A stretch of 39,154 nt of DNA, taken from contig JAJDAD010000037.1 of the NCBI GenBank assembly GCA_029262055.1, positions 1 to 39,154 of the forward strand, in the 5' to 3' direction. The stretch is from Candidatus Zhuqueibacterota bacterium (GTDB lineage: Bacteria; Zhuqueibacterota; Zhuqueibacteria; Oceanimicrobiales; Oceanimicrobiaceae). A program made the translations under genes and the position numbers. The notes beneath the pieces were generated by a model, which saw only the letters and a list, made by a program, of their open reading frames with translations, did no database searches and was not told the origin of the DNA. Within the stretch, counting starts at the first letter, position 1; each line of letters opens with the position of its first letter. Below are positions 1 to 39,154 of this stretch, in pieces.

Positions 1-504
1 ACAGTTTTCGCACACACAGATTCTAATGTAGAGAAGGCGGTTCGTTTTCGCGCCGAAGTGCCGGCCACTGTCGTCACCGGGCAAGTTCGTAGTGATGACG
101 CTTCTTTCTCCCACTCGATGAATGTCAACGTTTTGGAAAGCAATGCCGCTGTTCAGCTTGAAGAGCTTGGTTTGGGCGCTGACGGCTGGGGCGAGAATGC
201 AGCTCAGGTTGAAGAGCTTGGTTTGGGCGCTGACGGTTGGGGCGAGAATGCAGCTCAGGTTGAAGAGCTTGGTTTGGGCGCTGATGGCTGGGGCGAGAAT
301 GCAGTTCAGCTTGAAGAGCTTGGTCTTGGCGCTGATGGTTGGGGCGAGAATGCAGCTCAGGTTGAAGAGCTTGGTCTTGGCGCTGATGGCTGGGGCGAGA
401 ATGCTGTTCAGCTTGAAGAGCTTGGTCTTGGCGCTGACGGTTGGGGCGAGAATGCAGCTCAGGTTGAAGAGCTTGGTTTGGGCGCTGACGGCTGGGGCGA
501 GTAA
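1..504 (+). CDS. C-terminal part of a 17-residue tandem-repeat protein (5' end outside window)
   Basis: The frame is open from base 1, so this is the end of a longer gene; the first GTG at 58 is not needed as a start. After about 52 residues without repeats come seven copies of a 17-residue unit (core EELGLGADGWGEN, linker AAQV or AVQL), ending exactly on the stop codon. The unit is acidic, has one Trp and several Gly, and has no Cys, Ser, Thr, Lys or Arg. Differences between DNA copies are mostly silent in this frame (GAC/GAT, GGC/GGT, TTG/CTT) but would change residues in the other open plus frame, which supports this frame. A terminator follows. I do not recognise the family. A calcium-binding surface tail (DGxGxN-like loops) or a multi-copy peptide precursor are both only possibilities. 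Confidence 0.72.
   Translation, partial: TVFAHTDSNVEKAVRFRAEVPATVVTGQVRSDDASFSHSMNVNVLESNAAVQLEELGLGADGWGENAAQVEELGLGADGWGENAAQVEELGLGADGWGENAVQLEELGLGADGWGENAAQVEELGLGADGWGENAVQLEELGLGADGWGENAAQVEELGLGADGWGE
157..501 (+). repeat. Seven tandem 51-bp repeats
   Basis: Six full 51-bp units plus a final 39-bp partial unit. Because 51 is a multiple of three, several other frames also stay open across the array; these are by-products of the repeat. Copies differ at a few third positions and in an alternating AAQV/AVQL linker, as expected for an array that grows by duplication and is kept under protein-level selection. Confidence 0.93.
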
Positions 505-545
505 GGAAAGCTCCACGACTTTCAACCAACATCAAGGTAAAAATC

Positions 546-578
546 AGGCCTCTTTCCTTCGGGAAGGAGGCCTTTTTT
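546..578 (+). terminator. Rho-independent terminator after the repeat protein
   Basis: A 12-bp stem with one G:T pair (AGGCCTCTTTCC and GGAAGGAGGCCT) closes a TTCG tetraloop and runs into a T-run. The T-run lies on the plus side, which supports plus-strand transcription of the upstream gene. Confidence 0.9.
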
Positions 579-799
579 GATCTACTGCACTATGGCCCGG
601 CAGGCTGCACAGCTCATGCAACTTCGTTCAAACCTCTACATGAATCTAACCAGGCTGTTTGACTATCTGCACAATAGTTCTTAAGTTCCTAATTGAAATG
701 ACAGTCGCGGTCGCTATTACGATCATCTCTATGGAGCAACCGATTACGTCAGGAGTTTTTTCCTCCATATTCTCGAAATCAAGCAGGAACAGAACAAGC

Positions 800-1167
800 T
801 TGCTGCACAAACTGCCAATTCTGTGGATAGCCCTTTCTATTAGCGCTCTTGCACCAACTCTTACGGTTCAGAGCAATGCGGTTAGACTTACCCGCTAGTC
901 CGTGGCAGACGGTTTGTCACAAAGTATGGTCAATTGCGCTGCAGGAACGCCGCGGCTTCATGTGGTTTGGCACGCAGGACGGGTTGAATCGCCACGACGG
1001 CTACCGCTTCAAGATCTACAAACACAATCCCGCGGAACCAAGCAGTCTGAGTGAAAACCGATGCCAAGGATGGATTAAACAAACTGGATTTGGAGAGCGG
1101 GGAGTTCTCATTTGACAATCCTTCAGTGGCGGCCAGGAGTCGGCGATATCTAAAGCAGTTTTCGTGA
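800..1167 (+). pseudogene. Remnant of a Reg_prop (two-component propeller) sensor gene
   Basis: Three consecutive pieces of one protein lie in three frames. Piece 1 (800-937) has a signal-peptide-like start (KLPILWIALSISALA), an in-frame TAG at 896-898, then SVADGLSQSMVNC. Piece 2 (936-1059) continues with ALQERRGFMWFGTQDGLNR and YKHNPAEPSSLSEN, the hallmark start of the periplasmic propeller in hybrid two-component regulators. Piece 3 (1060-1167) has DGLNKLDLESGEF, a propeller-blade motif, and stops at TGA 1165-1167. A premature stop, a frameshift and a frame-changing junction show the gene is dead. The rest of the propeller and the kinase region are gone. The 505-799 stretch before it holds only the terminator; I see no gene in it. 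Confidence 0.8.
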
Positions 1168-1227
1168 GAAAATAATTCTTACACAGGACTAGGGTCGACT
1201 AACACTACAGTAACGAGGGTTACGAAA

Positions 1228-2205
1228 ATGAAGATCATCAGTAGAATAGTCATGTTCCTATTGTGGACAAGCTCACTTACATTTGCACAAAAAGATATCG
1301 CAGACAGCCAGGACCACCCGCTGATCACGCGCTACCCGGGATCAACGATCGCCTGGTACGACGTCCAGAACTATGACAGATACAAAATTGCCACCGGACC
1401 GGTTACAGGTTACCGCCACATCGACAAATGGCTGCCGGTTGAAGGCCAGGTCACCAGAATATACTATGAGCTTTCCGGCACCCGCAGCGTCACTGAGGTC
1501 TATTTCAATTACCTGAAGGCTCTGAAGAAGGCGGGCTTCGAAGTCCTTGCCGAAGGACTACACAAGAACAGAAATGTAGCCAAGGGAATCGGTGGTCGGG
1601 GCTGGTTGGGCGTCTATTTCGCGGAAAATTCTTTTCCGACCAACAGCAGTATCCAATTGCTGCAAGGCTCTGCCACCAGCGGTGGCTCCTGTTTTGTGGC
1701 TGGGAAACTTGCAAGAAAAGGCGCATCGGTTTATGTGGCAGTGGCCGGGGCGCAGTACACGGATGACTCGGTTCTGTTCATGATCGATGTCATCGAGGAA
1801 GCCGCCGTGGAGGACGATCTGATTTTTGTCAACGCCGATGCCATGATGAACGAGATCAAGGCCAACGGTAAGATCGCGTTGTACGGAATCTTCTTTGACT
1901 TTGATAAATCTACCCTCAAACCGGAGTCGAATCCAACCCTCACGGAGATCGCAGCGCTTCTCAAAAAGAACCGAAAGCTGGACTTGTACGTGGTGGGCCA
2001 CACCGATATGGTGGGTGCGTTTGCCTACAACATGAAGTTGTCGAGCGACCGCGCGCGCGCCGTAGTGGACGCTCTGGTGAAGAAACACGGGATCGCCTCC
2101 CGTCGACTACAGGCACAAGGCGTCGGACCGCTGGCACCGGTAGCGTCCAACTCAGCGGACAATGGACGCAACAAAAATCGCCGGGTGGAACTGGTGGCCA
2201 GGTGA
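1228..2205 (+). CDS. DUF4892-type OmpA-family outer-membrane/peptidoglycan-binding protein
   Basis: A 325-residue protein with a signal peptide (about residues 1-20, ending SLTFAQ). The middle part (about 30-200) contains the PGSTIAWYDVQNYDRY and GYFNYLKALKKAGF-like stretches that resemble DUF4892. The C-terminal OmpA/MotB-like domain (about 215-325) has IFFDFDKSTLKPES, VVGHTD, LSSDRARAVVDAL and NRRVEL, the residues that bind diaminopimelate in peptidoglycan. It probably links the outer membrane to the cell wall. The ATG at 1228 follows a GAGGG site eight bases upstream. It stands alone; a small CCGGAC/GTCCGG hairpin at 2222-2237 without a T-run follows. Confidence 0.85.
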   Translation: MKIISRIVMFLLWTSSLTFAQKDIADSQDHPLITRYPGSTIAWYDVQNYDRYKIATGPVTGYRHIDKWLPVEGQVTRIYYELSGTRSVTEVYFNYLKALKKAGFEVLAEGLHKNRNVAKGIGGRGWLGVYFAENSFPTNSSIQLLQGSATSGGSCFVAGKLARKGASVYVAVAGAQYTDDSVLFMIDVIEEAAVEDDLIFVNADAMMNEIKANGKIALYGIFFDFDKSTLKPESNPTLTEIAALLKKNRKLDLYVVGHTDMVGAFAYNMKLSSDRARAVVDALVKKHGIASRRLQAQGVGPLAPVASNSADNGRNKNRRVELVAR

Positions 2206-2476
2206 GCGGGATTCTGTGTCACCGGACTTATGTCCGGGCGTCTTGAGTCGTCACTTTTCCAGGCTGGGCTCTTTTCATCCAAGCCAGGCTCCAAGTGGTG
2301 AGGCTATGCGGGAGATGCCAATTGATGCTGCACAAACATTGGAAACCCGTAGCGGGGAGTGTGGTGAATCGTCAAGAAGGTGAGCAATTCCAGGTGCCGA
2401 CCGGCAGCGAGGGTAGTTACGCGGAAAACGCAAAGTTGTTTGACAATGCGCGGAATGGTTCGTAATTTGAGACGCA

Positions 2477-3208
2477 ATGGAAATAAAGATAACAGTTGCT
2501 CTTATTTCTGCTTTGCTTGCTTTGGTCGGCGCCATAATTGCATTATTGGGGCAGGCCAGGCTAGCCAAGCTGCAAGCAAAGTTGCAGCGCGAGCGAGACG
2601 TCACGCTCAAAGTGGAACAGGCGAAAGAACTGTTATCAAAGTACAGAGAGCCGCTGGCACAAGCCGGCTTTGAACTGCAGAGTAAACTCTACAATATCCT
2701 CAAGCTCGGACTGCTCACAAAATATTATCTCTCCGAAGATGAAAGTGAACGGGACTACGCCGTCCAGAATACGCTTTATGTGATTGCGCAGTTCTTTGCC
2801 TGGAATGAGATTATTCGTCAAGAAATTCAGTTTCTCGATCTCGGCGAGGTGGAATCAACCCGCACGTTGTCAGAGCTCAATGAGAAGATTGTGGTGTCGT
2901 TCCTGACTTCGAGTCACGGCAAAGTACTTCGTGTTTTCAGAGGCGAACAGCGCGCGATTGCAGAAAGAATGGTACGATCGGACAGTGGCAATTTGTCCTG
3001 TATCGGTTATGCAAGTTTTGTCGAGACACAGGAAAGCAGTTTTAGACGGTGGTTCATCCAACTCGAAAAAGACATCGATCTCCTATCCAAGAACCTAAAG
3101 GACCACGCTGGGAGACTTGTGCAGCTTCAGCATGTATTGATCGATTTGCTCGACTATCTTGATCCCGATTGCGTACGTTTCGCAAAGCAGTACCGCAGCA
3201 AGGTGTAG
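2477..3208 (+). CDS. Membrane-anchored protein of unknown function
   Basis: A 243-residue protein with one N-terminal membrane helix (about residues 5-26), then a charged region that could form a coiled coil (about 27-55), then a mostly helical cytoplasmic domain. The motif KYREPLAQAGFELQSKLYNIL, the TLYVIAQFFAWNEIIRQEIQFLDLG stretch (two overlapping conserved-looking blocks) and a C-terminal helical segment recall a widespread uncharacterised bacterial family. I know no function for it. The ATG at 2477 has only a weak ribosome site. No operon partner is visible; the gaps on both sides (2206-2476 and 3209-3318) hold no supported gene. Confidence 0.7.
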   Translation: MEIKITVALISALLALVGAIIALLGQARLAKLQAKLQRERDVTLKVEQAKELLSKYREPLAQAGFELQSKLYNILKLGLLTKYYLSEDESERDYAVQNTLYVIAQFFAWNEIIRQEIQFLDLGEVESTRTLSELNEKIVVSFLTSSHGKVLRVFRGEQRAIAERMVRSDSGNLSCIGYASFVETQESSFRRWFIQLEKDIDLLSKNLKDHAGRLVQLQHVLIDLLDYLDPDCVRFAKQYRSKV

Positions 3209-3318
3209 ATCCCGGATGTTCTCGTGGCGGGAAAAGCAGTTCTTTGGGGAATTCTGCTCAATTAAGGGGCGGGTGCGTGGTATTCAGCCTGGGGATATCT
3301 TTGGAGTTTTGACTGATT

Positions 3319-4254
3319 CTATAGATCTCCGGGCAAGCCGGAATTCAGCCCGATAGCTTTTCTCACAAAGCCATTGTTGTCAGCCAGACGTTTCTTGGCC
3401 CTACCAGCGTCGACTCCGGCCAGGATCATTACGAGTGCAGTCTTGACGTGCCCGTCCGCGAGGTTCAGCACACGCGTGGCTTCTTCGTAATCCACCCCCG
3501 TAACCATCATGACCGTGCGTTTAGAGCGTTCTTCCAGTTTGCGTGAGGTCATCATCAAGTCTACCATCATGTTGCCGTAGACTTTCCCCAGGCGAATCAT
3601 GGCGGTGGTTGTCAGCATGTTCAAGACCAGCTTGGTTGCGGTTCCGGCTTTCATGCGCGTCGAACCCATGACGACCTCAGGCCCGACCACCGGGCAGATT
3701 GCCACATCCACGTCAAACTTAAGCTCATTGCGCGGGTTGCAGGTCAGGTAGATGGTCTTTGCACCAATCTCACGGGCCTTCTTGATCGCAGCTATCACGT
3801 ACGGGGTGCGGTAACTCGCGGCAATGCCACAGGCCACATCTGCCGATGTTAAGCCCCGGTTCATCAAATCCAACACGCCTTGTGCTTCCTGATCCTCGCT
3901 GCCTTCCTGAGAGGCCACCAGTGCTTTGTCCCCTCCGGCAATAATACCCTGAACCATGTCCGGTTCGGTGCCATAGGTCGGGGGGCACTCCGCGGCGTCG
4001 AGTACACCCAGCCTACCGCTGGTGCCGGCACCGATATAAAACAACCTGCCGCCGCGGTTAAAGCTGTCCACCAGTAAATCGACTGCCTCGGCAATGTGGG
4101 GAATCTCTTCTCCTACGATTTCAGGAATGGTCTTATCTTCGGTGTTTATGATTCGTAAGATTTCTTCCGTGCTTTTGCTGTCGATATCGTCGGAAGCCGG
4201 GTTGCGGGCTTCCGTAATCAAATCCTTGATTTCATCGAACACGCTGTCTTGCAT
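3319..4254 (-). CDS. murQ: N-acetylmuramic acid 6-phosphate etherase
   Basis: A full-length 311-residue MurQ. The enzyme cleaves the D-lactyl ether of MurNAc-6-phosphate to give GlcNAc-6-phosphate and D-lactate in the cytoplasm. The sugar-isomerase (SIS) fold signature GAGTSGRLGVLDAAECPPT is at about 75-93, and the two acidic residues expected in catalysis are at E89 and E120 (EGSED). The C-terminal part has the usual three-helix region (DGHVKTALVMILAGVD, then RLADNNGFVRKAI). The ATG at 4254 follows GGATAGAGT. It lies 35 bp downstream of anmK on the same strand, so the two are probably co-transcribed: AnmK makes the substrate that MurQ cleaves. Confidence 0.96.
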   Translation of the reverse strand: MQDSVFDEIKDLITEARNPASDDIDSKSTEEILRIINTEDKTIPEIVGEEIPHIAEAVDLLVDSFNRGGRLFYIGAGTSGRLGVLDAAECPPTYGTEPDMVQGIIAGGDKALVASQEGSEDQEAQGVLDLMNRGLTSADVACGIAASYRTPYVIAAIKKAREIGAKTIYLTCNPRNELKFDVDVAICPVVGPEVVMGSTRMKAGTATKLVLNMLTTTAMIRLGKVYGNMMVDLMMTSRKLEERSKRTVMMVTGVDYEEATRVLNLADGHVKTALVMILAGVDAGRAKKRLADNNGFVRKAIGLNSGLPGDL

Positions 4255-4289
4255 ACTCTATCCGATCGCTTGAGAGTTTTTGAGATATT

Positions 4290-5474
4290 TTACAGGCATA
4301 TTTTGCCCATTATGGTCGCTTCTGACGCACCGGTTGCTTTCGGCACATTGTTGCTGTTGCCGGAAACGGTTTCGTTGGCCAGGACAGCGAAACATACGGC
4401 TTCTTTGGCCTCCGATGCAATGCCAAACTCGTCGACCGTACGGACCGTGACATCTTCGAACTTCCTACTGAGTGAGTCCATGATGAACGAGTTCCTGGCA
4501 CCCCCGCCGCTTACGACAAGTTCGTGCGGTGGCCGGTCCGCAGCAACAAATCTTTCATAACTTGCCCAAACCGACTCGGCGGTCAGCTCTGCGGCGGTGG
4601 CAACAATATCTTTTGGATCCAGATTCAGTTTCTGTGCTTCTTCCATAAACTTTGTGCAAAAATCAGTACCGAACTCTTCACGGCCGGTAGACTTGGGCGG
4701 TTTGATTGTGAAAAACTCGTGTTCCAGAGCTTTTTCGAGAAGCGCCTTTGAAATCTGGCCGCTGTTGGCTATCTGGCCGTTTTCGTCGAATGATTTGTTG
4801 AACAAACGTTGCATCATTTCATCGATGACCATATTGGCGGGCCCGGTGTCGAACGCCTGGACCTGGTCGATGCTGCTGTTGCGCGGCAGTGCTGTCAAAT
4901 TTGCGATTCCTCCCAGATTCAGCAAAATCCGATTTATTTCAGGTGACTGAAACAAGAGGTAATCGAAGTACGGCACCAGCGGGGCGCCTTCTCCTCCAAC
5001 CGCCATGTCGGCCTGACGAAAATCTGCAACCGTTATGATACCGGTTCGCTTGGCAATGATTGCCGGTTCACCCAGTTGCAAGGTTGAACGTGTCTCGTAA
5101 GAATAATCGTGCCTGGGACTTGGCATGTGGTGCACGGTTTGGCCATGCGAACCGACCAGGTCGACTTGTGCTGCGTCAAGCGAGGCTTCCCGCAGAACTT
5201 CCTGAACGGAGGCAGCGAATATTTCTCCAAGCACTGCGTTGAGTACGCAGATCTCATCAATACATCCCCGGCCGGGTGTCGAGACATCCAACAACTTCTC
5301 TTTGAGCTCATCCGGATACGGACAGGTTTTGAAATAGATTAGCTCGATCTTAGTCTGAAGACCCTGATGTCTTATTCTCACCACTGCCGCATCCACGCCG
5401 TCGAGGGAAGTGCCGGAAATCAGACCGACAATCAGTTTATCGGTTTTTTTCTGAAGGCGCTGTAGCCGTTGCAT
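4290..5474 (-). CDS. anmK: Anhydro-N-acetylmuramic acid kinase
   Basis: A 394-residue full-length AnmK. It hydrolyses the 1,6-anhydro bond of anhMurNAc and phosphorylates it to MurNAc-6-phosphate. The ATP-binding GLISGTSLDGVDAA motif is at about 17-30, the active-site stretch VADFRQADMAVGGEGAPLVP at about 149-168, the phosphate loop NLGGIANLT follows, and SGGGARN lies near the C-terminus. The only good start is the ATG at 5474, with no strong ribosome site. The order symporter, anmK, murQ on one strand supports a salvage route for cell-wall muropeptide sugars. Confidence 0.96.
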   Translation of the reverse strand: MQRLQRLQKKTDKLIVGLISGTSLDGVDAAVVRIRHQGLQTKIELIYFKTCPYPDELKEKLLDVSTPGRGCIDEICVLNAVLGEIFAASVQEVLREASLDAAQVDLVGSHGQTVHHMPSPRHDYSYETRSTLQLGEPAIIAKRTGIITVADFRQADMAVGGEGAPLVPYFDYLLFQSPEINRILLNLGGIANLTALPRNSSIDQVQAFDTGPANMVIDEMMQRLFNKSFDENGQIANSGQISKALLEKALEHEFFTIKPPKSTGREEFGTDFCTKFMEEAQKLNLDPKDIVATAAELTAESVWASYERFVAADRPPHELVVSGGGARNSFIMDSLSRKFEDVTVRTVDEFGIASEAKEAVCFAVLANETVSGNSNNVPKATGASEATIMGKICL

Positions 5475-5506
5475 TTCTAATCTACATTATTCAGGGAATT
5501 CTTTTT

Positions 5507-5596
5507 CTGTCATTCCCAGAAGGACTTTTTCTGGGTTAAATCCGGAACCGTTGAACGCGCCTGGGTCCTTCGAAATGGATTCCTTCTGAGTGACAG
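5507..5596. repeat. Intergenic palindromic repeat remnant (about 90 bp)
   Basis: The 295-bp gap between the symporter and anmK holds a short element with imperfect terminal inverted repeats: CTGTCATTCCCAGAAGGA at the left end and, on the other strand, CTGTCACTCAGAAGGA at the right end. It resembles the non-coding 'TGTCATTCTGAAGGAATC' family of intergenic repeats seen in many genomes. No transposase is present. It may weaken read-through between the two genes. Confidence 0.5.
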
Positions 5597-5769
5597 CAAT
5601 TGTAGACCTGGTGTTCTATACTCTGATTCAGGAATCATCCAGGCTAAGGTTTCTTTTTGTAACTTCCGCAAGAAAAAGTTTCTCAGATTACTTGTTGCCT
5701 CTTCCATTCCTGGGTTCATGTTTCGTGCCGCTCTTTTGAATCAGCGAAGCAGAGCACCCGCTGCACCGA

Positions 5770-7254
5770 TCATTGCCGGATTCGATAGGAAGCAAAACCA
5801 GTGAGGATAACGGTCAAGCTTCCTACCACAGTATAAAGCGGCCATGCCAATTTCACCGTACTAATCAAAAAGATCATAACCACGATAGCGGTCGCAAACC
5901 CGATAAGCGCGTCTACTTGAGTCGCCTTTTTGTGAATCAGGCCAAATGCAAAAACGCCGAGAAGCCCGCCGTAGGTATAAGAAGCGAAGGCGAGGGCAAC
6001 CTCCACCACGGTCCCCTTTAGGCCGATAAAAGCCAAAGCCGCAGTCATCAGTACTACGCCCCAACCCAGTGTGACGCGCCGGGATAATTTCAAAAGCTCG
6101 GCATCGTCTTTTTGCCGCCCGAACAGGGGGACATAAATATCCAAAACCGCCGCGCTCGACAGACTGGACAGACTGCTCGACAGCGTACTCATGGCGGCAG
6201 CAAACAGGGCAGCGACAATGAGCCCACTCACGCCGCTCGGCATCTCCTCCACGATAAATTTCGGGAAGATACCATCGGCCCGCGACAATCCCAACTCTTG
6301 ATAGCCGGCACCGCCGTAATAGGCAAAGAGCATGACGCCTAAATACAGGAAAACCAAAAATTGAACCAGGATCGCAAAACCACTGAAAATCATCGCTTTC
6401 TGGCTCTCCCTGCGATTCTTGCAAGTCAGAACTCGTTGCACAATCAATTGGTCGGTTCCGTGGGAAGCCAGCGTAAAGATGGCCCCGGAAAACAGCGCCG
6501 TAAAAAAAGTATACGGATTTCTGATAAACTCCCCTAAACTCAAATCTCTTCCCAATGAAAACCAGGCCAGTTTTTGAGTGGCCTCAGCCCATTTTGTGAC
6601 GCTGGCAAAACCCTCCGGCAACCTGTCCCAGATGATGAACGCCGCCAGAACGGCACCGCCCATGTACACAGCCAATTGTGCTACATCCATCCAGATCACC
6701 GACCTGATGCCGCCGACATACGTGTAGACAATGGTCAGGATGCCGATCAATAAAATCGCGATGGCATAGAACTGAGTATTTGAGAGGCCGTCAAACACGC
6801 CGCTGCCCTTGATGATGAGCGCCAGAGGTATGGCGGTGGCAAACAGGCGGACGCCGTCTGCCAGCACTCGTGTCACCATGAAGGTCAGGCTGGTCGCTTG
6901 CCGTGTTGTTCGGCCGAAGCGTTCTCCGAGAAAATGATAAGCCGTGCTTATTTCGCTGCGATAGTAGGCCGGGATCATGAACACAGCCACCAGGGTTCGC
7001 CCAAGGACATAACCCAGAACAATCTGCAGAAAAGTCATGTTGCCCTGGTAAGACACCGCCGGAATACTGATAAAAGTCAGCACGCTCGTCTCCGTTGCCA
7101 CAATGCTGAAAGTTACGGCATACCACGGGATGCATCGACCGCCAAGAAAGTAATCGGCTGTGCTTTTTTGGTTTCGCCCAATCCATCCACCAATTCCAGC
7201 CGAAATAGCCAGATACGCGATAACCAATATGACATCGAAGCCTGAAAAGCCCAT
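5770..7254 (-). CDS. Sodium:solute symporter (SSS family)
   Basis: A 494-residue polytopic membrane protein with about 13 predicted helices, typical of the SSS/SLC5 family. Family features include FLGGRCIPWYAVTFSIVATETS near the start (two overlapping blocks), the TYVGGIRSVIWMDVAQ stretch, HGTDQLIVQR and the Ser-rich AAAMSTLSSSLSSLSSA sodium-site helix. The frame stays open upstream to 7353, but the extra 33 residues are polar and not family-like, so I start at the ATG at 7254 (MGFSGFDVILVIAYLAIS). Its place before anmK and murQ suggests it imports an amino sugar such as anhMurNAc, MurNAc or a sialic-acid-like substrate. The substrate is inferred from neighbours only. Confidence 0.88.
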   Translation of the reverse strand: MGFSGFDVILVIAYLAISAGIGGWIGRNQKSTADYFLGGRCIPWYAVTFSIVATETSVLTFISIPAVSYQGNMTFLQIVLGYVLGRTLVAVFMIPAYYRSEISTAYHFLGERFGRTTRQATSLTFMVTRVLADGVRLFATAIPLALIIKGSGVFDGLSNTQFYAIAILLIGILTIVYTYVGGIRSVIWMDVAQLAVYMGGAVLAAFIIWDRLPEGFASVTKWAEATQKLAWFSLGRDLSLGEFIRNPYTFFTALFSGAIFTLASHGTDQLIVQRVLTCKNRRESQKAMIFSGFAILVQFLVFLYLGVMLFAYYGGAGYQELGLSRADGIFPKFIVEEMPSGVSGLIVAALFAAAMSTLSSSLSSLSSAAVLDIYVPLFGRQKDDAELLKLSRRVTLGWGVVLMTAALAFIGLKGTVVEVALAFASYTYGGLLGVFAFGLIHKKATQVDALIGFATAIVVMIFLISTVKLAWPLYTVVGSLTVILTGFASYRIRQ

Positions 7255-7610
7255 AGTTATTTGACCCAGGGAGTTAGTGAAAGAGGGTCGGCGGTAACCG
7301 AAAACGATGGCCGAGTCAATTATATTCAACCGATTCCGAACTTGCCAGTACAATTCTGCTCTTTTCTAGCGCTTTCTTGGCAAAGAGCCAAAGCCGAAAA
7401 CAGGGGATGACTCCAAGAGTTGCCATTAAGAAGGACAAAGCCTCCTGTTGCCTTTCAATAGTAATTGTCATTTATTTAGGTTGCGCTTCTGAAGCCACGT
7501 TTTTATCCCGGACAATGCTCAGGCTGAGTGCTCCGCGAAACCGGCAAACGGGTGGACATCCATTCATTCCGATTAAACTGAAATACTGCGACCCCCAACA
7601 AGGAGAGAGT

Positions 7611-7958
7611 ATGCAAGTCAAAAGACACCAAAGCAATCAACGCATGAGCCAGATCGTTGAGTTTGGCGAAACCATCTATCTGTCAGGACAGGTTCCCAAA
7701 GATACATCCGGTAATATTCAGCAGCAAACGGCCAGTGTTTTGGAGAAAATCGAAGGTTTGTTGGCAAGTGTGAATAGCAGCAAAGAGAATCTGCTCTCGG
7801 CCACCATTTATTTAAAGGCGATGGATGATTTCTCTGACTTCAACAAGATATGGGACGGGTGGTTCCAGGAGGCAAATGCTCCGGTGCGCACGTGTGTGGA
7901 AGCCAGACTCGCCCGGCCGCAGGTGCTCGTGGAAATAACCATTATCGCAACGAGATAA
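7611..7958 (+). CDS. ridA: RidA family enamine/imine deaminase
   Basis: A 115-residue protein of the YjgF/YER057c/UK114 (RidA) family, which hydrolyses reactive enamine/imine intermediates released by PLP enzymes. Family motifs are VEFGETIYLSGQVP, QTASVLEKIEGLLAS and the C-terminal APVRTCVEARLARP, whose Arg is the substrate carboxylate ligand in active RidA proteins. The frame is open upstream to 7377, but the ATG at 7611 directly follows AAGGAGAGAGT and matches the family N-terminus. It is divergent from the symporter; the 356-bp gap between them (7255-7610) must hold both promoters, but I could not pick them with confidence. Confidence 0.9.
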   Translation: MQVKRHQSNQRMSQIVEFGETIYLSGQVPKDTSGNIQQQTASVLEKIEGLLASVNSSKENLLSATIYLKAMDDFSDFNKIWDGWFQEANAPVRTCVEARLARPQVLVEITIIATR

Positions 7959-8183
7959 TCTGGGTCAATGAGTGTCGCAATCCGGACAACGAATAGAGCG
8001 GGTCGAGTTTGACTGTGCGAGAGCAGCGGCAGGGCACCGCGGATTTTGTCGGTTCCGGCGGTGCACTAAAGACGGCGGCTGGCACGAAGAACAGAATCGA
8101 GAAGATATGGCAGCGCCGATTCGCAGGTTTGGAGAATTGCTCGGATTGGTTACGTGAACGGGTATAGCGTGTCTTGACACATA

Positions 8184-8217
8184 AAAAAGGCCCGGCCGTG
8201 GAAGGTCGGGCCTTTCG
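8184..8217 (-). terminator. Rho-independent terminator, oriented for the minus strand
   Basis: A 12-bp stem with one G:T pair (AAAGGCCCGGCC / GGTCGGGCCTTT, loop of about six bases). Read on the minus strand the GC stem is followed by TTTTTTAT, so it best serves the minus-strand receiver-like gene upstream. It could also stop plus-strand read-through from ridA less efficiently. The rest of 7959-8464 has no gene I can support. Confidence 0.75.
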
Positions 8218-8464
8218 GCTCAGAGGTGGGACGAGGTACGGAGAGGCTTAACAGTCAATTCTCGGTCTGTATCGGAGACAGGCTCCGGCGGGTTGACAGC
8301 TCTGTGGTCGTCGACAGGCCCACCAGGTGCCGTAGTAGCCAAGCATGCACAGCTTGTTCACGAGCCGTATTTCTGCGAGCGTTCGGGTAAATTGAAGTGC
8401 AAATCAAGCCGTTTCTTCCATCCATGCATCGATATCCCGCAGGGGGCATGGGTGGACCACGGAC

Positions 8465-9043
8465 CTACGGTGCCGCCGCCGACCGGACCAGAAACGAAAC
8501 CAATACGCCAATCAGCAACCACAGCGGAATCGAGAATAGGACTCCCCAAATCATGCCTTTGGAGATGTTGCCGAGAGGCCTGCTGATTATGTGCCTTCCG
8601 GCACATGTCTTTTGTTCTGGTACACCTGCTGCGGCTTTCGGCGAGCGATAGACTTCTGGTCCATGCTTATGGGTTACCGTTCGCGTTCCTGCTGCACGAC
8701 CTGCGGCCTGCAATCCCGCAGGTTCTTTGTGACGCTGGTTGGCCATCTGCCCCGCGACCCGAATCAAGGACATGCCGAGTTTCTTGTCAAGTGGTCCGTA
8801 GGTCAAAATAAAGGGGATCTGCAAGAAAAGGTCATGGACGGCACCTTTGGTCTTGGCGGGGTCGAAAAGCGCGACTGATGCATCAATTACCATCAGGTCA
8901 ATCTCGAAACAGAGCAGCTTCAAGGCTGCATCCTCGTAGTCTACAGCGTGCAGCACCTGGCACTGGGTGCTTGCGCTCAGCTGTAGAAAGCACTCGTGGA
9001 ATCGTGGGCGACAGGAAATGATGAGGATTTTTACGCGCTTCAT
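8465..9043 (-). CDS. Degenerate receiver-like protein with C-terminal membrane anchor
   Basis: A 192-residue protein from the ATG at 9043 (MKRVKILIIS); an earlier in-frame ATG at 9079 adds 12 residues and neither has a strong ribosome site. The first 110 residues look like a CheY-type receiver fold: strand KILIIS, helix FHECFLQLSA, strand VLHAV, DAALKLL, then DLMVIDAS with D54 at the phosphorylation position. The acidic pair usually found after the first strand is replaced by SCR, and no conserved Lys motif is clear, so signalling by Mg-dependent phosphorylation is doubtful. A polar linker (110-160) leads to one membrane helix (about 165-187). The family is uncertain, and the function is unknown. 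Confidence 0.6.
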   Translation of the reverse strand: MKRVKILIISCRPRFHECFLQLSASTQCQVLHAVDYEDAALKLLCFEIDLMVIDASVALFDPAKTKGAVHDLFLQIPFILTYGPLDKKLGMSLIRVAGQMANQRHKEPAGLQAAGRAAGTRTVTHKHGPEVYRSPKAAAGVPEQKTCAGRHIISRPLGNISKGMIWGVLFSIPLWLLIGVLVSFLVRSAAAP

Positions 9044-9230
9044 GTTAGCACTTTTCGTCGATAGCAGAGAGGTTAACATGCACCAGAGGAAAGTCGCGCC
9101 GGGCGTGACGTGTCAACATATCGTAACGCATTCACCCTGGAACTGGAAAGCGTCATTAGGTATGCGTTTCTGGCCCTTCCCAAAGACATGTATGTTCCCG
9201 TGCGCAATGATCGCTTGAACATGATTTTGT

Positions 9231-9290
9231 AACAATTTAATCCGCGATCATTAACCCAACATTAATTCAGAATTAAAATGTGTTAACCCG
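9231..9290. promoter_or_regulatory. Phased ATTAA boxes upstream of the first response regulator
   Basis: Boxes start at 9250 (ATTAA), 9261 (ATTAA), 9272 (ATTAA) and 9282 (GTTAA), spaced 11, 11 and 10 bp, with TTTAA at 9236-9240 further upstream. Tandem half-sites one helical turn apart are the pattern bound by OmpR/PhoB winged-helix regulators. The site lies about 80-140 bp before the regulator gene at 9369, so autoregulation or cross-regulation by its paralogue is plausible. The rest of 9044-9368 holds no gene. Confidence 0.5.
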
Positions 9291-9368
9291 GTCTTGAATC
9301 TTGGTGCGCAATTGAGTAGGTTATTTGAACATGGAAGACCCACGAATCTGCAAACCGCAGGATATCTG

Positions 9369-10043
9369 ATGCGACTGTTACTGATAGAAGATGACAGAAG
9401 AATCGCTTCTTTTCTGAGAAAAGGCCTAACCGAAGGTGGATATGCGGTTGATGTCAACTACGACGGTTGTTCAGGCCTTTTGGCAGCCGAGACTGAACCA
9501 TATGACCTGGTCATTGTCGATTGGATGTTGCCAAAGCTCGACGGCCTGACTGTTTGCAAAGAAATCAGAAAAGGTCCCAGAAAAGTGCCGATTCTGTTCT
9601 TAACCGCCCGGGACTCGACCATCGACAAAGTCAGCGGCCTTGATGCTGGCGCTGATGACTATTTGACTAAGCCTTTTTCTTTTTCCGAGCTTCTCGCGCG
9701 GATCCGCGCCCTCTTGCGTAGAGGCTCAGAACCGATCGAGAAATTCGAGATAGATGATCTTAGGTTGAACGTCGCCGAGAGAACCGCGACGCGTGGTGAT
9801 GAAAGACTCGAGTTGTCCAGCAAGGAATTTTCAATTCTGGAGTACTTCATGAGGAATGAGGGACGTCTGGTGTCGCGTTCGGTACTGACTGAACATATCT
9901 GGAATATCAACTATGATTGTGGCAGCAACGTCGTAGACGTTTATGTCAGCTATTTGAGGAAAAAACTGGACTGCGGCTCCAGGAAACCACTTCTTCACAC
10001 CGTGCGCGGTGCCGGCTATATTCTGAGAAAACCTGAAGAGTGA
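9369..10043 (+). CDS. OmpR/PhoB-type response regulator (first)
   Basis: A 224-residue regulator. The receiver domain (1-115) has the acidic pair in LLLIEDDRR, phospho-acceptor D51 (VIVDWMLP), T79 (FLTAR) and K101 (LTKPF). The DNA-binding winged helix (about 125-222) has LSSKEFSILEYFMRN and the recognition region VVDVYVSYLRKKLDCG, ending VRGAGYILRKPEE. The frame is open upstream to 9294, but ATG 9369 gives the standard MRLLLIEDD start. No kinase gene follows on this strand. The convergent kinase at 10173-11666 is the nearest candidate partner. It is a paralogue of the regulator at 13450-14130. 10044-10172 is empty. Confidence 0.93.
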   Translation: MRLLLIEDDRRIASFLRKGLTEGGYAVDVNYDGCSGLLAAETEPYDLVIVDWMLPKLDGLTVCKEIRKGPRKVPILFLTARDSTIDKVSGLDAGADDYLTKPFSFSELLARIRALLRRGSEPIEKFEIDDLRLNVAERTATRGDERLELSSKEFSILEYFMRNEGRLVSRSVLTEHIWNINYDCGSNVVDVYVSYLRKKLDCGSRKPLLHTVRGAGYILRKPEE

Positions 10044-10172
10044 GGTGGCGGTCCTGGCATTGATGTCTTTCGTGATTGCGGCCCTGGTGGATGCCCCAAC
10101 TGCGACGGATAGATGACGGCCATGTCGATTTTACGAGTTCACGCAGAGATTGCGCCGATAGCAGAAAGAACG

Positions 10173-11666
10173 CTACGTGTTATCTTGAAGCTTACGCTTC
10201 TTTCTCAACCTGGCGTGCTTATCTGGTGCTGACCAGCGCCTGATGTGAACTTCAAAAGTGCTACCCTTTCCTTCTTTGCTGGTGACGTGCATGTCCCCAC
10301 GATGGGCTTCGACAATGCTTTTGCAAATGGCCAACCCCAGACCTGTTCCCGGCGCCCGCCTTGAATTGCCACCGCGATAAAAACGGTCGAACAACAGCTC
10401 AGTGTCTTCCGCTGGAATCCCGCTGCCGGTATCGGTGACCCTTATAACGATATTTTTCATTTGACCCTGAAGAGAGGCTGAGACTTTTTGGCCTTCCGGG
10501 CTGTATTTTATGGCGTTTTCCAGCAGGTTGAAAAATACTTCTGCCAAGCGATGCGGGTCGCCGAGTACCAGGCACTTGTTTTCGATTTCTTGTTCGATAA
10601 CAATATTCTTCTTTTCGGCCAGAATTCTCACGTGGTCTATTTGGTTTGACAAAACGCGGGAAATATCAACAGCATCCTCAAGAACAACCAGGTTCCCGGC
10701 GTCAGCCTTGGCGAGAGTAAGCAAGTTCTCCACAATCTTACTTAAGTGGTCTGTTTCTTCGGCAACGATTTTCAAAACCCGTGTGTAGTCTGCCAGGCTT
10801 CTCTTTTTCAGGAGCGCTACTTCTATCTCACCTTTGATGATAGTAAGGGGGGTCCGCAAATGATGCGATGCGTCTGATACGAACATAGTTTTTAGTTTAT
10901 TAAGTTTGCGTAAACGCTGGTTGAGATTCCGGTATTTGCGCTGCGACTCTGCCAGGCTATCGTGCCGCAACCTGAGTTCCTCCATCATCCGGTTGAAGTC
11001 AGCAGTCAACCTGCCTACTTCATCGTTGGAAGATATGGCCAAATTGCTGCTATAGCTCCCGCTTTCGATTGTCTTATGCATCTGTCTGTCAAGCTCTGAG
11101 AGCGAGCGACTCATGCGTGCTGATATTCGATTGATAAACAACAATCCTAGCACGAAAGACAGGGAAGCAAAAACCACCGCCACCCCCTTGTCTTTCCTAA
11201 TGGTAGCGTGTAGTTCATCCAGGCTGTAGCCAAGCACCAGCTTTCCCAGGATCTCCTTTTCGGCTCCCAGGATGGGCCGGGTGACGCTTATGATATTGTC
11301 AGTGCGCTGTGGCACCGAGTCTGTTGGCTTGGCCAGTCCCGAGACATCCAGATCGGTAGGATTGTAGGTTGCCACCTCACTACCCTGTTCATCGACCACC
11401 AGGACAAATTTGACGTCAGCGTCTGCCTGGACACTCTGCAATACCCTCAGCAGGAATTCGAAACTATGCGCGTCCAACGCGAAGCCAACCGCGCCGGCCA
11501 GCAATTCAGTGCTCCGGATAGCCTCCTTGGTATATGCACGGACCAGTGTTCTTTCATATTGCCGTGGCACATAAATATACAGCATGAGCAGCAAAGCGGC
11601 CAGAGAGGAGGCCACCGGGACTGCCAGCTTGATGCGCAGCGGAACGTTGATTTTTGTGAACTTCAT
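10173..11666 (-). CDS. Membrane sensor histidine kinase
   Basis: A 497-residue kinase. Helix 1 is at about 14-33, a periplasmic sensor region at about 34-160 (KFVLVVDEQGSEVATY suggests a small alpha/beta sensor fold), helix 2 at about 163-180, then HAMP (about 181-235), HisKA with SDASHHLRTPL (H268), and an HATPase domain with N (NLLENAIKYSP), G1 (DTGSGIP), F (LFDRFYRG) and G2 (GTGLGLAI) boxes. I use the ATG at 11666, which has AGGTGG eight bases upstream; a GTG four codons earlier overlaps that site. It is last in a minus-strand run after the binding protein gene (26-bp gap), porin and second regulator, so that regulator is the most likely partner. Confidence 0.92.
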   Translation of the reverse strand: MKFTKINVPLRIKLAVPVASSLAALLLMLYIYVPRQYERTLVRAYTKEAIRSTELLAGAVGFALDAHSFEFLLRVLQSVQADADVKFVLVVDEQGSEVATYNPTDLDVSGLAKPTDSVPQRTDNIISVTRPILGAEKEILGKLVLGYSLDELHATIRKDKGVAVVFASLSFVLGLLFINRISARMSRSLSELDRQMHKTIESGSYSSNLAISSNDEVGRLTADFNRMMEELRLRHDSLAESQRKYRNLNQRLRKLNKLKTMFVSDASHHLRTPLTIIKGEIEVALLKKRSLADYTRVLKIVAEETDHLSKIVENLLTLAKADAGNLVVLEDAVDISRVLSNQIDHVRILAEKKNIVIEQEIENKCLVLGDPHRLAEVFFNLLENAIKYSPEGQKVSASLQGQMKNIVIRVTDTGSGIPAEDTELLFDRFYRGGNSRRAPGTGLGLAICKSIVEAHRGDMHVTSKEGKGSTFEVHIRRWSAPDKHARLRKKRKLQDNT

Positions 11667-11692
11667 AAGGGCCGCCACCTGCGGTTGCGGGT

Positions 11693-12172
11693 TTACTCCT
11701 GAAAAGGATATTGAGCTTGATTGAACCTGGTCCCATCAATGACGACGGTGCGAATCGATTCATCTTTCATCTCAAGGTAGTGTGTTGCCGTAATGAACCC
11801 GATCGCTTGCTCACGAGTGCTGAGAAATTTCAGTAGCTTTTTGGGATTCGAGAAGTTCTTGGGAGGCACGACACGCTCTCCGGAAAAAATCATTCGCAGC
11901 CAGTGTTTGCCCATTGTGTATGCATCCAGGCGGTAGAGCTTGTTGTAAAAGGCGTCACTGCTAGGAGCGAACTCAAGGACCTGGCAAGGAGTCTCGCCTG
12001 TTTTCTTAATTGGCTGTCCCTTGAATATTTTCTGAACTTCCTTGAAGGAAAGGCTGTCGACAGTGCTCTCGGCAGACACCACGACAACAATCTGGGCATC
12101 ACTGGATGATGGCATGGACAAACCACAGGTGAGCCATCCGATGAAAATCAATATGGCGGTGGGTTTGCTCAC
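11693..12172 (-). CDS. Small PstS-like periplasmic binding protein
   Basis: A 159-residue protein with a signal peptide (about 1-26, ending SSSDAQ). The rest looks like a half-size phosphate-binding-protein-like domain: IVVVVSAES, then LSFKEVQKIFKGQ, then HWLRMIFSGE, then REQAIGFITATHY. Such short PBP-like proteins are annotated as phosphate ABC substrate-binding proteins but lack ABC partners, as here. The start is GTG at 12172, with GGAG seven bases upstream. Lying between a porin and a sensor kinase, it may present a ligand to the kinase. The ligand (phosphate or another oxyanion) is a guess. Confidence 0.75.
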   Translation of the reverse strand: MSKPTAILIFIGWLTCGLSMPSSSDAQIVVVVSAESTVDSLSFKEVQKIFKGQPIKKTGETPCQVLEFAPSSDAFYNKLYRLDAYTMGKHWLRMIFSGERVVPPKNFSNPKKLLKFLSTREQAIGFITATHYLEMKDESIRTVVIDGTRFNQAQYPFQE

Positions 12173-12398
12173 CCTGAAGCTCCTGTCAAAAGGGTCGACT
12201 TCCTAACCAGCATCATCCATTAGCCTGGGGCTTTCTTTTGAGAATATCATGAAGAACAGCAGAGCGACTTTTGCGGAATGCAGGGTGTTGACCGGTGCTT
12301 TCCGGCAGGCCCGAATCGGACCTCGAGGGTGTCATCCCGGAGTATACTACTTGTGAATAGCAGAGAGTGCTTCATGAATCGCCCTCATCAATGCAAGC

Positions 12399-13448
12399 TT
12401 AGAACACGACTGCCAGGCTGGAAATGGCAAGAACGAAGTTCCGGTTCGGGCCACTTTGCACATTCCAAAAATGTAGTTCAGCCTTTGCGACAACATTAGG
12501 CCTGACTTTTATGCTGGTGCCTATGGTTAGATCTTTTTCCAGGTTATTCGAGAGGTGTGTGTCCGGGTCGAAGATGTCGTACCGCACAAGGATTGTCTGC
12601 CGACCGAAAATGTCGTACGCGATTTCACCATAGCCGGCATTCGAGACCTGGGAACGGACCGGGAGTCCACCGGTACCCAAGTCCGCATGAGCAAACTCAC
12701 CACTCACCTTGAGCCGCCGGTACTGCCAGCGTACATCCCAGGCATTGGCGGTCTGTCTGGCATCGTTGGACCTGCCGTTACGATCCGTGTACAGTGAGTA
12801 GCCGATTTTTAGGCCGGACGTTGGCAAATCCGCCAGAAGCCTCAGACCAAGGCCCTTGTTGCCATTGTCATCTTGTTCAAATGCCTCGTCACCTCGGCCA
12901 TTGGAGAGCGTCGCCTGGTATTGAATATTGGAATTTCCAAATTCCACTGTACCAAGAACTTGCACACCGATAGCAAACTTAGCGTAGAATCTCTGTTTGC
13001 GACCAAATGCATTCAGGTGCTTTCCATAAATGGACATTGGCAGGATCGAAGTGTCGAATGTGGGCGCAGCATCATGAACCAGATTGTAAATACCGTAAGG
13101 AGTCAGGAACTTCCCCAATCGCAACTTCAAGCGGGTAGAGAATTTGTACTCAAACCAGGCTCTCTCAATTCGCACAATGCCTGCTTCGCTCTGACTCTCC
13201 TCCTCAATCTCCGTGTCCGTGCCATGTTCCCATTCAATCTCCGCAAAGACTCTGGACCGGGAGTCGAGCAAGAAGCTTCCGATCAGATTAAAGTGGTGCA
13301 AGTCGAAAGTTCCTCGTCTGCTCACCGAATCCCGGTCGCTAATCTCTGCCTCCAGGGTTAGATACCCGTGCGGCCCTACAAACTCCTGGCTGCTGCCAGT
13401 CGCAACCGGGCCAAAGAACAATCCCAAAACCAGAAACGTTCGCTTCAC
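12399..13448 (-). CDS. Outer-membrane porin, phosphate-selective O/P-like
   Basis: A 349-residue beta-barrel protein with a signal peptide (about 1-20, ending ATGSSQ). It has alternating amphipathic strands such as RVFAEIEWEH and RAWFEYKFSTRLKLRLGKFLTPYGIYN; the LRLGKF and PYGI motifs are typical of porin O/P-like barrels. The C-terminal residue is Phe (SSLAVVF), as required for outer-membrane assembly. The GTG start at 13448 lies one base after the stop of the upstream regulator, with GGAG inside that gene, so translation is probably coupled. It may admit the ligand sensed by the downstream binding protein and kinase. A 226-bp gap (12173-12398) follows with no supported gene. Confidence 0.82.
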   Translation of the reverse strand: MKRTFLVLGLFFGPVATGSSQEFVGPHGYLTLEAEISDRDSVSRRGTFDLHHFNLIGSFLLDSRSRVFAEIEWEHGTDTEIEEESQSEAGIVRIERAWFEYKFSTRLKLRLGKFLTPYGIYNLVHDAAPTFDTSILPMSIYGKHLNAFGRKQRFYAKFAIGVQVLGTVEFGNSNIQYQATLSNGRGDEAFEQDDNGNKGLGLRLLADLPTSGLKIGYSLYTDRNGRSNDARQTANAWDVRWQYRRLKVSGEFAHADLGTGGLPVRSQVSNAGYGEIAYDIFGRQTILVRYDIFDPDTHLSNNLEKDLTIGTSIKVRPNVVAKAELHFWNVQSGPNRNFVLAISSLAVVF

Positions 13449-13449
13449 G

Positions 13450-14130
13450 CTATTGCTCCAGTACTTTCAGAACATAACCGACACCCCTGATGGTATGAAT
13501 CAACGGACGTTTGGAGCCGCAGTCAAGTTTGTTGCGCAGATGATTGATATGAACTTCAATTAGGTTTGTGTTGGCGTCATGATGAACACCGAGAACCTGC
13601 TCACTAAGCTCTCTTTTGGAAATGGTTTTTCCCAGATTTCTGAAGAAGAATTCTAGCAGGGAGAACTCGCGAGGACTAAGATAGATTTGGTCCTTACTGC
13701 GTCTTGCCTCACGACTGGCCCAATCTAGCACAAGGTCATCTAGCTTAAAAGTGGCCTTCGGCGGTATTTCCGAAGACCGGCGATGCAGTGCTCGCATTCT
13801 CGCAAATAGCTCGGCCAAAGCGAATGGCTTTATGAGATAGTCATCCGCACCACCATCCAGGGCCGAGATGAGGTCATGCGTAGTATCTTTGGCGGTGACC
13901 ATTATTATGGGAATGCGTAATGCCTGTTTGCGCCAGTCGAGACAAAGATCAATACCACTTGTGTCCGGCAGCATCCAGTCGAGCAAGATCATGTCATACT
14001 CGGTGTTGGCCACGCACTCGCACGCCTTTTGTCCGTTGGCGACAGCATCTACATCATGGCCCGCCTCACGCAAACCCTTGCGTAGAAAGTTAGCCACCCG
14101 AACTTCGTCTTCGACGATTAGGACTTTCAT
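13450..14130 (-). CDS. OmpR/PhoB-type response regulator (second)
   Basis: A 226-residue regulator with a receiver domain (acidic pair in LIVEDEVR, D51 in LLDWMLPDTSG, T79, K101) and a winged-helix domain (LSPREFSLLEFFFRN, recognition region LIEVHINHLRNKLDCG, IRGVGYVLKVLEQ). It closely resembles the regulator at 9369-10043, including LDCGS(R/K)(K/R)PL. It heads the porin, binding protein and kinase run and is divergent from the T2SS operon. The shared 369-bp gap contains phased ATTAA boxes. I infer that it controls its own operon and perhaps gspE. ATG 14130 follows AAGG. Confidence 0.93.
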   Translation of the reverse strand: MKVLIVEDEVRVANFLRKGLREAGHDVDAVANGQKACECVANTEYDMILLDWMLPDTSGIDLCLDWRKQALRIPIIMVTAKDTTHDLISALDGGADDYLIKPFALAELFARMRALHRRSSEIPPKATFKLDDLVLDWASREARRSKDQIYLSPREFSLLEFFFRNLGKTISKRELSEQVLGVHHDANTNLIEVHINHLRNKLDCGSKRPLIHTIRGVGYVLKVLEQ

Positions 14131-14340
14131 TTTTTGCCTTACAAGGAATTAAGAGAGCGTTTTGCTGTCCCAATATCTACCAAGGGTGCAGACCGCAGAA
14201 TCGGCACTACATTGGACGAGTCTCTGATGTCCTGGCGGAAACCGCCTCAGACCGTGATACCGCCGCTTCGAATCCCCGCAAACCAATGATAAGACATCAT
14301 TTTTCAAAACTCAATGGCAACACCGGCTGACCCTGTGACC

Positions 14341-14382
14341 TTAACAATATTTAATATAGGTAAACCAATATTAATATCGCAG
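14341..14382. promoter_or_regulatory. Phased A/T-rich boxes between response regulator and gspE
   Basis: Boxes TTTAA (14350), GTAAA (14360) and ATTAA (14370) lie exactly 10 bp apart, and ATTAAT is followed three bases later by GCAG. The same arrangement, including GCAG, recurs at 25869-25908 and 26341-26389. The site sits 118-160 bp before the gspE start and about 210 bp before the divergent regulator. The rest of 14131-14499 shows no gene; I could not assign -35/-10 boxes. Confidence 0.6.
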
Positions 14383-14499
14383 ACAGGTTCGGTTGGCATT
14401 ACATAACATAAGTCAATGATTACAAACTTGTAACTGGCACATCGCATGGATCTTTGTTGAACTTAAGAGGCGTCCTCATTGAGCAATTGGAGCACGACA

Positions 14500-16098
14500 A
14501 TGAATCTAACAGAGAATCCGGAAGGAAGCTCTAGCGATGAGAAACGCCGGCTGCAGGTTGTTGAGAATAAGTCAAGAGAACTTAAGCTACTCGATGTTCT
14601 TAAAGACCTCAATCTGCAAGCGCTGCGACAATTGGTGCCAGCCAACATCGCCTGTCGTTACAAAATAGTCCCCGTGCTGCAAGCCTCTACCGGGATTGAG
14701 TTCGCCATCGCAGATCCAACCGATGTCGATGTCCTGGATGAAATCCGCTGGGTCCTGGGTACCGAAGTCGTAGCACACCGGGCTGAGCCTGAACAGATAG
14801 AAGAGGGGCTACGCCTTATTTACGGCCTTGGCGCGGACACGGTCGGTCGCATGCTAGGACCGGACGTGGAGGGAAAGTACGTTGACTTGACGCAGCATTC
14901 GGCTTCTAATCTGGATGAGGAAGGGGATGAAGCGAGCATCGTTCGATTTGTGAACGAGCTGCTCATCGAGTCATTGCAGGCTCGCGCGACCGACATTCAC
15001 ATCGAACCCTCCGAGACCCGGCTCCGCATACGTTACCGTATCGACGGCATTCTCTATGAAGTGTCCGTACCCGAGTCATTGCAGCATCTGCACTCGGCGA
15101 TTGTGTCACGCATAAAAATCATGGCAAACCTCAACATCGCTGAACAGCGTATGCCGCAAGACGGCAGAATAAAGGTGCGCACGGGTCAGCAGGCGCTTGA
15201 CCTCCGAATCTCGATTTTGCCCACTCCTTTCGGTGAATCCGTCAACCTGCGTATCCTGAACAGCAACGAAGTCGCGCTTAGTTTGGACAATCTCGGTTTC
15301 ATGTCGCGCGATCTTAGTGTGATCGCACAGCTCCTCAAGAAGCCGCACGGCATCATTCTGGTAACTGGCCCAACGGGAAGTGGCAAAACAACGACACTTT
15401 ATTCTTGTTTAAACAAACTCAACGACAGCGAGCGCAAGATAATCACGGTTGAGGATCCCATCGAGTATCAACTGCAGGGTATTACCCAGGTCCAGGTCAA
15501 CCCGCAGATCGGTCTTTCTTTCGCCCAAGGACTGCGTTCGATGTTACGTCATGATCCGGATGTCATGCTGGTCGGAGAAATCAGAGATCATGAAACAGCC
15601 GAAGTTACCATCCAGGTTGCGATGACCGGCCATCTGGTGTTCAGCACGCTGCACACCAATGACGCCGCCAGTGCGGTGGCACGTTTGACAAACATGGGTA
15701 TCGAACCGTACCTGATCGCCGCATCGGTGGAATGCATCATCGCGCAACGACTGGTGCGGGTGATTTGCCCGCATTGCAAAACCATCGAAACGTCGATCAA
15801 TGGCAGACAGCAAATTATCGAACGCTTACTCGGTGATGAGGCGCCAATGTATCGTGGGTTGGGCTGCGACGAGTGCAAGCAAAGTGGTTACTGGGGTCGC
15901 ACGGCTATTCACGAATTCATTCTGATGGATGATGAAATCAGGAACCATATTGTCAGCAAGACTCCCGCGAACGAGTTGCGGCAGGCTGCAATAGATAAAG
16001 GGATGATTAGTCTCAGGCAAGAGGGAATTGAGAAGGTCAGGCAAGGCATAACGACAATGGATGAAATCCTGCGAGTTACAGAGGAGGCGACAGGCTAG
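14500..16098 (+). CDS. gspE: Type II secretion ATPase GspE
   Basis: A 532-residue hexameric ATPase that drives pseudopilus assembly from the cytoplasm. The N-terminal part (about 1-120) is a compact GspE N-domain (VPANIACRYKIVPVL, FAIADPTDVDVLDEI). The core has the Walker A loop GPTGSGKTT (K296), Asp box, Walker B (D354, then GEIRD at 359-363) and His box (GHLVFSTLHTND). The zinc tetra-cysteine motif is present: C423, C426, C456 and C459. An upstream TTG at 14479 is possible, but ATG 14500 has GGAG seven bases upstream. It starts the operon; gspF follows after three bases. Confidence 0.96.
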   Translation: MNLTENPEGSSSDEKRRLQVVENKSRELKLLDVLKDLNLQALRQLVPANIACRYKIVPVLQASTGIEFAIADPTDVDVLDEIRWVLGTEVVAHRAEPEQIEEGLRLIYGLGADTVGRMLGPDVEGKYVDLTQHSASNLDEEGDEASIVRFVNELLIESLQARATDIHIEPSETRLRIRYRIDGILYEVSVPESLQHLHSAIVSRIKIMANLNIAEQRMPQDGRIKVRTGQQALDLRISILPTPFGESVNLRILNSNEVALSLDNLGFMSRDLSVIAQLLKKPHGIILVTGPTGSGKTTTLYSCLNKLNDSERKIITVEDPIEYQLQGITQVQVNPQIGLSFAQGLRSMLRHDPDVMLVGEIRDHETAEVTIQVAMTGHLVFSTLHTNDAASAVARLTNMGIEPYLIAASVECIIAQRLVRVICPHCKTIETSINGRQQIIERLLGDEAPMYRGLGCDECKQSGYWGRTAIHEFILMDDEIRNHIVSKTPANELRQAAIDKGMISLRQEGIEKVRQGITTMDEILRVTEEATG

Positions 16099-16101
16099 CC
16101 C

Positions 16102-17319
16102 ATGCCGGTATTCAAGTTCATGGCCAAACTATCGCCGGAAGAGATAGTAGAAGGCGAAATGCAGGCGGAGAGCGCAAGCGCACTTGTAACCCATTTGACC
16201 GAAAGCGGTCTCTTTCCCGTTGAAATCTCTGCGGTCAAAGAAAGGCATGTGCTCGGTGAGAATGCCCTTAGATTTGCCCGGCGTAAGCCCGCGCGCAAGG
16301 CATTGATTCTATTTACCAGACAACTCGCCAATCTCCTGGAAGCAAACATGACGGTCCATTCCGCGTTGCTCATTCTGCAGAAACAAGCTGGGGTGGAGTC
16401 GCTGCATCTAATCCTGAAGGATATCATAAGCCGCTTACAGGACGGTCAGAGTTTTTCAAAAGCATGCGCGGCCTGGCCTAAACTGTTTTCAAATTTCTAC
16501 GTCAACATGGTGCGCGCAGGGGAAGCGGGCAGTATGCTTGGCTTGGTGTTGCTGCACCTCGCGGACCATCTGGAAGATGAGGATTCCGTACAAAAGGAAA
16601 TTCGCGCCGCGCTGGCCTATCCCATCCTTATGCTGGGAATGGCCATGATCACTGTCACCCTCCTGTTGGCTTTCGTCGTTCCCAACATCGTGCAGATGTT
16701 TGACGAAATGGGGCAGACACTGCCGCTGCCTACCCGGATTCTCATGTTGATTTCTAACTTTGTCTCGCGGAATTGGCTTCTTCTCGCAGCGGTCGTGGCC
16801 GGTTTGGCCGGCCTGGTCAAAATCAATCTGGCCAAACAAAACTTCAGAGAGAAACTTGATGAACTGAGGCTGAAGCTTCCCTTTTTCGGAACGCTCACAA
16901 TTCAGGCGGAAGTGGTGCAGTTTGCCCGCACCCTCGGCGCTCTGCTGGCTCACGGCGTGCCGATCCACAAGGCCTTTGATGTGGTGGTCGCATCATGCAA
17001 GAACCTGGCTTTACAGAAAGAATTCAAAGCGTCTGCTGAATCAATTCGGCACGGCGGCCGGATTGGTGCCAGCCTGCTGCAGGCGGAGTTTCTCCCGCCT
17101 CTCCTCGGCCAAATGATTTCTACCGCCGAACAGACCAACCAGTTGGAAACGGTGCTCGACCGAATTGCAGTATCAGAAAAAAAAGAAGTTGAACGCCGGG
17201 TGGCGATTTTTACCAAGCTGCTTGAGCCCGCCATGATAGTCGTTCTTGGTGCTGTCGTTGGGTTTATTGTCTTTTCCATGATGATGCCCATTTTTCAAAT
17301 GGACTTCGTAGTGCAATGA
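16102..17319 (+). CDS. gspF: Type II secretion inner-membrane platform protein GspF
   Basis: A 405-residue platform protein that couples GspE to the pseudopilus. It has a short N-terminal segment (MPVFKFMAKLSPEEIVEGEM), two duplicated T2SSF domains (about 65-190 and 270-395), and three membrane helices (about 165-195, 220-245 and 370-400). It has the family motifs FTRQLANLLEANM and VQFARTLGALLAHGVPI at equivalent positions of the two halves. It ends by overlapping the next start by four bases (ATGA), so it is translationally coupled to the prepilin peptidase gene. Confidence 0.96.
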   Translation: MPVFKFMAKLSPEEIVEGEMQAESASALVTHLTESGLFPVEISAVKERHVLGENALRFARRKPARKALILFTRQLANLLEANMTVHSALLILQKQAGVESLHLILKDIISRLQDGQSFSKACAAWPKLFSNFYVNMVRAGEAGSMLGLVLLHLADHLEDEDSVQKEIRAALAYPILMLGMAMITVTLLLAFVVPNIVQMFDEMGQTLPLPTRILMLISNFVSRNWLLLAAVVAGLAGLVKINLAKQNFREKLDELRLKLPFFGTLTIQAEVVQFARTLGALLAHGVPIHKAFDVVVASCKNLALQKEFKASAESIRHGGRIGASLLQAEFLPPLLGQMISTAEQTNQLETVLDRIAVSEKKEVERRVAIFTKLLEPAMIVVLGAVVGFIVFSMMMPIFQMDFVVQ

Positions 17320-18098
17320 TGATTCCGGAGTTAGTTCTGCAATTATGTGCGTCTATCGCAGGAATGCTGCTCGGCAGCTTCATCGGCCTGTCGGCTTACC
17401 GAATTCCCCGGCAGCAGCAGCTTATCACAGGCGTTTCCCGATGCGATTACTGCGATGCGCCTCTAAGGTGGTTGCAAAAATTCCCTCTGGTAGGATTCCT
17501 TCTGTTCGGTGGACGGAGTTCTTGCTGCAACCGGAAGATTCCACTGCGATATTTTATGCTGGAATTGATCGGCGGAGTAACTCTCCTGGTGATGTACCGC
17601 AAAACTGGTTTTGCTCCGCAGCATTTGCCTGCGCTGGTCTTTTTGGCGCTGCTGGCCATCGCTGCCCTTGTTGACCTTGATCACCAGATTATTCCTGATA
17701 AAATTACTCTCTTCGGCATTGTTTTGTCCCTTCTTGGCGCAAGCATTTCGGCAGAGTTTGAATTGTTGGATTCAGTCCTAGGGATTCTCGCTTGTGGCGG
17801 TTTTTTATACGTCGGTGGTTGGGTCGGTGAGAGTATCCTGAAGAAGCCCGAAGCGATGGGAGGAGGCGATATCAAGCTCGCTGCCATGATCGGCGGTTTT
17901 CTTGGGTGGCAGGCGGGGCTTGCAGGCATTCTGGTAGCGGCCTTTCTGGGACTGGGATTCGGCTTCCTGCAAATCCTGACAAAGGGCTGGTCTTTTTCCC
18001 ACCGGCTTCCTTTTGGTCCGTTTCTGGCGATGAGTTCGGTCGTCATGGTTTTCTGGGGGGATGAACTGTTGAACTGGTACTTCCAATATCCGCGATGA
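17316..18098 (+). CDS. gspO: Prepilin peptidase / N-methyltransferase (GspO/PilD)
   Basis: A 260-residue A24 aspartic peptidase that cleaves and N-methylates the pseudopilins encoded next to it. It has about eight membrane helices. Catalytic aspartates lie in VDLDHQIIPD (D120/D122) and MGGGDIKL (D185). The N-terminal cytoplasmic loop, which usually has two CxxC pairs, has C43-x2-C46, but the second pair is altered to SSCCNRKI (C70 and C71 adjacent). The zinc loop is therefore non-standard, and methyltransferase activity could be affected. Both flanking genes overlap it by four bases (ATGA). Confidence 0.93.
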   Translation: MMIPELVLQLCASIAGMLLGSFIGLSAYRIPRQQQLITGVSRCDYCDAPLRWLQKFPLVGFLLFGGRSSCCNRKIPLRYFMLELIGGVTLLVMYRKTGFAPQHLPALVFLALLAIAALVDLDHQIIPDKITLFGIVLSLLGASISAEFELLDSVLGILACGGFLYVGGWVGESILKKPEAMGGGDIKLAAMIGGFLGWQAGLAGILVAAFLGLGFGFLQILTKGWSFSHRLPFGPFLAMSSVVMVFWGDELLNWYFQYPR

Positions 18099-18565
18099 AT
18101 GGAGGCCGGATGCGTTTACACTTGCTGAATCAAAAAGGCTTGACCCTGATCGAAGTCATGATGGTGGTCATCATCCTCGGGGTATTGGTGGCTCTGGTGG
18201 TACCGCAGTTCGCCGGCAGAACACAACAGGCTCGGCGTGCGGCAGCCCAGGCGGATGTCAACGCCAATATCGCCATGGCTCTTGAACTCTACTATTTGGA
18301 CAATGGTGCCTACCCAACCTCCGAACAAGGACTGTCTGCTTTGACGCGAAAGCCCGACACGCCTCCGACCCCGTTGTCCTGGCAAGGGCCTTACTTGAAA
18401 GGCAAGGCCTCGTTGAAAGACCCGTGGGCGCAGCCGTATGTTTACGGCAGCCCTGGTGAGCATAACCCGGACAGTTACGACCTTTTTTCAACCGGGCCAG
18501 ATCTGCAAAAGGGCGGGGGAGACGATTTGATAAACTGGGATTCCGGTCATGCCGGCACTCCGTGA
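18095..18565 (+). CDS. gspG: Major pseudopilin GspG
   Basis: A 156-residue major pseudopilin. The prepilin cleavage site is G15|LTLIE, with Glu at +5, followed by the hydrophobic helix VMMVVIILGVLVALVVPQF. The globular part has the conserved YYLDNGAYPTSEQGL, GPYLK, DPWAQPYVY and the C-terminal calcium loop region (STGPD, GGGDDLINW). The first ATG (18095) overlaps gspO; an internal ATG at 18110 sits four bases after GGAGG and is also possible. It overlaps gspH by 17 bases. Confidence 0.96.
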   Translation: MNGGRMRLHLLNQKGLTLIEVMMVVIILGVLVALVVPQFAGRTQQARRAAAQADVNANIAMALELYYLDNGAYPTSEQGLSALTRKPDTPPTPLSWQGPYLKGKASLKDPWAQPYVYGSPGEHNPDSYDLFSTGPDLQKGGGDDLINWDSGHAGTP

Positions 18566-19031
18566 CGATCGGGGTCTGACGCTCATTGAGCTCTGTCTGG
18601 TGCTGCTCATTCTGGGATTGATTGTGACCGCGGCAAGTCCGCGCTTGTCAAGATCATTCAACCATCTGAAGTCAAAGACGGCTGCAGAAAGAGTTGCGCA
18701 GGATCTCGTCATGGCGCGTCACCGCGCGGTTTTATCCGGGCGAATCTGGCAACTTATCATCAGCAGTGATGGCCGGGCTTACTCTTTGGAACAGCAAATT
18801 CTGCAAGATCGTGACGAACCAACCCGGCAGGGCAGGAGGCAGTGGCAAACAGTGCTCACAAGAGACCTGTCTCACGACCATCAACTGCGACCGGCAGGCA
18901 TCACCTTGTCCCTGTTGCCAGACGGATCTTATCCGCAGCAAATTTTGACATTGGGAAAAAATGATAGCAGTCCTTATGAAATCCACGTTGAGAGTTCCGG
19001 AATTGTCGTTCGCCTGTCAAACAAGACATAA
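18549..19031 (+). CDS. gspH: Minor pseudopilin GspH
   Basis: A 160-residue minor pseudopilin with a short leader cut at G9|LTLIE, Glu at +5 and the hydrophobic helix LCLVLLILGLIVTAASPRL. The globular domain includes AERVAQDLVMARHRAVLSGR, a GspH/FimT-like stretch, and a C-terminal beta region ending VESSGIVVRLSNKT. It overlaps the end of gspG and the start of gspI. Sequence conservation in this family is low, so the letter is supported mainly by position between G and I. Confidence 0.88.
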   Translation: MPALRDDRGLTLIELCLVLLILGLIVTAASPRLSRSFNHLKSKTAAERVAQDLVMARHRAVLSGRIWQLIISSDGRAYSLEQQILQDRDEPTRQGRRQWQTVLTRDLSHDHQLRPAGITLSLLPDGSYPQQILTLGKNDSSPYEIHVESSGIVVRLSNKT

Positions 19032-19404
19032 CTCTGAGCGAGGCTATGTGCTTTACGAAGCCTTGTTGTCGGTTGTCATCCTGTCTATCGGCATCATGGC
19101 ACTACTCGAGGTCTCCCAGAAGTCGATTCGCGGGGTTCAAGGAAGTCTTACTCATGGCGCCGCCCGGCAGCTTGCCGAATCGGTTTTGTCAGAGCTTGAA
19201 ATTGCTGCCCTTTACGATGTTCGCCCGGATGGAATTCTTATGAACAGCGGGCAGGCCAACGTCAAGTATCAGGTGCAAAGGCAGGAATGGCCGGCGGCAG
19301 TGGGAGTTGAAGAAGTGTCTGTAACGGTAAGTTGGAATGACCGTGGGAAACCTGGCTCAATCACGCTCACCACTCTTTTGCCAAAACCGAAAGGACGCAG
19401 ATGA
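18976..19404 (+). CDS. gspI: Minor pseudopilin GspI
   Basis: A 142-residue protein from ATG 18976; an ATG at 18961 is also in frame. Either start lies inside gspH, so the two genes overlap by 56 or 71 bases. The leader is unusually long (23 residues). The cleavage site is G|YVLYEALLSVVILSIGIMAL, with Tyr in the usual Phe +1 place and Glu at +5. The rest has the GspI pattern ARQLAESVLSELE and a C-terminal VSVTVSWND strand followed by TLTTLLPKPKGRR. It overlaps gspJ by four bases. Confidence 0.86.
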   Translation: MKSTLRVPELSFACQTRHNSERGYVLYEALLSVVILSIGIMALLEVSQKSIRGVQGSLTHGAARQLAESVLSELEIAALYDVRPDGILMNSGQANVKYQVQRQEWPAAVGVEEVSVTVSWNDRGKPGSITLTTLLPKPKGRR

Positions 19405-20027
19405 ACCGCAACGCCAGAGAGAAACTTGGACTTCCGGCCATTGCCGCTGACGAAAACGGATTTACTCTGGTCGAAGTCCTTGCTGCTTTAATGATCTTTG
19501 GGATTGTCGCATTGGCCACACTGAAACTCACACAAAAGGCCGTGTCTGCCGGAAAGGTCGTTACCGGAGAGACTGAGGTCCTGCAGCAGTTGCGTTATGC
19601 TACGGCTAGTCTAAGTGAGGACATCGCCAGCGCCCGCAGATTTTCGCTGTCACCCTTCCGCGGGTATGCTGATTCTCTACACATGACCGTTTTGGCCAAA
19701 GCCGCAAGCGGGCAGGTTCCTCTGCAAGTCAGGTACTACGTCAGAAATGACCGCGCTGGCGACGTGAGAAAGTTCGTGCGAGCTTCATCCGATTTCAGCG
19801 GCCATAGAGAAGAGGATATCCTGGTGACGCATTCGGGGACCGTGCAATTTCGGTATTTGCAGCAAGCCGGCCAAACCTCAAGGTGGCGCAACCGCTGGTT
19901 AGATTCCGATGGCATGCCATTGGCGGTTCAAGTTCTGATCAGAGGAGAGTCGGACAAAAAACTCTCGGAGATCATTTTTCCCATACGAACACACCGCATG
20001 GCTTTACCAGATGACAGGGACTCGTAG
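19401..20027 (+). CDS. gspJ: Minor pseudopilin GspJ
   Basis: A 208-residue pseudopilin. The leader MNRNAREKLGLPAIAADENG is cut before FTLVEVLAALMIFGIVALATL, with Glu at +5. The remainder resembles GspJ: a long helix (TEVLQQLRYATASLSEDI) and a beta-rich region with LQVRYYVRND and VQFRYLQQAG, then PLAVQVLIRG near the end. With GspI and GspK it would form the tip of the pseudopilus. ATGA overlap with gspI; 17-base overlap with gspK. Confidence 0.9.
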   Translation: MNRNAREKLGLPAIAADENGFTLVEVLAALMIFGIVALATLKLTQKAVSAGKVVTGETEVLQQLRYATASLSEDIASARRFSLSPFRGYADSLHMTVLAKAASGQVPLQVRYYVRNDRAGDVRKFVRASSDFSGHREEDILVTHSGTVQFRYLQQAGQTSRWRNRWLDSDGMPLAVQVLIRGESDKKLSEIIFPIRTHRMALPDDRDS

Positions 20028-21039
20028 ATTGCTTGGAAATTCGAAAGGGGGTCTGTCGGTAACCGCGCTTTGGATGCTGGCCTTGGTCAGCATCCTTGCT
20101 ACCGGCCTCATGCGCAGCGTTTTGCTCGAGCTGCGATTGGATGCTTACACCCTGCGGCAAGCAGAAGCAACCTGGTTGGCACGGGCAGGAGTTCAGCACG
20201 CGATTGCCGTCCTGAAGGCGGAGACACAAATCGATTCAGTCGATTCGGATGCTTCTCTTGACCAGACCTGGAAAGACGACCTGTTGTCATTCAGGAGAGT
20301 TGCGTGCGGTAACGGTTTTTTCGATGTTGGCTATGCAACCGACTCCGAATATCTCGGCCTGACCCATGTCTACGGCATTCTCGATGAGAATCGGAAGATC
20401 AATATCAACCGCGCCCCGCAGGGAGTTCTCCTGCGACTACCTGGAATGACTGAGGAGAAGGTCGTTGCCCTGCAGGACTGGATCGACGCAGATGACGAAA
20501 CCAGGCAAGGCGGTGCAGAGAATGATTACTACCGGCGACTCGCCCACCCGTATGCCTGCAAGAATGCCGATTTGGAATTCCTGGAGGAACTGAGTCTTGT
20601 CCGCGGCTTTAGCGCTGAGGATATTCGAATGATAAAGCCCCTGGGCACTGTGTACGGAACCGAAGGCGTGAATCTCAACACAGCTGCTCCCGAGGTACTG
20701 GCTGTGCTTGGGTTCGACTACGACACGGCCAAAGCTATTAGTGCAGTCCGTTGGGGTTCTGATGGCCGGCCGTTCACTAGGGATGACGAAGTGTTTACCC
20801 GGAGAGAAAATATTCCGGAAACCATACTGCAGCTTATGAAGCTCACTGCCGGTGAGCAAGCCCTGGTGCACAGGCTGGTGACGGAGAAAATGCTCGGAGT
20901 CCGCTCTTCTCATTTCCTCATTTCCTCCGCCGGTACGACTTTGAGCGGAGAAGTCCGCAAACAGATTTCAGCGACTGTCCACCGTGTTTCCGCCGAACAA
21001 GTGGAGATCATGGCCTGGGACGAACATGGTTTGGATTGA
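20011..21039 (+). CDS. gspK: Minor pseudopilin GspK
   Basis: A 342-residue protein, the large tip pseudopilin. The N-terminus is KGG|LSVTALWMLALVSILATGLM, with no Glu at +5, which is normal for GspK. The family stretch AEATWLARAGVQHAIAVL, then VYGILDENRKININRAP and repeated helix-hairpin-helix-like regions (LLRLPGMTEEKVVALQDWID, then VNLNTAAPEVLAVLGFD) match the GspK saf domain. The C-terminal SSHFLISSAGTTLSG closes the fold. Confidence 0.94.
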   Translation: MTGTRRLLGNSKGGLSVTALWMLALVSILATGLMRSVLLELRLDAYTLRQAEATWLARAGVQHAIAVLKAETQIDSVDSDASLDQTWKDDLLSFRRVACGNGFFDVGYATDSEYLGLTHVYGILDENRKININRAPQGVLLRLPGMTEEKVVALQDWIDADDETRQGGAENDYYRRLAHPYACKNADLEFLEELSLVRGFSAEDIRMIKPLGTVYGTEGVNLNTAAPEVLAVLGFDYDTAKAISAVRWGSDGRPFTRDDEVFTRRENIPETILQLMKLTAGEQALVHRLVTEKMLGVRSSHFLISSAGTTLSGEVRKQISATVHRVSAEQVEIMAWDEHGLD

Positions 21040-21072
21040 ACGTATCTGGTACAACGTTTTGGAAGTACAACA

Positions 21073-22644
21073 ATGGAAGTCCTGACAAATAAAGTTGAGA
21101 TAAGCCCTTCCCGCATGGCTCCGCCCGCCGGCATGACCGGCAAGGCCCTTTCCTGGATTTCTGACATTGATCCGAGGGCAAAAAAGACGCTTGCCATCGA
21201 GTTTGATCGTAACCTGATCAAGTTCGTTCTGGTTGACGCACGTGGACTACAGCACGGTGTACATTTTCTCAAGGTCAAGTTTTTGTCGACTGAGCGTGAG
21301 CGTGAGATTCTCAAAGTGCTGCAAGAGAACCTGCTCGAAATGGAAGTCAAGCGCGGTCAGCACGCTACTATTTCCATACCCAGGCATAGCGTGCATACAA
21401 AAATTCTGCGCCTACCCAGCCATGACCCAAAAGAACTGCGCAAGATGGCGCTCTACCAACTGCAGAAAGAGATCCCTCTGCCCATTGCAGAAATCGTGTT
21501 CGACTTTCGCGTCATTGCCCGGGAAGACAACGGTCACACGCGCATAATGGCGGTGATGGCACGGTTGTCCGAAATAAGGCGTTATCTGGAGCTCTGCAAG
21601 GAGGTCGGCTTGCGGGTTGACGCGATTCGCCTCAACATTGAAGCCATTTATCATGCGCTGCAGTTTATCAAGGATTTCAAACAACTGCGGGAGAGCCGTA
21701 TTGCCCTGGTGGATGTGGATTTTTCCGCCACTAACATACTTATGCTCGATCGTGGCAACCTCCTGTTTTGCCGCAGTGTCGGCAAAGGCGTCAGTGACCT
21801 GATGGATTGCATGGTCGGGCCTGAACGGGCTGTCGTCTATGAAACCTGGGTGAACCGGCTTTCAGATGGCATACAGAGTACGATTGCTGTTTTCGATAAG
21901 AGCGGTTTGAATCGCAAGGTCGAACACGTCGCCTTAACAGGTTGGCTGCCGCGGACAAAGCAGCTCTGCCAAAAACTGAACGACGACCTTGGCGTGGACT
22001 CTAAGTGGTTCGACCTGATGACGCCGATCAGGCACTACTCACAGCGGCAGGATGATTATTCAACCCGCCACTGGTTTTCAATCTCAACTCTGTTGGGAAT
22101 GACCGCAGCTCCCGGCGCGGACCTAATGGACTTGCGTCCAACAGAGGAAAGGCGAAGTCACCGCAAAAGAACCACACTCAGGCAGGCAATCTACGCCGGT
22201 CTGATCCTGTGCTACATTTTGTTGCTCGGTCTTGGGAGTGCGAGGTTAGCGTTGCACCGGCGCCAGGAAGCGGTAGCTACAATCGAGCACAAGGTCGCGT
22301 CCCTGCAGCCGCAGGTTGATTTGATTCTCCAAGGTCAAAAACTTCAGAATCTGCTGGAAGCGCAGATCGGGTCAACCAAACTCACATCGTCCTTCCTGAG
22401 CAAGCTGTTCGGCCACCTGCCTGCAGGAATTGAGCTGACCTCCCTGACATTCCTACGAAACGAGAGTATGGTTGTGCGTGGAGTTGCCGGCGCTCTGTCA
22501 GATGTGTTTAATCTGCCGCCAATTCTCGCCCAACAGCCGGAGTTCAACGAAGCCGTTATCATCAATGCAGACAGACGTGTACAGGGAGAGGAGGAGCAAG
22601 TGCTGTTTGAAATGAAAATCAATTTGCAAAAGAATGAAAAATAG
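21073..22644 (+). CDS. gspL: GspL-type assembly protein (PilM-like plus PilN-like fusion)
   Basis: A 523-residue protein. The cytoplasmic part (about 25-350) is actin-like, as in PilM/GspL: LAIEFDRNLIKFVLVDARG, SIPRHSVHTKILRLP, QLQKEIPLPIAEIVFDF and VALTGWLPR. A charged stretch precedes one membrane helix (about 371-392), and the periplasmic part (about 393-523) is PilN-like (SFLSKLFGHLPAGIELTSL). GspL binds GspE and recruits it to the membrane. At this length it reads as a joined PilM and PilN. ATG 21073 follows GGAAG. gspM comes eight bases later. Confidence 0.88.
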   Translation: MEVLTNKVEISPSRMAPPAGMTGKALSWISDIDPRAKKTLAIEFDRNLIKFVLVDARGLQHGVHFLKVKFLSTEREREILKVLQENLLEMEVKRGQHATISIPRHSVHTKILRLPSHDPKELRKMALYQLQKEIPLPIAEIVFDFRVIAREDNGHTRIMAVMARLSEIRRYLELCKEVGLRVDAIRLNIEAIYHALQFIKDFKQLRESRIALVDVDFSATNILMLDRGNLLFCRSVGKGVSDLMDCMVGPERAVVYETWVNRLSDGIQSTIAVFDKSGLNRKVEHVALTGWLPRTKQLCQKLNDDLGVDSKWFDLMTPIRHYSQRQDDYSTRHWFSISTLLGMTAAPGADLMDLRPTEERRSHRKRTTLRQAIYAGLILCYILLLGLGSARLALHRRQEAVATIEHKVASLQPQVDLILQGQKLQNLLEAQIGSTKLTSSFLSKLFGHLPAGIELTSLTFLRNESMVVRGVAGALSDVFNLPPILAQQPEFNEAVIINADRRVQGEEEQVLFEMKINLQKNEK

Positions 22645-22652
22645 GTTCAAGT

Positions 22653-23201
22653 ATGCGCATTAGTCTTACCGGTAGAGAAAAAGTTTTGACTCTGGTGGCG
22701 GCAACAGGACTGCTCATTTTCCTTCTTTTGAGTTTTGGCCTGCTGCCACTGCTGCGAGACTGGCAGGACACATCAGCTCAAATGGATCTGTTGCAGACAT
22801 CCTATATTCGCAAGCTCAAGATGGCACGGGAGGCACAGAGTTTCGAGAAGAAGCTCAATCGCGCCGGAACCGGCCAGTCCGGGAGTGCACTAGTTGCCGA
22901 ATTTCTTGCAGAGATAGAGACGGTTGCCGGTGACCATATTCTTATTCGCAGGTTTCAACCGCTGCAAACACCGTTGGACCGGACGTCTGCTGCCCCCCGA
23001 AATACCTCAGCCCGGAACATCGAGAAACTCCGGATTCAGATTGAATGCTCAGGCAGTTTGAACAACCTCATGGCATTCATCCAAAATATCGAGAAAAAGG
23101 ACGCATTTACTCGCATCCAACATTTGTACCTGACGCCGGAAGGAAACGGCAGCGAAAGCCTGCAATGTCAGGTCATTCTCATGCGAATGATCCTCACATA
23201 A
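22653..23201 (+). CDS. gspM: GspM/PilO-like assembly protein
   Basis: A 182-residue bitopic protein with one membrane helix (about 12-36, VLTLVAATGLLIFLLLSFGLL), a helical linker (40-70) and a periplasmic ferredoxin-like domain (about 75-182; VAEFLAEIETVA, LRIQIECSGSLNNLMAFIQNIE, RIQHLYLTPEG). This is the GspM/PilO arrangement; it partners GspL. Identification rests on topology and position more than on strict motifs. The 194-bp gap after it has no supported gene. Confidence 0.85.
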   Translation: MRISLTGREKVLTLVAATGLLIFLLLSFGLLPLLRDWQDTSAQMDLLQTSYIRKLKMAREAQSFEKKLNRAGTGQSGSALVAEFLAEIETVAGDHILIRRFQPLQTPLDRTSAAPRNTSARNIEKLRIQIECSGSLNNLMAFIQNIEKKDAFTRIQHLYLTPEGNGSESLQCQVILMRMILT

Positions 23202-23395
23202 TGCTATCCGGGATATTTCATGCATCTGGGTATCGGGTACAAGGCAAACAACCGTAGTTATTCAAGAGGAGTCATCTTTTGTCCAGGTTCAGTAGCCATG
23301 CAGTTTTTACAGGAAATGCATCCGGAATGGCAACAGGGGGCGCTTATGAATGGGTGCAGGCCTGTGAACACCAGTAAGAACGAAACAATCTGACT

Positions 23396-24049
23396 ATGAA
23401 GAACCGACTGACAAGTCTATTGCGAAAGACCGCCGCCAGCCCTGCCAATGGCCGGTACGGCGGGCATGTCAATACTCCTGAACCGTGTGCGGGGTCAGGG
23501 GTTCGTGGTCTTGACAAAGACACGTTTTCGGGAAGCGTGTCGAAGATGATGAAAGCACTCAAGGAAATGGTGCGCGCCGAACCGATGATACTCCTGACTC
23601 GGGCGTTGCTGGCTGCGGCGTTGTTGTTGACCGTTGCAGCCGTCATCCTGGTCTGGTATGATAGTTCTGTGCTGGCCAGCCGGGTATTTGCTCTGGCTCA
23701 GGCAGCCACCGCACCGGATGTCAGACAAGCGCACCCGGCTACCGATGACGAGACAGACGCAACTCTTACTCAATTCGCCAACCGGCGATACTTCCAAAGT
23801 GAAGCACGGGAGAAGATTGTCCAAAGTAGCCCGCTGAACTCTGCCGAAGTACCAGGTTTCGCCGAACGCTACAGATTGATGGGCATCCTGATGGGCGATG
23901 TGCCTCAGGCCATTGTACACGAGAACAGTACAAATACCTCGATGTTCCTGACGAAGGGCCAACGCCTGGATGGGTACGACGTGCGCGATATTTTTTCAGA
24001 CCGGGTGTTGCTGCAACGTGGCAACGATTTAATCAATTTGAGGTTGTAG
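23396..24049 (+). CDS. gspC: GspC-like inner-membrane clamp protein
   Basis: A 217-residue protein with a cytoplasmic tail, one membrane helix (about 64-87), a low-complexity linker (90-145) and a C-terminal homology region (about 158-217) with YRLMGILMGDVPQAIVHE, SMFLTKGQRLDGYDV and VLLQRGNDLINLRL. That is the GspC HR domain, which binds the secretin N0 domain in the periplasm. There is no PDZ domain, so it is the short form. The first ATG (23396) lacks a clear ribosome site; the Met pair at residues 51-52 could be the real start and would give a more usual tail. Confidence 0.85.
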   Translation: MKNRLTSLLRKTAASPANGRYGGHVNTPEPCAGSGVRGLDKDTFSGSVSKMMKALKEMVRAEPMILLTRALLAAALLLTVAAVILVWYDSSVLASRVFALAQAATAPDVRQAHPATDDETDATLTQFANRRYFQSEAREKIVQSSPLNSAEVPGFAERYRLMGILMGDVPQAIVHENSTNTSMFLTKGQRLDGYDVRDIFSDRVLLQRGNDLINLRL

Positions 24050-24133
24050 GGCCGCAGACTACCGGTCGGCTAACAGCCCGGCAAGACCTGTCTCGCGACG
24101 GGCTTGCCTGAATCTCATAACAAGGAAAAGCCG

Positions 24134-25780
24134 ATGAATAAAGCACTTCTTTGCCCTCTACTTTGTTTTTTGCTGACAACTGTGGGAATGACACCGGCCC
24201 AGGCCCAAACGCGCGAACAGGCAAAAGTCAGCCTGCAGTTTCGGAATATGAACATCCACGATGTTTTCAAGACACTTTCCAAAGCCGGCGACCTAAAGAT
24301 TGTTACCAGCAAACCAGTACAGGGGTCAGTCAGCATTTTTGTCGACAGCCTGGCGGTGCTGGATGCGCTGGAACTTGTGGTCGAAATGCAGGGCCTTGCT
24401 TACTACCGAGAACACGGAATCATCAGAGTGGTTACAGCCGACGAATACCTGAAGCGATTCGGCAAAGCATTCAAAGATCGCATGCAGACCAGGATCGTCA
24501 AATTGCGTTACGTCAATCCGGAGCAGATCGTCAAGCTGGTGTTTCAGTTAAAGTCGAAAGATGGCAATGTCATTGCCGACCAGCGCAGTAACAGTGTTGT
24601 CATAGTCGACCTGCCGGGAGTCATTGACCGAATGGTTTCGGTCATGGAACAACTGGACGTTGAACTGCAGACACGCACATTTGGCCTTACTCATACTTCG
24701 GTGCAAGCAGTCGAGGAAGTCGTGAAAAGTATGGTGTCCGCCGGAGGAAAGATCAAGGCTGATGCGGCAGGCAATCAACTTACCGTAATCGACGACCGCG
24801 AGCGAATCGAACGTATCGAACAATTCCTGATCGAGGCGGACAAGCCTAACTCTGCCGTCATGCAAATTTTCTCGCTGCAATATACGGCTCCTGAAGACAT
24901 CGCTGCCAAGATTCAGGATGAGCTAACCCCCGGGATTGGGAGCGCGGTGGCGGACAACGCATCCAAGAAACTTTTTGTCCAGGACTTACCGGCCAATCTG
25001 CCCTATATCGAAGAGCTAATCGCGTCCCTGGACCAGCGAACTCAGCAAGTCCTGATCGAGGCAAAGATCATCCAGGTGAACCTCACCGATGAATACAAAA
25101 TGGGGGTCGACTGGGGCGGGATGACTGAGAAGTTTGGCGGAACGATCGACATTAGCTCTTCATTTCGAGCGCTGGCGGCAACAGATGGCGGCCTGCGGGT
25201 GGAGGGGACGGAGCTGGAGGCTGATTCCTTTACGCTGAATGGTCTTATCGAGGCCCTGCAGACCGTCGGTAAAACCGATCTTCTTTCAAATCCTCGCATC
25301 ACCTGCCTTAGCGGCAAAGAGGCATTTATCACAGTCGGAAGTACAGTACCATATAAAACCATTGATACGCGTGAGGACCAGGGTGGCGCGCTGCGCACCT
25401 TCGAAAAAGTCGTGACCGTCGAAGTCGGGGTCAAATTACGAGTCACGCCCTCCATCAATGACGAAGGCTACATCACCATGAAAATCAAGCCGGAAGTCAG
25501 CGAGGTGACCAGCTTCATCGATAATATTCCTGTTATCGAAAAATCAGAATCCGAAACCACGGTCATCGTTAAAGACGGCGTGACGATCATCATCGGTGGG
25601 TTGATTAAAGATCAAAAGATCGAAACAGAAAAGCGCATCCCGCTTCTGGGAAGTATCCCTGTCCTCGGCATTCCGTTTCGCAGTAAGAGCACCAAAAAGG
25701 TCAAGTCGGAGCTGGTGATTCTGCTGCAGCCGAAAATCATTACCGGGGACGTCAACATGGGGCGCAAGACTGGGTCATGA
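24134..25780 (+). CDS. gspD: Type II secretion secretin GspD
   Basis: A 548-residue outer-membrane channel protein. The signal peptide is about 1-25 (ending TPAQAQ). Domains in order: N0 (about 30-115, VSLQFRNMNIHDVFKTLSKA), N1 (VKLRYVNPEQIVKLVF), N2 (FGLTHTSVQAVEEVV), N3 (FSLQYTAPEDIAAKI), then the secretin barrel (QVLIEAKIIQVNLTDEY; LLSNPRITCLSGKEAFITVG; VGVKLRVTPSIND; TTVIVKDGVTIIIGGLIKD; PLLGSIPVLGIPFRS). It is short after the barrel, with no obvious S-domain, so it may need no pilotin. TTG 24104 is also in frame, but ATG 24134 has AAGGA upstream and begins the signal peptide. Confidence 0.96.
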   Translation: MNKALLCPLLCFLLTTVGMTPAQAQTREQAKVSLQFRNMNIHDVFKTLSKAGDLKIVTSKPVQGSVSIFVDSLAVLDALELVVEMQGLAYYREHGIIRVVTADEYLKRFGKAFKDRMQTRIVKLRYVNPEQIVKLVFQLKSKDGNVIADQRSNSVVIVDLPGVIDRMVSVMEQLDVELQTRTFGLTHTSVQAVEEVVKSMVSAGGKIKADAAGNQLTVIDDRERIERIEQFLIEADKPNSAVMQIFSLQYTAPEDIAAKIQDELTPGIGSAVADNASKKLFVQDLPANLPYIEELIASLDQRTQQVLIEAKIIQVNLTDEYKMGVDWGGMTEKFGGTIDISSSFRALAATDGGLRVEGTELEADSFTLNGLIEALQTVGKTDLLSNPRITCLSGKEAFITVGSTVPYKTIDTREDQGGALRTFEKVVTVEVGVKLRVTPSINDEGYITMKIKPEVSEVTSFIDNIPVIEKSESETTVIVKDGVTIIIGGLIKDQKIETEKRIPLLGSIPVLGIPFRSKSTKKVKSELVILLQPKIITGDVNMGRKTGS

Positions 25781-25868
25781 GGGCCACAGTCGGTCGACAT
25801 GAAATAGTCTGGTACGATTCCACTTCCTCTCCCATCAGGTAGTGAAAAATGGCGGGGTAACCGGACTG

Positions 25869-25908
25869 AACAAATATTAACTCAGCTAAACAAGTATTAA
25901 TTGCGCAG
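25869..25908. promoter_or_regulatory. Phased A/T-rich boxes upstream of the truncated beta-helix gene
   Basis: Boxes ATTAA (25876), CTAAA (25886) and ATTAA (25896) lie exactly 10 bp apart, with GCAG three bases after ATTAAT, as at 14341-14382. The two outer arms AACAAATATTAA and AACAAGTATTAA differ at one position. It lies 85-125 bp before the start at 25994, in the 213-bp gap after gspD. Confidence 0.6.
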
Positions 25909-25993
25909 TTTTTCCCGACGCTGTTACCTTCAGTACATCACTCGACAAAACGACTCTGGATTACTCAAAGCACTACATCAGAGGTAACGGCGG

Positions 25994-26365
25994 ATGAAAT
26001 CAAATGGACTTCTTATAGTGATGAGTGCCATGGCGCTCCTTTTCGGTATCAGGCAAATGAATTCCCACACGACCTTTTACGTAGATGGGAAGACGGGTGA
26101 TGATTTGAACATTGGTTTGAGTTGGACATCTCCAAAGGCAACTGTGGTATCGGCGTTGGAGTTGGCAACCACAGGCGATACGATCAAGGTAGCGGAAGGG
26201 CATTACCTGGTGCCGCTCAATGCAGGTGGCAAGATAATATTGCTGGGTGGCTTTCCCTGCGGCGGCGGTAGCAGGGATGCTGTCAAACATGAAACTATCT
26301 TCAGCACCACCCGGGAACAATGGTCCCGGGGACAGGCCTTATTAACATTAATCAAAATTAATTAA
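25994..26365 (+). CDS. Truncated secreted beta-helix protein
   Basis: A 123-residue protein with an N-terminal hydrophobic signal (about 3-22). It is followed by FYVDGKTGDDLNIGLSWTSPKATVVSALELA, read as adjacent blocks, and GDTIKVAEGHYLVP, then KIILLGGFPCGGG. This is the usual first 100 residues of right-handed beta-helix (choice-of-anchor Q type) surface proteins, which normally continue for several hundred residues. Here the frame ends soon after the GGF segment, so it is probably a decayed or fragmentary paralogue of the beta-helix part of the large protein downstream. ATG 25994 follows GAGG at nine bases. It has its own phased boxes upstream, and a second set overlaps its 3' end. Confidence 0.65.
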   Translation: MKSNGLLIVMSAMALLFGIRQMNSHTTFYVDGKTGDDLNIGLSWTSPKATVVSALELATTGDTIKVAEGHYLVPLNAGGKIILLGGFPCGGGSRDAVKHETIFSTTREQWSRGQALLTLIKIN

Positions 26366-26389
26366 AATGAAACAGTATTAATTATGCAG
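26341..26389. promoter_or_regulatory. Phased ATTAA boxes upstream of the giant secreted protein
   Basis: Boxes ATTAA (26347), ATTAA (26357), ATGAA (26367) and ATTAA (26377) are spaced exactly 10 bp, with GCAG three bases after the last ATTAAT. It is the longest of the set and begins inside the last codons of the truncated beta-helix gene. It lies about 320 bp before the ATG at 26710, so a long leader is implied if it drives that gene. Confidence 0.6.
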
Positions 26390-26541
26390 GCTCTTGCGAG
26401 GGGCCTATATTACTACAACGTAACTTTGATTCATACTTACATACCGGCTCAATAAAATATTTCCAGAGTAACACTAGTAACACTGCCCTTTTTTCAATCA
26501 TAGCAAGGGAAGCGAATTGAACATCCAATTGGAGGTGTAGG

Positions 26542-26586
26542 ATGCGACGAAATTCTGCCAGGGATGGGCCTTTTCACGGCACTTAG
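26542..26586 (+). CDS. Possible 14-residue leader peptide
   Basis: ATG 26542 is preceded by GGAGGTG (about four to six bases away) and opens a 14-codon frame (MRRNSARDGPFHGT) ending at TAG 26584-26586. It lies in the 344-bp gap before the giant gene. A strong ribosome site on so short a frame could mark a regulatory leader, or the site may be chance. Apart from this and the phased boxes, 26366-26709 shows nothing I can name. Confidence 0.25.
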   Translation: MRRNSARDGPFHGT

Positions 26587-26709
26587 CATTAACTCCTTAT
26601 TTACCAGGGACCCATCATAGCATAGTCACCAACTTTGTATACATCATGCGGAAGTCGAATACGAGGCGACTTCCACTCTAACTTTGTACTTCAACCGTGA
26701 GGAAAGACT

Positions 26710-29700
26710 ATGAAGAGCGTGAAAAGATTACAACCTAAGTTGAACATTTTATGTATAGGACTGCTGCTGAGTCTGTTGTGTTCTAGCGTGCTTTTTGGAC
26801 AAGCTACTATTGGTGGAAAGGTTTATGAGGGCGCGCAGGATCCCTTGACGGGGTTACCCTATCTTGCGCCACATGCGCTCACGCCGTCCATTACCGATGC
26901 TAAGGTGATGGTGCAGAACCAGCATTCGGGCGGCGCCTGGATCGCTTACGGCACGTTTGTTGGCCCCAACGAATGGCGGGCCGATGTTTCTGAAGGAGAC
27001 TTTGTGATAATGATCTCCGCACCCGGGCATGATGCCACCAGCCGTGAAGTCCAGGTAGGTGCGGAAAGTTCGCTGGGAGCAAAGGACGGTGCGGTATCAC
27101 GTTTTGAACAAGATCCGCTTGGGGCAAAATTCACTTCAACTGACCCTCTCGCCATTGATGCTTACCTTCCGCCAATGTTCGACCTCGACGGCGGCGGTGA
27201 GCTAAACGATCTACCCAGAGCAAATCTTTTGGTTTACGCGTTCTACGACAACAAGGTAAACGGGGAACCGGATGATGAACCTGAAGATCTTCCGCTCAAT
27301 GGCGTCACTTTTACCGTCCGCGATGAGGAAGGAAATTTCCTGGCCTCGGGCGTGACTGGATCCCAGCCATCAATAGATGTTTCGGTGCTGCCCGGCTGTG
27401 TGGGCGGTGTCATAACCGGAACCGAAACTTGGGGCTTGTACTACTTCGAAGGTCTGCCGCCAGGGGAAGTAATCGTGACTTCCGATCCGACGACTATCGT
27501 ATCTTCGGGTCTGCCGCAGCATGCCCTCATGCCGGCATTTACTCCCGCCAGTTTATTCTATCTCAATTATACCGAGGAGGGTGGACCAGCCTGGGATCCG
27601 AAGTTGGCGCCGGGCGACTGCGGCACAGAAGCAGGCAACTTTCTCATTTGGCACAGCTACGTTGAAAAGATGGAACAAATCACTCCTGCAAATGTCGCAG
27701 GCCGCTTTGGGCCGACATTTGACCTGACCGGATACCCTGGAAATGCCGGCACAATCGAAGGGTATCTTACCGATGCAGACAAAGCCAATTTGGCACCGGA
27801 CGAGCCGTTTCCAGTTCCAGGCGAGGATCACCCGGGCGTCACACTCAATGAAGCGTTGCCTGATGGCCTGATCATACTGTTTACCGACATGGAGACCGTG
27901 CCGACCACCCGCCCTGTTGCCACGGCTGAGGCCGATCCGGTGACCGGACATTTTATGTTCACCGACGTCCCGCCAGGCCGGTACAAAATGATGATGTTTG
28001 ATATACCCCTGGATTATGTTTGGACACAACTTTCCGTGAATCTGGCTCCAAATGAGGCCAAGTTGTATCCACCCGATATTCTCCTTGTCCCGCGCTTCTT
28101 TGCCCGTTCACGGGGCTATGTCTATGAACTTGATCACTCAGTCTCTCCGCCGGATACCCTGCCCATGGTCGGTCAAGAAGTATATGTCCGTTATAAATCC
28201 GGCGCCATTAAGCATACAGAGATCACCAGTGACGGCAGTACTCTGCCGCTACCGCAAGGTCCGCCGGTCGCAGATTATGCAGGGTTTTATAATCACGACA
28301 ACCTTGGGGAAATCGAGGTCATGGGGAATACGGATGTTAAAATACCACCCGGCTATCGCGGCGCTATGATCACTGAGAGATTTTGGCCCAAGGGTAAGTT
28401 CATCGCGCCGGAGGATGCCAATTTTAACCAAAAGCTCGACGCTGGTGAGGATGGTACGGCCGGCCAACCCTTAAACGGTGAACTCGACTGGATTATTCCT
28501 GATGATGGTGCCGGCGGAATAGATTGCGCCGATTTGCTAACCTACTGGGATGCGGTGCTGAACCCGACTCCGGCGCTGACACTGAGTGATGTCTGCTTTG
28601 ACGCGACCCACAATGCCGCGAACCGGTATATCAATTGGTTTACAGCCAACTACCAGGCAGACTTCTACCTTGAAGCGATTCCTGCTGGCAAAGGCCACAT
28701 CGATGGCTACATTTTTAATGACCATTTATCCAGAGGGGATTGGACTGGCGATGGCGTTTACGATCGCGAAGAAGAAAGAACCCTGCATGGCGCAACTGTC
28801 GAGCTGTGGTCAACCGACCCGACACCGGTCCTACTCGCGACCACCACGACAGGTAAAGTAGACGAGGCAGCGGTAAGGGCGGAGCAGGGATGGCGTGGCG
28901 CCTACCAGTGGCCGGGTGATGAGTTCGGTGGGGTATTTGTCGGCCCGCAGATCGGTTACTATGAATTCAGGGATCTGGCGCCAGGTTCGTACACGGTTAA
29001 AGTGATTCCACCGGCTGGTTTCGTGCCAACGAAAGTGACGCATAATGCCGATCCACCCGTGTCCGGTGACGTATTTACTGTGGCAGTTACGGGCGTAGAG
29101 CCGATACTTCCCAGCAACGGCGACCACCATGAGGTCAATTTCGGCTGTAACACCACGCCGCCCGGAAGCACTCCGAACGTCGACCCCGGCGTACCGCTTG
29201 CCGGTGAGATCGAGGGCGGGGTCTGGGATGACCTCAACATTGATGGCCGGGGCGGTGAGTTTACTGCGAACCCGACCGATCCGAGGAGTCTGATGTTTGC
29301 GGAAAAGGCCGCGATTCCAGACGCTCCGGTGGGGGTTTACGATCATCTCGGCTACTTTATGGGCAGCCTGGTTCAGGGTAACCCATTGTGCCACCCCAAA
29401 GCCTTTCCAGGCGACTGCCCGGCAGGCGCGGATCCGGACCAAAAGCCAGAGGCGGAGCGGCGTTTCGCACCGGGAGTACACCTATATAATGGGAACGATC
29501 CGACCTTGCCTGGACATTGCCCGAACTACCTGCCCATGGTCTTGCCTTATACTTTTGGCCAGGGCAAGCATAAGTTCGAAGCAGACTGGTCATTGATGCC
29601 TAGTTCAACGTATGGAGATGATCCGTGCAATATAGATCCCTTGATTTCCATGAACGAGCCGATCATAATTGATCCGCTTGCCGGTCCGGCACCCGCTCCG

Positions 29701-32700
29701 GGCCCAATGTCCGTGAGACGCTTCGGAAGACAACAAATTGCCGTAGCACCAACTCAGTCTGCCGTCACGCTCAGCCCGGGAGATACCTACCGGATTAACG
29801 GGCTGGGTTTCGGTGATGCACAGGGTTATCAAACCGTGACTCTGGCCGGAAGAAAATTACCCGTAATCGCCTGGACCGACACCTACATTGACGTTCAAAT
29901 TCCACACGATTCAGACAAAGCCATCAGCGGACCGCTGCTTGTTGCAACCACGACCGGGATCTCGAATGCACTGTGGGTCGACATTAACTACAGCAGCGGC
30001 AGAGCCGGTTTCATGGAGAGGCAATCAGTCTTTGTTGATGCCGCCAATACGGGTCCCGAAGACGGCAGCGAAGCGAATCCCTGGAACACAATTGGGGAAG
30101 CGTTCGATAATCTACCAAATGATCCACCATTCTTTGTCTATGTAGCTCCGGGGACCTACAGGGAAACTGTTCAAATCAAAAGAAGTAGTGTAACGTTGAT
30201 CGGGGCAGGTCCGAACGTGACCACAATTAACGGCCTTCCGCAAAGCGTGCATTTTACTACTCAAGGTTCCAGCAATGGAGACGGACCCGTTATTTTTATA
30301 GGAAAGGGTGGCAAAACCGGTGCGGTTCACGATATCAGCATTAGTGGCTTCACCATCACCGGAAGTACAGTCAATAGCGATGATATCGGTGCCGGGATCT
30401 TCGGTGATTACGGCAACTACGATATCGACATTAACACTTGCAAGATTTACCGCAACGGTGGCTACTACGGCGGCGGTATCTGGTTGCATCTCTCTAACCA
30501 CAATGTACAGATCTGGTCCAACACCATTGCAGAAAATGGCAACTTTGGCGGTTATGGCGGCGGCATCAGTGTCAATGATGAGCCGGAGTATACCGAGGAG
30601 CACAGCCAGCCTGAGCACATCGTGGACGACTATAACCCCGGTCCGCCTCCTGGTATTTATGAGATTTACAATAACATCATTTTTCACAATTATTCTCCCG
30701 ATGGTGGTGGCGGTATCTGTCTGTATGAGATCAAAGATCACCTCAAGCTTTACGGCAATGTTCTTCTGGAGAACAAGGCTGAAGACCACGGTGGCGGTAT
30801 CTTTTTCGAAGAGACCGGGCCAATTGACCTTCATAACAATGTCTTCTTGCGGAATTTTAACTACGATGATGGTGCCGCAGTCAGCTTCGAAGATGTCACG
30901 GACACTCTTTCCCATGTAAACGTCTACAACAACCTTTTTGCTGAGAACATTGCTGATGACCATGGCGAAAACCGTGCTCGTGGCGGCGCCATGTCCTTCG
31001 ATGATACCTTCTACGCCGAAGTCTTCAACAACACGTTCGTCGGTAACATCGTTGCCGGCAGCTTTGATCCCGCTGGCGGCGCCATCGACAGCGAACGTCA
31101 TGGCCACGAGTACGACGGCGCGGACGGCCCATACACGGCCCCCGGATACAGTGACCCGAAAATCTATAACAACATCATTTGGGACAACTGGCGTTTGCAT
31201 TATAAGCAGCCCTTTGAAGGTGGCGAAGAAGAGGATCTGGATTATAAGTGGGGCGTGAACTATGTCTGGACGCCAGACCAACTGCACGTGGACAATCCAC
31301 ACCTGCAGGACGTGTGGGAAACCGACAAGAATTCTGAAAGCTTCAGCTATGTCCGCTACAATATCATAGGAGGAGGCTACTCTTACAACAACCAGCCGCC
31401 AACCGCCGATGCCGGGCCTGACATCACCCTGACCGACAGCGATAATGACGGCTCTGAAAGTGTCGCCTTGGCTGGTACCGGTTCATCGGATTCTGATGGC
31501 ACGATTGTCAGTTACACATGGACAGAGGCTGGTGCGCCAATCGCCAGCGGCGTCAATCCCACCATCAGCCTGTCGGTCGGCAGCCACGCGATCTATTTGA
31601 CCGTGCATGATGAATACGGAGCATCTGGTTCAGCGCTGGTCAACTTAGTGGTCAACCCGGGTGGTCCGATCAAATTTGCTCCTGTCGAAGACTCCTACGT
31701 CAAGTCGGGAAGCTCAAAAACTTACGGACAAAATACCACGATGAGAATTCGGAGTAGCAGCACTAGTTACAGTGGCTACCTGAAATTCAGTGTGACCGGT
31801 TTGGCTGGAGCAGCCCAGAATGCCCTGGTGCGCCTGTTCGTCAAAAACGCCAGCGATGATGGTGGCAGTATCTACCTGGCTTCTAACTACTACGACGGGA
31901 CAACCGATCCGTGGGACGAAGATGGCCTGAAGTCCAGCAATGCGCCAGCGACGACTGGTTCTGCTTTAAGCAGCCTGGGTGCGGTCAGCGTCGGCCAGTG
32001 GGTCGAGTTTGACGTGACATCGGCTATTACCGGCAATGGCACTTACAGCTTCTGCATAAAAGACGGCAGCAGCAATAGCGTTAAGTATAGCACCAAGGAA
32101 GGCTCTGACCCGCCGGAATTGTGCATTGAAGGCAGTTCAAGCGGTGGTGGCGGCAATCAACCGCCGGTGGCCAACGTGGGTCCGGACCAAACTGTCACGG
32201 ATACCGACAATGGCGGCACCGAGCTTGTCACACTGGACGGCAGTCTGTCAAATGATCCTGACGGCACCATCGCCAGTCACGTTTGGTCTGAAGGCGGCAA
32301 CCAGATCGCTACAGGCGCCAATCCCACGGTAGTACTACCAGTTGGCATCCATACCATCGATTTGACCGTGACCGACAACCTGGGTGCAACAGGCACCGGC
32401 CAGGTGGTTATTACGGTTAATGCAGGTGGCGGCGGTGGGGCGACGACACTCACTCTCAACCCGACCGACGATGCCCAGGTGAAATCTTCCAAACCCACCA
32501 AGAACTACGCGACCAAGACCACGATGAGGCTTCGCGGCGGTGGCGGCACCAAGTACAGCTCTTATGTACAGTTCAATGTTAGCGGATTGGGCGGGCCGGT
32601 ACAGAGCGCCACGCTGAGACTGCTGGTCAAAGATGGTGGCACCGATGGTGGGACATTCTATTCTTCGGTGACCGGCTGGAATGAGAACACACTCAATTAC

Positions 32701-34074
32701 AATAATGCTCCTGCCAACGTGGGTGCTTCATTGAGTACGGTCGGTGCTGTGAATGTGAGTGAGTGGGTCGAAATCGATGTTACCTCCGCCGTTGCAGGCA
32801 ATGGCCAGGTTAGCTTTTGTATCGAAAACGGTTCATCCAACAGTGTGAAGTACAGCACAAAGGAAGGCTCGGGTGCGCCTGAGCTGGTCATCGTGACCGG
32901 TTCCGGCGGTGGTGGTGGCAATCTGTCACCGATTGCCAATGCGGGCACAGACCAAAATGTGACCGATAGCGACAACAATGGTTCCGAATCCGTGGCCTTG
33001 AATGCGTTACTCTCGAATGATCCCGATGGCACCATTACCAGCTACGTTTGGTCCGAAAGCGGTAGCCAAGTCGCCACAGGGGTTAATCCCGCGGTTTTGC
33101 TTGCGGTTGGCACGCATTTCATTGACCTGACCGTGACAGACAACCTCGGAGCCACTGGTACCGACCAGGTTGTGGTGGTAGTTAACCCGGGTGCTGGCGG
33201 TGGTTCCACGACCCTGACTTTCAATCCGACTGATGACGCACAGGTCAAAAGGTCCAAGCCGACGAAAAATTATGTTGATAAGACTACCATGAGGATCAGG
33301 AAGGGTAGCTACTTCTCTTACCTCCAATTCAATGTGACCAGCGTAACGGGCGCCGTGCAGATGGCAACTCTGCGTCTCTTCGTCAAGGATGCCGGACCGG
33401 ATGGCGGCACATTTTATTCCGTCTCGAATGCGTGGGACGAAAGCACACTTAACTACAACAACGCCCCGGCCATCGTCGGCTCACCCGTAGGCGCATTAGG
33501 CGCCGTCAACGTCGGCGAGTGGGTTGAAATCGATGTGACCTCGGCGGTTTCAGGAAATGGTACAGTCAGTTTCTGTATTGACAACGGTACTTCTAACAGT
33601 GTCAAATACAGCACGAAAGAAGGTTCGGACGCACCTGAGCTGGTGGTCCAGTCTGCCACTTCCGCACCAGCGCCATCACTGCTTATCGCATCGAACGGCA
33701 CACTCATGCTCACTTCTTTTCCGAATGCTATGGCATTTTCGGTGAAGAGGGACGAGGGCGGTCTGCGCGCCATGAGCAAGGCCTTGCCGGCGCTCAGCGG
33801 CGCAAGCGGCAATCTCGATGTTGACCCTGACTTCGTGGACCCGGCCCTATTCAACTGGCGGCTTCAACCTGGATCGGCTGCCATCGACAAGGCTGATGCA
33901 GCCAAGGGACCGGATGTTGACTTGGAGTTGCTGCCACGTTCCGCTGTGAACGGCATGATCGATATTGGAGCATTCGAGTGGCGCGCGAATTCTCCCAGCG
34001 TTGTACGGATCCCGCTTGGCGTACTTGGACAGGTTCCGATTCCGACGCCTGGTAGTTCAAGACTTTACCCCTAG
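26710..34074 (+). CDS. Giant secreted modular protein (SdrD_B-like, IPT, beta-helix, PKD/DNRLRE repeats)
   Basis: A 2454-residue exported protein. The signal peptide is about 1-31 (ending VLFGQ). Residues 32-1010 hold several SdrD_B/SpaA-like modules (GLYYFEGLPPGEVIV, GHFMFTDVPPGRYKM, YYEFRDLAPGSYTVKV). Residues 1017-1100 form an IPT/TIG-like domain (YRINGLGFGDAQGYQTVTLAG). Residues 1107-1560 form a right-handed beta-helix (SEANPWNTIGEAFDNLP, FVYVAPGTYRETV, then YYGGGIW, GGGGICLY and DHGGGIFFEE turns). Residues 1561-2317 are three PKD plus DNRLRE/CBM96-like units. The tail (about 2335-2420) has LDVDPDFVDP, LQPGSAAIDKADAAKGPDVD and IDIGAFEW, the beta-helix closing region. There is no sortase or type IX sorting signal, so the adjacent T2SS is the likely exporter. 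ATG 26710 follows GAGG. Confidence 0.9.
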   Translation: MKSVKRLQPKLNILCIGLLLSLLCSSVLFGQATIGGKVYEGAQDPLTGLPYLAPHALTPSITDAKVMVQNQHSGGAWIAYGTFVGPNEWRADVSEGDFVIMISAPGHDATSREVQVGAESSLGAKDGAVSRFEQDPLGAKFTSTDPLAIDAYLPPMFDLDGGGELNDLPRANLLVYAFYDNKVNGEPDDEPEDLPLNGVTFTVRDEEGNFLASGVTGSQPSIDVSVLPGCVGGVITGTETWGLYYFEGLPPGEVIVTSDPTTIVSSGLPQHALMPAFTPASLFYLNYTEEGGPAWDPKLAPGDCGTEAGNFLIWHSYVEKMEQITPANVAGRFGPTFDLTGYPGNAGTIEGYLTDADKANLAPDEPFPVPGEDHPGVTLNEALPDGLIILFTDMETVPTTRPVATAEADPVTGHFMFTDVPPGRYKMMMFDIPLDYVWTQLSVNLAPNEAKLYPPDILLVPRFFARSRGYVYELDHSVSPPDTLPMVGQEVYVRYKSGAIKHTEITSDGSTLPLPQGPPVADYAGFYNHDNLGEIEVMGNTDVKIPPGYRGAMITERFWPKGKFIAPEDANFNQKLDAGEDGTAGQPLNGELDWIIPDDGAGGIDCADLLTYWDAVLNPTPALTLSDVCFDATHNAANRYINWFTANYQADFYLEAIPAGKGHIDGYIFNDHLSRGDWTGDGVYDREEERTLHGATVELWSTDPTPVLLATTTTGKVDEAAVRAEQGWRGAYQWPGDEFGGVFVGPQIGYYEFRDLAPGSYTVKVIPPAGFVPTKVTHNADPPVSGDVFTVAVTGVEPILPSNGDHHEVNFGCNTTPPGSTPNVDPGVPLAGEIEGGVWDDLNIDGRGGEFTANPTDPRSLMFAEKAAIPDAPVGVYDHLGYFMGSLVQGNPLCHPKAFPGDCPAGADPDQKPEAERRFAPGVHLYNGNDPTLPGHCPNYLPMVLPYTFGQGKHKFEADWSLMPSSTYGDDPCNIDPLISMNEPIIIDPLAGPAPAPGPMSVRRFGRQQIAVAPTQSAVTLSPGDTYRINGLGFGDAQGYQTVTLAGRKLPVIAWTDTYIDVQIPHDSDKAISGPLLVATTTGISNALWVDINYSSGRAGFMERQSVFVDAANTGPEDGSEANPWNTIGEAFDNLPNDPPFFVYVAPGTYRETVQIKRSSVTLIGAGPNVTTINGLPQSVHFTTQGSSNGDGPVIFIGKGGKTGAVHDISISGFTITGSTVNSDDIGAGIFGDYGNYDIDINTCKIYRNGGYYGGGIWLHLSNHNVQIWSNTIAENGNFGGYGGGISVNDEPEYTEEHSQPEHIVDDYNPGPPPGIYEIYNNIIFHNYSPDGGGGICLYEIKDHLKLYGNVLLENKAEDHGGGIFFEETGPIDLHNNVFLRNFNYDDGAAVSFEDVTDTLSHVNVYNNLFAENIADDHGENRARGGAMSFDDTFYAEVFNNTFVGNIVAGSFDPAGGAIDSERHGHEYDGADGPYTAPGYSDPKIYNNIIWDNWRLHYKQPFEGGEEEDLDYKWGVNYVWTPDQLHVDNPHLQDVWETDKNSESFSYVRYNIIGGGYSYNNQPPTADAGPDITLTDSDNDGSESVALAGTGSSDSDGTIVSYTWTEAGAPIASGVNPTISLSVGSHAIYLTVHDEYGASGSALVNLVVNPGGPIKFAPVEDSYVKSGSSKTYGQNTTMRIRSSSTSYSGYLKFSVTGLAGAAQNALVRLFVKNASDDGGSIYLASNYYDGTTDPWDEDGLKSSNAPATTGSALSSLGAVSVGQWVEFDVTSAITGNGTYSFCIKDGSSNSVKYSTKEGSDPPELCIEGSSSGGGGNQPPVANVGPDQTVTDTDNGGTELVTLDGSLSNDPDGTIASHVWSEGGNQIATGANPTVVLPVGIHTIDLTVTDNLGATGTGQVVITVNAGGGGGATTLTLNPTDDAQVKSSKPTKNYATKTTMRLRGGGGTKYSSYVQFNVSGLGGPVQSATLRLLVKDGGTDGGTFYSSVTGWNENTLNYNNAPANVGASLSTVGAVNVSEWVEIDVTSAVAGNGQVSFCIENGSSNSVKYSTKEGSGAPELVIVTGSGGGGGNLSPIANAGTDQNVTDSDNNGSESVALNALLSNDPDGTITSYVWSESGSQVATGVNPAVLLAVGTHFIDLTVTDNLGATGTDQVVVVVNPGAGGGSTTLTFNPTDDAQVKRSKPTKNYVDKTTMRIRKGSYFSYLQFNVTSVTGAVQMATLRLFVKDAGPDGGTFYSVSNAWDESTLNYNNAPAIVGSPVGALGAVNVGEWVEIDVTSAVSGNGTVSFCIDNGTSNSVKYSTKEGSDAPELVVQSATSAPAPSLLIASNGTLMLTSFPNAMAFSVKRDEGGLRAMSKALPALSGASGNLDVDPDFVDPALFNWRLQPGSAAIDKADAAKGPDVDLELLPRSAVNGMIDIGAFEWRANSPSVVRIPLGVLGQVPIPTPGSSRLYP
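31390..33660 (+). repeat. Three tandem PKD + DNRLRE units of about 765 bp
   Basis: Unit starts are at 31390, 32155 and 32920, exactly 765 bp (255 codons) apart; the third unit is a little shorter. Each has a PKD-like part (N-x-x-P-x-A-x-x-G-x-D start, TDSDN, SxDPDGTI, LTVxDxxGATG), a Gly-rich linker and a DNRLRE/CBM96-like part (DDAQVKSSKPTKNY, TTMRIR, NNAPA, WVEIDVTSA, SNSVKYSTKEGS). Units 2 and 3 are more like each other than either is to unit 1. Confidence 0.9.
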
Positions 34075-34109
34075 ATTATGGTTGCTTGATAATCGCAGGG
34101 CGGGGAAGT

Positions 34110-34152
34110 ACACACAGCGAGCGGATAGATTCAACATCCGCTCGCTGTGTGT
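34110..34152 (+). terminator. Long perfect hairpin after the giant gene
   Basis: A perfect 17-bp stem (ACACACAGCGAGCGGAT with its complement) closes a nine-base loop 36 bp after the stop codon, followed by TTTGATCTTT. The T-tract is broken, but stem strength and position make a terminator or mRNA 3'-end stabiliser likely. The following 34153-34700 stretch, apart from the start region of the next gene, has no supported gene. Confidence 0.7.
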
Positions 34153-34700
34153 TTGATCTTTACGACACTGTCTTTGAGAAATGTGATCGACCAGGCATTG
34201 CGCAATGTGTGCACATTCTTTGAGACAAATGGGCGATTTATGCACAGCCAGGGACCATAGTCCGATTAGATCTTCAATTCCATTGGAGGACAACGCGGGG
34301 ATTGTATGTTCAAAAAAAATACAGGAAAAAATAGTGCTTCGCCCGGTGCGTGCCACCCGTCAACTACGAAAGAGCAACTCGAAAACGAATTACCGTTTCA
34401 AACCAGAACAGTGATGGACGATTCTGCAGGAGGATTCTTGCAAAAGTGTATCGTTGAATGAAATTTTGGCAACAAGGTGGGCAATTATTACCCAACTGTT
34501 ATGGCCCATACTTTGAAAACTCGACAGCAAGGGGGCAAATACATCGAAGTGGGCGAGTTACTGCTGTGCGCAGAAAGTGGTTCCATCCCTTGACCTTGCA
34601 TTCTTGAGATTAATATTTGTTAAGGAAGCCCACAAGTAATTGCAGGTGGTGTGCTGTTTGCATGAGTCCGCTAATTTGTAGAAATGGTGAGTTAATGGTA

Positions 34701-36005
34701 ATGCTAGAGATTGCAATCAACAGTCTGACCGCCCTGGTGGCTGTCGGAATTCCAGCCTGGTACATCGTCAAGAATAGCAGACAAAGGAAACGGGCTTCCG
34801 AGAAACTCGCCCAGGCAGAAGAGCGCGGGCTGACCGAACCTGTTTCGCTACACCCTAAAATAGATTTGGCCAATTGCATCCAGACCGGAGCCTGTGTTCC
34901 GTCCTGCCCGGAGGGAGAGATTCTCGGCATCATTGACGGCCGGGCTGCAATGGTGTCACCGACAAAATGCATCGGTCACGGCGCCTGCGAGGCGGCCTGC
35001 CCGGTTGAAGCTATCGCGCTGGTCTTCGGAACGGAACGCCGTGGCGTGGAATTGCCGTTTGTCAAGCCCACGTTTGAGACCAATGTCTCCGGTGTCTATA
35101 TCGCGGGCGAACTCGGCGGCATGGGTCTGATTCGAAACGCAGTGACTCAGGGCCGGGAAGCGATTGAATTCATTAGTGAATCTCTGACCCAGAAGGACTC
35201 AGCGGTAAAAGACGTGATTGTCGTCGGCGCCGGCCCAGCCGGACTGGCGGCTTCGCTTCAGGCAAAGAAACAGGGCCTGAATGTCGTCACGGTTGATCAG
35301 GATGATATTGGCGGCACTGTTCTCAGTTATCCTCGTCAGAAACTCGTCATGACGCAGCCCATGGAAATACCATTGTACGGTCGCGTCAAGTTTCGTGAGA
35401 TTATCAAGGAAGACCTTCTGGAACTCTGGCACCAAGTGATCGACAAGACTGGCCTGGAAGTGAAGACTCATGAAAAAGTGGAAGAAATCGAGCGTGTCAA
35501 CGGGCATTTTAAGATCAACACTTCGAAAGGGGAGCATCTTGCCCAGCGGGTACTGCTGGCGATTGGCCGCCGCGGCACGCCGCGCAAACTAGGTGTGCCT
35601 GGTGAGAAGACCTCAAAAGTTGCCTATCGCTTGCTTGAGCCTGAACAGTATAGGCGCAAAAAGGTAGTGGTAATCGGCGGCGGTGATAGTGCGATTGAAG
35701 CGGCCCTGGCATTGTCGGAACAAAAGGGCACAGAAGTGATTCTTTCCTATCGGAAAGGGGCCTTCAGCCGGATAAAAGAGAAAAATGAGGAGCGGATCGA
35801 GCAGGCAATTCAGCTTGGCAAGGTACGAGTGGCGTTCGAATCCCAGGTTAAAGAAATCAAGCGGGAGCATGTCGTTCTCAGTCAGAACAACAAGGACGCA
35901 AAAGTGCATAACGACTATGTCTTTATCATGATTGGCGGTGTCCTGCCCACACAATTTCTGCAAAATATCGGAATCAGCATTGAGAAGAAATTTGGAGAAC
36001 GCTAG
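34701..36005 (+). CDS. Membrane-tethered Fe-S / FAD NAD(P)-dependent oxidoreductase
   Basis: A 434-residue protein with one N-terminal membrane helix (about 3-23), then a two-cluster ferredoxin-like domain (C59-x5-C65-x3-C69P and C90-x5-C96-x3-C100P). The second Cys of each standard motif is replaced by T62 and H93. A linker (about 122-157) reads FVKPTFETNVSGVYIAGELGGMG and LIRNAVTQGREA (adjacent blocks). A thioredoxin-reductase-like flavoprotein follows, with the FAD loop VVGAGPAGLAASL (about 176) and the NAD(P) loop VIGGGDSAIEAAL (about 326). No CxxC lies in the flavoprotein part, so it is not a thioredoxin reductase. The frame is open from 34617; ATG 34701 has GGTGAG nine bases upstream, and ATG 34695 is the alternative. 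It probably passes NAD(P)H electrons to the cytochrome genes that follow. Confidence 0.82.
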   Translation: MLEIAINSLTALVAVGIPAWYIVKNSRQRKRASEKLAQAEERGLTEPVSLHPKIDLANCIQTGACVPSCPEGEILGIIDGRAAMVSPTKCIGHGACEAACPVEAIALVFGTERRGVELPFVKPTFETNVSGVYIAGELGGMGLIRNAVTQGREAIEFISESLTQKDSAVKDVIVVGAGPAGLAASLQAKKQGLNVVTVDQDDIGGTVLSYPRQKLVMTQPMEIPLYGRVKFREIIKEDLLELWHQVIDKTGLEVKTHEKVEEIERVNGHFKINTSKGEHLAQRVLLAIGRRGTPRKLGVPGEKTSKVAYRLLEPEQYRRKKVVVIGGGDSAIEAALALSEQKGTEVILSYRKGAFSRIKEKNEERIEQAIQLGKVRVAFESQVKEIKREHVVLSQNNKDAKVHNDYVFIMIGGVLPTQFLQNIGISIEKKFGER

Positions 36006-36878
36006 GTGAGCCTGCATCGGGCAATTCTGACCATCCTTTACATCAGCGCACTAATGTTCGCAGGAGCTGTTCTCGTGCAAGCTTTTGGCTATTATCAGCT
36101 AGCGCTCGAACAGCGCCCGCATTCTTCTCTCCACACTACAATGAAACCGGGTGGTTCCTGGGGCCATGGACTGGGCATCCTCGGCAGCGCTATGATGCTT
36201 TTGCTCTTTCTCTATTCGGCGCGCAAACGCCGGTTCTGTGGGCTGCGGTTTGGAAAGACACGGCATTGGCTGAACATTCACATCTTTTTTGGGATCATGG
36301 GGCCGGTCTTCGTCAATCTGCATACGTCCTTCAAGATTGGCGGAATTGTCGCGGTCAGTTATTATTCGATGATGGCTGTGATGTTAAGCGGATTTATCGG
36401 CCGCTGCCTGTATGTCAAGATTCCTCGTGCCCTATCCGGTGATGAACTTACAATGCGGGAGATGCAGGAAAAGAAGCGGTCACTAAACCAACTGTTGGTC
36501 GAAAAATACGGCCTCGATGTCGACTTTATCGCAGAGATAGGTACGCTCCCCGGTTTGGAGCGCGGCGAAAGACTGTGCGGCATTGCTGCGATTTTCGCCC
36601 TCCTCAAGAATGACCTGACTCGCGTCTTTCAGATGCGCGGTGTACGAAGACGCCTTCGGTGCGAATTGAGCGCCTTGCCACGGCAGGAAGCAGGCAAGCT
36701 GCTGCAGATTATCAAGCAGCAATCGTTGCTGGTTCGAAAGATGACTTTCCTGAGCACGGTCCAGCCTCTTTTGCATTATTGGCATGTTGCGCACAAACCC
36801 TTCGCCTACGTCATGATTATCATCATGTTTGTCCATATCGCAGTAGTGTTGATGTTTGGGCACCAGTGGGTTTTCTAA
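36006..36878 (+). CDS. Integral membrane haem-b-type cytochrome subunit
   Basis: A 290-residue membrane protein with about five helices (8-28, 53-72, 88-106, 112-131, 265-284) and a soluble cytoplasmic-like insert between the fourth and fifth (about 135-250). His residues sit at membrane positions suitable for haem b ligands: H54, H92, H106, H257, H260, H263 and H277. No CxxCH is present. The GTG start at 36006 directly follows the TAG of the oxidoreductase gene, so translation is coupled. It overlaps the 20-haem cytochrome gene. I infer that it carries electrons across the inner membrane; the exact cytochrome-b family is not clear to me. Confidence 0.7.
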   Translation: MSLHRAILTILYISALMFAGAVLVQAFGYYQLALEQRPHSSLHTTMKPGGSWGHGLGILGSAMMLLLFLYSARKRRFCGLRFGKTRHWLNIHIFFGIMGPVFVNLHTSFKIGGIVAVSYYSMMAVMLSGFIGRCLYVKIPRALSGDELTMREMQEKKRSLNQLLVEKYGLDVDFIAEIGTLPGLERGERLCGIAAIFALLKNDLTRVFQMRGVRRRLRCELSALPRQEAGKLLQIIKQQSLLVRKMTFLSTVQPLLHYWHVAHKPFAYVMIIIMFVHIAVVLMFGHQWVF

Positions 36879-38589
36879 TCACGCACTTACGGAGTGGTCT
36901 TTCCTGAGTATTGTAAAGCTGAATGTTATTCGACGTTTGTCGGTCTGTCTTTCCCTGCTGCTGGTGGCTCCGCGCGTATTCGGGCAGATTTCACCTGGGG
37001 ACCTGGCCCGGCCGCATGCGCACCTGGAGGGGCTGACCAACTGCACAAAGTGTCATAAGTTAGGTGGCGGGCCATCCGCAGAAAAGTGTTTCGAATGCCA
37101 TGTTGAGATCAAAGAATACATTCAAGCAAAACGAGGCTACCACTTCGTAGTGGCCGGACAAAATGCCAAACAGTGTTTTGAATGTCATAGCGACCATAAC
37201 GGCAAGAAATTTGAACTGATTCACTGGCCATCGGGCCAGGAAAATTTCGAACATAAATTGACAGGTTTTCTCCTGGAGGGACGGCATGCTCAGGCCAAAT
37301 GCCGGGAGTGCCATCAGCCGAAGAATGTTGCCATTGACGTCCGCAAAATGAACCAGAATATCGATTTGGAGAAGACCTTTCTTGGACTAGGCCGGGAATG
37401 CACAAATTGCCATGCAGACGAGCACCGGGGGCAACTGTCACAAGATTGCCGTCAATGCCACACTATGTCAGGCTGGAAACCTGCCGCCAATTTTGAACAC
37501 ATGCGCGCCAAGTTTCAACTCACCGGCCGGCACCTGAAAGTCGACTGCAAAAAGTGTCATCCCTCCGTGACCGAAGCTCTCAGCACCAAGTCCACAACGC
37601 GGGGCAGTTTCACCAGGTTCGTCGGCATTGACTTCCAAAATTGTAACGCCTGCCACATCGACCGCCACAAAGGCCGCTTTGGCCAAAATTGCAAACAATG
37701 CCATGGTACTGCAAGTTGGGCCAAGCTCAAGTCAGGCGATTTTAACCATAAACTCACTCGGTTTCCACTGCTGGGATTGCACGACTCCGTTCCCTGCGAA
37801 AAATGCCATTCCAGCGGCAAACCTCGGAGCGGCCTCAAGTTCGCCAGGTGCACCGATTGTCACAAGGATCAACATCTCGGGCAGTTTGCCGCTCGCCCGG
37901 ACCGGGGCAAATGCGAAAGCTGTCATGATGTATTTGGATTTCGGCCGGCGAAGTTCGGTGTTGCCGAGCATGGGCGTACAATCTACCCCCTGTCCGGTGC
38001 GCATCTCGCCATTCCGTGCACAAGCTGTCATGTCAGACAAGCGAGTACAGGGCGCCGGAAATTCAGATTCACGAATACCTCATGTCTCGGCTGCCATCAG
38101 GATGTTCACCTCGGGCAATTCGCAGCCAAGATTCAGACAGGCGGCTGTGAGTCTTGCCATTCAGTGGAAGCCTGGCAGGAGACCCACTTTGACCACAATT
38201 CCGCGCGATTCCCTTTACGTGGGCTGCACAAGAGAGTCAGTTGCAGGCAGTGTCACAAACGGACTGAGCAGGGATCATCTCGAGAGCGAATCCTCTTTCG
38301 TCCCATGAAGATGACCTGCGAAGGCTGTCATCAGGACATTCATCTGGGACAATTCACGAAAGGAAGAGCTAAGAAAGCGTGTGACCAGTGTCACAGTCCA
38401 GCCGGATGGATCGAACTCCTGTTCGACCACGATAACGATTCCAGGTTTAAGTTAAAGGGAGCGCACGAAAAGGTTGGCTGCCTCGACTGCCACGCTATCG
38501 AAACTCGGCAATCCATCACCTTTGTGCGCTTCAAACCGGTGGACCCGCGCTGTATCAGTTGCCATGCTAATGAAGGGAAGACAAAATGA
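36856..38589 (+). CDS. Periplasmic 20-haem cytochrome c (cytochrome c3 / CXXCH-repeat type)
   Basis: A 577-residue protein with 20 CxxCH motifs (from CTKCH to CISCH). The export signal is LSVCLSLLLVAPRVFGQ at about 27-43. The 26 residues before it (from ATG 36856, inside the previous gene) are unusually polar, so translation may begin later, for example at the CTG at 36904. The body is built of a repeating module: F-x-H-x(6)-FxLxGxH-x3-VxCxxCH, then CxxCHxDxHxGQF, then CxxCH-x4-W. It likely stores or relays electrons in the periplasm, fed by the membrane cytochrome. The last codon overlaps the next start (ATGA). Confidence 0.92.
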   Translation: MGTSGFSNHALTEWSFLSIVKLNVIRRLSVCLSLLLVAPRVFGQISPGDLARPHAHLEGLTNCTKCHKLGGGPSAEKCFECHVEIKEYIQAKRGYHFVVAGQNAKQCFECHSDHNGKKFELIHWPSGQENFEHKLTGFLLEGRHAQAKCRECHQPKNVAIDVRKMNQNIDLEKTFLGLGRECTNCHADEHRGQLSQDCRQCHTMSGWKPAANFEHMRAKFQLTGRHLKVDCKKCHPSVTEALSTKSTTRGSFTRFVGIDFQNCNACHIDRHKGRFGQNCKQCHGTASWAKLKSGDFNHKLTRFPLLGLHDSVPCEKCHSSGKPRSGLKFARCTDCHKDQHLGQFAARPDRGKCESCHDVFGFRPAKFGVAEHGRTIYPLSGAHLAIPCTSCHVRQASTGRRKFRFTNTSCLGCHQDVHLGQFAAKIQTGGCESCHSVEAWQETHFDHNSARFPLRGLHKRVSCRQCHKRTEQGSSRERILFRPMKMTCEGCHQDIHLGQFTKGRAKKACDQCHSPAGWIELLFDHDNDSRFKLKGAHEKVGCLDCHAIETRQSITFVRFKPVDPRCISCHANEGKTK

Positions 38590-39154
38590 AACGGCACTGC
38601 AAAATTCTATTCATTGTAATTTCTTGTGTTCTTTCGACAGGCAGGTTCTTTCCGGCCCTGGCTCAGCAAAATCCGCACAAAAATATCGAAAAGAACTGCG
38701 GCAAGTGCCACCTCCCAACCGATTGGCAAACCATCCGGTTCGATCACGGAGCTACCGACTTTGAACTCCTGGCCCAACATGAGCAAATCTCTTGTAAGTC
38801 ATGCCATTCCGTCGCAGACTTTTCACGGGTAAGCTCTAATTGCGCTAGCTGCCATTCGGATGTGCATCAAGCCAAAATGGGAAACGATTGCCGGCGCTGT
38901 CACGAGTCCAGCGGCTGGGAGGTTTTCAATGTTGAAGAGATTCATGAGAACACGCAGTTTCCCTTACTGGGGGCACACCTGCTCGTTGATTGCCAAAGCT
39001 GTCACCAGAACCAGCAACAGGGTGATTTTGCCCTATTGACGACAGACTGCGTCGGATGCCACGAGCAGCAATATCTCACCACGGAGAATCCCAACCATGT
39101 TGCCAATTCGTTTTCCACTGACTGCCAAAGCTGCCACGACCTGAACGACTGGCG
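38586..39154 (+). CDS. Multihaem cytochrome c, 5' part (3' end outside window)
   Basis: The ATG overlaps the stop of the 20-haem cytochrome (ATGA). A signal peptide (about 1-27, ending FPALAQ) is followed by at least seven CxxCH motifs in 189 visible residues: CGKCH, CKSCH, CASCH, CRRCH, CQSCH, CVGCH and CQSCH. It shares the F-P-L-L-G-A-H module and the CHxDVHQ segment with its neighbour, so the two are related by duplication. The frame is open to the end of the window. Confidence 0.9.
   Translation, partial: MKRHCKILFIVISCVLSTGRFFPALAQQNPHKNIEKNCGKCHLPTDWQTIRFDHGATDFELLAQHEQISCKSCHSVADFSRVSSNCASCHSDVHQAKMGNDCRRCHESSGWEVFNVEEIHENTQFPLLGAHLLVDCQSCHQNQQQGDFALLTTDCVGCHEQQYLTTENPNHVANSFSTDCQSCHDLNDW

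Follow-up and report, generated by a model that had tools for sequence, protein, structure and literature searches.

A conserved five-gene unit in candidate division KSB1 and other bacteria encodes a candidate NAD(P)H-driven electron route across both membranes

Introduction

In the porin-cytochrome conduits MtrCAB of Shewanella and Pcc of Geobacter, multihaem c cytochromes are encoded together with an outer-membrane barrel, and in MtrA 10 haems span 80 Å (PMC7198977). The studied Gram-negative entries at the inner membrane, CymA, ImcH, CbcL and CbcBA, are quinol-linked; they deliver inner-membrane electrons to periplasmic haems and carry c-haems of their own. Flavinylation-associated MsrQ-like and DUF4405 cytochromes have four conserved haem-ligand histidines and are often fed by NAD(P)H domains (PMC8238504, PMC11334425). 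NAD(P)H-fed MsrQ-like systems serve flavinylated partners (PMC8238504), and one DUF4405 protein has been demonstrated to bind haem b (PMC11334425).

The locus analysed here is similar to each of these systems in part. As in the conduits, multihaem c cytochromes stand with a barrel-like protein, but this protein is not MtrB/PioB (no Pfam match to that family among 10 members), the 20-haem c7-type cytochrome scores 44.3 bits with the decahaem MtrA model TIGR03508 (cut-off 192.2), and the inner-membrane input is encoded within the unit itself. Unlike CbcL, ImcH, CbcBA and CymA, the unit has a flavoprotein as input and no c-haem on its membrane protein. This putative cytochrome b shares the four histidines of the MsrQ/DUF4405 proteins, and members of its family weakly match PF01794 and PF14358, but it has five predicted transmembrane (TM) helices instead of six and would have multihaem c cytochromes and a barrel as its partners; the cluster yielded no flavinylated (FMN-bind/ApbE) partner. 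The flavoprotein has an FAD/NAD(P)H core like that of YpdA (bacillithiol disulfide reductase) and thioredoxin reductase (TrxR), but this core is permuted, is joined to a ferredoxin domain and a TM anchor, and has alanine in place of the active-site cysteine.

We found no description of the five-gene architecture in the open-access literature searched. Passages of the paper on KSB1 genomes from a tunnel list iron reductases for these genomes (PMC10732223), and the architecture is described neither in its main-text passages nor in passages of KSB1/Zhuqueibacterota papers.

Gene layout and genomic surroundings

The window, i.e. the whole stretch of DNA analysed, is an entire contig of 39154 bases (C45) of the source genome, and its fourth gene of interest is therefore cut by the assembly. 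The genes lie on the forward strand in the order Fe-S flavoprotein (34701..36005), putative cytochrome b (36006..36878), 20-haem cytochrome c (36856..38589) and contig-cut multihaem cytochrome c (38586..39154). The original prediction had these four genes and their spacings of 0, 23 and 4 bp right: the flavoprotein and membrane protein genes abut (0 bp), the second cytochrome overlaps the 20-haem gene by 4 bp, and the overlap of 23 bp between the membrane protein and 20-haem genes hinges on the chosen TTG start. The named relatives (50-71% identity) belong to candidate division KSB1, and one or more of these genomes came from the Oslofjord subsea tunnel (PMC10732223); a single-protein search of genome contigs matched only three KSB1 records. 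Three COX1-family genes are present in the source genome. Judged by gene content, the hosts look aerobic or facultative, hence their need for extracellular respiration is questionable.

The remainder of the window holds several other recognisable regions. The contig begins inside a frame of tandem 17-aa repeats (1-504; QVEELGLGADGWGENAV). A histidine kinase, a PstS-like protein, a porin and a response regulator are encoded at 10173-14130; the same four-gene set, identified by eye, immediately precedes the flavoprotein gene in one KSB1 genome (G002, L033:14989-18840) and may regulate the unit. Judging from its translations, the region 14479-25780 appears to encode a type II secretion system, with GspE, GspF, a prepilin peptidase, pseudopilins and GspD in an operon. 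Type II secretion systems export outer-surface cytochromes in other bacteria. A surface protein of 2454 aa with repeated domains (26710-34074) is encoded directly upstream of the unit on the same strand.

A permuted Fe-S flavoprotein

The flavoprotein has 434 aa and, based on Pfam, PDB relatives and a permutation test, consists of an N-terminal TM anchor, a two-motif ferredoxin domain and a circularly permuted FAD/NAD(P)H core of the YpdA/TrxR type. Its Pfam matches are Pyr_redox_3 (E=1e-47) and Fer4_10 (3e-9). The TM anchor was recognised by hydropathy (aa 1-23, 34701..34769) and is followed by a K/R-rich stretch, which the positive-inside rule predicts to be on the cytoplasmic side. Alignments place the ferredoxin motifs C59-x5-C65-x3-C69P and C90-IGH93-xx-C96-x3-C100P at 34875..35003. 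His93 stands at the second cysteine of motif 2 (CIGHGxC...CP) and is invariant in 18 homologues, and the second cysteine of motif 1 is also replaced in this clade. The membrane-tethered flavoprotein with two Fe-S motifs that had been proposed is thus present with both motifs, but these are not classic.

The order of the nucleotide-binding segments is unusual. The FAD-closing motif ETNVSGVYIAGELGGMGLIRNAVTQG (aa 125-151, 35073..35153), which is C-terminal in TrxR and YpdA, here precedes the FAD-binding GxGxxG motif GAGPAG (aa 176-181, 35226..35243), and the NAD(P)H-binding GGGDSA follows at aa 326-331 (35676..35693). The position of the FAD-closing segment was derived from PDB alignments, from the C-terminal part of Pyr_redox_2, the last part of which matches the segments of homologues (E 0.04-0.07), and from re-permutation. 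When the segment was shifted to the C-terminus in silico, the TIGR04018 score rose to 206 bits (from 186), with 312 instead of 264 of the 316 positions covered. The nearest solved structures are those of YpdA/Bdr (7a76 and 7a7b, E about 1e-30). From these comparisons, the core is best read as a circular permutation of the YpdA/thioredoxin-reductase type. A permuted core is apparently also combined with another membrane module in the source genome: at L134:6281-8620 (contig C13) such a core forms one protein with a membrane domain that is polyferredoxin-like and has Fe-S motifs.

We rejected the identification of the flavoprotein as a YpdA-like disulfide reductase because the active cysteine is absent: its position is occupied by alanine in the window and by alanine or threonine, never cysteine, across 18 homologues. 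The protein as encoded also stays, with 193 bits, below the TIGR04018 cut-off of 340. Since Arg351 and Arg357, located after the NAD(P)H motif, are invariant, the electron donor is more likely NADPH than NADH.

A putative two-haem membrane cytochrome

The second protein (290 aa, GTG start) has 5 predicted TM helices, based on hydropathy, low-confidence AF2 helices and weak matches to the DUF4405 and Ferric_reduct families. The predicted haem-b ligands form two pairs, H92-x13-H106 in TM3 (36279..36323) and H263-x13-H277 in TM5 (36792..36836). None of the four histidines varies among 18 sequences, which extend to Sphingobium and Methylophaga proteins of 25% identity, and hydropathy and alignment place the positively charged loops of the family on one side of the membrane. 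Two histidine pairs in two TM helices are the pattern of two-haem membrane cytochromes, as in the bc1 and ferric-reductase families. In the broad, FRD/DUF4405-like sense the protein thus has the make-up of a two-haem cytochrome b, with a spacing within the His pairs that suits two stacked haems. Among 16 members, 10 weakly match DUF4405 and 7 Ferric_reduct; the only family matched by the protein of the window itself is Ferric_reduct PF01794, with 15.8 bits (cut-off 28). We regard the protein as distantly related to the two-haem cytochromes of the DUF4405/ferric-reductase type. A PDB sequence search with its profile gave no match, and the AF2 model (4 sequences) had a pLDDT of 60 and returned only meaningless matches in fold comparison.

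The original prediction considered this entry distinct from CymA, CbcL and ImcH, and this holds. PF03264 (NapC/NirT) is absent from all four proteins, with two such matches elsewhere in the genome, and the membrane protein has no CXXCH, so the fused c-type domain of CbcL is missing. Membership of MtrCAB, CymA, ImcH and CbcL was rejected on domain, haem and score tests.

Two kinds of rearrangement link this cytochrome to the flavoprotein. In two genomes (G256 and G357) both proteins are fused into a single ORF, and the distant homologues in Sphingobium and Methylophaga adjoin NAD(P)H flavoproteins of other kinds, which have Fe-S domains. These fusions and substituted flavoproteins point to direct electron transfer from flavoprotein to cytochrome b, and are the best evidence for it. 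They speak at the same time against a quinone-linked arrangement, in which the cytochrome b would oxidise menaquinol as CbcL does, with the flavoprotein as a side input. Such an arrangement would agree with the weak DUF4405 matches and with the description of MsrQ as quinone-binding (PMC8238504), but the cytochrome lacks the fused c-haems of CbcL, and we regard it as very unlikely.

Multihaem cytochromes and the barrel-like protein

The third gene encodes a c-type cytochrome with a Sec-type signal and an uncertain start codon, containing 20 CXXCH and 44 His and matching Cytochrome_C7 and Cytochrom_c3_2. The fourth contains 7 CXXCH in the N-terminal part that precedes the contig end. A 20-haem cytochrome followed by a further multihaem cytochrome, as originally proposed, is accordingly what the window encodes. 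A chance origin of the motifs was rejected by shuffling, as shuffled sequences of the two cytochromes contained on average 0.21 and 0.10 CXXCH (maximum 2), compared with 20 and 7 observed. Almost every full-length copy of the first cytochrome has exactly 20 CXXCH; among the exceptions are Emticicia (23), G317 (19), G310 (29) and G357 (23). The 20-haem proteins contain 41-54 His, sufficient for bis-His ligation. Scaling from MtrA, 20 haems would reach about 160 Å, which we propose as the reason for the fixed number. A PDB sequence search with this cytochrome gave no match, and membership of Geobacter ExtO/ExtN was rejected (36.5 and 36.8 bits, NCBIfam cut-off 200).

The second cytochrome very probably continues on another contig of this genome, C112. 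At its end, 350 aa of a cytochrome are encoded (L081:13765-14814, minus strand), whose 13 CXXCH lie in trihaem repeats that are nearly identical. We attribute the assembly break to these tandem repeats. The two contigs share no sequence overlap, so we rate their adjacency as very likely rather than certain. Together the two parts give at least 20 haems, plus those in the gap. The haem count of this protein varies across genomes, from 9-10 (G133, G295) to 52 (G317) and 76 (G357; a 1954-aa open frame, L137:11845-17706, near the flavoprotein-cytochrome b fusion). Its C-terminal trihaem domain is kept across phyla and is multiplied about tenfold in G002. Another large cytochrome of G002 ends in the same domain (L033:19145-19900), which suggests a shared docking or export partner. 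The source genome has a second multihaem locus (L051, contig C106:156000-175900), with an ExtM-like cytochrome, a cNMP-Fer4-cytochrome b fusion with H-x13-H pairs, more cytochromes and a barrel-like protein.

More cytochrome or outer-membrane genes had been expected downstream, and a candidate for the latter is present on C112: the profile of the gene next downstream in relatives has one homologue in the source genome, located after the cytochrome end (E=2e-182). The 18 members of this family have signal-like N-termini, 14 of them end in phenylalanine, and 17 show strand-like alternation with z of 2-5.5, compared with 3.5 for the porin-like protein in the window. The AF2 model (2 sequences) predicts long strands with low confidence (pLDDT 39), too weak for a fold search. 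Among 10 homologues, Pfam gave only sub-threshold FlgT_C and one chance match, and no MtrB/PioB, and a PDB sequence search with the family profile gave no match. We infer an outer-membrane barrel from the signal peptide, strand alternation, terminal phenylalanine and predicted strands, that is, from resemblance and not from homology. In the broad sense of a porin-cytochrome system, gene linkage and strand-like sequence are present and the outer-membrane location is predicted.

Conservation and co-occurrence of the unit

By six-frame mapping, the five genes stand together in nine KSB1 genomes. The set is also complete in seven of the sampled genomes of other phyla, several further copies being cut by contig ends, and in one genome (G375) the cytochrome b is on one contig and the remaining four genes on another. 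In the cultured Emticicia oligotrophica DSM 17448, plasmid pEMTOL02 has all five genes next to ccsA. One KSB1 family has a split unit, where the inner-membrane pair is divergent from the other three genes and still adjoins them or lies nearby. The search for the gene order in other genomes, which had been suggested as a check, thus recovered it across phyla, at a length of five genes. Maturation genes (CcsA and a CycH-like TPR protein) adjoin the unit in several genomes.

For co-occurrence, 306 non-KSB1 genomes were evaluated, about one for each family, with cut-offs of E<=1e-60 for cytochrome b and E<=1e-20 for the barrel. Each was found in 14 genomes and both in 11 (p 2.8e-15); for cytochrome b and the flavoprotein p was 3e-19, and as the genomes are partly related by descent, such p-values are indicative. 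Mirror-tree correlations were 0.60 between cytochrome b and flavoprotein and 0.67 between 20-haem cytochrome and barrel, both above every permutation, and 0.11, not significant, between cytochrome b and 20-haem cytochrome; this uneven support leads us to read the unit as two sub-modules.

The association with the barrel bears on the reading that the cytochromes serve a periplasmic reductase, with the barrel being an independent porin or an anchor and no conduit. MsrQ-like and DUF4405-like cytochromes usually do serve periplasmic or cell-surface partners (PMC8238504, PMC11334425), and the distant versions in Sphingobium (plasmid pMSHV) and Methylophaga (plasmid pWTT2411), both in cultured hosts, comprise an NAD(P)H flavoprotein, the cytochrome b and a single multihaem cytochrome, without a barrel. 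Nevertheless, the barrel gene lies directly 3′ of the cytochromes across phyla, it co-occurs with cytochrome b as given above, its distances track those of the 20-haem cytochrome, and no candidate reductase was seen recurring in the cluster. A purely periplasmic role thus seems unlikely to us.

Proposed electron route and implications

The reading we favour, and hold to be probable, is an NAD(P)H-driven and quinone-independent electron route across both membranes, formed by a five-gene porin-cytochrome-like unit. The inner-membrane-tethered flavoprotein would take electrons from cytoplasmic NAD(P)H to FAD and Fe-S clusters and hand them to the cytochrome b, whose five helices would hold two haems b, one close to each side of the inner membrane. 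The next carriers would be the fixed-length 20-haem cytochrome in the periplasm and then the variable-length multihaem cytochrome, which would be placed in or at the outer-membrane β-barrel, with the barrel as sheath, and would exchange electrons with an extracellular acceptor. The first part, from NAD(P)H over membrane haem b to a periplasmic haem chain, had been anticipated by the original prediction and gains support, at the level of sequence, from the invariant bis-haem histidines, the two fusions, the conserved order and the flavoprotein substitutions.

The direction would be outward. Every carrier is reversible in principle, and KSB1 relatives come, according to passages of the tunnel study, from iron- and manganese-oxidising biofilms (PMC10732223), so the same chain might let electrons from an extracellular donor, such as Fe(II), another cell or a cathode, reduce NAD(P)+. 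General bioenergetics argues against this, since Fe(II) electrons at neutral pH are too oxidising for NAD(P)+ without energy input and their passage via haem b would oppose the inside-negative membrane potential; the cluster, moreover, has no proton-coupled module. An inward conduit is in our opinion highly improbable.

Returning to the outward route, we also considered a broader version, tentative and on balance doubtful, in which the unit represents a widespread and previously unrecognised class of export systems. Here the 20-haem cytochrome would bridge the periplasm from cytochrome b to the barrel, and the second cytochrome, grown by tandem duplication (9 to 76 haems), would be an extendable external wire.

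The Gram-negative pathways used for comparison begin at the quinone pool, use separate shuttle cytochromes and were studied in few lineages. Here a single cassette encodes the whole putative path that leads from NAD(P)H out of the cell, and copies of it are present in several phyla, aerobes among them, and on a plasmid. As this plasmid carries the complete set in a culturable bacterium, the proposal is testable. If true, the unit would be a second type of electrical connection between cytoplasm and cell exterior, in which the membrane potential would help to push electrons out, and its variable cytochromes would offer a natural series of proteins differing in length for the study of protein wires.
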